DNA of 42,299 nucleotides, taken from an uncultured Flavobacteriaceae bacterium (lineage in GTDB: Bacteria; Bacteroidota; Bacteroidia; Flavobacteriales; Flavobacteriaceae). Below the pieces are notes generated by a model, which was not told the origin of the DNA, searched no databases, and was given only the letters and a program-made list of their open reading frames with translations. Positions 1 to 42,299 of the stretch are shown here, piece after piece. Numbering within the stretch: the stretch's first letter is position 1; every line of letters begins with the position of its first letter. The translations under genes and the position numbers were made by a program. The DNA is taken from contig CANMFQ010000032.1 in NCBI GenBank assembly GCA_947497145.1, positions 1-42,299 of the forward strand, given 5' to 3'.

Positions 1-80
1 TATGGGCAGGGTTGACACCTTGAACCATTAGTAAGCTGCAAGCTTGCTAACCGTGAGGTTAGGACTGAAGATTATTTACG

Positions 81-152
81 ATTGCATAATGAGCAAATAC
101 CGACTACAAAATTCGGTACTGACGAACACTTTTTTGCGCTGTTTTATGCAAT
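81..152. repeat. 72-nt imperfect hairpin beyond the left-edge repeat
   Basis: ATTGCATAA (81-89) is the exact reverse complement of TTATGCAAT (144-152). Inside it ACCGA (99-103) pairs with TCGGT (113-117), and GAGCAAA faces TTTGCGC. The whole element could fold as one long interrupted hairpin. It lies directly past repeat A1 in the reading direction of the left array, where the recombination-site half of the next cassette would be expected. Its role is unknown; an attC-like fold is one inference. Confidence 0.45.
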
Positions 153-164
153 AGAACACAAAAA

Positions 165-262
165 CAAAGCAATCCCCATAGTATCGGCAAAGCAGCTGGT
201 TCAGTCAACAGCGCCATCATGTTGGGTCGTGGCGACCACACGAAGGCTTAGTTATTTTGCCA
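165..262 (-). repeat. Cassette repeat A, copy A1 (minus orientation)
   Basis: Read on the minus strand, this copy follows the stop codon of the MACPF gene and runs from GGCAAAATAAC through the conserved core CCCAACATGATGGCGCTG to GATTGCTTTG. The same roughly 95-nt element recurs near 32374, 35312, 37190, 39100 (plus) and 41390 (minus), each time directly after a gene. The first bases form the R''-like half of a recombination site. The core can fold because CCAT...TCGG-type and CCGA...ATGG-type blocks face each other. Confidence 0.8.
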
Positions 263-272
263 GTAGTTTTTA

Positions 273-1598
273 TTACAATTTGATTAAGTAAATTAATTTA
301 TAATATGGGGGAATATTTTCACTCTCATTAATTGTCAATGAATGTTTATGGTCGTTCTCTGCAACACTATTTCCTCCGCCACCTCTTCTAATATTATGGT
401 TAGAATGACCCATAACAGAACTATGACTATGTTTTGTTTTGCCTCCTTCTGTACCAACCTCTTCGAGATTAGCTGTTCCCATTATAAATTTATCTGTCAA
501 ATTGGGTGTATCAAAAGTACCATCACAAACAGCCCAACCGTCGGGAATTATTGAATTCAGGTCTGTATCTCTGTTGATTGCAGAATTTGGTGACCACGCT
601 ATAATTGTACCTTTTGGAATACCAAAGGGTGACTCAATTTTATATCCTGAAAATGGTGATAATAGCGCTCTCGTTTTCGGATAATCAATTAGCGTATGCC
701 AATATGATTTGACTTTGGCAGTAATTGGTGTAACACCAACAGTTATAGAACCATCACGCATTCCATTTATGAATTCAGCTACTTGGCCGTATGTATTCAT
801 TACTGTTTGATATTCATTTGGTGTAATTTTTCCAGCAGTTACTTCGCTTACAATTTCCACTTTTCCTGAAGTTAAAATTTTTGAACTTGACGTACTAACA
901 GAACCTCCAACAGAACCAGAACCAAACGATGCTTTCATTTCAGCTCTAAATGATATTACGTCTGTTTCTTTTTTAGAATTTAGTTTAGCGTGTATTACAA
1001 TTCTTGCACCATAATTTAGACTTTGAATGTAATGAGACCCATAGTCATTCAGAAATTGAGATAATCTTTTATCATCAGTAAGAATTTGAGGGCTTTCTGA
1101 AAGAGGTTCTCTATTCCAAACAAAATTTCCGATTGATATTGAAGGTCCATATTCAACTTTTTCGATAACTACGAATATTGATTTTGAGCTTGCATCTAAG
1201 GTTTTTGCCCTATTATAGGCAGCAGACATGTTAGCTAAGCCATAACTACCTTTAAAATATAGGTTTAACATTTCAGCAAGTTGTTTTGTTGTTTGTGTTT
1301 CAATTATCCGGCTTTTAATGTTGCTGTATTCTACATTTGTTGATTTAATTTTATCTTCTTCAATTGAGACATTAGAGAGTGAAGAGGAACTAAATGCTTT
1401 CAATGACGTTCCTTCAGGGTTATATCGGTCAGCCATATTAATTCCATCTCCGAGTTTTAGATTTGAGCCAATAGTCTCGTTTATGACTATGTCATAGGAT
1501 GGTTGTGTTATATTAAATTTTCCAACAGAATTGTTAAATGATTGAGAGAAGGCTGTAACGCTAAATGTCGTAAGTAATATTAAAGGAATAGATTTCAT
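273..1598 (-). CDS. Secreted MACPF-domain protein with C-terminal phage tail-collar-like domain
   Basis: 441 residues with a Sec signal peptide (1 to about 19, ending AFSQS). Residues about 30-320 look like a membrane attack complex/perforin domain: YGSHY at 186-190 fits the MACPF signature Y-G-[ST]-H-[FY], and the glycine/serine-rich stretch after it fits the usual hairpin region. Residues about 327-441 resemble the collar/receptor-binding end of phage tail fibres and microcystin-dependent proteins: IPKGTIIAW, IPDGWAVCDG, TPNLTDKFIMG, then GGKTKHSHS and DHKHS, ending PPYYKLIYLIK. MACPF proteins form pores in target membranes; the collar part could bind a receptor or metal through its His-x-His pairs. 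It sits alone in a minus-strand cassette between repeat A1 and boundary 1692-1705. Use against other cells or predators is inference. The domain calls are firm by motif, the joint function is not. Confidence 0.8.
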   Translation of the reverse strand: MKSIPLILLTTFSVTAFSQSFNNSVGKFNITQPSYDIVINETIGSNLKLGDGINMADRYNPEGTSLKAFSSSSLSNVSIEEDKIKSTNVEYSNIKSRIIETQTTKQLAEMLNLYFKGSYGLANMSAAYNRAKTLDASSKSIFVVIEKVEYGPSISIGNFVWNREPLSESPQILTDDKRLSQFLNDYGSHYIQSLNYGARIVIHAKLNSKKETDVISFRAEMKASFGSGSVGGSVSTSSSKILTSGKVEIVSEVTAGKITPNEYQTVMNTYGQVAEFINGMRDGSITVGVTPITAKVKSYWHTLIDYPKTRALLSPFSGYKIESPFGIPKGTIIAWSPNSAINRDTDLNSIIPDGWAVCDGTFDTPNLTDKFIMGTANLEEVGTEGGKTKHSHSSVMGHSNHNIRRGGGGNSVAENDHKHSLTINESENIPPYYKLIYLIKL

Positions 1599-1691
1599 AA
1601 TACATGGATTTATGGTTGGTTCTTATCGCAAAATATTCAGTTCAATCCAGTAATACAATACCCATTAGAGGGTATATTCCGAAATAAGGCG

Positions 1692-1726
1692 AAATTACTG
1701 GTAACGGGAGTCTGCGCAGCAACTCC
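1692..1726 (-). other. 5' boundary (R'-like) and palindrome of the MACPF cassette
   Basis: On the plus strand AAATTACTGGTAA (1692-1704) is nearly the reverse complement of TTGCCAGTAGTTT (257-269) on the other side of the MACPF gene, 11 of 13 positions. Immediately outside lies a palindrome, GGAGT (1707-1711) with ACTCC (1722-1726) around CTGCGCAG. The same order, palindrome then boundary, is seen at other cassette starts (35588-35622, 42212-42240). It marks the cassette's upstream end. Confidence 0.6.
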
Positions 1727-1759
1727 TTTTATGTTAAAAATAGTGATTCAATAGTAATT

Positions 1760-2029
1760 TTAAGCTACTATTAGCGAAGATTGGTGTGTTTTTGTTAATT
1801 GATAGTTGTTCTTATTAAGAAAAAGAAAGTCTTTTAAAACGTTTAACACAGCACTAAATAGGGCTAAAATTTCAACAGCAAGTGCTTTTAACCTATTTTT
1901 TAGCACTTTTGAATTAATTATGGAGTTTAGTCTTTTAAGATTATAACAAATCATCATTAGATTAACCTCGCTCAGTACATGCTGTTTTCCTTTCATCAGG
2001 GTATAGGTAAATCCCCAATGTCTTTTTAA
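1760..2029 (-). pseudogene. IS1182-like transposase, C-terminal stump
   Basis: The reading frame begins inside the repeat with LKRHWGFTYTLMKGKQHVL and continues SEVNLMMICYNLKRLNSII. This is the typical C-terminal end of IS1182-type DDE transposases (a GF..TLMKGK-like block, then a helix with YNLKR). Nothing of the catalytic core is present; a whole enzyme would be 400-500 residues. The stump begins directly after the recombinase-end repeat (GTTGTGCAAC), so an element was cut off at or inserted near the cassette boundary. It is not a functional gene. Confidence 0.7.
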
Positions 2030-2030
2030 T

Positions 2031-2110
2031 GTTGCACAACAATTATATATCCATACTCAAGTACATATATTTCTTTTTTACGATTACTAAGCTAAGGGAT
2101 TTTTAATAGA
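2031..2110 (-). repeat. Cassette repeat B at the recombinase end (reference copy)
   Basis: On the minus strand this holds the last codons of the recombinase stump, its stop codon, TAGTAATCGTAAAAAAGAAA, the palindrome-like TATGTACTTGAGTATGGATA and ATTGTTGTGCAAC. Copies of the same string lie at 31324, 34626, 35464, 37340, 39249 (plus) and 42299 (minus), each just upstream of a cassette gene. This copy is the one still joined to a readable recombinase end, so it is the likely source or counterpart of the others. Confidence 0.75.
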
Positions 2111-2278
2111 TTTAAAAGTAGTTGCTGCCACATGGGTGTACATTTCTGTTGTTATGGAAGCGTTATGACTCAAAAGTACTTGAATAGTGAATACATGTAC
2201 ACCACCCTTTAGTAAATGACTAGCATAACTGTGGCGTGCTATATGCGATGCCATGCGCACACTTATTTTCATCTTAGG
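2087..2278 (-). pseudogene. Tyrosine recombinase (integron-integrase-like), C-terminal fragment
   Basis: About 61 residues remain. They hold the second catalytic box of tyrosine recombinases: HIARHSYASHLL (the H-x-x-R pair), LLSHNASITT (the third His) and EMYTHVA with the nucleophile Tyr. The tail TFKSIKNPLA resembles the end of IntI-type enzymes and their Bacteroidota relatives (YTHV...SPLD). A stop codon (TAG) lies in frame two codons before the first Met, and the N-terminal DNA-binding and first catalytic boxes are absent, so this is a remnant. Its 3' end has been copied, in decayed form, into the repeats of the array at 31-42 kb. This suggests it is, or derives from, the recombinase that moved those cassettes. 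Confidence 0.75.
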
Positions 2279-2409
2279 CTAACACGCCTTGCAAATTTAT
2301 TAGCTGTACTAGCGCAAAAACCTTCAAATAAACAAAGTGAAATAGTACGTTATGCAGTATTTTACGTTTTTTTGTTACCTTCTAAGGTATAAATTAAGGT
2401 TAAAGAGAA

Positions 2410-2438
2410 TTTGTTTTTAAAGGGTTTAATTATCTTTG
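2410..2438 (+). promoter_or_regulatory. Flavobacterial promoter for the ABC transporter operon
   Basis: TTTG (2410-2413), 17 bases, then TATCTTTG (2431-2438) matches the Bacteroidota consensus TTTG-N(17-23)-TAnnTTTG. The expected transcript start is a few bases before the ATG at 2453, giving a very short leader. This also argues against the upstream TTG start at 2411, which would overlap the promoter. Confidence 0.7.
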
Positions 2439-2452
2439 ACAAAATTGCTTAC

Positions 2453-3388
2453 ATGAATAATATTTTGGTTGCGAATGAAGTTACCAAACGATTTGGCCAA
2501 CACACTGCACTTAAAAACGTTTCCCTAGAAATTCCAAAACATAGTATTTACGGTTTATTGGGGCCCAATGGAGCGGGTAAAACCACGCTAATTAGGATTA
2601 TAAATCAAATCATTTTTCCTGACCAAGGAACGGTGTTTTTTGATGGCAAACAGCTAAAGCCGCATCATATTGCTATGATTGGGTATTTACCTGAAGAACG
2701 CGGTTTGTACAAGAGTATGAAAGTTGGTGAACAAGCCTTATACCTAGCGCAGCTAAAGGGCTTAAGCAAGAAGGAGGCTAAAGAACGCCTTAAATATTGG
2801 TTTGATAGGTTAGATATTGGCGACTGGTGGAACAAGAAAATTCAAGAACTATCTAAGGGAATGGCACAGAAAATACAGTTTATTGTTACCGTATTGCACC
2901 AGCCTAAACTTTTAATTTTTGATGAACCTTTTAGTGGTTTTGACCCCATAAATGCCAATGTAATAAAAGATGAAATTTTGGAATTGCGAAATGCAGGGGC
3001 TTCTATTATTTTTTCTACCCACCGAATGGAGTCTGTTGAAGAGCTTTGCGAGCATATCGCACTTATTCATGAATCAGAAAAGCTGCTAGATGGTAAGTTA
3101 TCTGATATAAAAAAAGCCTATAAAAACAATGTTTTTGAAGTAGGCTTAGAAGTGGCTGAAGGCGATGCCTTGTTAATGGAGCTTCGAGACAAGTTTCAAA
3201 TTAAAACGGCCAATTTTGATGCTCTTGAAAAACAATTAGATTTTAAAGTGCAATTGCCCTCTAATGATTCACGTGGTGTATTGGCTTATTTGTCAGAAAG
3301 AGCAAATGTGAATCAGTTTGTAGAAACGATACCCTCGGCAAACGAAATTTTTATACGAACCGTACAAGAGAAAGATGCAAATAAATAA
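2453..3388 (+). CDS. ABC transporter ATP-binding protein
   Basis: About 311 residues from the ATG at 2453. An upstream TTG at 2411 is rejected because it lies in the promoter. The ATPase domain shows Walker A GPNGAGKT, the signature as LSKGMAQK (for LSGGQ), Walker B LLIFDEPFSGFD, and a downstream switch histidine in FSTHRM. A C-terminal extension of about 90 residues is typical of NatA-like exporter ATPases (with a DUF4162-like tail). The gene overlaps the permease gene that follows by 14 bases, so the two are translated together and form one exporter. The substrate is unknown; NatAB-type systems export sodium, drugs or peptides. Confidence 0.9.
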   Translation: MNNILVANEVTKRFGQHTALKNVSLEIPKHSIYGLLGPNGAGKTTLIRIINQIIFPDQGTVFFDGKQLKPHHIAMIGYLPEERGLYKSMKVGEQALYLAQLKGLSKKEAKERLKYWFDRLDIGDWWNKKIQELSKGMAQKIQFIVTVLHQPKLLIFDEPFSGFDPINANVIKDEILELRNAGASIIFSTHRMESVEELCEHIALIHESEKLLDGKLSDIKKAYKNNVFEVGLEVAEGDALLMELRDKFQIKTANFDALEKQLDFKVQLPSNDSRGVLAYLSERANVNQFVETIPSANEIFIRTVQEKDANK

Positions 3389-4718
3389 ATTACTATTAAT
3401 CATTAAGCGTGAGTATTTGGCAAAAGTGAGAAATAAGTCTTTTGTTGTAATGACTTTTTTAAGCCCTATATTAATGGTGGCTATGGTGGTACTTATTGCC
3501 TATCTTACTAAATTGAATGACAATGAAAAACGCATCATTGCTGTTTTAAATGAGAGTGATTATTTTTCGCAAGATTTTTTATCTACAGAAAGTACAGGCT
3601 ATGTACATTTTCGTGATATAGACCTTACAACAGCAAAAGATTCAACCGATAATTTGGGGTATTATGGTTTGTTGCACATTCCTGATGCCAGTGGTTTAGA
3701 ACAAGTGGCAGAAAATTCGGTTTTTTACTCAAAAGAATCCGCAAGCACCTCGGTATTAGATAATATTGAATATGTTTTTCAAGAGCGATTGCGACAACGG
3801 CAATTGCAAAATTTTGGGCTCTCATCAGAAGAATTTGCTCAAATGGATGATCGTTTTGAAATTAATACATCAACCTACGCAGGTGAACACAATTTAAAAG
3901 GTATTAATGAACTCAAAGCGGCTATTGGAGGTGCTTTTGGATATTTAATAATGATGTTTATTATTATCTATGGAGGGTTTGTAATGCGTAGCGTTATCGA
4001 AGAAAAAACAAGCAGAATTATAGAAGTAATTATTTCGTCGGTAAAACCTTTTCAATTGATGTTGGGAAAAATAATAGGTACAGCTTTGGCCGGGGTTACC
4101 CAATTTGGTATATGGATTGTTTCGGCAGGAATTTTAATGCTCGTTGCGCTCACTATTTTTGATATCGATCCGGCTGTTTTAGGAACTAAGGCTGATTTAA
4201 CCGCAGGTATGGTGGGCAATATGCCGCAAATTCCTCAGGGGCAAGAAACATTAGAACTCTATATTAAAGAATTTTTAAACCTACCCATTGTTACCTTATT
4301 GGTGTTTTTTCTCATTTATTTTATTTTAGGATATTTAATTTACAGTTCTATTTATGCTGCAATTGGCGCCGCTGTAGATAATGAAACAGATACCCAGCAG
4401 TTTATATTTCCTATAATTTTGCCTTTAATGCTGGCTATTTATGTTGGCTTCTTTTCAGTTTTTAGTAATCCGCATGGCCCTATAGCTGTTGGTTTTTCCC
4501 TTTTTCCATTAACATCACCCATTGTTATGTTAATGCGGCTACCAAACGGTATTGGAGAAGGCGGGGTACCTATTTGGCAATTGGTGACATCAATAGTGCT
4601 GTTAATTATTACGTTTATAGGAATTGTATGGCTGGCAGCAAAAATTTATCGTATTGGTATTTTAATGTATGGTAAAAAACCTAGCTATAAAGAATTATTT
4701 AAATGGTTAAAATATTAA
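3375..4718 (+). CDS. ABC-2 type permease (NatB-like)
   Basis: 447 residues. The first membrane helix (about 23-45) follows a basic N-terminus (IIKREYLAKVRNKSF), then comes a large extracytoplasmic domain (about 46-180) and five or more helices from about residue 190 on, including the conserved junction VIEEKTSRIIEVIISS. This is the layout of ABC-2 membrane proteins of the NatB/YhaP type. It overlaps the ATPase gene by 14 bases and is followed one base later by the MscS gene. Partner: the product of 2453-3388. Confidence 0.9.
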   Translation: MQINKLLLIIKREYLAKVRNKSFVVMTFLSPILMVAMVVLIAYLTKLNDNEKRIIAVLNESDYFSQDFLSTESTGYVHFRDIDLTTAKDSTDNLGYYGLLHIPDASGLEQVAENSVFYSKESASTSVLDNIEYVFQERLRQRQLQNFGLSSEEFAQMDDRFEINTSTYAGEHNLKGINELKAAIGGAFGYLIMMFIIIYGGFVMRSVIEEKTSRIIEVIISSVKPFQLMLGKIIGTALAGVTQFGIWIVSAGILMLVALTIFDIDPAVLGTKADLTAGMVGNMPQIPQGQETLELYIKEFLNLPIVTLLVFFLIYFILGYLIYSSIYAAIGAAVDNETDTQQFIFPIILPLMLAIYVGFFSVFSNPHGPIAVGFSLFPLTSPIVMLMRLPNGIGEGGVPIWQLVTSIVLLIITFIGIVWLAAKIYRIGILMYGKKPSYKELFKWLKY

Positions 4719-4719
4719 G

Positions 4720-5577
4720 ATGACAAAAATCGAAACCTTAGTAGGAAGTATAAGAAAAATTCTATTATACCCTATTTACGATGGTGATACTGTACACCTA
4801 ACCATTGGTACTTTTTTAACAATAATTGTTGCGCTTATCGGGGTAACGTATTTGTTAAAATTGATACATAAAATAGTTGCGGTTAAACTACCTGAGGAGG
4901 ATAAAAATAAGTTTGAGAGTATCTTTCAGTTCTTTAAATACCTTTTTTATATATTGGTTACAGTAGTTATTTTGCACACTTCGGGTGTTAATTTAACGGT
5001 TATTTTAACCGCCTCTGCAGCCTTATTTGTAGGCCTTGGTTTTGCATTGCAATACTTGTTTCAAGATATTATTTCGGGTATTCTTATACTTTTGGATCAA
5101 TCTTTGCATGTAGGGGATATTATTGAACTTGAAAACAAGGTAGGTCGTGTATTTGAAATTAGATTGCGAACAACAAGGGCACTCACTAGAGATGATAAGG
5201 TTATTGTAATACCCAATCATAAGTTTTTAACTGATGCAATATATAACTATACTCAGAACCATAAAACAACCAGAGAGTCTATAAAAATTGGAGTAGCCTA
5301 TGGTAGTGATGTTAATTTGGTTACGCAATTGCTAAAAGAAGTTGCTGATGAACAAAAAGGGGTATTGCGAAGTCCAAAACCTTTTGTTCTCTTTGATGAT
5401 TTTGGAGATTCGGCTTTGATGTTTTCGCTTAATTATTTTATTAATGATAGTTTCAGTGACCCAAGTACAAAAAGTAGTATGCGATATAAAATAGATGCTA
5501 AATTTAGAGAACACAATGTTGTCATTCCTTTTCCACAAAGAGATGTTCATGTGTATCAAAGCGGTAAGTCAGTATAA
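4720..5577 (+). CDS. Small-conductance mechanosensitive channel, MscS family
   Basis: 285 residues. Three N-terminal membrane helices (about 25-48, 65-88, 93-118) lead into the pore-lining helix with GLGFALQYLFQDIISGILIL and then the beta domain (IELENKVGRVFEI, VIVIPNHKFL). This is the usual core size of MscS (E. coli MscS has 286 residues). Such channels open on hypo-osmotic shock and release solutes. It starts one base after the permease stop codon and belongs to the same transcript. Nothing in it is unusual. Confidence 0.92.
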   Translation: MTKIETLVGSIRKILLYPIYDGDTVHLTIGTFLTIIVALIGVTYLLKLIHKIVAVKLPEEDKNKFESIFQFFKYLFYILVTVVILHTSGVNLTVILTASAALFVGLGFALQYLFQDIISGILILLDQSLHVGDIIELENKVGRVFEIRLRTTRALTRDDKVIVIPNHKFLTDAIYNYTQNHKTTRESIKIGVAYGSDVNLVTQLLKEVADEQKGVLRSPKPFVLFDDFGDSALMFSLNYFINDSFSDPSTKSSMRYKIDAKFREHNVVIPFPQRDVHVYQSGKSV

Positions 5578-5602
5578 ATTAAGCTAAAAATAGGTGCACT
5601 TG

Positions 5603-6469
5603 ATGAAATTATATTGCCTTTGTGGTTGCCTCTTTTTTATGGCATTTTTTGGCTTTTCTCAGACGCCAGATATTTTTAGAGTTGAGTATACGCTTATTCC
5701 TGAAAATAGTGCTGAGGTGCAGTTGTCTATTGCCAAATTGGTGACAAATATTCCAATTCGCCTAAAAGATAGTAGCAATATTGTGATAGGAGGGGAGTAT
5801 AATCGTATTGCTTATGAAATAAATCGTAATGTAGATTTTGATAATACAGGACTCAATCTTTTTCATGTAGTAGATTTAAATATGGCTTATGTGCTCAAAT
5901 ACAATAAAGAATGGCGTTTTATAGGCGTTGTAACACCAAGATTAGCCTCTACTTTTGATAATCCTTTAGAGAATGGCGATTTTAGTGTAAACACAACGAT
6001 AGGTGTTTTTCGTGATCGCCCAAAACGTGATAAGCCTAATCGATTGGTATTAGGATTAACCTATAACTCATCGGTAGCGTTTAGAATACCGCTACCTATT
6101 GTGTATTTTGAAAAACGATTTCACCCAAATTGGTCTTATGTGTTAGGTGTGCCAAAAACAGGGGTAAAGTATCATGCAGGTAAAAGGCATACGTTTAAGG
6201 GAGAGTTTGTTTTAGACGGTTATTTTGTTAATTTACAAAACAACGTTTTGGTTTCAGAAACTAGTTTGGCGTCTTCCATTTCTTCGTCAGCTGCTTTAAT
6301 CACGCTTGGGTACCAATTTAATATTTCTAAGTTAGTGGGACTTTATTTATATGCAGGGCATACGTTGTTAAATAGTGGTGTCTTGCGTGATGAAGAAAGA
6401 AATGATATTTTCACACTCAATGATGAATCTAGCTTTTATTTTAGAACAGGTTTTAGAATAGGGCTATAA
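5603..6469 (+). CDS. Outer-membrane beta-barrel protein, DUF6268-like
   Basis: About 288 residues. The ATG at 5603 is preferred to the GTG at 5594 because it gives a clean signal peptide (MKLYCLCGCLFF...GFSQ). The rest is alternating short strands with aromatic girdle residues and ends in YFRTGFRIGL, an outer-membrane barrel-like terminus. The size and the pattern of about ten to twelve strands fit the flavobacterial DUF6268 group, of unknown function. It lies 25 bases after the MscS gene and 10 bases before the response regulator, so co-transcription is likely. The family name is tentative. Confidence 0.7.
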   Translation: MKLYCLCGCLFFMAFFGFSQTPDIFRVEYTLIPENSAEVQLSIAKLVTNIPIRLKDSSNIVIGGEYNRIAYEINRNVDFDNTGLNLFHVVDLNMAYVLKYNKEWRFIGVVTPRLASTFDNPLENGDFSVNTTIGVFRDRPKRDKPNRLVLGLTYNSSVAFRIPLPIVYFEKRFHPNWSYVLGVPKTGVKYHAGKRHTFKGEFVLDGYFVNLQNNVLVSETSLASSISSSAALITLGYQFNISKLVGLYLYAGHTLLNSGVLRDEERNDIFTLNDESSFYFRTGFRIGL

Positions 6470-6479
6470 TATATATACT

Positions 6480-7643
6480 ATGTCAAAAATATTAGTAATT
6501 GAAGATGAAGCGGCAATACGCAGGGTATTGGTAAAAATTCTGTCAGAAGAAAACGATACGTACAAATTGGAGGAGGCAGAAGATGGTTTAAAAGGGATAG
6601 AAGCTATTAAAAGCAACGACTATGATTTGGTGCTTTGTGATATAAAAATGCCCAAAATGGATGGGGTGGAAGTATTAGAGGCTGCCAGAAAGATAAAACC
6701 TGAAATTCCCTTTATCATGATTTCAGGGCATGGTGATTTAGACACTGCCGTAAATACGATGCGCGCAGGTGCTTTTGATTATATTTCAAAACCGCCAGAT
6801 TTAAATCGGCTTTTAACTACCGTGCGCAATGCTTTAGATCGTAAAGAACTGGTGGTTGAGAATAAGATTCTAAAGAAAAAAGTAAGTAAAAATTACGAAA
6901 TGGTTGGTGAGAGTACTGAAATTGCTGTCATCAAAGATATGATTGAAAAAGTAGCTCCTACTGATGCCAGAGTACTTATTACGGGCTCTAATGGTACCGG
7001 AAAAGAACTAGTAGCCCATTGGTTACACGAAAAAAGCACCCGAAGTTCAGCACCTTTTATAGAAGTGAATTGTGCTGCAATTCCTTCTGAACTTATTGAA
7101 AGTGAGTTGTTTGGTCATGTAAAGGGAGCCTTTACTTCGGCAGTAAAAGATAGGGCCGGAAAATTTGAAGCAGCCAATAAGGGCACAATCTTTTTAGATG
7201 AAATTGGTGATATGAGCTTGTCGGCTCAGGCAAAAGTACTGCGGGCATTGCAAGAGAGTAAAATATCGCGAGTAGGAACAGATAAAGATATCAAAGTTGA
7301 TGTTCGCGTTATAGCGGCGACCAATAAAAATTTGAAAGAGGAAATAGCAGCAGGTAAATTTCGTGAAGATTTGTACCACAGGCTTGCGGTTATTTTAATA
7401 AAGGTACCTTCACTCAATGATCGTAGAGAAGATATACCGCTATTGATAAATTATTTTGCCAATAAAATAACTGGTGAGCAGGGAATTGCCAAAAAAGCAT
7501 TTTCTGATAAAGCTATAAAATTGCTACAATCATACGATTGGACAGGGAATATTCGTGAGTTAAGAAATGTTGTTGAGCGTTTGATTATTCTTGGCGGCAA
7601 TGAAGTTACTGAAGAGGATGTAAAATTATTTGCTAGTAAATAA
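6480..7643 (+). CDS. Sigma-54-type response regulator lacking a DNA-binding domain
   Basis: 387 residues. The receiver domain (1-120) has acidic pocket ED at 8-9, phosphoacceptor D54 in LVLCDIKMPKMDG, and the conserved switch and lysine (SGH, KP). The AAA+ domain (about 140-375) has Walker A GSNGTGKE, GAFTSA at the sigma-54 contact loop (usual GAFTGA), Walker B GTIFLDEIGD, and an arginine-finger region (FREDLYHRL). NtrC itself is about 470 residues; here the protein stops at VTEEDVKLFASK with no Fis-type helix-turn-helix. It may act in solution, as reported for Helicobacter FlgR. No histidine kinase gene lies nearby. It is last in the 2453-7643 run and followed by a terminator. Confidence 0.9.
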   Translation: MSKILVIEDEAAIRRVLVKILSEENDTYKLEEAEDGLKGIEAIKSNDYDLVLCDIKMPKMDGVEVLEAARKIKPEIPFIMISGHGDLDTAVNTMRAGAFDYISKPPDLNRLLTTVRNALDRKELVVENKILKKKVSKNYEMVGESTEIAVIKDMIEKVAPTDARVLITGSNGTGKELVAHWLHEKSTRSSAPFIEVNCAAIPSELIESELFGHVKGAFTSAVKDRAGKFEAANKGTIFLDEIGDMSLSAQAKVLRALQESKISRVGTDKDIKVDVRVIAATNKNLKEEIAAGKFREDLYHRLAVILIKVPSLNDRREDIPLLINYFANKITGEQGIAKKAFSDKAIKLLQSYDWTGNIRELRNVVERLIILGGNEVTEEDVKLFASK

Positions 7644-7722
7644 ACGTATTGAAGAGCAAAAAGAAGCAGATGTACTTTTTGTGTATGGCTAATCAGGTAC
7701 GATTTAGCTCAGTTGTTTAAAA

Positions 7723-7767
7723 AAGAAAACCGCCTTGTACATAAAGTGCAAGGCGGTTTTCTTTTTA
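7723..7767. terminator. Bidirectional intrinsic terminator
   Basis: AAAACCGCCTTG pairs with CAAGGCGGTTTT around a short loop, flanked by A-rich and T-rich tracts. It lies between the plus-strand regulator (ends 7643) and the minus-strand gene 8490-7795 and can serve both. Confidence 0.9.
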
Positions 7768-7794
7768 TAAACACGTTACTTATGACTGTCGGTT

Positions 7795-8490
7795 TTAATC
7801 TACCTTTATGTTTACACAATTACCCAGTTTTCCTAAGGCTTTTGCTGTAATTTCTTTGGTTTTAAGATTGTAATATTTTTTAACTTCTGAGAGATTGTTT
7901 TTTAGCAGTTCTTGCTCGCAACGTAAAAATATTTTATTAGCAAATTCTTTGGCTTCAGTACAGTCTACCGAATCGACAATATTATCTAGTGAATCTTTGT
8001 AATTTAAAAGTGAATTATCAATACTTTGCTTTTGCTTTTTATCGGTTACTTCTTTCGATATATTTTCGGCTTCGGTAGCAGCATCTATTGGAGTGTCGTT
8101 TGATACTGGCGCAACATTATGTGTTCTGTGGCGTTCAAGTGCGTTTATGGCATCATTGGTATGCCTTAAGGCGATATCTAAAAGACGTTTTGTTTCTCTT
8201 AAAGTGGTTGCATGAACTGCATCCTTTAAGTGCATGACACTTTCATTAATACTTGTATCGGCATTTTTACAGCCACAGTCATTAAACGTCTTTGTTGAAG
8301 TTTGAATAGCTTTTATGGCTTTGTAGGTATGAAATCTAGCCTTGTTGATGTCACTTTCATCAAGCGCTTTCCGCGTTTGTGTTTTAACAAAATTAATATT
8401 GGAACCTGCGTAGCTACAGGCTTCGCTAGATGTAAAAGAAGAGAATAAGCAAAATGCTATACACCCTATACATAGGTAAAGTAGTTTCAT
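7795..8490 (-). CDS. Secreted helical protein of unknown function
   Basis: 231 residues with a signal peptide (hydrophobic about 3-18, then SSFTSSEAC). The mature part is nearly all helix-forming and has several cysteines (SSEACSYAG, DCGCKNAD, VDCTEAKEF, FLRCEQE, LGNCVN), which suggests disulfides in the periplasm. No catalytic motif is visible and I do not recognise a family with certainty. It is divergent from ppk2, and the 199 bases between them should hold both promoters. Confidence 0.75.
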   Translation of the reverse strand: MKLLYLCIGCIAFCLFSSFTSSEACSYAGSNINFVKTQTRKALDESDINKARFHTYKAIKAIQTSTKTFNDCGCKNADTSINESVMHLKDAVHATTLRETKRLLDIALRHTNDAINALERHRTHNVAPVSNDTPIDAATEAENISKEVTDKKQKQSIDNSLLNYKDSLDNIVDSVDCTEAKEFANKIFLRCEQELLKNNLSEVKKYYNLKTKEITAKALGKLGNCVNIKVD

Positions 8491-8689
8491 AATGTAGGTT
8501 TTAATGGCAAATAGGTTTGGGACTAATTGCGGTGTAAAATTACATATTACTCAACTTATGAAGGCGTATTATTCGATGGATGACAAGGCGTAGTATACAA
8601 ATTGGATGAAATGGTTTTTATATAAGTTGAATGGGCATTTTTTTTAACATTTTGAACCTTTCATCGATAAAAAATTTTATCTTTTCCCC

Positions 8690-9574
8690 ATGAATTCGAT
8701 AGATAAAAACCAGTTTATTGTTGCTGACACTATAAAATTGTCAAATTTTTCAACAAATGAAAATTTGAATGCAACAGATAAGGCATTAAAGAAAAATTTA
8801 AGACAGCTTCGTAAGGCATTGGGTGAATTTCAAAATACCCTTTACGCTCACGGTAAATATAGCGTGCTTATTTGCCTTCAAGGGATGGATACTGCTGGTA
8901 AAGACAGTTTAATTCGTGAAGTTTTTAAAGATTTTAATGTGCGTGGTGTTGAGGTGCATAGTTTTAAAGTGCCTACATCACTAGAGTTAAAGCATGACTA
9001 CCTATGGCGTCACTACCTTGCACTTCCTGCTAAGGGTAAATTTGGAGTTTTTAATCGTACGCATTATGAAAACGTTTTGGTAACCCGTGTGCATCCCGAA
9101 TATATTTTAGGAGAACATATACCCGGTATTCATAAGGTAGCAGATATTAATCAAGAGTTTTGGGACAAACGTTTTGAGCAAATCAATAATTTTGAAAAGC
9201 ATTTAGCAGAAAATGGCACTATAATTTTTAAATTCTTCTTGCATCTTTCAAAAGAAGAGCAAAAGCTTCGTTTGCTACGCAGGCTTGAACTGAAGGAGAA
9301 AAATTGGAAATTTTCTCCTGGTGATCTTAAAGAGCGTAAACTTTGGGATACCTATCAACATTGTTATGAAGAGGCTATTAATAATACCTCAAAACCACAT
9401 GCTCCATGGTATGTAATTCCGGCAGATAATAAAAAGGCGGCAAGGGTACTTGTTGCTTCCATACTGCTCGAAGCGTTAAAAAAATACAAAGATGTAACAG
9501 AACCTGAGTTGGCTGATAAAATAAAGGCTAATTTAGAGGCCTATAAAACTCAGTTAGAAAACGAAACAGAATGA
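8690..9574 (+). CDS. ppk2: Polyphosphate kinase 2 (PPK2) family protein
   Basis: 294 residues, normal for a one-domain PPK2. It has Walker A GMDTAGKDS (about residues 66-74), the lid and Walker B-like region with VFNRTHYENVLVTRVHP, and a C-terminal W-Y-V-I-P-A-D-N-K block typical of the family. These enzymes use inorganic polyphosphate to phosphorylate nucleotides such as AMP, ADP or GDP in the cytoplasm. Which subclass (ADP- or AMP-forming) cannot be settled by eye. It overlaps the peptidase gene by four bases (ATGA), so translation is coupled. Confidence 0.92.
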   Translation: MNSIDKNQFIVADTIKLSNFSTNENLNATDKALKKNLRQLRKALGEFQNTLYAHGKYSVLICLQGMDTAGKDSLIREVFKDFNVRGVEVHSFKVPTSLELKHDYLWRHYLALPAKGKFGVFNRTHYENVLVTRVHPEYILGEHIPGIHKVADINQEFWDKRFEQINNFEKHLAENGTIIFKFFLHLSKEEQKLRLLRRLELKEKNWKFSPGDLKERKLWDTYQHCYEEAINNTSKPHAPWYVIPADNKKAARVLVASILLEALKKYKDVTEPELADKIKANLEAYKTQLENETE

Positions 9575-10950
9575 AAAAACTAGCTATTCTTTTAATCTTG
9601 GTAATGATATTTGGTCAAAACTTTGGGCAAACAGAAGATGAGAAGCAACTACGATTAATTTATGACGCTGCCTTAAAAGAAGGAAAGGCGTATGATTGGC
9701 TCAACTATTTATCTAATCAAATAGGGGGGCGATTGTCTGGTTCGGTACAAGCACAACAAGCCGTTGATTTTGCCAAAGCAAAGATGGATGAATTAGGCCT
9801 AGATAGGGTATGGTTGCAACCAGTGATGGTGCCAAAATGGGTTAGAGGTACGCCAGAATTTGCTTATATAGAAACAGCACCGGGTATTACCAGTAATGTG
9901 CCTATATGTGCATTGGGTGGTTCTGTAGCTACTTATGGTAGAGGCATAAAGGCAAATGTGATAGAGGTACACAGTATAGAAGAACTTAAAACCTTGGGAA
10001 AGGAAAAAATATCAGGTAAGATTGTTTTTTTTAATAGACCTATGAATCCTACGTTGATAAATACGTTTGAAGCCTATTCAGAGGCTGTTGATCAACGGAG
10101 TAGGGGTGCAGCGGAGGCAGGCAAGTATGAAGCATTGGGGGTAATAGTACGTTCTATGAACTTACGAAATGATGATTTTCCGCATACGGGCGGTATGAGT
10201 TATGGTGATACGCCTGAGGCAGAACGTATTCCCGCAGCAGCAATTAGTACCAATGGTGCCGATTTGTTAAGTACAACACTACGCTTAAACCCCGATACTA
10301 ATTTTTTCTTTAAACTCAATTGTAGGCAGTTACAAGATGTAGAATCGTATAATGTTATAGGTGAAATTAAAGGCAGTACACACCCTGATGAGATTATGGT
10401 TGTTGGAGGGCATTTAGATTCTTGGGATTTGGGTGATGGTTCTCATGATGATGGCGCTGGCTGTGTGCAAAGTATGGAGGTACTTCGCATATTTAAAAAA
10501 ATAGGCTACAAACCTAAAAGAACGATCAGAGCAGTGCTTTTTATGAACGAGGAAAATGGTTTGCGCGGCGGCACTAAATATGCCGAAATAGCCAAAAAGA
10601 AGAACGAAAACCACGTTTTTGCCTTAGAAAGTGATTCGGGTGGCTTTACGCCAAGAGGGTTTAATTTTGATGCTTCAACTGCAAATATCGAACAAGCGCA
10701 ATCATGGGCAAAGTTATTTGAACCGTACAACCTACACTTTTTGAATAAAGGGTATGCAGGTGCTGATATCGGTCCACTAAAACATGACAGCATGGTATTG
10801 GCCGGTTTACGTCCAGATTCACAGCGGTATTTTGATTATCACCATGCAGAGAATGATACTTTTGAGCATGTAAATAAACGTGAGCTTGAACTAGGAGCAG
10901 CAGCCATGACCAGTCTTATCTACTTGTTTGATACCTACGGTATTCGATAA
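9571..10950 (+). CDS. Secreted M28-family zinc aminopeptidase
   Basis: 459 residues with a signal peptide (MKKLAILLILVMIFGQNFGQ). A PA-type insertion (about 130-250) precedes the catalytic M28 domain. The two-zinc ligands are visible: GGHLDSWDLG, HDDGAG, MNEENG, ESDSGG and DYHHAENDT. The layout is that of carboxypeptidase Q/plasma glutamate carboxypeptidase-like enzymes, which release amino acids from short peptides outside the cytoplasm. It overlaps ppk2 by four bases, with no obvious metabolic link to it. It converges on the rimK fusion gene with only 50 bases between. Confidence 0.9.
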   Translation: MKKLAILLILVMIFGQNFGQTEDEKQLRLIYDAALKEGKAYDWLNYLSNQIGGRLSGSVQAQQAVDFAKAKMDELGLDRVWLQPVMVPKWVRGTPEFAYIETAPGITSNVPICALGGSVATYGRGIKANVIEVHSIEELKTLGKEKISGKIVFFNRPMNPTLINTFEAYSEAVDQRSRGAAEAGKYEALGVIVRSMNLRNDDFPHTGGMSYGDTPEAERIPAAAISTNGADLLSTTLRLNPDTNFFFKLNCRQLQDVESYNVIGEIKGSTHPDEIMVVGGHLDSWDLGDGSHDDGAGCVQSMEVLRIFKKIGYKPKRTIRAVLFMNEENGLRGGTKYAEIAKKKNENHVFALESDSGGFTPRGFNFDASTANIEQAQSWAKLFEPYNLHFLNKGYAGADIGPLKHDSMVLAGLRPDSQRYFDYHHAENDTFEHVNKRELELGAAAMTSLIYLFDTYGIR

Positions 10951-11000
10951 AATGTAGGGCAATATTTGGATGTTTTGGTATGCTTTAGCACACTATCTTG

Positions 11001-12371
11001 CTAACAGTTGAATTTTAGTTTTTTCTCAATAGCTAAAATCATTTCGTTGGCAATATCTTTTCCTGTAGCATTTTCTATGCCTTCCAATCCCGGAGATGAG
11101 TTTACTTCCAGTAAAAGAGGGCCTTTATTGGAACGTATAATGTCTACCCCAGCAACAGCAAGGTTTAAAATTTTTGCAGCTTTTAGGGCAAGTTTTTTTT
11201 CTTGAGGCGTTATTTTTATCGTGGAAGCTTGCCCTCCTTGGTGGATGTTGGCTCTAAACTCTCCTTTTTTTGCTTGGCGCTGCATGGCTGCTACCACTTT
11301 TCCATTGGCAACAAAGCAACGAATATCTTGCCCGTTTGCTTCTTTTATAAATTCTTGTACTAAGATATTGGTGTTTACACTTTTGAAAGCATTAATGACA
11401 CTTTCCGCCGCCTTATTCGTTTCTGCCAAAACAACCCCTTTACCTTGGGTGCTTTCAAGTAGTTTTATAATTAAGGGTGCACCATTCACCATTTTGATTA
11501 AGTCTTTGGTATCGGCTGGTGATTTCGCAAAACCAGTAATGGGTATGTGCAAATCATTTTTTGAAAATAGTTGTGAAGCAAAAAGCTTGTCTCTTGATTG
11601 TGCTATAGCTTCGGCAGAATTTTGGCAGTAAACGCCCAAATTATCGAACTGACGGATAAGAGCACAACCATAAAAGGTTACAGCGGGCTTTATTCTTGGA
11701 ATAACGGCATCAAACTTATTCAAAATGTTGCCACCCCGATACCGTATTTCTGGTGAGTGGGCATCGAGCTTCATATATGCCAGTTCAACATTTAGAAAAA
11801 CAATTTCATGACCTCTTGCCGCTGCTGCTTCCATCAATCTTTTGTTGCTGTATAGATTTGGATTGCTTGCCAAAAGGGCAATTTTAAGCCCTGTCTTTTC
11901 TTTGAAGTAAGCAGCATATTTTTTATTTATTTCAGCTTCTGAAAAATCTTGAATGTTATTGTTTAAAGCAGGATTTACAATGTATCTGTTGGTAATTGCT
12001 TCTCGCCCCAGTAGCATGCGAAACTCCATAGTGTCCCTATTTGCTAGGGTCAATTCAATATCAAAAACAGCACCGCCCAAACTTACAGGGGTTTTTATAA
12101 CCAATCGTTCTTCGGAAATTCCCGATGAACTTTTTACCATTCGCCTGTCAACTAAAGGTGCTTCGCACTCAATAGTAATACTTCTATTTTCTTGCAACGG
12201 ATTTACCTCAAATTTTGCCCACTCTTGGGTACCTTTGGTATATATTGTTATGTTTGTTGCTTGAATTGAAGATGTTTTTGCGCCTGAATCTACTCTGGCC
12301 TTTATGGCTGGAATGCCCAAATCTTCAAAAACACACCATTCTTCGCTCCCTATTATTTGTAAATTTCCCAA
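11001..12371 (-). CDS. rimK: Retropepsin-like domain fused to RimK-type glutamate ligase
   Basis: 456 residues. The N-terminal part (1 to about 140) is the RimK/LysX-associated aspartyl protease-like domain (Pfam Zn_protease), with [11 protein letters not shown] around D28 and MLLGREAI. The C-terminal part (about 160-456) is an ATP-grasp ligase: [66 protein letters not shown]. RimK adds glutamate to ribosomal protein S6 or makes poly-glutamate. The fused form is longer than E. coli RimK (300). It is the last gene of the polyamine run, 17 bases after the small gene, and has only 50 bases to the convergent peptidase. Substrate is inferred from the family only. Confidence 0.88.
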
Positions 12372-12388
12372 AAAAATATTTTTAAAAA

Positions 12389-12703
12389 TTAATCTTCCGC
12401 TATTTCATCATCAGGCCTTGTATCTACAACTGCATCTGGGTCGTCTGGTGCAAAATCACTGTAGTCTTCTGCTTCATAATTTTCCATCGTATAGGCTAAT
12501 TTTGAGCTTATTTTAATCAGGTATTTAGTGTCTTCAGTTAAAACTTCAACGGCCTCTATTCTTTCATTATGAGCATTTTTAAAACTTATAATGTTGCGGT
12601 CGTCATATCCATCGGGGTAGCGTTCAACCAAAAGTTGTAGTAACTCTGGTGTTAGTTTTTTGAAATCTACAATAACTTTTTTTAAATGTGCATGTTTGTC
12701 CAT
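12389..12703 (-). CDS. Small acidic protein of unknown function
   Basis: 104 residues. A basic helical start ([17 protein letters not shown]), a middle part with a YPDGYDD turn, and a very acidic tail ([19 protein letters not shown]...DDEIAED). No domain is recognised. It starts two bases after the deoxyhypusine synthase-like stop codon and 17 bases before rimK, so it is part of the polyamine operon and is probably a cytoplasmic accessory protein. A substrate for glutamylation by the next gene is a speculation only. Confidence 0.75.
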
Positions 12704-12705
12704 AA

Positions 12706-13683
12706 TTACATATTTAGCAGGTAAGCAAAAATTAAAGGAGCAACGATGGTTGCGTCACTTTCAATAATGAATTTAGGGGTGTCAATGGCTAGTTTCCCCC
12801 AGGTAATCTTTTCATTGGGAACCGCACCAGAGTACGAGCCATAGCTGGTTGTGGAATCACTTATTTGACAAAAATAGCTCCAAAAAGGGGTGTTAGTACG
12901 TTCCATGTCTTGATATAGCATGGGTACTACGCAAATGGGAAAATCACCTGCTATACCTCCGCCAATTTGGAAGAATCCGATGCCATTTTCCGAATTATCG
13001 GTGTACCAATCGGCTAAAAATGTCATGTACTCTATACCCGATTTCATGGTGCTTGCTTTTAATTCTCCTTTGAGCACATAAGAAGCAAAAATATTACCCA
13101 TAGTACTGTCTTCCCAACCTGGGCAAATAATGGGTAGGTTTTTTTCTGCGGCAGCGTACATCCAAGAGTCTTTTAAATCAATTTCGTAATAGGTTTCTAA
13201 AACTCCTGACAGCAACAATTTGTACATAAATTCATGTGGTAAATACCGTTCGCCAGCTGTATCGGCATCTTTCCAAATTTTGAAAATATGTTCTTGTAAT
13301 CTACGAAAAGCCTCCTCTTCAGGAATACAGGTGTCTGTTACTCTATTTAGGCCTTTTTCTAATAAATTCCATTCATCTTCGGGGGTTAAATCTCTATAAT
13401 TCGGTACGCGTTTGTACTGTGAATGCGCTACCAAATTCATAATGTCTTCTTCTAAATTTGCTCCGGTACATGAAACGATATGCACCTTATCTTGACGAAT
13501 AACTTCTGCGAAAATCTTTCCTAATTCAGCAGTCGACATTGCGCCAGCCATTGAAACCAACATTTTTGAACCTTGATTTAATTGTGCCTCATACCCTTTG
13601 GCAGCATCAACTAAGGCAGCTGCGTTGAAATGCAAGTAGTATTTTTCAATAAAATGGCTTATGGGGCCTTTAGTTGTCGTCAT
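12706..13683 (-). CDS. Deoxyhypusine synthase-like protein
   Basis: 325 residues over the full length of the deoxyhypusine synthase family. SMAGAMSTAELG and SCTGANLEED are NAD-binding blocks; ITWGKLAIDTPKF holds the lysine that in the human enzyme (K329 in a WGK motif) carries the aminobutyl group. Eukaryotic and archaeal enzymes modify eIF5A with spermidine. Bacteria lack eIF5A, and bacterial relatives are thought to make homospermidine or similar polyamines. It overlaps the ureohydrolase gene by 14 bases, which supports a role after putrescine. Confidence 0.9.
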   Translation of the reverse strand: MTTTKGPISHFIEKYYLHFNAAALVDAAKGYEAQLNQGSKMLVSMAGAMSTAELGKIFAEVIRQDKVHIVSCTGANLEEDIMNLVAHSQYKRVPNYRDLTPEDEWNLLEKGLNRVTDTCIPEEEAFRRLQEHIFKIWKDADTAGERYLPHEFMYKLLLSGVLETYYEIDLKDSWMYAAAEKNLPIICPGWEDSTMGNIFASYVLKGELKASTMKSGIEYMTFLADWYTDNSENGIGFFQIGGGIAGDFPICVVPMLYQDMERTNTPFWSYFCQISDSTTSYGSYSGAVPNEKITWGKLAIDTPKFIIESDATIVAPLIFAYLLNM

Positions 13684-14605
13684 CTTGAAATTTGGTATTT
13701 GTTGTTTTGTAATTTATGTCGTAAGTGTTGTCATAATTTTCATCAACTTCTTGACCCATAAACTTATAGCTTAACATTTTGTAGTACAGTTTAGCGGCTA
13801 AAAAATCTGAAGATTTGTCAATCTCATTTGGGCATAGTTCAACCATATCAAAACCAACAACATTTTTCTCTCTAAATACTTGTTTTAAAAAATCTAAAGT
13901 TTCGTAGTAAAAGAGTCCTCCTGGTTCGGGAGTTCCTGTAGATGGCATAATAGATGGATCTAACGCATCTAAATCAAAAGTGATAAAAACAGTATCTGTC
14001 ATAAGGTCAATAACTTTATCTGTCCAGTATTCATCAGTAACCATATCATGGGCAAAAAACACTTTTTCTTCATTCATAAAGGTCTTTTCTATGGCATCCA
14101 TAGAACGAATGCCTACCTGAATAAGATTGGTAGTTTCGCTGGCTTCATGTACGGCACAAGCATGGTTGTATGCAGACCCATTATAGCTTTTACGTAAATC
14201 TGCATGGGCATCAATATGCAGTACCGTCAAATTATCAAAACATTGACTAAAGGCTCTAATACTACCGATAGAAATAGAATGTTCACCACCAAAAAGGGTA
14301 ACGAATTTGTTTCTTTTAATATACCCTTTAGTGATTTTATGTACTGCATTCACCAATTGCTCTGGTGATTCATTTTCGGTGATGGCATCAGCCAAATAGA
14401 TACCTTGTTTGTATACTTCAGAGTCGGTTTCAATATCATACAATTCCATGTTTTCAGAGGCCTCTAAAAAAGCTTCCGGCCCTTTGTCAGCTCCTTTGCC
14501 CCAAGTGCTCGTTCCGTCATAGGGAACAGGAATGAGTATAACTTTTGCCGTCTCTAATTGAGCGAATTCGTTGGAAATGCCAGCGTAATTCTTTGTTGTT
14601 TTCAT
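13670..14605 (-). CDS. speB: Agmatinase/ureohydrolase family enzyme
   Basis: 311 residues with the manganese ligands of the arginase/agmatinase family: GGEHSIS, HIDAHADLR, and FDLDALDPSIMPSTGTPEPGG, plus VGFDMVELCP. It hydrolyses agmatine to putrescine and urea if the call is right. The gene starts 25 bases after the arginine decarboxylase stop codon, which makes agmatine the expected substrate. Overlap with the next gene is 14 bases. Confidence 0.92.
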   Translation of the reverse strand: MKTTKNYAGISNEFAQLETAKVILIPVPYDGTSTWGKGADKGPEAFLEASENMELYDIETDSEVYKQGIYLADAITENESPEQLVNAVHKITKGYIKRNKFVTLFGGEHSISIGSIRAFSQCFDNLTVLHIDAHADLRKSYNGSAYNHACAVHEASETTNLIQVGIRSMDAIEKTFMNEEKVFFAHDMVTDEYWTDKVIDLMTDTVFITFDLDALDPSIMPSTGTPEPGGLFYYETLDFLKQVFREKNVVGFDMVELCPNEIDKSSDFLAAKLYYKMLSYKFMGQEVDENYDNTYDINYKTTNTKFQDDDN

Positions 14606-14630
14606 GATGCGTTTTTTCGTGGTTTAATTC

Positions 14631-16091
14631 CTATTCAACAGCTGATATGGCAGCTTGTTTGTGATTTGATACTGCGTTTTTATTAATTTGCTCATTTTCT
14701 CCATAGCCAAGTATCGCTAAGAGGTCTTCTACTTTTTGCTTAGCGTTAAAAACCGCATAGGTTAAATTTCCTTCGTTATCCTTATCAATTAAAATATGCT
14801 GCGGTTGTGGTATTAAACAGTGTTGTAAACCTCCGTACCCGCCAATAGTTTCTTGGTAAGCACCCGTGTTAAAAAAACCTATGTAAAGGGGTTTTTCCTT
14901 TTTGTATTTGGGTAGGTAAATAGCATTCATGTTTTGCTCACTGTTGTAGTAGTCATCACTATCACAGGTGAGACCACCCAATAAAACACGCTCGTATTCG
15001 TCATGCCATCGGTTAATAGGAAGCATGATAAAGCGTTTGTTGATAGCCCAAGTGTCAGGTAAGGTGGTGATAAAAGAAGAATCAATCATGTTCCATTTCT
15101 CACGATCATTCTGTTGTTTTTGATAAAGAATTTCATAAATGGCACCACCACTTTCGCCTACTGTAAAGCTTCCAAATTCTGTAAAAATATGCGGTACTGG
15201 TACTTCAGCTTCAGCACAGTTTATTGTAATTTGATTTAAAATCTCATCAATCATATATTGATAATCATATTCAAAAGCTAAGGAGCTTTTTATAGGAAAC
15301 CCACCACCAATATTTAAACTATCTAATGAAGGACATATTTTTTTTAATTGGGTATACACTTTTAAGCATTTAACCAGTTCATTCCAGTAATATGCATTGT
15401 CACGAATACCTGTATTGATGAAAAAATGTAGCATTTTTAGGGCCACCTTTGGGTTGTTTTTTATCTGATTCTCGTAAAAAGGTACTATATTTTTATAACC
15501 AATGCCTAATCTTGAGGTATAAAATTCAAATTTGGGTTCTTCCTCAGAAGCAATTCGAATACCAATATTATAGGGGTCTTTTATTTCGTTAGACAGTAAA
15601 TTTATTTCTTCATAATTATCAATAATAGGAATACAGTTCTGATGCCCGTTGTTTATTAACCGAGCAATGTTTTCAATGTATTTGTCTCGTTTAAAACCGT
15701 TGCAGATTACATAAGCATCATTTTTTAGAATGCCTTCTAGTTTTAATTCTTCAATAATATTGATGTCAAAAGCAGAAGATGTTTCAATATGAATATCGTT
15801 TTTGAGCGCTTCATGTAAAATGTGTTTAAAATGCGAACTCTTGGTACAATAGCAGTAGTGGTACTGTCCTTGGTAATTCGTTTTTTGTATTGCGTTTGCA
15901 AACCAATTTTTGGATTTTTTTATATTTTCTGAAATCTTTGGCAGGTACGTGAATTTTAACGGGCTACCATAGGTTTCAACCAGCTGTTGTAGTGGTATAT
16001 CATGAAATTTTAAATGGGTACCGTCAAGCGTAAATTCGTCCTGCGGAAAAAAATAGGTTTGGTCTATTAAATCAATGTATTTTGTGTTCAT
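14631..16091 (-). CDS. speA: Biosynthetic arginine decarboxylase (PLP fold III)
   Basis: 486 residues. The N-terminal TIM-barrel half has the PLP lysine region YHYCYCTKSSHF; NIGGGFP binds the cofactor phosphate; the C-terminal beta domain has GGLTCDSDD, with the cysteine and aspartates of the active site at the dimer interface, and GFFNTGAYQ. It is shorter than E. coli SpeA (about 630) but fits the Bacteroidota form. Decarboxylates arginine to agmatine, the first step of the operon that follows. Its leader holds a terminator-like hairpin at 16198-16227. Confidence 0.9.
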   Translation of the reverse strand: MNTKYIDLIDQTYFFPQDEFTLDGTHLKFHDIPLQQLVETYGSPLKFTYLPKISENIKKSKNWFANAIQKTNYQGQYHYCYCTKSSHFKHILHEALKNDIHIETSSAFDINIIEELKLEGILKNDAYVICNGFKRDKYIENIARLINNGHQNCIPIIDNYEEINLLSNEIKDPYNIGIRIASEEEPKFEFYTSRLGIGYKNIVPFYENQIKNNPKVALKMLHFFINTGIRDNAYYWNELVKCLKVYTQLKKICPSLDSLNIGGGFPIKSSLAFEYDYQYMIDEILNQITINCAEAEVPVPHIFTEFGSFTVGESGGAIYEILYQKQQNDREKWNMIDSSFITTLPDTWAINKRFIMLPINRWHDEYERVLLGGLTCDSDDYYNSEQNMNAIYLPKYKKEKPLYIGFFNTGAYQETIGGYGGLQHCLIPQPQHILIDKDNEGNLTYAVFNAKQKVEDLLAILGYGENEQINKNAVSNHKQAAISAVE

Positions 16092-16164
16092 TGGAACAGG
16101 TATGTAAAATGAATGCTAATTTTAGAATGGAGGTAAAACCTCAAAAAACAAAAACTAACAACAT

Positions 16165-16338
16165 TTAAATACGAAACTGTTCACGCGTAGTAGCAACAAA
16201 AAAGGGGTTGTGCTGATGTAGCACAATAGTAGCGGTCTTATCGGAAGTTAGCTTTAAAATTCGGCGACCTATCTGATAGGCAGTTATGGGTTTTGACTTC
16301 CTAATCTCCCACAACCCGAACATAGAAACACTTTTCAT
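16165..16338 (-). CDS. Possible small gene, 57 residues, in the speA leader
   Basis: An open frame from ATG (16338) to TAA (16165) encodes a protein starting MKSVSMFGLWEIRKSKP and ending VATTREQFRI. It has mixed, protein-like composition with a basic middle (YQIGRRILKL), and it is unlikely to be a shadow because nothing else codes here. It ends 73 bases before speA in the same direction. No family is recognised and there is no clear ribosome binding site. It could instead be untranslated leader. Confidence 0.4.
   Translation of the reverse strand: MKSVSMFGLWEIRKSKPITAYQIGRRILKLTSDKTATIVLHQHNPFFVATTREQFRI
16198..16227 (-). terminator. Terminator-like hairpin in the speA leader
   Basis: On the minus strand TTGTGCT pairs with AGCACAA around ACATC and is followed by CCCC and six T. 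It is about 107 bases upstream of speA and inside the small frame 16338-16165. It could end a short upstream transcript or act as an attenuator for the polyamine operon. The four C between the stem and the T run weaken the call. Confidence 0.5.
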
Positions 16339-16680
16339 AATGTTCAGCTAAAAGTTTACACTTTATGGCAAGGTTGTTTGATACAACAACATGACAAATG
16401 AAAACAAAAAAAAATAAAAAACATGATTTTTAAACGAAAATATTATCGTTAATTGAGAAAAACTATGCTGTTTAGTTGTGCTTGAGATCTAAATAGTATG
16501 GTAATAAAGTCTTGTTTTTAGCCACAGTAAAATGACTTTGTACCACTTTCTTTTTTGCAGCTAACAGTCAGTTTAACATTGTATTTGCATACGCAATAGA
16601 GACTTTATCACTACTAATAAGGTATGCGTTTATCAATCATTTAGCCTTGGTTACAGCTTCTTTCTACTAACTATTTTATG
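16228..16680. other. Intergenic region between speA and the PPIase gene
   Basis: Apart from the upstream part of the small frame ending at 16338, this AT-rich stretch shows no gene. A repeat of the word TATGCGTTT/TGCATACGC near 16586-16630 is the only structure seen. Promoters for the divergent speA and PPIase transcripts should lie here. Confidence 0.4.
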
Positions 16681-16688
16681 TATCTTTG
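16681..16688 (+). promoter_or_regulatory. -7 element of the PPIase promoter
   Basis: TATCTTTG matches the Bacteroidota TAnnTTTG box, 22 bases before the ATG at 16711. No good TTTG box is found at 17-23 bases upstream, so only the -7 half is supported. It also argues for the ATG at 16711 over the frame's first ATG at 16678. Confidence 0.55.
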
Positions 16689-16710
16689 CAGCTCATTAAA
16701 AAAGTACAAA

Positions 16711-17643
16711 ATGCAAGACGGAATTTACGCAAAATTCAATACTTCAAAAGGAGAAATCCTTGTTAAATTAACTTATGACAAAACCCCAGGCACGGTAGGT
16801 AACTTTGTTGCCTTAGCTGAGGGAAAACAAAAAAACACGGCTAAAGCTGCTGGAGAACCGTATTACAACGGTTTAAAATTTCATAGAGTAATTCCTGATT
16901 TTATGATACAGGGTGGCTGTCCATTAGGTACAGGAACTGGTGATGCAGGGTACAAATTTGATGATGAATTTCATGCAGATTTAACGCATAGTGGTCCTGG
17001 AGTTCTTTCTATGGCTAATGCTGGTCCAGGTACAAACGGAAGTCAATTTTTCATTACGCATGTTGCTACCCCTTGGTTAGATAATAAGCATACTGTTTTT
17101 GGTCATGTTGCTTCAGGTCAAGATGTGGTAGATGCTGTTGCACAGGGTGATGTAATTGAAAGCCTTGAAATTGTAAGAGTAGGTGATGCTGCTAAAAAAT
17201 GGGATGCCGTAGAGGCTTTTGAAACATTCAAAGCATCTGGAGCTGCTCGTTTGGCAGCAGAAAAAGAAAAACAAGCTGCTGAATTAGATAAGGTTGCAGC
17301 TGGTTTTGATGAAACAGAAAGCGGATTACGTTATAAAATCATTCAAAAGGGTAGTGGAGAAAAGGCAGAAGCTGGAAAAAAAGTATCTGTACACTATGAA
17401 GGTTCCTTATTAAATGGTCAAGTTTTTGATTCTTCATACAAGCGCAACCAACCTATCGATTTTCAATTGGGTGTTGGCCAGGTTATACAAGGATGGGATG
17501 AAGGTATTTCTTTATTGCAAGTTGGTGACAAGGCTAGGTTTGTAATACCATCAGATTTAGGCTATGGTAGTGCTGGTGCCGGAGGGGTTATTCCTGGTGA
17601 TGCGACACTTATTTTTGATGTTGAATTGATGGCAGTAAGCTAG
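16711..17643 (+). CDS. Dual-family peptidyl-prolyl isomerase, cyclophilin-FKBP fusion
   Basis: 310 residues from the ATG at 16711. The cyclophilin domain (about 3-165) has FHRVIPDFMIQGG, GPGTNGSQFFIT and WLDNKHTVFG, the active-site blocks of the family. A helical linker rich in Ala, Glu and Lys (about 170-205) follows, then a complete FKBP domain (about 210-310) with VSVHYEGSLLNG, FDSSYKRNQP, VIQGWDEGI and the terminal FDVELMAV. No signal peptide, so it acts in the cytoplasm. Such dual-family immunophilins are known from some Bacteroidota and from Treponema. Single gene with its own promoter and terminator. Confidence 0.93.
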   Translation: MQDGIYAKFNTSKGEILVKLTYDKTPGTVGNFVALAEGKQKNTAKAAGEPYYNGLKFHRVIPDFMIQGGCPLGTGTGDAGYKFDDEFHADLTHSGPGVLSMANAGPGTNGSQFFITHVATPWLDNKHTVFGHVASGQDVVDAVAQGDVIESLEIVRVGDAAKKWDAVEAFETFKASGAARLAAEKEKQAAELDKVAAGFDETESGLRYKIIQKGSGEKAEAGKKVSVHYEGSLLNGQVFDSSYKRNQPIDFQLGVGQVIQGWDEGISLLQVGDKARFVIPSDLGYGSAGAGGVIPGDATLIFDVELMAVS

Positions 17644-17676
17644 TAGTACGATTAGTAAAACTACAGGTATATGATA

Positions 17677-17716
17677 CAAAAAACTCCTTTCACCAATGGT
17701 GAAAGGAGTTTTTTAT
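17677..17716 (+). terminator. Intrinsic terminator of the PPIase gene
   Basis: AAAACTCCTTTCACC pairs with GGTGAAAGGAGTTTT around AAT, followed by a T run. It starts about 35 bases after the PPIase stop codon. Confidence 0.9.
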
Positions 17717-17873
17717 TTATCGAAAGATAAAGCAACTCGCAACTTTTTATTTATTAAGTTGTAAAAAATGAGTTTAAGCATTATTCTACTGTATAAAGCC
17801 ACGCTTTACCCAATATATTTTTAGCACATCATACGGGTTTACATACCGTAATATACACTATGATTTAAGCTGT

Positions 17874-17954
17874 TTATGGTTTTTTAGTACTCACTAAAAA
17901 AAGAATGACGTTGAAAATTATTAAAAGCGATATAATAGCAAAAAAAGTCAACAT
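17874..17954 (-). CDS. Possible 26-residue single-helix membrane peptide
   Basis: The frame from ATG (17954) to TAA (17874) encodes MLTFFAIISLLIIFNVILFL followed by VSTKKP: one strongly hydrophobic helix and a basic end. Small one-helix proteins of this kind are common and often missed in bacteria. It stands alone between two terminators, with no recognised promoter. AT-rich DNA produces such frames by chance, so the call is weak. Confidence 0.3.
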   Translation of the reverse strand: MLTFFAIISLLIIFNVILFLVSTKKP

Positions 17955-18143
17955 GTCTTATAGTATTTAAAAAACGAACTTATTTTTACTTTAAGAACAA
18001 CACTTTATGTAAAAACCCTACCTCAATAAATATATTTTTTAACTTTTTTTTTGAAATAGTGGTTTGCTATGTAAAAGAGGACGGTTTTATGCCTTAAATA
18101 ATAGAATCTCTACTGTGCAAAGTTGGTTTAATGGTATAAAAAA

Positions 18144-18168
18144 AGCCCTTACAAAAATGTAAGGGCTC
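18144..18168 (-). terminator. Terminator of the cold shock gene
   Basis: AGCCCTTAC pairs with GTAAGGGCT around AAAAA; the minus-strand transcript then runs into seven T. It lies about 25 bases past the csp stop codon. The rest of the 17720-18140 gap holds only the possible small peptide listed. Confidence 0.9.
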
Positions 18169-18192
18169 TATATAAAAAAGTTTAATAGCTAC

Positions 18193-18387
18193 CTAGTCAA
18201 TTACCTTCACATTAACGGCGTTCAATCCTTTTTTACCTTGTTGTAGTTCAAATTCTACAACATCACCCTCACGAACCTCGTCGATTAAGCCAGAAATGTG
18301 TACAAAATGATCTTCGTTTGAACCTTCTTCAGTGATGAAACCATATCCTTTGGAATCGTTGAAGAATTTTACTGTTCCTTTACTCAT
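18193..18387 (-). CDS. csp: Cold shock domain protein, CspA family
   Basis: 64 residues, one cold shock domain. RNA-binding motifs are KGYGFI (RNP1) and HFVHIS (RNP2), with the usual start GTVKFFND. Binds single-stranded RNA or DNA and melts RNA secondary structure in the cytoplasm. Monocistronic: a -7 box lies at 18417-18424 and a terminator follows the stop codon. Confidence 0.96.
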   Translation of the reverse strand: MSKGTVKFFNDSKGYGFITEEGSNEDHFVHISGLIDEVREGDVVEFELQQGKKGLNAVNVKVID

Positions 18388-18416
18388 AATACTAAAAATT
18401 AAAAATTATTAAAGTA

Positions 18417-18424
18417 CAAAGATA
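18417..18424 (-). promoter_or_regulatory. -7 element of the csp promoter
   Basis: On the minus strand this reads TATCTTTG, a match to TAnnTTTG, 30 bases before the csp start codon. A -33 box is not clear (TTAAAAC region), as often in this group. Confidence 0.5.
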
Positions 18425-18631
18425 CTACTTAATTGTTAAAACCTTGAATTTTTGAATGTTATATTTTTATTAGCTTAATGTAAAGGAAATAAGCTGCTTA
18501 CATTTTTTAATGGAAGCAACAGAAACGTATTTTATGTTGACATCTATAATAAGGTCAAACCCTCAGCGCATCGTAAATACGGCGTACACTTTGGCACTAT
18601 AAAATGTGGGTCATAGTAGGAAGCTTGTTTT

Positions 18632-19624
18632 TTACTTTTTCACCAATCTTCGCATGGCTACCCATTGTTTAAGCATGTCTTTAGAGTTTTGGGCAGGATA
18701 CCCAAGCACGGTTTTACCAGCTTCTACATCGTTCATAACGCCAGAACCTGCAGCTACGGTGGCTCCTGAATGAATGGTAACATGGTCTTTTATGGAGGCA
18801 CTACCACCTATAATTACGCCATCACCTAAAGTTACCGAGCCTGCAAGACCACTATGACCTGCCATAATACACGAACGCCCCATGATGCAGTTGTGCGCAA
18901 TTTGTACAAGATTGTCTATCTTACAATTATCACCAATAATAGTGGCGCTAAATTTACCTCTATCAACACACGAATTAGCACCTATTTCAACATCATTGCC
19001 AATAATTACAGTTCCTATTTGCGGAATTTTTACAAGTCCTCTCCCTTCATCGCATGGTCTGTAGCCAAAACCATCGGCGCCAATACTCACATTATTGTGA
19101 AAAATACAATAATCACCTATCTCACATCTTTCTCTAATTGTTGTTCCGGACCATACAACGGTACCTTTGCCTATACGTGTTTCATCCAATACTGTTGAAT
19201 TGGGGTAGAGAATTACACCCGCCCCCAGCGTAACATCTTTGCCAACATAACAGTTTGCACCAATTTTACAGCCTTTACCAATAACTGCTGTTTGGTGTAC
19301 CACGGCAGTGGAATGAATATCGGTGTCAAAGGTAGGCGGCTCAGGTTCAAATGCTCTGAGAATTTTTGCCATCGCCAAATCAGCATTTTTTACTTTTATA
19401 AAGGCTCTGTTTTCATCGGGACTCAATGCTATGTTGTCATTTATAATAGCAGCACAGGCCTTAGAGTTCTTCCAAAGCGCTACATATTTGCTGCTTCCTA
19501 TAAAGGTAATGTGGTTTATTTCTGCCTTTTGTAATTCTTCTGGTCCAGTTATTAGCTGGCTGGTGTTGCCCACTAATTCACCTGCTAATAGGTCGTTAAT
19601 TTCAGTAATGGTTAGTGATTTCAT
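18632..19624 (-). CDS. lpxD: UDP-3-O-(3-hydroxyacyl)glucosamine N-acyltransferase
   Basis: 330 residues, the usual LpxD length. An N-terminal uridine-binding domain (about 1-100, with [16 protein letters not shown]) precedes a left-handed beta helix made of hexapeptide repeats (about 105-290), with the catalytic histidine in [11 protein letters not shown]-terminal helix ends in RRLVKK. It adds the second acyl chain in lipid A synthesis. It stands alone here, away from any other lpx gene, and Bacteroidota often hold a second copy elsewhere, so this may be one of two. Confidence 0.94.
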
Positions 19625-19932
19625 GGTTTTTTTTAGGTTTTTTAGTTTTTATAACGAAGAAAGGTAACGGTTAAATAGCTAAAAATTGTTGATTGTACTG
19701 TTTTTTCTAGCTTTTTATGCGAATTTCTGATTAATTTAAACCCGAATGATACAATACAGCTTCGTGATGAGGCATAAAGGCACGATAAAATAGCGTGTTT
19801 TCTTAATTCTAATTTCTCAATAGCTATTAGGCCTACTGTGGTTATCTTAAAAAACACAGCAGCACGTTTTATTTTGAAGTGGTTTTAAGATGTAATAAAA
19901 TTTTTATAGGATGATGCAGATGAAATCCACTT

Positions 19933-19993
19933 TATGCTATAACGGAACCAGCATAGCATAAAAAAAGCTCCTTGTAAACAAGAAGCTTTTTTT
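19933..19993. terminator. Double hairpin between lpxD and the peroxiredoxin gene
   Basis: AAAAAAGCTCCTTGT (19961 on) pairs with ACAAGAAGCTTTTTT and makes a bidirectional terminator; it serves the minus-strand peroxiredoxin gene that ends... upstream of it on the plus map at 20010. Directly beside it TATGCTAT (19933-19940) pairs with ATAGCATA (19953-19960). The remaining 19625-19932 gap has no convincing gene; a 71-residue minus frame there has no support. Confidence 0.75.
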
Positions 19994-20009
19994 AATATGT
20001 GAAATCAGT

Positions 20010-20648
20010 TTAAACTGTAGGGTCTGGTGTCATTCGTAAATACGGTTTTATTTCCTTTACACCTTTTGAAAACATGTTTTTGGCATCTTCGGTTGCAATA
20101 GCCGGACTTACAACAACATCTTCGCCATTTTTCCAATTAGCAGGCGTAGCTACTTTGTGGTTAGCAGTAAGTTGTAATGAATCAATTACCCGAAGCAATT
20201 CGTAAAAATTACGCCCCGTTGAAGCAGGGTAGGTAAGGGTTAATTTTACCGTTTTGTCTGGTGCGATTATAAATACAGAACGCACGGTAAGCGTGCTATC
20301 TGCATTGGGGTGAATCATGTCATACAGGTCAGAAACCTTTTTGTCCTCATCAGCGATAATAGGAAAATTAACAGTCGTATTTTGAACTTCATTGATGTCT
20401 TTAATCCACTCTTTATGCGAATCTACACCATCAACACTGAGTGCTAACATTTTTACATTGCGCTTGTCAAATTCATCTTTAAATTTTGCAGCAGTACCAA
20501 GCTCTGTAGTACATACCGGAGTGAAATCTGCAGGGTGTGAAAATAGAATTCCCCAACTATCGCCTAAATAATCATATAAATCAATAGTACCTATAGAGCT
20601 ATTTGCGGTGAAATTTGGAGCGGTATCTCCCAAGCGTATTTTTGCCAT
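20010..20648 (-). CDS. 1-Cys peroxiredoxin (Prx6 type)
   Basis: 212 residues. The peroxidatic cysteine sits in HPADFTPVCTTELG, and no second conserved cysteine follows, which with the length and the long C-terminal region (TPANWKNGEDVVVSP) marks the Prx6 class. It reduces peroxides in the cytoplasm. Monocistronic, ending at the terminator near 19961-19993. The start at 20648 (MAKIRLGDTAPNF) is standard for the family. Confidence 0.95.
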   Translation of the reverse strand: MAKIRLGDTAPNFTANSSIGTIDLYDYLGDSWGILFSHPADFTPVCTTELGTAAKFKDEFDKRNVKMLALSVDGVDSHKEWIKDINEVQNTTVNFPIIADEDKKVSDLYDMIHPNADSTLTVRSVFIIAPDKTVKLTLTYPASTGRNFYELLRVIDSLQLTANHKVATPANWKNGEDVVVSPAIATEDAKNMFSKGVKEIKPYLRMTPDPTV

Positions 20649-20834
20649 CTTATTTTGTTTTAAATTAGCGTATTATTTTGTCCCATAAAATTACTAGATT
20701 ATTAGGATATCGTGGTTTTTTAAAGTTAAAAATCTATTAAAGTTTGGTACTTTTAATTGAGAGCGATTTTCAGCGTAGTTGAAAACAAAATAGCCGTGGT
20801 ACATTTTAAAAATAATATAGCATAAACGAGATAT

Positions 20835-21374
20835 ATGAATATTCCCATAGCACAATTACAATACCCTATAGGGCAGTTTGTTTGTCCAAAAGAGATTACC
20901 AAAGAACAGCTGAGCGAATGGATAACGGTGTTGGAAGCTTTTCCGCAGCGCTTAGAAAATTTGGTAAAAAAATTATCAGAAACACAATTAGATACACCTT
21001 ACAGACCTGATGGTTGGACGGTACGGCAACTGATACACCATATTGCTGATAGTCATCATCATAGCTATACGCGTTTTAAATGGGCACTTACTGAAAACGC
21101 TACTTTGATAAAGGCATACGAAGAAAAAGATTGGGCTAATTTGTTTGACGCTCAGCATGCGCCCATTCAACTTTCGCTCAATTACATTACGGCGCTACAT
21201 GCCAAAATGGTTTATCTTTTAAAAGGACTTTCTTCAGATGCTTTACAAAAGGTCTACGTACATCCCGATGGAAATATAGCGGTTAGTGTTGCAGAAAATA
21301 TAGGTAAATACGCATGGCATAGCCAGCACCATTATGCCCATATTGCAGGTTTATTACAGCGAGAGGGGTGGTGA
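20835..21374 (+). CDS. DinB/YfiT-family metal-dependent protein
   Basis: 179 residues of the four-helix-bundle DinB fold, closest to YfiT (putative bacillithiol transferase or hydrolase). The metal-binding histidines lie in RQLIHHIADSHHH and AWHSQHHYAHI. The N-terminal motif YPIGQF is also typical of YfiT. The exact reaction in this group is not established. It converges on the GNAT gene with 12 bases between. Confidence 0.88.
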   Translation: MNIPIAQLQYPIGQFVCPKEITKEQLSEWITVLEAFPQRLENLVKKLSETQLDTPYRPDGWTVRQLIHHIADSHHHSYTRFKWALTENATLIKAYEEKDWANLFDAQHAPIQLSLNYITALHAKMVYLLKGLSSDALQKVYVHPDGNIAVSVAENIGKYAWHSQHHYAHIAGLLQREGW

Positions 21375-21386
21375 CAAAAAAGTAGT

Positions 21387-21926
21387 TTAAAGTGATGTGT
21401 GAATTTGTTTTGTCATTATCCACATTAAACGTTCTTCTTCAATAACCGTGGGGAGGGTGATTTGCGTTTTATCGTGAATTTCGAATCCGTTTTTGAGGTA
21501 AAAATTTACGGCGGGTCCTTTTTGCATAGTATCGAGCCATAGTACTTTTTTATGCATTTCTTGAGCGCGTAATGTAATAAACTGCAACACTTTTTTGCCG
21601 ATTCCTTTTCCCGAATATTCGTTTAATAGATAAATCTTGTCAACGTATAAGGCGTCTTTTGCGGTGTATGAGTCTAAAGCTTTGTTTAGGGTGATTTTAA
21701 AAATACCCACCGCGATACCTGTACTATAAATAAGATAAAGCTGGGTGTTTTTATCTTGCGCTTCTTTTTTCAACACCTCATTTGTAAAGCTACTCGCTAT
21801 GTACGGCTGTGCATTTTTTTGCGGCCATAGGTGCAGATAATGTTGTGAATACGCTTTTGTGCCTATCGCTATATATTTTGAAAAGAGGGCATGCGATAGG
21901 GGTTTAAAATGAACGGGGTTTTTCAT
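21387..21926 (-). CDS. GNAT family N-acetyltransferase
   Basis: About 179 residues from the ATG at 21926 (MKNPVHFKPL). An in-frame start at 21977 would run 40 bases into the cupin gene and add a basic run MGTFLRTRRRRK, so it is not preferred. Acetyl-CoA binding is shown by YLLNEYSGKGIGKKVLQF (the Q/R-x-x-G-x-G/A motif) and the late NFYLKNGFEIH. The substrate is unknown. It is third in a tight minus-strand trio with the cupin and thioredoxin-like genes. Confidence 0.88.
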   Translation of the reverse strand: MKNPVHFKPLSHALFSKYIAIGTKAYSQHYLHLWPQKNAQPYIASSFTNEVLKKEAQDKNTQLYLIYSTGIAVGIFKITLNKALDSYTAKDALYVDKIYLLNEYSGKGIGKKVLQFITLRAQEMHKKVLWLDTMQKGPAVNFYLKNGFEIHDKTQITLPTVIEEERLMWIMTKQIHTSL

Positions 21927-21937
21927 TGCGTTTTCAA

Positions 21938-22255
21938 CTATTTTTCGCCTCCTTCTGGTCCGTAAAAAAGTACCCATGTAGCAAAATCGTCAGTAAAATT
22001 TTCAAAACGATGTACTACACCAGCAGGAACAAAAAGAAAATCACCGGGCATGAAATTGGTGCGCACACCATCGTTTAAGAATTCTCCAGTACCTGCAATA
22101 ACAATATATACTTCGTCACGTATATGTGGTTCTTGTAAGTCAACTTTTTTTGGTTTATAGACTTCTACGGCTAGTGTGCCGTGTTCGAAAACGGTGGCGA
22201 ATAGCTCTTTTCCTTTGGCTAGTTGTTTTAAGGCATTTTGCGGGTTGACTTTCAT
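21938..22255 (-). CDS. Cupin-domain protein
   Basis: About 105 residues from the ATG at 22255, which overlaps the preceding stop codon as ATGA; the ATG at 22267 is also possible. The two cupin motifs are visible: EPHIRDEVYIVIAGTGEF and PGDFLFVPAGVVHRF. A single small metal-binding beta barrel; the ligand is unknown. Confidence 0.88.
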   Translation of the reverse strand: MKVNPQNALKQLAKGKELFATVFEHGTLAVEVYKPKKVDLQEPHIRDEVYIVIAGTGEFLNDGVRTNFMPGDFLFVPAGVVHRFENFTDDFATWVLFYGPEGGEK

Positions 22256-22812
22256 GGGGTTTTCCATTTAATATTACAACCAATACTTGGTTTTTGAATA
22301 GGGTTTATGGCCTCTTTGTTAAGTAAGGCATCTATGGCGTTTCGTAAATCAATACCCGACAAGGGGATATCGTTTCCCGGTCTCGAATCATCAAGCTGCC
22401 CGCGGTATACCAATTTTAAATGTTCATCAAAAAGATAAAAATCGGGCGTACAAGCGGCATCATACGCTTTGGCTACTTCTTGAGTTTCATCATACAAGTA
22501 CGGGAACGTATAATCGGCTTCTTTTGCTTTTAATTTCATTAATTCAGGAGCATCATCGGGGTAGTTTATAATATCATTGCTTGAAATGGCAATAAAACCA
22601 ATACCTTTAGATTGATATGCTTTGGCTAGCCTTGAAATTTCGGGGTTTACATGCACCACAAACGGACAATGATTACAGATGAACATAATTACTGTACCCT
22701 TATCGCCCTTCATAGCGTCAAGACTTAGTTTTTTTTGACTTACCGCATCTATTAAACTAAATGCGGGGGCTACTGTGCCCAAGGGTAACATATTACTTGG
22801 TGTTAATGACAT
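22252..22812 (-). CDS. Thioredoxin-fold peroxiredoxin-like protein
   Basis: 186 residues, AhpC/TSA-thioredoxin-like fold. CNHCPFV (about residues 46-52) gives a CxxC pair, followed by the conserved SSNDIINYPDD and CTPDFYLFD (cis-proline region). This matches a widespread 'thioredoxin family' group of about 180-190 residues with unclear partner. No signal peptide. First gene of the minus-strand trio. Confidence 0.9.
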   Translation of the reverse strand: MSLTPSNMLPLGTVAPAFSLIDAVSQKKLSLDAMKGDKGTVIMFICNHCPFVVHVNPEISRLAKAYQSKGIGFIAISSNDIINYPDDAPELMKLKAKEADYTFPYLYDETQEVAKAYDAACTPDFYLFDEHLKLVYRGQLDDSRPGNDIPLSGIDLRNAIDALLNKEAINPIQKPSIGCNIKWKTP

Positions 22813-23047
22813 TTTATCTTTTTGTAAATTTAAAAAAGTTAAGCTACGTTTTAATTACATACACCTACAAAATTACAACAAACCACGTTATCTGTTTTGG
22901 AGTGACTGCAGCTATTTTTTTAAGAAACCAAAGTAAAGTATGGGGGGAATACTTTGTTATGAAAATTAATATAATTATTTTCATCGCAAGATAAAAATGA
23001 GGGTATATTGGGCAGTAGAAAGGCGTATATAAGGAAGTTGTAGAATT

Positions 23048-23386
23048 ATGGAAGAAAAATTAGCATGGTCAGATTTTACTAAGGTTGATATGAGAGTAGG
23101 CACTATACTTGAGGTGAATGATTTTCCTGAAGCACGTAACCCTGCGTATCAAATTCATATCGATTTTGGCGCACAAATAGGTATTAAAAAGACATCGGCG
23201 CAGTTGACATTACGCTATGAAAAACAGGAATTAGTAGGACGACAGGTGATAGCGGTGGTAAATTTTGAGAAGAAACAAATAGCCAACTTTATGAGTGAAT
23301 GTCTAATCTTAGGTGCTGTTGACGGTAAAGATGTAATTTTAGTACAGCCCGAAGCCAAGGTGTCTAACGGACTTAAAATCTCCTAA
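23048..23386 (+). CDS. csaA: CsaA-like tRNA-binding domain protein
   Basis: 112 residues forming one OB-fold tRNA-binding domain: FTKVDMRVGTI, QIGIKKTSAQLT, VAVVNFEKKQIANFMSE. Length and sequence fit CsaA, which binds tRNA and was described as a chaperone linked to protein export in Bacillus. The next gene follows after three bases, so the two are likely co-transcribed. Confidence 0.95.
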   Translation: MEEKLAWSDFTKVDMRVGTILEVNDFPEARNPAYQIHIDFGAQIGIKKTSAQLTLRYEKQELVGRQVIAVVNFEKKQIANFMSECLILGAVDGKDVILVQPEAKVSNGLKIS

Positions 23387-23389
23387 TTT

Positions 23390-24334
23390 TTGACCGATTC
23401 TGTTCTTGATACCGTTCGCATAAATTTTGACACCCATACGCTTTGGGTGCTCAATTTGGCTTTAGCCTTTGTGATGTTTGGTGTTGCTTTAGAAATATCC
23501 ATGCATGATTTTAAAAGACTGTGGAAATCTCCCAAACCTATTTTAGTAGGTGTTTGTAGCCAGTTTGTACTGCTGCCAGCAATTACCTTTTTACTTGCGC
23601 TACTCTTACAGCCTCAACCCAGTATAGCTTTGGGAATGTTTATGGTAGCTGCCTGCCCTGGGGGTAATGTGTCTAATTTTGTTGCTCATTTGAGCAAAGG
23701 AAATACGGCGCTGTCCGTTAGCCTTACCGCTATTGCTACCTTACTAGCGGTTGTGATGACGCCCTTAAATTTACAGTTCTGGGGCTCGTTATACACACCT
23801 ACGGCATCACTTTTAAATGAAGTAGCCATATCTGTTGGCGAAATGGTGCGTGTTGTTGCACTGCTATTGGGTGTGCCTTTACTATTGGGGATGTTGGTGA
23901 ACTATGCATATCCGCAGCTAGCTAAGCGCATGGGGAAACTATTAAAAATAGCCTCTTTGTTGTTTTTTGTTGTTCTTGTTTTTTTAGCACTGTACAAAAA
24001 CCGAACGATCTTTTTTGAATATATTTTTTACGTTTTTTGGATTGTACTTATCCATAATTTAATCGCTTTTTTTACGGGATTTTCATTGGCGAAAATATGT
24101 GGGCTATCACCAGCAAATGTGAGAAGTATTACCATTGAAACAGGAATTCAAAACTCTGGCTTAGGTTTGTTGTTAATTTTTACATTTTTTGATGGACTAG
24201 GAGGTATGGCGTTGCTTGCTGCTTTTTGGGGCATTTGGCATTTGGTTTCGGGACTGTTACTTGCTGGTTTTTGGAGCAGAAATACGAGTTTTGAAAATGA
24301 ATATCCGTTAGTCTCTGGTGAAGAGGAACATTAG
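23390..24334 (+). CDS. Bile acid:sodium symporter (BASS) family transporter
   Basis: 314 residues with about nine to ten membrane helices. Family marks are MFGVALEISMHDF in helix 1-2, AACPGGNVSNFVAHLSKGNTALSVSLT at the sodium sites, and ETGIQNSGLGLLL. The start is a TTG at 23390, because the next Met would remove the first helix. Bacterial members carry organic anions or keto acids with sodium; the substrate here is unknown. Confidence 0.9.
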   Translation: MTDSVLDTVRINFDTHTLWVLNLALAFVMFGVALEISMHDFKRLWKSPKPILVGVCSQFVLLPAITFLLALLLQPQPSIALGMFMVAACPGGNVSNFVAHLSKGNTALSVSLTAIATLLAVVMTPLNLQFWGSLYTPTASLLNEVAISVGEMVRVVALLLGVPLLLGMLVNYAYPQLAKRMGKLLKIASLLFFVVLVFLALYKNRTIFFEYIFYVFWIVLIHNLIAFFTGFSLAKICGLSPANVRSITIETGIQNSGLGLLLIFTFFDGLGGMALLAAFWGIWHLVSGLLLAGFWSRNTSFENEYPLVSGEEEH

Positions 24335-24530
24335 GGGGATTGAAAAGAACGATTGGAATAGCGAAAAATAGAGAAGAAATGTTAGGGAACAAGAGTTAAG
24401 AAATTAAGACGAAAAGAAAATAGAGAAGAGAAAATAGCGCGTTAGCGCATAGAAACAAGACCTTATGTATGAAAAATGTAGGTTGAATAAAGTGGGTTAA
24501 CGAATGAATTAATTAAAAAAGAATAGTCAT

Positions 24531-25571
24531 TTGAGGAATTTAGGATACAATTTGGTAAAAATCTGGATAAAAGCCAGTTTACATCTATATTTTGGAAAAA
24601 TAAAAATGGTTGGTTTAGAAAATGTCCCCAAAGACACCCCAGTATTGTTTTTACCCAACCACCAAAGTGCGCTTATTGATGTATTACTCATTGCGGTTGA
24701 TTGCAATAGAAAGCCATGGTTTCTTACCCGCTCTGATGTTTTCAAAAAGAATTTGCTGATTAAAATTTTTAATTATTTTCAAATGATACCCATCTATCGC
24801 ATACGAGATGGGCGGGAAGCCCTCAAGAATAACCAAGCTGTTTTTGACCGTTGCTCACAGCTTTTATGCGACAAGGAAGCGCTTTTAATGTTTCCTGAGG
24901 CCAACCACAATCTTAAGCGAAGGGTACGCCCTTTGAGTAAGGGGTTTACAAGAATTTTGTTTAATACGCTCAATCAGGCACCAGATACAGATATTCATAT
25001 TGTACCTGTAGGTCTTAATTATAAGGATGCTGTTACTTTTCCTGATAAGGTTGCCTTGTTTTTTGGTGAAGCAATTGCCGTAAAAGAACTGTATGATGCT
25101 ACAGATTTGAAAGAATCGACCAATAGGGTAAAAGAAAAGGTTGCCAGTGAGCTAAAAACGCTTACTACCCATATTGAAGATGAAGCAGTCTATGAACAAA
25201 CAGTAGCTCGTTTAGATGCGTTAGGAGTAGATTATTTAAACCCTAAAGCGGTAAATGCTACGCTTCAAAATTTGACGACTACGACCGTAAAAGAAACCAC
25301 AAAAAAGGGTGGATTTATTGCAAAATTGATGGCTGCCATATTTTTTGTACTAAATATGCCCGTTCTACTACTTTGGCGAAACTATTTTAAGGCAAAAGTG
25401 TGGGAAGCCGAATTTATGGGGTCACTGCGGTTTGCCTATGCGGTACTGATTTATCCGCTTTATTATGGGTCGTTGTTTTTGGTATTTTCTTGGGCAATAA
25501 ACCCTACCATTGGTTTCGTTGCTATTTTGGGGTTGTTTTTGTTCAACTGGGGCTATGTGAAGTCACGGTAA
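24531..25571 (+). CDS. 1-acyl-glycerol-3-phosphate acyltransferase-like protein
   Basis: 346 residues with a TTG start at 24531. The PlsC domain (about 25-215) has NHQSALID (NHx4D) and FPEANHN in place of FPEG, with IPIYRIRDG as the glycerol-phosphate binding block. A C-terminal part adds two or three membrane helices (about 262-285 and 298-340), longer than E. coli PlsC (245). It probably acylates a lipid at the inner membrane. The preceding 24335-24530 stretch is purine-rich and has no gene. Confidence 0.88.
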   Translation: MRNLGYNLVKIWIKASLHLYFGKIKMVGLENVPKDTPVLFLPNHQSALIDVLLIAVDCNRKPWFLTRSDVFKKNLLIKIFNYFQMIPIYRIRDGREALKNNQAVFDRCSQLLCDKEALLMFPEANHNLKRRVRPLSKGFTRILFNTLNQAPDTDIHIVPVGLNYKDAVTFPDKVALFFGEAIAVKELYDATDLKESTNRVKEKVASELKTLTTHIEDEAVYEQTVARLDALGVDYLNPKAVNATLQNLTTTTVKETTKKGGFIAKLMAAIFFVLNMPVLLLWRNYFKAKVWEAEFMGSLRFAYAVLIYPLYYGSLFLVFSWAINPTIGFVAILGLFLFNWGYVKSR

Positions 25572-25706
25572 AAACACCTTTTAGCGTAGTTTAACCTTCA
25601 CTAACGATACAAGCATAAAATGCTTAAAAATAGGCCTGTTTCTTAGTGCTTTTTCTTGGCGTTCTTCTTTTTAGTCTAACTGCTTATGGGTGTACCAAGT
25701 AAAATA

Positions 25707-25741
25707 ACAAGAGCGTGCTATAATGCATAACTCGCTCTTGT
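25707..25741 (-). terminator. Hairpin after the glycoside hydrolase-like gene
   Basis: ACAAGAGCG pairs with CGCTCTTGT around a 17-base loop, 15 bases past the minus-strand stop codon; the transcript then runs into TTATTTT. It is a likely terminator for the sulfatase/hydrolase run. Confidence 0.7.
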
Positions 25742-25755
25742 CTACAACTACTTTT

Positions 25756-27909
25756 TTATCGAATTACCAACCAAGTATATGACTTTGAAGGAATATTAAC
25801 AGGCACTTCAATTTCATAATTTCTATTTAATGTATAGTTCTTTTGCTGTTGGTCTTTTTCTGAAACCATGGCTGTTTCTGTTAAGCCAGTATAATATAAG
25901 GGGAGCTTAATTTTTTCAGTAATTGTACGCCCTGTAGGGTTAAACAATAGCACATATCCTTTGGTATTTAAACTGGGGTCTATATGCATAAATCCGTCCC
26001 ATGTTTGTCCGTTTGGCCTGCGTAAATGAATAATATCGGCATTGAGAATAGCGCGATACTTGTTGTAATGAGCTATTTGTTCAATGACCAATTTTTTAGT
26101 GCTTTCGGCATCGTATAAACGAGGCCCTCTGTAGCAAGCTTGCACGCCAGAGCCATAATTCTGTACCATGTGCGCTTCGTATGATGACAGGTGGTCTTTT
26201 AGCGGTTCTAAGGTGGCTATTTCACCTCCTCCGTGGTATTCCGTTAGCGGAACAAAGGTCCAAGCCATAGCTGGGGCTTTTTCCCAAGTACCATCATAAA
26301 TATTTTGGCGTCCTAAAATAATTTGCTGGTCTCTCGGTAAAGACCAGTTTACCTCTCTGTAGCCAATGCCACATTTGCTAGAGCCTTGTAAAAAGTAAAA
26401 ATCAGGCGCATTTAGGTAGATGTCTTTTTCGCGTAAGGTGTTGTAAAAATCCTTGCTCATTTCCCATTGCTTCCATTGCGAGTCTTCATAACCTTCATGA
26501 TATTTATGGGTGGTAGACGCACAATAATCACCAGGGTAGGGGCCATCATGCTCTAAAAGGTCAAAACCCGTTTGCTCTAAAAAGTAGGTGATATTTTTTA
26601 AATACGTAGCACCCCATTCAGAGGCTAAACAAGGAGCGTTTCCAAATTTTGCTCCCCCAGGTTTGCCAGTTTCTTTATCAATTACATCTACATCATCACT
26701 AATTTTACGACTAGAGAATAGCGAATAACCTCCTAATTCAATACCTTTTTTATGGGCATAGTCAGCCAATTTTTTAAACTTACGAATATTTTTTTCGCTC
26801 GTATCTTCCATATTTAACCCACTGCCAAAACTTAAAATCACCATTTCATAGCCTGTTGCTTCACATTGGTCTATGGCAGTTTTTACAGCATCATCATCGG
26901 TGGTAGTCAGGTGCATAAAAATGGGGTTTTCGGTTGCCCACGGTGCCAGCGTACGGTACATTTTTCGTACTGCCAAGGCATTTCGCTCACGATTTGTACC
27001 GTCAAAAAATAACTCGTAGGTATGAAAACTCTCAAAAGTACCTCCTTTAGCTATAGCTGCATTGGGGCCAACGAGTAGTTTGCTTTCTAAAAGGCATGGC
27101 GTTTCCATTTTCCAATTCACCTGCGAGGTGTAGGTGCTATCTTTTTCCCAAAAGGTAGTTACATTTGATTCCCCCGAAGTAAATCCTCCAAAGGCATAAT
27201 CACTTTCAACATGAAGGTTTGGGCGCTTCCATTCTCGTGGTGTTTCTACAGGGTTTTCTACCTCAGGAAATGCCAATAGTTCACTTTTAAAATTGGTAAG
27301 TCTTATTTTTTTATCCGAAGTATTTTTTACCCGTATCCATTTTGAAATTAAAGGAAGACCATCATAAATTTCATAATGCACATCAACCGTAATACCCTTG
27401 AGGTTAGGTGCTGAATGCTTGAACGTGAGTATCAATTCTTTTCCCGTAGCACTTGTCTTTTTTGCTGTGTGAAATCGTTTTTTACCTTTCCAATTTATTT
27501 TTGGGGTTATTGCTTTAGTTTGATGTGCTACATACATAAAAGCATCAGGATTTGCTTTTAAATCTGCCAACCATTCTGCTAAAATATACCCATGTTCTTT
27601 TAGGCCTTCTAAGCCACCAACGGCATATGGTTTGCCATCAATAGTAACAGTAGCCTCTGGCGTTATGCTTCTACACATGCTCTCGCCCGTTTTTAGGTTG
27701 CTATAGGCTACCGTTGCAGCATTAGGGGCTATCTTAATTTTACGACTTACCAAGCCATTCTTTAGCTCAATATAGTTTGCATCTTCGGTAATAGTAGCCG
27801 TATACTTTGCGTTTTCAATAAGCCAATCATCGGTTACTATTTTCTCTTGTGCATAGCTCAGTGTAAAAGAGAGTAATAGAATTAATACAGTACTAAATGT
27901 TGTTTTCAT
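25756..27909 (-). CDS. Secreted glycoside hydrolase-like protein, alpha-galactosidase-like fold
   Basis: 717 residues with a signal peptide (MKTTFSTVLILLLSFTLSYA). A beta-sandwich N-terminal domain (about 25-320, GLVSRKIKIAP..., SKWIRVKNTSDKKIRL) is followed by a TIM barrel (about 325-650) and a small beta domain. In the barrel GFDLLEHDGPYPGDY (449-462) is where clan GH-D enzymes carry the nucleophile aspartate (D455 as candidate), and ELGGYSLFSSRK precedes it. I cannot assign a CAZy family. It starts 8 bases after the sulfatase gene and is probably in one transcript with both, pointing to desulfation and cleavage of a sulfated algal glycan in the periplasm. Confidence 0.75.
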   Translation of the reverse strand: MKTTFSTVLILLLSFTLSYAQEKIVTDDWLIENAKYTATITEDANYIELKNGLVSRKIKIAPNAATVAYSNLKTGESMCRSITPEATVTIDGKPYAVGGLEGLKEHGYILAEWLADLKANPDAFMYVAHQTKAITPKINWKGKKRFHTAKKTSATGKELILTFKHSAPNLKGITVDVHYEIYDGLPLISKWIRVKNTSDKKIRLTNFKSELLAFPEVENPVETPREWKRPNLHVESDYAFGGFTSGESNVTTFWEKDSTYTSQVNWKMETPCLLESKLLVGPNAAIAKGGTFESFHTYELFFDGTNRERNALAVRKMYRTLAPWATENPIFMHLTTTDDDAVKTAIDQCEATGYEMVILSFGSGLNMEDTSEKNIRKFKKLADYAHKKGIELGGYSLFSSRKISDDVDVIDKETGKPGGAKFGNAPCLASEWGATYLKNITYFLEQTGFDLLEHDGPYPGDYCASTTHKYHEGYEDSQWKQWEMSKDFYNTLREKDIYLNAPDFYFLQGSSKCGIGYREVNWSLPRDQQIILGRQNIYDGTWEKAPAMAWTFVPLTEYHGGGEIATLEPLKDHLSSYEAHMVQNYGSGVQACYRGPRLYDAESTKKLVIEQIAHYNKYRAILNADIIHLRRPNGQTWDGFMHIDPSLNTKGYVLLFNPTGRTITEKIKLPLYYTGLTETAMVSEKDQQQKNYTLNRNYEIEVPVNIPSKSYTWLVIR

Positions 27910-27917
27910 GGTATGGT

Positions 27918-29447
27918 TTAAAATAGTTCAATAGGATATTTTACTTGTTCGCCAGTAGCTTTATGACTGGGCATTTGCGCATCTACAGCCTTTAAATGAT
28001 TGGTGAGGGTAGTGGCAAGTTCTTTGGCTTTTTCGGGCTGTTCTTCTATTAAATTTTTGGTTTCGCCAATGTCCTCTTTTATGTTAAATAATTCCATGCG
28101 ACCATCAACATGATAGTAAATAAATTTCCAATCCCCTTTACGAACCGTACTCGCTGCGCCAATACCAGGTCCTGAAGGACCCCATTCATTTGGGTAATGC
28201 CAAAATAACGGTCTAACCCCGTTAAAAACCTCACCTTTTAGCACCGGAACAAAGCTCTCTCCATCTACTTTTTGCACGGTTTGTAAGCTATCAATACCCG
28301 CCATTTCTAAAATAGTAGGGTAAAAATCTTCAATAATTACCTGATGTGCTGATACCGATGCTGGCTTAGTGACCTCAGGCCATTTTACCAACATGGGTTC
28401 ACGAATACCACCTTCATGCATCGACCCTTTTCCGCTTGATAAAGGTTTGTTGTGGGTGTGTGGGGTTCCGCCTCTGGCATGCGCACTAAGCCCTCCGTTG
28501 TCTGACATAAAAAGAATAATGGTATTGTCTTCAATTTTCTTTCGTTCTATATAATTCATGATATCGCCAAGACTTTTGTCCATACCCTCAATCATCGAAG
28601 CGTATTTGGCCTCTGTAGAATCAATACCCTTGTCGAGGTATTTTTGCAAATAGCGGTCATCACCCATAATTGGTGTATGAATAGCGTAATGCGCCATGTA
28701 TAAAAAGAAAGGTTGTTTGCCTGTTACGGCTGAATCCATGGCTACTAGCGCTTCTTTGGTAATAGCTTCTGTGAGAAAAATAGGCTTTCCGTGGTATTTT
28801 TCTAGTCCCGGTACGGCCCATTGTTCTTTTCCTTCAACACCGTTTCCAAAGTTTTCTGTTCCTAAATAACTAGCAGGAGCTCCTGCTGCGTGTCCGCCAA
28901 TATTGATGTCGAACCCTAAGTTTAAGGGGTTTTCTCCTGGGGTGCCTATGGCGCCTAGATGCGCTTTTCCCGAATGAATAGTAAAGTAACCAGCATCTTG
29001 TAATGCCTGTGATAAGGGTTTGGCAAAAACAGCTTTTGGGTCACCAGAAACGGGACTTAAGCCATTCACATTCCAAGCCGGAAAAGTAAGACTGGGATGG
29101 TCTCTTTCCATGGGTTGAATAGAATCTTTTATTAAAGTCCAATTGGTAACACGGTGTCGGGCAGCATTCATTCCTGTAAGTAAACTTACCCGTGTGGGGG
29201 AGCATACAGGAGTGGCATAAGCTTGGGTGAATTTCATACCTTCCTTTGCTAGGCGCTCCATATTGGGGGTGTGATACCGCTCATTAAAAAGTGTTTTTTG
29301 CTCCCAAAACGGAACAGAAGTGTCTTGCCAGCCCATATCATCTACAAAGAAAAGGACAATGTTTGGGGGCATGACTTCCAATTCTTCAGATTCACAAGCC
29401 GAAAAAAGTAAGACAAAACCAAGACAAAATAATTTGAGATTTCTCAT
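27918..29447 (-). CDS. Secreted S1-family sulfatase (first of two)
   Basis: 509 residues with a lipoprotein-type signal (LGFVLLFSACES). The sulfatase domain has metal aspartates in FFVDDMGW (36-37), the formylglycine site CSPTR at C82, GKAHLG, and a late SDNGG. This is the alkaline phosphatase-like fold of family S1. The cysteine must be oxidised to formylglycine by a maturase, which is not in the window. Lies 18 bases after the other sulfatase gene and 8 bases before the hydrolase gene. Confidence 0.93.
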   Translation of the reverse strand: MRNLKLFCLGFVLLFSACESEELEVMPPNIVLFFVDDMGWQDTSVPFWEQKTLFNERYHTPNMERLAKEGMKFTQAYATPVCSPTRVSLLTGMNAARHRVTNWTLIKDSIQPMERDHPSLTFPAWNVNGLSPVSGDPKAVFAKPLSQALQDAGYFTIHSGKAHLGAIGTPGENPLNLGFDINIGGHAAGAPASYLGTENFGNGVEGKEQWAVPGLEKYHGKPIFLTEAITKEALVAMDSAVTGKQPFFLYMAHYAIHTPIMGDDRYLQKYLDKGIDSTEAKYASMIEGMDKSLGDIMNYIERKKIEDNTIILFMSDNGGLSAHARGGTPHTHNKPLSSGKGSMHEGGIREPMLVKWPEVTKPASVSAHQVIIEDFYPTILEMAGIDSLQTVQKVDGESFVPVLKGEVFNGVRPLFWHYPNEWGPSGPGIGAASTVRKGDWKFIYYHVDGRMELFNIKEDIGETKNLIEEQPEKAKELATTLTNHLKAVDAQMPSHKATGEQVKYPIELF

Positions 29448-29465
29448 GTTGTTTTATTACGATGT

Positions 29466-31067
29466 TTACTGCGATACAATAGGATTAATTTGCTGCCATT
29501 CGCTACCATCTAAGTGCAAAGGTGCATTCTTTTGCTTGCTTCCAGGGGTGCTTCTGCCATTTTCTATATACGATGCCATAAGCGCGGTAAGTTCCGTTAC
29601 TATTTCAGGATGCGCATCATAAATATTATTTTTTTCAGCGGGGTCGGCTTTTAAATTATATAACTGAAACTTAGGAAGGCCAGTCATATCATCTTTTCCC
29701 GGTTTTGGATAACTCCACCCGCCAGAACCTGGGCAAAATATTAATTTATAATCGCCTTTGCGAATAGCAAAACTACCGTTTATAGAATGGTGTACCGTAG
29801 CCTCACGTTGGTAGGTAGTTGCACTATTTTTGTTGAACAACGGCAGTAACGAAAAACTATCAACCCCTTCATTACTAGCCAGTGGAACACCAATGATATC
29901 AGCACAGGTAGCCATAAAATCTGTTTGGCAAATGGTTTGATGTGAAACACTATTGGGTGCAATATGGCCGGGCCATTTCATAATATAGGGCACACGATGA
30001 CCAGCCTCATAAATATCAGCCTTATGACCTCTGTACATGCCGCTAGGGTTATGCCCTTTTTCACCCAATACCGTAAAATCAGCCTCAGGCGAACAACCAT
30101 TATCACTGGTGAAAACAATGAGCGTATTCTCGGTCAAACCTGCCGCATCAACAGCTTTTACCAATTGCCCCACGTAGTCATCAACCATCATGACAAAATC
30201 AGCATAGGGGTTGAGCTTACTTTTACCCTGCCATTCTTTGGTCGGTAAAATAGGGGTGTGTGGTGACGGCAATGCCAAATACATAAAGAAGGGCTTTTTT
30301 GCTTGTGCTCTTTCGTTAACATACGACATGGCTTTTTTAAAGAAATGAGGTGTTACCTCTTCATGAACAAAGTCGGCAGCGGTGTATCCTTTTCGCCACC
30401 AACTATACTTTTCTTTATTTTCGGTAATATGGTCCACTTTGGCGGTAATTTTTCCGTTTTCAACATATACGTAGGGCGCCATATCTAAAGAGCCAGCATG
30501 GCCGTAGGCATAATCAAAACCCAAATCGTTGGGCGAATGGGTAACATTTTTTTCAAAATCGAGATTGTCAAAATCTTCGGCATTCCAGCCTTCGCCACCA
30601 AAATTAGTACTGTCTTTTTGTGCCCAGTTCCAACCCAAATGCCATTTGCCAATAAAAGCGGTATGATAGCCCCCTTTCTGTAACAAAGAAGCCACTGTAG
30701 TTCTATTTTTTGATATTAAGGCTTTTGATTTACCGGTAAGCACCCCGCTTTTCATAGGGCTTCGCCAACTATACCGCCCTGTAATAATGCCATAGCGGGT
30801 GGGGGAGCATACGGCTGATGGACTGTGGGCATCGGTAAATTTCATGCCCTCGCTAGCGAGTTGGTCTATATGTGGTGTTTTTATCTTTCCTTGGGTGTTG
30901 AAGGCGGCAATATCACCGTAACCCAAATCATCCGTTAAAATATAGATGATGTTAGGTTGTTGTTTAGTTACTACTGGGGCGTTTTTTGTTGTTTTCTTTT
31001 CGGTGCACCCTACCCATATGAAGCTGCATGCTAGGAGCATCCCTATTCGCATTAATTTTGTATTCAT
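29466..31067 (-). CDS. Secreted S1-family sulfatase (second)
   Basis: 533 residues, lipoprotein signal (GMLLACSFIWVGCTEKK). Motifs are YILTDDLGYGD (D46, D47), CSPTRYGIITG with C87 as the formylglycine site, GKWHLGW and TSDNGCSPE. It is closer to arylsulfatase A-type enzymes than its neighbour and differs clearly from it, so the pair should remove sulfate from different positions. First gene of the minus-strand trio. The array begins about 260 bases upstream, at 31324. Confidence 0.93.
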   Translation of the reverse strand: MNTKLMRIGMLLACSFIWVGCTEKKTTKNAPVVTKQQPNIIYILTDDLGYGDIAAFNTQGKIKTPHIDQLASEGMKFTDAHSPSAVCSPTRYGIITGRYSWRSPMKSGVLTGKSKALISKNRTTVASLLQKGGYHTAFIGKWHLGWNWAQKDSTNFGGEGWNAEDFDNLDFEKNVTHSPNDLGFDYAYGHAGSLDMAPYVYVENGKITAKVDHITENKEKYSWWRKGYTAADFVHEEVTPHFFKKAMSYVNERAQAKKPFFMYLALPSPHTPILPTKEWQGKSKLNPYADFVMMVDDYVGQLVKAVDAAGLTENTLIVFTSDNGCSPEADFTVLGEKGHNPSGMYRGHKADIYEAGHRVPYIMKWPGHIAPNSVSHQTICQTDFMATCADIIGVPLASNEGVDSFSLLPLFNKNSATTYQREATVHHSINGSFAIRKGDYKLIFCPGSGGWSYPKPGKDDMTGLPKFQLYNLKADPAEKNNIYDAHPEIVTELTALMASYIENGRSTPGSKQKNAPLHLDGSEWQQINPIVSQ

Positions 31068-31323
31068 GAGCTGTTTGGTTGTTACGTATTGCTTATTTAG
31101 GTTTTAAAAGTAGAGAAGTTAGTAAGAAGAGGCAAGTTCTTTGTTGAAATTAAACTTGATTTTTTTATCAATTTAGTATATTGGTTTTTTGAAGCTTCTT
31201 TGGTATGGAAGCTAAGGGTGCTACTCTAATAAGATTGATGGGTAATAGTGTACCACAAATACGCCCACTTTTTGAGTTATGATTTGGTTGAAATAATTGA
31301 AATTCAGTGCTATGTAGTGGTGA
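31068..31323. other. Junction between core genes and the cassette array
   Basis: AT-rich stretch without a gene. Promoter of the minus-strand sulfatase run should lie here. From 31324 the sequence becomes repeat B, so the array edge is near that point. Confidence 0.5.
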
Positions 31324-31414
31324 ACACTTTTAAATTGATTAAAAATGCCCTAGATTAGTAATCGTAAAAGAGAAATATAGGTGCTTGAGTGCTTATATAC
31401 GATTGTTAGCATAT
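31324..31414 (+). repeat. Cassette repeat B, copy B1
   Basis: CACTTTTAAATTGATTAAAAA, then GATTAGTAATCGTAAAAGAG, an imperfect palindrome around GTGCTTGAGTGC and the boundary GTTAGCATAT (31405-31414). It lacks the upstream part with the decayed recombinase codons seen in B3-B5. TTAGCATAT is the exact reverse complement of ATATGCTAA (32365-32373) at the far end of the gene it precedes. Confidence 0.8.
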
Positions 31415-31435
31415 ATTATAAAATACCAACCAGAA

Positions 31436-32359
31436 ATGAAATTTATCACTAAAATTTTACCCTTTGCATTTATTGGAATTTTTAGCTGTTCGGATGGACA
31501 ACTAAAAACGGACTTACAAATCGCAAAAGCTGAACTTGAAAAAACCAAGCAAGAATTGACTAATTGCTCGTCACAACTAGCGGACGTTCTAAATACTCCA
31601 GACCAAAGAATTTTGACAGCAAACAAACTATTTGTAGATGGAAATTTTTCAGGAGCTAGAAAAGAGTATGAAGAAATTAAATCAAAATTTACCGATACAG
31701 AATATGCGAAAACGGCTATAAAGCAAATTGTTGCAATGGACAAAAAAATCGAAAAACGAAGAGTCGAGGCTGAGAAACAAAGAGCAGAAGAACTAAGAAA
31801 AAAAGCACTTGGATTTAAAGTATTAAAACCATCGAGTACAGTAAAATTTGGAGACCTTACTGTAAAATTTGAAAAAGTATGGACTGGCAAAAGATGGTCG
31901 TTTGACGACTATGGTAGTAGGTATAAATTAAGGGACGCTACCCGAGGAAATAAACACGTTCTTGCAAGAATCAGAATTTCTTCCGAATCAAAAAACCCAA
32001 AACTTCCTCCAGTTCTGGCATATCAATTTTTCGACGGTAAATTAATCTTGTTAGGAACGCTCGGTTATGAATTTAGACGGTGGAAAGACTATGGTTCGTT
32101 TTTAGGGAACTATGCGGATTATGGTAATGATTTTGCTCATTCTAAAACTATTCCTTTCAACTTAGGTTACGAAACAAGTGAGGACAATTTAAAAACTGGT
32201 CGAGTATATGTAGTTATGAAAAAAACAGGCTGTTTTAATAGAGAAAATAAAGATTTTGGAAATCCCGAAGTTCAATATACTATGGGGATTTGTACTCCGA
32301 AAAGTTCATTAGAAGTTTCGGACTTTGATAATGACTATGTTCTAATCAAAACCCTGTAA
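31436..32359 (+). CDS. Cassette lipoprotein with coiled coil, unknown function
   Basis: About 307 residues from the ATG at 31436; the open frame runs back to 31385 but that part lies in the repeat. Signal with lipobox IGIFSCSDG, then a coiled coil (about 28-55, LQIAKAELEKTKQEL), a tetratricopeptide-like stretch (ANKLFVDGNFSGARKEYEE), a charged helix (KKIEKRRVEAEKQRAEELRKKA) and a beta-rich C-terminal domain (about 130-300). No family recognised. Single gene between repeats B1 and A2. Confidence 0.75.
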   Translation: MKFITKILPFAFIGIFSCSDGQLKTDLQIAKAELEKTKQELTNCSSQLADVLNTPDQRILTANKLFVDGNFSGARKEYEEIKSKFTDTEYAKTAIKQIVAMDKKIEKRRVEAEKQRAEELRKKALGFKVLKPSSTVKFGDLTVKFEKVWTGKRWSFDDYGSRYKLRDATRGNKHVLARIRISSESKNPKLPPVLAYQFFDGKLILLGTLGYEFRRWKDYGSFLGNYADYGNDFAHSKTIPFNLGYETSEDNLKTGRVYVVMKKTGCFNRENKDFGNPEVQYTMGICTPKSSLEVSDFDNDYVLIKTL

Positions 32360-32364
32360 ATAAC

Positions 32365-32470
32365 ATATGCTAATAACTGAACCTTCGCATGGCCAGCACC
32401 ACCCAACATGATGGCGCTGTTGACTAAACTGGCGGCTTTGCTGACACTATGGGGATTGCTTTGGATTTGC
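32365..32470 (+). repeat. Cassette repeat A, copy A2
   Basis: Begins with ATATGCTAATAAC, complementary to the cassette's 5' boundary, then the core ACCCAACATGATGGCGCTG and GATTGCTTTG. In this copy the outer stem reads CAGC facing GCTG where other copies have TCGG facing CCGA, so the pairing is kept while bases change. The B part that normally follows is missing and replaced by intron sequence. Confidence 0.8.
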
Positions 32471-32499
32471 CATTTATAGGATAATTGAACTAAACGGTA

Positions 32500-32710
32500 T
32501 AAGGGCTACAAAACCAGCATAAGAAAAGGGTATAAATGCCTCGCAGCTATAAGGAAACAGTTCCCATATTTGTTTTAGCACTGGCAGCTGGGTTATAAGT
32601 TCATTAGAACTTAAATCAAAAGACTGTTTAACAAGAGCCGTATGATGGGAGACTATCACGTACGGTTCTGTGAGCCATTTAGGGGTGAAATTCCGCTTTA
32701 CCTACTCGAC
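32500..32710 (+). mobile_element. Group II intron, 3' remnant (domains V and VI)
   Basis: Domain V is a 34-nt hairpin (32635-32668) with GAGCCG at the start pairing with CGGTTC at the end, the AGC triad, and a GAGA-type loop. Domain VI follows with TTTAGGGGTGAAATTCCGC and the typical end CTACTCGAC (32702-32710). Upstream to about 32500 is likely the tail of the intron reading frame, but it carries stops. The 5' part and the reverse transcriptase are missing, so it is a dead fragment. It lies right after repeat A2. Confidence 0.85.
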
Positions 32711-32739
32711 TAGTATTAGTTTTTATTCCGAAATAATTT

Positions 32740-33048
32740 CTAATATTTCCGCTTCTCCAATTTTTCTTTTCCCTCGTGAATCCACCAAACTCTTCCTTTT
32801 TCAATCATTTCCTTTATATTTTGATGTTTTAAAAATCTAACTTTTACAATTTCCGTTTCGTTCAGTAAAATCCATTCTTTTTCAAAGTCAATTTGTCCAA
32901 TATAAGTTGTTACAAATTCAGATGAATTTTCTCGATATTCAAAAACGTGATTTGGTCGATATCCAGTTTTAATTCCAGTTTTTCTTCCTCCGTTTTCAGT
33001 TGGATAAAGAGTGAGTTTTGCTTTTATTTCTATAACGTCTGAAATCAT
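32740..33048 (-). CDS. Small protein resembling EF-Tu domain III
   Basis: 102 residues. ENGGRKTGIKTGYRPNHVF strongly recalls the start of EF-Tu domain III (EEGGRHTPFF..YRPQFYF), and the end (KGRVWWIHEGKEKLEKRKY) recalls its final strand (RFAIREGGRTVGAG). No GTPase domain is present. Free-standing proteins of this kind occur in Bacteroidota with no known role; interference with, or immunity around, the elongation factor is one idea. Orientation is opposite to the plus-strand cassettes, in the segment that splits A2 from B2. Confidence 0.65.
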   Translation of the reverse strand: MISDVIEIKAKLTLYPTENGGRKTGIKTGYRPNHVFEYRENSSEFVTTYIGQIDFEKEWILLNETEIVKVRFLKHQNIKEMIEKGRVWWIHEGKEKLEKRKY

Positions 33049-33089
33049 ATTTTCAATTCTATTTTTTCTAAATCAGAATACTCCATTTC

Positions 33090-33158
33090 TTTTAGGGAAG
33101 GCTATAAAATATTCAACCAAATCATCTATTGATTCAAAATCTTTTTTAGGGAAGGCTA
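33090..33158 (+). repeat. Two direct copies of a 15-mer, third copy inverted at 34596
   Basis: TTTTAGGGAAGGCTA occurs at 33090-33104 and 33144-33158, and its reverse complement at 34596-34610, exactly where the IS3 stump begins. The outer pair encloses 33144-34610 as an inverted repeat. Origin unknown. Confidence 0.7.
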
Positions 33159-33260
33159 CAATTTAGCAAATAAAACCCGAATATGAAATCCGATAGGATT
33201 TTATAAAGTAGGCTAGAAGCAAGCAATTAACTATAGCATACCTTGTTGTGGTGTAGTTAT

Positions 33261-34070
33261 TTATTTTCCAAATAGTCTTTTTAACAATCCTTTTTTAGGT
33301 TTCTCTTCAAGTTCAGGATCGACTAATAAACTACCTGAAAGCCAAAATTGTCCGTGAACAACTCCACCGACTTTGGGTACGGTATTTTCAAAGAATCTAA
33401 GGTCAGCTAGTACATCAATCTCACCACCAAGAGTGTCAACGAGCATCCAATAGAATTCCTGATCAGTAAATTCATTATTCCTTTTTTTGGTTTGCTTGAT
33501 AATGCCAGCAAATAGCCCCAAAGCTTCTGGTGAGTTTGGGTCATCTCCTTCTCCCGGATTAAATAATCCACTTGGGACGAATGATTGAGACGCCCATTTT
33601 GGTTCTCCTTCCTGTCCATTAGCAAAAGCATCTTCAGATTCGTAATAGTCAAATTCTTGAGCAAATGCAGAAAGCTGAATTTCGATTACTTGGGGTGTTT
33701 TTATTCCTAAGTACATTTTGTGATTTGGAACATCAAAAACAAAGGGGTAAGCTCCACTTTCAGGATTCTCAAGCTCCATTGGGTCCGCCCAAGCATGAAA
33801 GGCTCCATCTAAAACGCTCTCAGGCCTGTCAATGGTTGCTGTTATAGAAACCTTCCGCTTACTTTCACCTTTGAAGTGCGGATTTGCTCCAATTAATTCA
33901 TTCTTTTTATTCATTTGAATCCAAAGTTCCGCTCCTGATTTATCAGAAAATTGAAAGTATGTTCCCTTATTTGTTTTCAATGGAATTGACTTTTCGTAAG
34001 CTCTTTCGACTAATGAATAAAAGTCTTCCTCACTTTGAATATCAAAACCTATGTCTGATAGATTACCCAT
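33261..34070 (-). CDS. Conserved-looking cytoplasmic protein of unknown function
   Basis: 269 residues without signal peptide or membrane helix. The protein is acidic with many aromatic residues and ends in a basic amphipathic tail, KKGLLKRLFGK. I see a beta-rich middle (VSITATIDRPESVLDGAFHAW, YPFVFDVPNHKMYLGI) and a helical region (NNEFTDQEFYWMLVDTL). No family assigned. It lies between the 15-mer repeats and the IS3 stump, minus strand, and may have arrived with them. No partner gene is evident. Confidence 0.65.
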   Translation of the reverse strand: MGNLSDIGFDIQSEEDFYSLVERAYEKSIPLKTNKGTYFQFSDKSGAELWIQMNKKNELIGANPHFKGESKRKVSITATIDRPESVLDGAFHAWADPMELENPESGAYPFVFDVPNHKMYLGIKTPQVIEIQLSAFAQEFDYYESEDAFANGQEGEPKWASQSFVPSGLFNPGEGDDPNSPEALGLFAGIIKQTKKRNNEFTDQEFYWMLVDTLGGEIDVLADLRFFENTVPKVGGVVHGQFWLSGSLLVDPELEEKPKKGLLKRLFGK

Positions 34071-34121
34071 ATTGTTTTTTTAGTGTCTTGTCCTGAAATA
34101 TGGTTTCAGGTTCAAATTGAT

Positions 34122-34600
34122 TTACGCTGATAATTTATATACCATATTTGGTGTTTTATAGTCTAAAGATAAATGTAATCTAATTTGGTTATATAAATTA
34201 ATTGCATTTTTTGTTGCTCTTTTTGCGTGTTGCAGACTATCAAAGGTCTGGTCGAGATAGAACTCACCTTTTGATATTCCGTTTATTCGTTCAGCCATTG
34301 CATTTTCGTAGTAATGATTATCTTCTGTCATACTAATGGTGATGTTGTTCCGCTTTAAAATTTGAGTGTAAACATTGCTACAATATTGTATTCCTCTGTC
34401 CGAATGATGTATAATATCTTTAGCTAGATATAGCGCTTTATTTAAGGCTCTTTCACAGCCTTTAAGTTCTAGGCTTTTACTGATGTCATACCCAACTATT
34501 TTACGGCTGTACATATCTGTAATGAGTGCTAGGTAACAAAATCCTTTTATAGTTCTGATGTAAGTGATGTCGCTTACCCAGACTTGATTGGGTTGTAGCC
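34122..34600 (-). pseudogene. IS3-family transposase (OrfB), C-terminal fragment
   Basis: The frame opens at the inverted 15-mer and reads QPNQVWVSDITYIRTIKGF, then TDMYSRKIVGYD, HHSDRGIQYCS and ENAMAERINGISKGEF. The three acidic DDE residues are in these blocks (VSD, HSD, AER). The first ATG is only at 34514. The N-terminal half of OrfB and all of OrfA are missing, so it is inactive. Confidence 0.85.
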
Positions 34601-34625
34601 TTCCCTAAAAATGAACAGTTGATTT

Positions 34626-34770
34626 ATACACTACTCAAGTGCTTTTGAACCATTATTTTTTTCAAAACAACTGAAATGTATACCCATGTAGCAACAACTA
34701 CTTTTAAATCCCTTAGATTAGTAATGGTAAAAAAGAAATATATACTTGATTTGTAGTATATAATAAAGAG
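34626..34770 (+). repeat. Cassette repeat B, copy B2
   Basis: Begins CACTACTCAAGTGCTTTTGA, continues with decayed recombinase codons (ACTGAAATGTATACCCATGT, reading TEMYTHV), then TTAGATTAGTAATGGTAAAA and a variant palindrome ATATACTTGATTTGTAGTATAT. The boundary box GTTGGCA is missing; the gene ATG follows directly. A2 and B2 look like the two halves of one repeat separated by about 2.2 kb of foreign DNA. Confidence 0.8.
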
Positions 34771-34773
34771 CAT

Positions 34774-35304
34774 ATGAAATTGAATAAAACGTTATTACTT
34801 ATTGCTATAGGTTTTTTAATAATCAATCTATTCTTTTTTAAAAACTCTGAAACACTGAATGGAGGAAGAGCAATGATTTACATAATCATTTTTCCTTTAT
34901 TCTGGGTTACGACGCTAATTATTGTTGGAATATTAGCATATAGAAATCGTAAAGAATGGTTCAATAAAGAAATGAAAATTTCGACTATCGTTTTTTTGAT
35001 TTTATGTACACCTTTATCTATTTGGGGATTTTCTGCTTTAACAAGACCTGAAATACAATTAAGTGGAACTGGTTATAATCCGAGAAATGGAATTACGATA
35101 AAAACCGAAACGTGGAATTATAGCTCTGGACAAACAGCAGTTACAAAGTTTTGGAAACTTGACACTGAAAACTGGACGAGTTCTGATGAGAATCAATTTA
35201 AAAAAGATTCTATTTGGGTTTATTATGACAAAACAGGAGACACTTTAAAAATTGAGAAATATAAGAATGATCAATTTGTTGAAAAAATAGAAATGAAGAA
35301 ATAA
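34774..35304 (+). CDS. Cassette membrane protein, unknown function
   Basis: 176 residues with three membrane helices (about 7-23, 33-55, 68-88) and a soluble C-terminal half rich in Thr, Trp and Lys (TKFWKLDTENWTSSD) that should lie outside the cytoplasm if the N-terminus is inside. No family recognised. Single cassette gene between repeats B2 and A3. Confidence 0.75.
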   Translation: MKLNKTLLLIAIGFLIINLFFFKNSETLNGGRAMIYIIIFPLFWVTTLIIVGILAYRNRKEWFNKEMKISTIVFLILCTPLSIWGFSALTRPEIQLSGTGYNPRNGITIKTETWNYSSGQTAVTKFWKLDTENWTSSDENQFKKDSIWVYYDKTGDTLKIEKYKNDQFVEKIEMKK

Positions 35305-35311
35305 CGTGCGA

Positions 35312-35430
35312 CAATAACTACCCCTCCATGCGGTCAGTACGACCCAACATGATGGCGCTGTTGACTAAACCGGCTGCTTTGCCCATACTATGGAGATTGC
35401 TTTGGGTTTGTAGTGCTTTTAGAGGGATTA
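35312..35430 (+). repeat. Cassette repeat A, copy A3
   Basis: Starts AATAACTACCCCTCCATGCGG, then the core with GACCCAACATGATGGCGCTG and GATTGCTTTGGGTTTGTAG, and ends at AGAGGGATTA. Directly follows the stop codon of the membrane protein gene. Reverse-strand frames through it (for example HSIGKAAGLVNSA) are shared by all copies and are not genes. Confidence 0.85.
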
Positions 35431-35463
35431 AATAGGGAGTAGGTATTGTTCTTGAATAGATTT

Positions 35464-35625
35464 TATGCACTATTAAAGTGCTTTTGAACCATTGCTTTTT
35501 CAATACAACTGAAATGTATACTCATGTTGCAACAAGTACTTTTAAATCGTTTAAAAATTCTTTAAATTAGTAATGGTAAAAAAGAAATATACGTACTTGA
35601 GTACGTATATACAGTTGTTGGCAAC
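35464..35625 (+). repeat. Cassette repeat B, copy B3
   Basis: Decayed recombinase end (TGCACTATTAAAGTGCTTTTGA; ACTGAAATGTATACTCATGT), then TTAAATTAGTAATGGTAAAA, a near-perfect palindrome TACGTAC-TTGA-GTACGTA at 35588-35609 and the boundary CAGTTGTTGGCAAC (35612-35625). The open frame starting at 35573 reads from inside this repeat and is not the gene start. Confidence 0.85.
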
Positions 35626-35641
35626 AAGCTTGAAAAAAACT

Positions 35642-36241
35642 ATGAACTTCGATTTAGAAGATAAACTTAACGAATATGTAAAACGCAATGATTTGGATTC
35701 TGCAATACAAATTGCGGAATCGGAATTGAGCAAGATTCCTCATACGGAATTTCATCAGCTGATTGGAATGAATCTTCTGCATATGGAATCGGAGTTAAGT
35801 GATTTTATTTCAAAATTCTATTCAAGCGTAAAACTGAAATACACTTTTAGTTTTACAAAAAAGCTGAAAGCCTTTTACTGCGAAATGAACGGATTCACTA
35901 TAAACTATGACAGATGGTTTATAGACTTGTTTTCGTTTAACGAAATCGGAAAAGAAGATTATCAATGGTTAGCGGATTTTCAGTATCATACGAATAAGAA
36001 CTTGACCATAACCGGATTTGAAAACCTTCAAAGAGTTTACGAAGACGTTTATAAAAACCAAAAACACAACATTCCCGAAATTGAACAAGCTTATGACGTA
36101 GCGGAATTATTAATCATTTTACGTTTGCAAGAACTTTTTAGGAAAACGTACAAAAACGCTAAAGAAAGTGGGAAAAAATGGAGTGATTATCCAATGTTTG
36201 TAACAGCACACGATTATGAAATGATTTATAGAATAAATTGA
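35642..36241 (+). CDS. Cassette protein of unknown function, all-helical
   Basis: 199 residues from the ATG at 35642. Upstream in-frame codons lie in the repeat. Predicted as mostly helical and acidic, without signal peptide (NFDLEDKLNEYVKRNDLDSA, LQRVYEDVYKNQKHN, AELLIILRLQELFRKTYKNA). It is aromatic-rich (RWFIDLFSF, YQWLADFQYH). Not recognised; size and style resemble immunity-type or DUF proteins common in cassettes. Boundary GTTGTTGGC at its start matches GTTGTTAGC (reverse of 36259-36267) after it. Confidence 0.7.
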   Translation: MNFDLEDKLNEYVKRNDLDSAIQIAESELSKIPHTEFHQLIGMNLLHMESELSDFISKFYSSVKLKYTFSFTKKLKAFYCEMNGFTINYDRWFIDLFSFNEIGKEDYQWLADFQYHTNKNLTITGFENLQRVYEDVYKNQKHNIPEIEQAYDVAELLIILRLQELFRKTYKNAKESGKKWSDYPMFVTAHDYEMIYRIN

Positions 36242-36250
36242 ATTGAACAA

Positions 36251-36396
36251 AAGCCAGCAGCTAACAACGTATCCTATAAAAAATAGCAGTTTTGGTAATT
36301 AAACGAAAATGAATTTTATAAATTTAGAGTCATTTATAATATGAAAAGTTAGTGCTAAAAATCTGATACGTTTTATATACAATACTGTTGGCAATA
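36251..36396 (+). repeat. Short attC-like recombination site 1
   Basis: AGCTAACAAC opens it and GTTGGCAA (36387-36394) closes it. Inside, AACGTATC (36265-36272) pairs with GATACGTT (36365-36372), and TAGCA (36283-36287) with TGCTA (36352-36356). This imperfect palindrome with R and L arms and a long central loop is the shape of integron attC sites. It is unlike the A/B repeats and stands between two cassette genes. Confidence 0.65.
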
Positions 36397-36412
36397 AGCT
36401 TGAAAAAAGACA

Positions 36413-37198
36413 ATGAAGTATTTTAATCTTTTCGAGAAAACCAAAGGACAGAGCTCAAATCCAGAATCTGAAAAATCGGAATTTGAGAAAATCAAGGTTT
36501 TTAAAAGCTTACCAAAAGAGCAATGGAAACCAGCTTATAACGAACTGAATAAAATAATAGGTGCAAACCTCAAAGAATACGGGTTTAAAAAGAAAGGCAG
36601 AAAACATTACCGACTGACAAATGACTTGTTAGAAATTATAGACATTGATAATCGTGGGAGCTGGTCGGGAGCGAAAGACGATATAGAAGTCCGAATTGGA
36701 TTAGTTCCATACTGTTGGGAGGGACTTACGAATGAATACTATTTGATTGGTTCAAAAAAAATCGAGGAAATAGATAAGACAATCAGAAAGCACTTTAGAA
36801 TTTCAGAAGAGTATTTAATATTAGCCGATTATCTTTCAGAAAGATTAATTGCAAATGCTTTGCCATTTTTTGAAAAATACAATTCGACCAAAAAGATAAC
36901 GAGTAAGCCATATATTTTTCCATTTTCTTCCAAGTGTGGAGGAAGTGACATTTACAAATCTCAATTTCTAATTTTATTTTCAGAACTCAAGCAGCATAAA
37001 GTGAATAAAGCTATCGAGATTTTGGAAAACGAAATAGAGTTTCACGAACGATTCGAAAATTTAGAAATAGTAAATAAATGGAAAGAACTGAGAGAATTAA
37101 TTGAAAGAAAAGAATGGACTGAAATTGACAAAATTTTAGCCGCAAACGAACAGAGAGAATTAAACAAACTGAAAATAAAGCCAGTTGCCAATAACTAA
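36413..37198 (+). CDS. Cassette protein with DUF4304-like domain
   Basis: 261 residues. The middle part (about 35-190) resembles DUF4304: LKEYGFKKKGRKHYRLTNDL, then IDIDNRGSWSGAKDDIEVRIGL. A helical C-terminal part (about 195-250) follows. No signal peptide. The last codons KPVANN and the stop codon are made by the recombination site itself (GTTGCCAATAACTAA). DUF4304 has no known activity. Boundary GTTGGCAA before the gene pairs with TTGCCAAT after it. Confidence 0.75.
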   Translation: MKYFNLFEKTKGQSSNPESEKSEFEKIKVFKSLPKEQWKPAYNELNKIIGANLKEYGFKKKGRKHYRLTNDLLEIIDIDNRGSWSGAKDDIEVRIGLVPYCWEGLTNEYYLIGSKKIEEIDKTIRKHFRISEEYLILADYLSERLIANALPFFEKYNSTKKITSKPYIFPFSSKCGGSDIYKSQFLILFSELKQHKVNKAIEILENEIEFHERFENLEIVNKWKELRELIERKEWTEIDKILAANEQRELNKLKIKPVANN

Positions 37199-37310
37199 GC
37201 TTCCATGCGGTCGGTTCGACCCAACATGATGGCTGTGTTGACTGAATCGGCTGCTTTGCCGATACTATGGAAATTGCGATGCGTTTATGGTGTTTTAGAG
37301 GGATTATAGC
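37184..37310 (+). repeat. Cassette repeat A, copy A4
   Basis: Begins TTGCCAATAACTAAGC, overlapping the end of the DUF4304 gene, then GCGGTCGGTTCGACCCAACA, ATGGCTGTGTTGACTG and GATACTATGG. Diverges a little in the core (GGCTGTG for GGCGCTG). Confidence 0.85.
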
Positions 37311-37339
37311 GGGTAGATATTGTTGCTAAATAGTTGATT

Positions 37340-37490
37340 AATGCACTATTAAAGTGCTTTTGAACCATTACTTTTTCAGTACAACTGAAATATACACCCA
37401 TGTATCAACAAATACTTTTAAATCCCTTAGATTAGTAATCCTAAAAAAGAAATATACGTACTTGAGTACGTATATACAGTTGTTGGCAAA
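37340..37490 (+). repeat. Cassette repeat B, copy B4
   Basis: Decayed recombinase end, TTAGATTAGTAATCCTAAAA, the palindrome TACGTAC-TTGA-GTACGTA (37453-37474) and the boundary CAGTTGTTGGCAAA. Its last 60 bases are nearly the same as in B3. Confidence 0.85.
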
Positions 37491-37513
37491 CATTAAAAAA
37501 ACACAATTTTAAC

Positions 37514-39085
37514 ATGAAAAGAATCGCATTACTACTTTTGTTATTAATCACTTTTAATAACTATGCACAAGATGTTTCAATCAAAAAAAGTGAAATTTTT
37601 AAAGATTCTAAAAAGAATAGTTCCTTAGAGTATTCTTTGGAAGATGAAAATGGAGGTCTTATCACAATTAGAGCTTTCTATGGAGGAATGCTACAAAAAC
37701 TTAAAGGGTATTATATTCAACATTTTGATTCTAATTTAAAGCTATTAAAAGAGGTCGAATACAAGGTTGATAAAAACGAGCTAAAAAATGCTTTTATTAA
37801 AGACAATAAACTACATTTAATTGAATATAATATAGATAAAAAAGTAAATAAAATTTCATTCAATGCAGTATCTGCAAACTTAAAAGACCTAAACTTTAGT
37901 TCTAAAGAAATATTATCGCTTTCTGAAGACGAGCAACAAAGATATTTTGGCGTCATGATATTTCCGATGCTAATTAGTAATTTTTATCAATATGACAACA
38001 GCCATGCAGGAGAAGTTGTAATGTCTAGAAATAACAGTTATTTTGTTATAAATTTTGACATTAATAATAAAGATAAGGAAACTCATAAAATTTTTGTTTT
38101 TAACAATAATTTTGAAAAAGTTTATGAAAAATTAATTCAAAAAAATATAAAAGACAAATATTTTGATTACCAAAATATTGATATCGATGATAATGATGGT
38201 ACTGTTTACTTCTTAGGTAAATCTTTTGAAAATGAGTCTAGAAAATCAAGGATAAAAGGAGAAGTTAATTATCACTTCGAATTATATAAAGTTAATGCGA
38301 ATGGTCAAACAAATATTAGTTTCAAAAATACTGATAAATTTATTTCTTCATTACAATTGATTAAATCTGATAACCAAGTAGTATGTGTTGGATTTTACGG
38401 AAAAAGAGATGAAAATAAAATAAATGGAGTAAGCTTTTTTAATTTAAATCCAGAAACTTTAAAAATGGAATCAGAAAAATTTACACCTTTTTCAGAACAG
38501 TTTTTAACTGACAAATACGGAAACAATGAAAACATAAAAAAAAGAAAACAGAAAAAAGGAATAAAAAATATTGATTTTAAAAGTGTTTTCATGCTGGATA
38601 ATGGTGATGTAATTGTTAATGCAGAAGAATTTTACATTTCTACTCACACAACTAACTCAGCTACTGGAGGTATGAGAACCAGCACCATTTATCACTTTGA
38701 CGATATTATGAGTTTAAAATTGGATAAAGAAGGAAATATAAAATGGGCTAGAAATATTAATAAAAGACAAACAGGATTCGCAAATAGTTCTTATACTTCG
38801 TTACCAATTGGCGGAGATTCTTATTTCTTTATAAATTGTTCTGATAGAATCAAAAAATTAAGTGCGGACAGAATTTCCTTTAACCAAACTAAAGCAAAAA
38901 AATCAAACCTCTACTTGATTAAAATAAATAAAAATGGTGAGTTTGACTTTAAAAAAATAATTGATGACAAAGAGTCTAAAGTATATTATAAAGTAAATAA
39001 TGGAAATGTAAATCTTGATAATCAAACTGTTATTCTAATAGGAAAGAGAAAGGAAAAATCAAGAGTTTTAAAGATGAAAATTTAA
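37514..39085 (+). CDS. Cassette-borne secreted protein, unknown function
   Basis: 523 residues with a signal peptide (MKRIALLLLLLITFNNYAQ). The mature part is rich in Lys, Asn and short beta strands with recurring blocks such as IFVFNNNFEKVYEK, YFLGKSFEN and SLKLDKEGNIKWARN, which suggest a beta-propeller-like repeat fold. No catalytic motif is seen. It is the largest gene in the array and clearly more AT-rich than the core genes. Boundary GTTGGCAAA before and TTTACCAAT after are complementary at 7 of 8 places. Confidence 0.7.
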   Translation: MKRIALLLLLLITFNNYAQDVSIKKSEIFKDSKKNSSLEYSLEDENGGLITIRAFYGGMLQKLKGYYIQHFDSNLKLLKEVEYKVDKNELKNAFIKDNKLHLIEYNIDKKVNKISFNAVSANLKDLNFSSKEILSLSEDEQQRYFGVMIFPMLISNFYQYDNSHAGEVVMSRNNSYFVINFDINNKDKETHKIFVFNNNFEKVYEKLIQKNIKDKYFDYQNIDIDDNDGTVYFLGKSFENESRKSRIKGEVNYHFELYKVNANGQTNISFKNTDKFISSLQLIKSDNQVVCVGFYGKRDENKINGVSFFNLNPETLKMESEKFTPFSEQFLTDKYGNNENIKKRKQKKGIKNIDFKSVFMLDNGDVIVNAEEFYISTHTTNSATGGMRTSTIYHFDDIMSLKLDKEGNIKWARNINKRQTGFANSSYTSLPIGGDSYFFINCSDRIKKLSADRISFNQTKAKKSNLYLIKINKNGEFDFKKIIDDKESKVYYKVNNGNVNLDNQTVILIGKRKEKSRVLKMKI

Positions 39086-39093
39086 AAAAACGA

Positions 39094-39215
39094 TTTACCA
39101 ATTACTACCCCTCCATGCGGTCGGTACTACCCAACATGATGGCGCTGTTGACTGAACCGGCTGCTTTGCCGATACTATGGAGATTGCTTTGCGTTTATGG
39201 TCTTTTTAGAGGGAT
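39094..39215 (+). repeat. Cassette repeat A, copy A5
   Basis: Starts TTTACCAATTACTACCCC; CCAT (39113-39116) and TCGG (39121-39124) face CCGA (39169-39172) and ATGG (39177-39180) across the core. Ends in TTTTTAGAGGGATTA. Confidence 0.85.
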
Positions 39216-39248
39216 TAAATAGGGGGTAGGTATTGTTCTTTAATAGGT

Positions 39249-39402
39249 TGTATGCACTACTCAAGTGCTTTTGAACCATTATTTTTTTCAAAACAACTGA
39301 AATGTATACCCATGTAGCAACAAATACTTTTAAATCCATTAGATTAGAAATTGTAAAAGAGAAATACACGTACTTGAGTATGTATATACAATTGTTAAGT
39401 GC
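39249..39402 (+). repeat. Cassette repeat B, copy B5
   Basis: TGCACTACTCAAGTGCTTTTGA, decayed codons reading TEMYTHVATNTFKS, TTAGATTAGAAATTGTAAAA, palindrome region ACGTACTTGAGTATGTATA and the boundary ATTGTTAAGTG. The boundary box differs from the usual GTTGGCA, and so does its partner after the gene. Confidence 0.85.
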
Positions 39403-39420
39403 AATTAAAACTGAAATAAA

Positions 39421-40608
39421 ATGAAACTAAAAAATTATTTTAAAATTCTTATCCTTTCTCTAATAACAATAATTTATTCTTGTGAGAACGACAATGACGC
39501 TATAGAGTTAAGTTCTGAGAATAGAATTCTATCATTTGAATTATCTAAAAACTCTTATTCTAAAGCGTTCAATATATCTGAAAATTCAGTGGATGGAACA
39601 GTTGATAGCAATATTGAATTGACAGGTATTAACTTAAATATAGCAATATCAGAAAAAGCATCCATAACTCCTAGCCCTAGTTCTATTACAGCAATAACGG
39701 GTCCTTTTACCTTTACAGTTATTGCTGAAAATGGAGATGAGAGAATTTATAATGTTTCAATAAATAGAGAACTAAGTGCTGAGAACTCAATATTAGATTT
39801 TCGTATTAACGATAATAACTTTTCAACTTTTGCTACTATAAATAATGACAATAATACAATTACGCAAAGATTACCCCAAACAGTTAGTTTATCTAATTTG
39901 GATGTATCTATAACCTTTTCAGAGAGAGCAACAATAACTCCTTCTATAGATAACCTTATAGACTTTTCTGAACCAGTTTCGTTAACAGTAACATCAGAAT
40001 CTGGAATTGAAAGAACGTATATTGTTAACATAGCCCATATGGATGAAATTTTTAGTAAAACTTGTAGTGAAATGAATGCTTGGAAATGGTTTGGTGGGGA
40101 TAATAGAACAACTGCACCAGATATTGACCCTTATGACAGGAATATGGGGACTGGACAAACTATAATTTTAGATAATGATCTAAATCCTTCTAATTTCAGT
40201 ATTCATCTCAGAGAAGGTTTTAGATTTGATGAAGACGACAGTCCTTATAATCAGGATGTTGAATTGAAATTAAATATAAGGAACTCGGAAGGAAATATTA
40301 TAGCAGATACTACGACAACTGTATTTGGTAATTTTAATGGGGGATTTATCACTTTTGATTTGGCAAATAAAAATTTGTTTTTAGAAAGCAATACTGTATA
40401 TATTTTTCAATGGTATTTAGTGAATGGTGCAACCTTAGGTATAACGGCAGGAAGTTCAGGAAATACAGATGAGGAATCAACCGGATTTTGCTTTAATGGA
40501 GGTTATAATGGACAATCCAATTTAAGAGATAATACTAATCTAGAAGATATTAACGTTTGGGGGCAACATCCTTGGAATTTTAATATAGTGCTAGAAGGTA
40601 ATGAATAA
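39421..40608 (+). CDS. Cassette lipoprotein with two DUF5018-like repeats
   Basis: 395 residues; lipobox IIYSCEN. Two repeats of about 85 residues (about 30-118 and 119-206) share the pattern ILSFEL...TGINLNIAISEKASITPS...FTVIAENGDERIYNVSI and ILDFRI...LSNLDVSITFSERATITPS...LTVTSESGIERTYIVNI. These resemble the DUF5018 beta-sandwich of Bacteroidota surface lipoproteins. A C-terminal domain (about 215-395) has NAWKWFGGDNRTTAPDIDP and many Asn/Gly. Probably displayed at the cell surface. GTTAAGTG before and CACATAAC after are complementary at 7 of 8 places. Confidence 0.75.
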   Translation: MKLKNYFKILILSLITIIYSCENDNDAIELSSENRILSFELSKNSYSKAFNISENSVDGTVDSNIELTGINLNIAISEKASITPSPSSITAITGPFTFTVIAENGDERIYNVSINRELSAENSILDFRINDNNFSTFATINNDNNTITQRLPQTVSLSNLDVSITFSERATITPSIDNLIDFSEPVSLTVTSESGIERTYIVNIAHMDEIFSKTCSEMNAWKWFGGDNRTTAPDIDPYDRNMGTGQTIILDNDLNPSNFSIHLREGFRFDEDDSPYNQDVELKLNIRNSEGNIIADTTTTVFGNFNGGFITFDLANKNLFLESNTVYIFQWYLVNGATLGITAGSSGNTDEESTGFCFNGGYNGQSNLRDNTNLEDINVWGQHPWNFNIVLEGNE

Positions 40609-40610
40609 AA

Positions 40611-40746
40611 ACACATAACACGGTATAAACTTAATAAGGGCTAAAATATAAACCAAAACTGATTTTGTACTTACAAAAGTAGTTATTAAACCGAAATTTA
40701 TTGCTTACAAATCCCTTGTTAAGTTTATCGCAACCATTGTAGCACA
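40611..40746 (+). repeat. Short attC-like recombination site 2
   Basis: ACACATAACAC opens and TTGTAGCACA closes the site. Inside, TATAAACTTAATAAGGG (40624-40640) pairs with CCCTTGTTAAGTTTATC (40713-40729), 14 or more of 17 places, leaving a loop of about 70 bases. Arms with few mismatches and a large loop fit an attC-type hairpin. Confidence 0.7.
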
Positions 40747-40763
40747 TTTAATAAAATCTTATC

Positions 40764-41213
40764 AAGCGGCCCTTTTTTGGTCCATCGCAGGTGGTGGAGT
40801 ATTTAGGTAGGTATACCCACAAGATAGCTATCAGCAATCATCGCCTTAAAGATGTATCTGATGGGCATGTTACCTTTAGCGCCAAAGACTATCGCAAGGG
40901 TGGTAAAAAACAGACCTTAGGTTTAACTCATAAGGAGTTCATTCGTAGGTTTGCCCTTCATATTTTGCCTAAAGGGTTTGTTCGCATACGCCACTATGGT
41001 ATTTTAAGTAGTTGTAAAAAAAAGGTGCTTGTTCCCTTATTGCATAAAGAACTAGGCAAGCCTATTGTAAAAGAACCCCCGCCATTAAAGCACCGTAAGT
41101 GCCCGTATTGTAAGCTTGGGAGTATGGTTACCGTTACTATATTTGATAGTCGTGGTCCGCCCAAAATATGGTTAAAACGATTAAAAAACAATGCCCCAAA
41201 CACAACGCCTTAA
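40764..41213 (+). pseudogene. IS91-family transposase, C-terminal fragment
   Basis: The frame opens at about 40755 and the similarity begins with KRPFFGPSQVVEYLGRYTHK, then IAISNHRL, VTFSAKDYRKGGKKQTLGLT, EFIRRFALHILPKGFVRIRHYG and a C-terminal cysteine pair RKCPYCKLG. YLGRY has the Y-x-x-x-Y spacing of the paired tyrosines of IS91-type (Y2, HUH) transposases. The N-terminal zinc region and the HUH motif are missing, so it is inactive. It sits where the next cassette gene should start, right after attC-like site 2. Confidence 0.88.
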
Positions 41214-41387
41214 AAAGCGTACAGGCATACCTATGCTCAAAAATTAAAAAAAGGACAAAAAAGAGCTGCTTAACGAAACAAATTGCCACAATGGCGACCT
41301 AAAATAAGAAGAAACCCTAAGCTAGTAGGGATTATTTAGCCCGAAAAGAAGCTGCTACACTAGCACTCTCTGTAATAAAACACCATA
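41214..41387. other. Spacer between the IS91 fragment and repeat A6
   Basis: No gene seen. A small hairpin CCCT-AAGCTAGT-AGGG lies near 41316-41331. The orientation of the array reverses across this stretch: cassettes are plus to its left and minus to its right. Confidence 0.5.
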
Positions 41388-41490
41388 AACCCAAAGCAAT
41401 CTCCATAGTATCGGCAAAGCAGCCGGTTCAGTCAACAGCGCCATCATGTTGGGTCGTACCGACCACACGAAGGCTTAGTTATTATTGCCA
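41388..41490 (-). repeat. Cassette repeat A, copy A6 (minus orientation)
   Basis: On the minus strand it follows the lipoprotein gene: TTATTGCC..., ACGACCCAACATGATGGCGC, CCGGCTGCTTTGCCGATACT, GATTGCTTTGGGTTTATGGT. Nearly the same as A5 and A3, but inverted relative to them. Confidence 0.85.
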
Positions 41491-42209
41491 GTAGTTTTTT
41501 TGTTTATATAAATTCCGTTCAAATTACTCAATTCAGATATTTTTATTATGTCTGTTGGATGAAAATAAGTAGTTACTCTTCTTATTCTTGGTAAATTGAT
41601 TTCTGTACTATCCTCTGAATGCTTGTATGTTCCATTCATTGAAAGTGCTAAATCCTCAAAAATAAATTTAGTAATTGTGTCATTTTTGTTTTCAATTTGT
41701 AAATCTCCCAAATTCACAGTCATTGCAGTTTTGTAGGGTTTATGCTTTTTTACTTGAATGTTCGTGAAAATCATTTTTTCGTTCTCTATTTTCAATCCGT
41801 CAAAATATAGTTCTCTTAAATTTCCGCCAGAATTTCCATTATAGTTCAGAACTTTCAAAGTCAAATCGTATGCTTTCTCATAAGTTATTCTTGCGATTGT
41901 ATCTTTTGGTCTGTGTCCTAATTCCAATCTTGTAACTTCGAGTGTGTCTTTTGATAACCATTTGATTAAATGACCATTAATTCTAATTCCACGATTTTCT
42001 TTAAATTCTGTTCCTGCTTTTTGAATTTGTAATCCACAAATATCACTACTAAATGCCATCATTCCTGTCCGACAATATTTATAGATTTCGTATTTACCAT
42101 CTAATGACTTTTGCGATATAAATTCATAATACTCATAGTCAGTTTGTTTCGTGTCCGAAAGACAAGAGTTTAAAATAATGGCTAAAAAAATGACTAAAGT
42201 TTGTTTCAT
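41475..42209 (-). CDS. Cassette lipoprotein, unknown function
   Basis: 244 residues; lipobox LAIILNSCLSD. Beta-rich mature part (YEIYKYCRTGMMAFSSDICG, IRINGHLIKWLSKDTLEVTR, MTVNLGDLQIENKNDTIT) without recognised motif. The final codons TTGNNN and the stop codon are supplied by the A6 repeat. AAATTACTGGCAA (42213-42225) before the gene and TTGCCAGTAGTTT (41485-41497) after it are complementary at 12 of 13 places. Single minus-strand cassette at the right edge. Confidence 0.75.
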   Translation of the reverse strand: MKQTLVIFLAIILNSCLSDTKQTDYEYYEFISQKSLDGKYEIYKYCRTGMMAFSSDICGLQIQKAGTEFKENRGIRINGHLIKWLSKDTLEVTRLELGHRPKDTIARITYEKAYDLTLKVLNYNGNSGGNLRELYFDGLKIENEKMIFTNIQVKKHKPYKTAMTVNLGDLQIENKNDTITKFIFEDLALSMNGTYKHSEDSTEINLPRIRRVTTYFHPTDIIKISELSNLNGIYINKKTTGNNN

Positions 42210-42228
42210 TTCAAATTACTGGCAACGT

Positions 42229-42299
42229 ATGTATAATGAACATATGTTCATTATATACTATATGTTTATTACAAATCTAAAGGATTTTTAATAGAACTA
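42229..42299 (-). repeat. Cassette repeat B, copy B6 (minus orientation, cut by the window edge)
   Basis: On the minus strand it reads TATTAAAAATCCTTTAGATT, TGTAATAAACATATAG, then a different perfect palindrome AATGAACATATGTTCATT (42234-42251 region) and CATACGTTGCCAG. The order is the same as in other B copies, but the palindrome sequence is new while its symmetry is kept. Confidence 0.7.

What the first reader, a model, noticed from the sequence alone, without database searches (positions are those of the whole stretch)
31324..42299. Integron-like cassette array with long composite sites in a flavobacterium
Single, mostly unrecognised genes are separated by a repeat made of two parts: A directly after a gene and B directly before the next. 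At least six A and six B copies plus a reference B copy are seen. The genes differ completely while the flanks are conserved, which is the mark of a cassette system. The sites (about 280-310 bases where A and B are joined) are far longer than known attC sites, and their boundary box (GTTGGCA, GTTAGCA, GTTGCCA) does not fit GTTRRRY strictly. This may be a poorly described cassette family.
Basis: partly seen in the sequence, partly recalled or inferred. Interest (0 to 1): 0.92.

Follow-up and report, generated by a model that had tools for sequence, protein, structure and literature searches.

The report
Integrons run by a non-IntI recombinase
Marine bacteria related to Flavobacterium carry arrays of swappable single-gene cassettes that behave like integrons but are probably run by a different kind of recombinase, and the same cassette signature is found on antibiotic resistance genes.

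Summary
The array is real and reaches beyond the window: 93 A and 69 B hits in 31 of 32 home-genome stretches. It works like an integron. A cassette begins GTT-N7 and ends with the reverse complement N7'-AA; in the home genome this pairing holds within cassettes, not within joined A-B sites. B is a decayed 3' end, plus attachment site, of a tyrosine recombinase ('intB'), intact in relatives. Beside intB in named relatives, 34 of 50 first cassettes match perfectly and 13 at 9/10; permuted keys gave 1.25% and 17%. In 12 of 12 similar pairs, similarity stops 3-18 nt after the site's GTT begins. One cassette sits beside three integrases 41-47% alike. intB forms a clade apart from IntI and lacks the IntI insert. 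Ordinary sites are about 130 or 192 nt; the window's long sites look like fossils, an IS91-like end (A) plus an attachment-site copy (B). aadS, tet(X) and lnu(I) on a Riemerella plasmid fit the rule; tet(X3) in Acinetobacter follows a cut relative of the integrase. Recombination itself is inferred.

The parts
159..256 (-). A copy at the left end of the window
   Evidence: nhmmer E 2e-31
273..1598 (-). single-gene cassette of the left array (441 aa)
   Evidence: ORF, bounded by A and B; its two ends do not pair
2037..2189 (-). B copy: attachment site plus decayed 3' end of the intB gene
   Evidence: nhmmer E 9e-36; frame reads HSYASHLL..TTEMYTHVAATTFKSIKNPLA
2123..2296 (-). tyrosine recombinase fragment (C-terminal catalytic part, one stop)
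   Evidence: PF00589 E 7.8e-8
31270..31407 (+). B copy; GTT-N7 cassette start at 31405
31436..32359 (+). cassette gene, no Pfam match (307 aa from this ATG)
   Evidence: start GTTAGCATAT pairs perfectly with the A end at 32372
32372..32469 (+). A copy
32633..32710 (+). group II intron 3' end downstream of the A copy
   Evidence: Rfam RF00029, 55 bits
34122..34514 (-). transposase fragment (rve integrase core) inside the array
   Evidence: Pfam
34629..34760 (+). B copy, degenerate end
34774..35304 (+). cassette gene (176 aa), no Pfam match
35313..35620 (+). composite A-B site (A 35313-35410, B 35466-35620)
35642..36241 (+). cassette gene (199 aa from this ATG), no Pfam match
36258..36389 (+). 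possible ordinary attC-like site without A or B; next start GTTGGCAATA at 36387
   Evidence: sequence; weak fold, z -0.6
36413..37198 (+). cassette gene (261 aa), DUF4304
37190..37485 (+). composite A-B site (A 37190-37287, B 37342-37485)
   Evidence: single-strand fold joins A start to B end
37514..39085 (+). cassette gene (523 aa), no Pfam match
39100..39397 (+). composite A-B site (A 39100-39197, B 39253-39397)
39421..40608 (+). cassette gene (395 aa), DUF5018
40608..40740 (+). attC-like hairpin site without A or B
   Evidence: fold z -3.5, 1 of 200 shuffles as good
40791..41213 (+). 3' fragment of an IS91-like Y2 transposase, followed by an inverted A copy
   Evidence: PF04986 E 1.2e-26
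41386..41483 (-). A copy
   Evidence: nhmmer E 7e-33
41475..42209 (-). cassette gene (244 aa), no Pfam match, array of opposite orientation

Best explanation
An integron-like gene-cassette system of Bacteroidota. A tyrosine recombinase (intB, about 375 aa, nearest to archaeal Xer proteins and IntI4 among solved structures) lies directly upstream of its attachment site, a hairpin ending in GTT. Cassettes are mostly single genes that begin GTT-N7-ATT and end AAAAAC-N7'-AACA followed by an imperfect palindrome up to the next GTT. In an excised circle N7' and N7 come together and pair, so the folded single strand presents a recombination site, and intB joins it to attI or to another such site at the GTT. 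Shown by sequence: the arrays, the pairing rule, attI, clean replacement at GTT, and cassette sharing. Inferred: circles, single-strand folding in vivo, and catalysis by intB. The home genome holds many scattered arrays and no complete intB in the assembly. Its A-B sites are most likely cassette ends invaded by an IS91-like element (A is its right end) and joined to copies of attI with the 3' end of intB (B).
For: Pairing within a cassette but not within a site: mean 3.88 of 7 (32 of 37 parsed cassettes) against 2.35 (20 of 25 sites) and 2.28 for random, 0 of 20000 permutations (the rows left out had no GTT at the B end). 16 of 76 A ends have a perfect 10-nt partner upstream against 0.4% of 453 controls. 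Named relatives: 34/50 perfect and 13/50 at 9/10 for the first cassette, controls 1.25% and 17% of 960. 215 cassettes chained in 52 loci, 198 of 215 with the longest ORF in array orientation. attI aligned in 11 relatives. Similarity stops at GTT+3 to +18 in 12/12 pairs, for example two Tenacibaculum finnmarkense strains 96.3% alike up to the site. The same lincosamide-transferase cassette lies beside three integrases 41-47% alike, 98.8% over 1088 nt in one pair. The expected catalytic residues R235 K260 H324 R327 H350 Y359 are invariant in 25 intB.
Against: No recombination was observed here. The pairing test takes the best match in a window, so a single 9/10 match is weak. In the home genome most A ends find no perfect partner (60 of 76) and A-B sites fold poorly (z < -2 in 6 of 25 as written, 8 of 25 on the other strand). 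The circle-form folds of relatives are biased because the ends were selected as complementary; the array form is z < -2 in 47 of 60 sampled of 163. Ten loci with more distant homologues of the integrase in family f5 showed no cassette rule (0 of 10), so the integrase type alone does not define the system. That A is the IS91-like end rests on adjacency in four genomes, in one of them with A recognised by eye.
Confidence: 0.88

Rival explanations
1. The A-B units are short non-autonomous transposable elements (MITE-like) of an IS91-like element, scattered between ordinary genes; the genes are not cassettes.
For: A adjoins the 3' end of a Y2 transposase in the home genome, L127, L126 and L174; A and B are dispersed genome-wide; A is followed by several different sequences.
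Against: The two ends of a joined A-B unit do not pair with each other beyond chance, while the two ends of a gene do. Cassette starts that are not preceded by B follow the same rule. Named relatives show clean cassette replacement although none of the 80 has an A hit at E 1e-5.
Confidence: 0.07
2. This is an ordinary integron with a diverged IntI that existing models miss.
For: TIGR02249 scores 206-211 bits for five intact intB proteins; IntI4 (2a3v) is among the nearest solved structures.
Against: All five stay under the 265-bit cut-off. The segment that carries the IntI insert is 64 residues in 30 of 30 intB, 106 in 12 of 12 IntI, and 70-72 in the home XerC and XerD. intB and IntI are separate clades, each 100/99. 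The box is GTT-R-[TGC], not GTTRRRY.
Confidence: 0.15
3. Cassettes are moved by host XerC/XerD or by the IS91-associated recombinase, and intB is a bystander.
For: Some homologous integrases have no cassette array (0 of 10); the home genome's intB copies are broken or cut by contig ends.
Against: A GTT-N7 site lies 35-130 nt after the intB gene in 69 of 80 loci, and a perfectly paired first cassette also follows seven second-tier integrases.
Confidence: 0.06

Closest known systems
Integrons (IntI, attI, attC)
   Same: single-gene cassettes in one orientation, attI beside a tyrosine recombinase, palindromic cassette sites, cassette start complementary to its own end, insertion at a GTT (classical features recalled)
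   Different: integrase lacks the IntI insert and forms another clade; box GTT-R-[TGC]-N5 rather than GTTRRRY; complementarity tested here spans 10 nt
CALIN elements (clusters of attC lacking integrase; PMC8618304, passage)
   Same: home-genome arrays have no complete integrase in the assembly
   Different: sites are of the new type and many are composites
Archaeal integrons (PMC9668308, passages)
   Same: attI immediately downstream of the integrase gene
   Different: archaeal integrases are reported to have the IntI-specific domain; intB does not
Homology-independent uptake of aph(3')-IVb, lnu(H) and blaRATA in Riemerella anatipestifer (PMC13148043, section 11 read)
   Same: paper reports 27 bp 5' and 140 bp 3' flanks carried with aph(3')-IVb, an attC-like fold, mechanism unknown; the predicted aph cassette start here lies 29 nt before the ATG
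   Different: section 11 names no integrase, attI or pairing rule; 'integrase' and 'recombinase' do not occur in the text
IS91/ISCR rolling-circle elements
   Same: A lies at the 3' end of an IS91-family Y2 transposase
   Different: in many copies only A remains, placed directly after the N7' of a cassette end
Group II introns linked to integrons (PMC7923331, abstract start in a listing)
   Same: a group II intron 3' end lies beside an A copy in the window
   Different: class not determined here

Membership tests
Integron (IntI type) | tyrosine recombinase with the IntI-specific additional domain | tested here: not met
   64 residues in the segment (30 intB) against 106 (12 IntI); alignment to IntI4 skips chain residues 182-241
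Integron (IntI type) | integrase over the curated TIGR02249 cut-off | tested here: not met
   206-211 bits for five intact intB against 265
Integron (IntI type) | attI beside the integrase gene | tested here: met
   69 of 80 loci; alignment of 11
Integron (IntI type) | array of single-gene cassettes in one orientation | tested here: met
   longest ORF in array orientation in 198 of 215
Integron (IntI type) | attC as imperfect palindrome with complementary R boxes | tested here: met
   relatives: array form z < -2 in 47 of 60; home A-B sites only 6 of 25
Integron (IntI type) | GTTRRRY / RYYYAAC core sites | tested here: not met
   fifth base T, G or C and never A in 215 starts
Integron (IntI type) | cassette gain and loss at the core site | tested here: met
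   12 of 12 pairs; shared cassette
Integron (IntI type) | recombination through folded single strand, catalysed by the integrase | not testable with these tools
   needs bench work
IS91 family (for A) | Y2 (HUH) transposase | tested here: met
   PF04986 in the window; NF033538 418 bits in L127
IS91 family (for A) | A is the element's own right end | tested here: inconclusive
   adjacency in four genomes, transposase identity 56-68%; no complete element with both ends seen
Group IIC-attC intron | class C ribozyme inserted in attC | not tested
   only a match to Rfam's group II model

The most novel reading that the evidence does not exclude
Bacteroidota evolved a second class of integron from a Xer-like recombinase, independently of IntI. 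It is present in about one sixth of sampled Flavobacteriaceae species as intB proper and more widely through related integrases, and it is the platform on which tet(X), aadS, lnu(H)/lnu(I) and related resistance genes became mobile cassettes before IS elements carried some of them into Proteobacteria.
Probability: 0.6. Interest if true: 0.96.

Novelty: new variant of a known kind. Interest (0 to 1): 0.92.

Why it matters
IntI with its extra domain is described as essential for integron function (PMC8138268, passage). IntegronFinder 2.0 reports a complete integron in one Bacteroidetes genome, Salinibacter ruber M1, where the earlier study had only In0 (PMC9024848, passage). Here intB proper occurs in 49 of 298 sampled Flavobacteriaceae genomes (my count, one with a stop). 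A separate integrase clade running the same cassette logic would give a natural comparison for what integron recombination needs. It offers an explanation for homology-free uptake of resistance genes in Riemerella that its authors left open (PMC13148043), and for the 'xerD' noted beside tet(X) (PMC7473080, PMC8635130, PMC7494873, passages; in one strain it points the opposite way). Composite sites holding an integrase 3' end, an IS91-like end and an intron end are also a fossil record bearing on how cassette sites arise and spread.

Tried and rejected
MITE reading of A-B: dropped after the pairing test. Rfam at gathering thresholds: only the group II intron. XerD (L055) and XerC (L073) were set aside as array integrases; models name them so, XerD just over and XerC under its cut-off. 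NF040815 does not separate the types: it scores 218-233 on five intB and 219 on XerD. Intact intB in the home genome: none complete; fragments at C32 and C18 (one stop), a broken second-tier copy at C27, and an open 172-aa N-terminal half running off the end of C22, so an intact copy split by assembly is not excluded. Second-tier integrases: the rule held perfectly in 6 of 7 with at least 1.3 kb downstream, the seventh at 9/10, and in one more f1 genome, but in 0 of 10 loci of family f5, so a claim for all homologues was dropped. An early statement of mine that intB proper is confined to one family was dropped: an order-wide sample has it in families f2 and f7 too. Window cassette genes had no homologue among loci L112-L251. 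In one search, 11 of 80 loci gave no attI match; in eight of them the locus ends within 130 nt of the match. Paper searches listed no description of this system; of the papers cited I read one section (PMC13148043) and otherwise passages or listings.
Full report
Observation. Six A and six B copies lie in the window, alternating with single genes. Profile searches of the window and 31 further stretches of the same genome, chosen because earlier searches hit them, gave 93 A and 69 B hits at E 1e-3 or better, in 31 of the 32 stretches, mostly in the order gene-A-B-gene and in one orientation within an array. Some hits are partial. The earlier searches scored only part of the candidates (for example 40 of 139), so the counts are lower bounds. 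Several copies lie at contig ends, as expected of repeats that break assemblies. Twenty-five joined sites measured 220-313 bases.

What B is. Read in frame, B encodes the C-terminus of a tyrosine recombinase with stops. In relatives (98 genomes searched including the home one, 17 with a match) the same DNA is the 3' end of a gene of about 375 codons, intact in nine loci and cut in two, plus the downstream attachment region. I call the protein intB. Its nearest solved relatives are archaeal Xer proteins and integron IntI4 (AlphaFold model from 25 sequences, mean pLDDT 81, pTM 0.50). Six expected catalytic residues are invariant in 25 sequences. Five intact copies score 218-233 bits with NF040815 ('site-specific tyrosine recombinase/integron integrase', cut-off 220, which XerD also nearly reaches) and 206-211 with TIGR02249 (cut-off 265).

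The pairing rule. In classical integrons a cassette's start is complementary to its own end, because the two meet in the excised circle (recalled knowledge of attC sites). I tested this here. For 76 A ends with enough upstream DNA, the 10-nt partner (GTT plus the reverse complement of the 7 nt before A) was found perfectly upstream in 16, against 0.4% of 453 permuted keys; at 9/10 the count was 13 against 8.4%. On parsed cassettes, ends of the same gene matched at 3.88 of 7 positions (32 of 37), ends of the same joined A-B site at 2.35 (20 of 25), random pairs at 2.28; no permutation of 20000 reached the first value. The rows left out had no GTT at the B end. So the mobile unit is the gene with its flanks, not the A-B repeat.

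Relatives with intB. A site GTT-N7 lies 35-130 nt after the gene in 69 of 80. Of 50 with over 1.3 kb beyond it, 34 had a perfect partner further on, in the printed cases typically in an AAAAAC context, 13 had 9/10, two 8/10 and one 7/10; permuted keys gave 1.25% and 17% (960 trials). Chaining the rule gave 215 cassettes in 52 loci and 163 sites bounded on both sides, median 130 nt, quartiles 128 and 191, range 64-327. The consensus is ..AAC-CGTT-R-[TGC]-..-ATT at the start and AAAAAC-N7'-AACA..GTATAA at the end. The pattern used to find starts fixed GTT, [AG] and a later A, and the end search fixed AA, so those positions are not evidence; the absence of A at the fifth position and the A after AAC are.

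Gain and loss. Among the 69 loci with a site, 12 pairs at 85% identity or more had over 40 nt left on both sides. In all 12 similarity ended 3-18 nt after the start of the site's GTT, in six at +3 or +4 (three pairs share members). Two Tenacibaculum finnmarkense strains are 96.3% alike for 8.5 kb up to the site and unlike afterwards. A 256-aa gene matching Lnu(H) (NF040958, 452 bits, under its exception cut-off 540) forms the first cassette beside three integrases that are 41-47% identical, in two families (two genomes of one genus and one of the window's family); one pair of cassettes is 98.8% identical over 1088 nt.

How far it extends. In a sample of 298 Flavobacteriaceae genomes, 49 (my count of rows at 465 bits or more; one has a stop) carry intB proper, with a clear gap to the next score, 385 (six candidates scored a genome). 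In a phylum sample of 296, three did, all of the window's family; in an order sample of 246, seven had 488 bits or more, three of them in families f2 and f7. In a phylum sample 84 of 296 held a classical IntI over the cut-off, none of them in the window's order. More distant integrases also run cassettes in some groups (6 of 7 perfect and one 9/10; one more) but not in ten loci of family f5.

Not IntI. In a tree of 48 proteins intB (24) and IntI (12) are each single clades at 100/99. The program warned of long branches, so the deeper order is unsure. The stretch that carries the IntI-specific insert is 64 residues in 30 of 30 intB, 64-69 in seven second-tier proteins, 106 in 12 of 12 IntI, and 70-72 in the home XerC and XerD. 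Archaeal integrases are reported to keep that insert (PMC9668308, passage); [quoted passage not shown]

What A is, and why the window's sites are long. A starts directly after the variable bases at cassette ends and is followed by several different sequences: B, an IS91-like transposase 3' end, a stretch that in the window leads to a group II intron 3' end, and others. A adjoins an IS91-like transposase also in G003 (L127) and G001 (L126), and by eye in Gillisia limnaea (L174), at 56-68% protein identity. The best inference is that A is the right end of an IS91-like element that inserts at cassette ends, and that A-B sites are decayed copies joined to an attachment site. This is less secure than the cassette rule. 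The A-B sites fold weakly (6 of 25 at z < -2, 8 of 25 on the other strand), so many may be worn out; the site at 40608-40740 folds well.

Resistance genes. On the Riemerella anatipestifer plasmid NZ_CP073240, four genes in the first 21 kb have perfect paired ends on one strand (aadS, tet(X) twice, lnu(I)) against a shuffled mean of 0.15. Testing 16 genes one by one, 9 reach 9/10 against 10 of 240 cross pairs, some of which may arise from the two like tet(X) copies; one of the nine, ereD, has its partner far from the gene and may be chance. An Empedobacter plasmid gave three such pairs, one of them lnu(H), against shuffled means of 0.45 and 0.55 a strand. On an Acinetobacter plasmid (NZ_CP094542) tet(X3) begins at a GTT-N7 right after a hairpin and an integrase fragment 67.7% identical to a second-tier integrase; the partner at its end was not found there. 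A tet(X) stretch matches 291 plasmid records, and parts of integrases like L231 occur in 67, 50 of them Acinetobacter, none covering 80% of the query. A 2026 paper found aph(3')-IVb entering a Riemerella genome without homology, with 27 bp before and 140 bp after the gene and an attC-like fold, and called the mechanism unresolved (PMC13148043, section 11). The predicted start here is 29 nt before the ATG of the APH(3') gene on the plasmid. No tyrosine recombinase is listed in that plasmid's table, which is known to be incomplete, so which enzyme acts there is open.

Mechanism in steps. (1) A cassette circle or single strand carries N7' and N7 side by side: inferred. (2) The strand folds, pairing N7' with N7 and the flanking arms: supported by sequence and folding, biased in circle form. 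(3) intB cuts at GTT and joins to attI or another cassette site: inferred from attI position and junctions. (4) New cassettes enter next to intB: supported by the position of divergence in 12 of 12 pairs.

Prior art. Ten paper searches of an open-licence library listed no account of such a system; subscription papers and preprints were not searched, so it may be described elsewhere.

Noticed in passing
L249 (NZ_CP073240) 1089-1990, 4228-5426, 9974-10897, 12953-14151: aadS, two tet(X) copies and lnu(I) have perfect cassette ends of this system; estT, an APH(3') gene, a phosphotransferase gene and a relE-HTH pair reach 9 of 10.
   Followed up: partly
L251 (NZ_CP094542) 3236-4010: tet(X3) begins at a GTT-N7 directly after a hairpin and a cut integrase of the second tier.
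   Followed up: partly
window 32633-32710 and A copies in L064, L065, L068, L069, L070 and others: Many A copies share the same downstream sequence that in the window leads to a group II intron 3' end; three A copies stop at position 49 and run into GTGTGTGCCC, like an intron 5' end (motif recalled).
   Followed up: no
G000:C22:69960-70475: An open N-terminal half of intB (172 aa) runs off the contig end of the home genome; an intact integrase may be hidden by assembly.
   Followed up: partly
family f5 loci L253-L262: Homologues of the integrase without the cassette rule downstream; what they do is unknown.
   Followed up: partly
L187, L189, L192, L198, L201, L210 after the intB gene: Attachment region with two tandem hairpins instead of one.
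   Followed up: no
phylum sample: Classical IntI over the cut-off in 84 of 296 genomes of the phylum.
   Followed up: no
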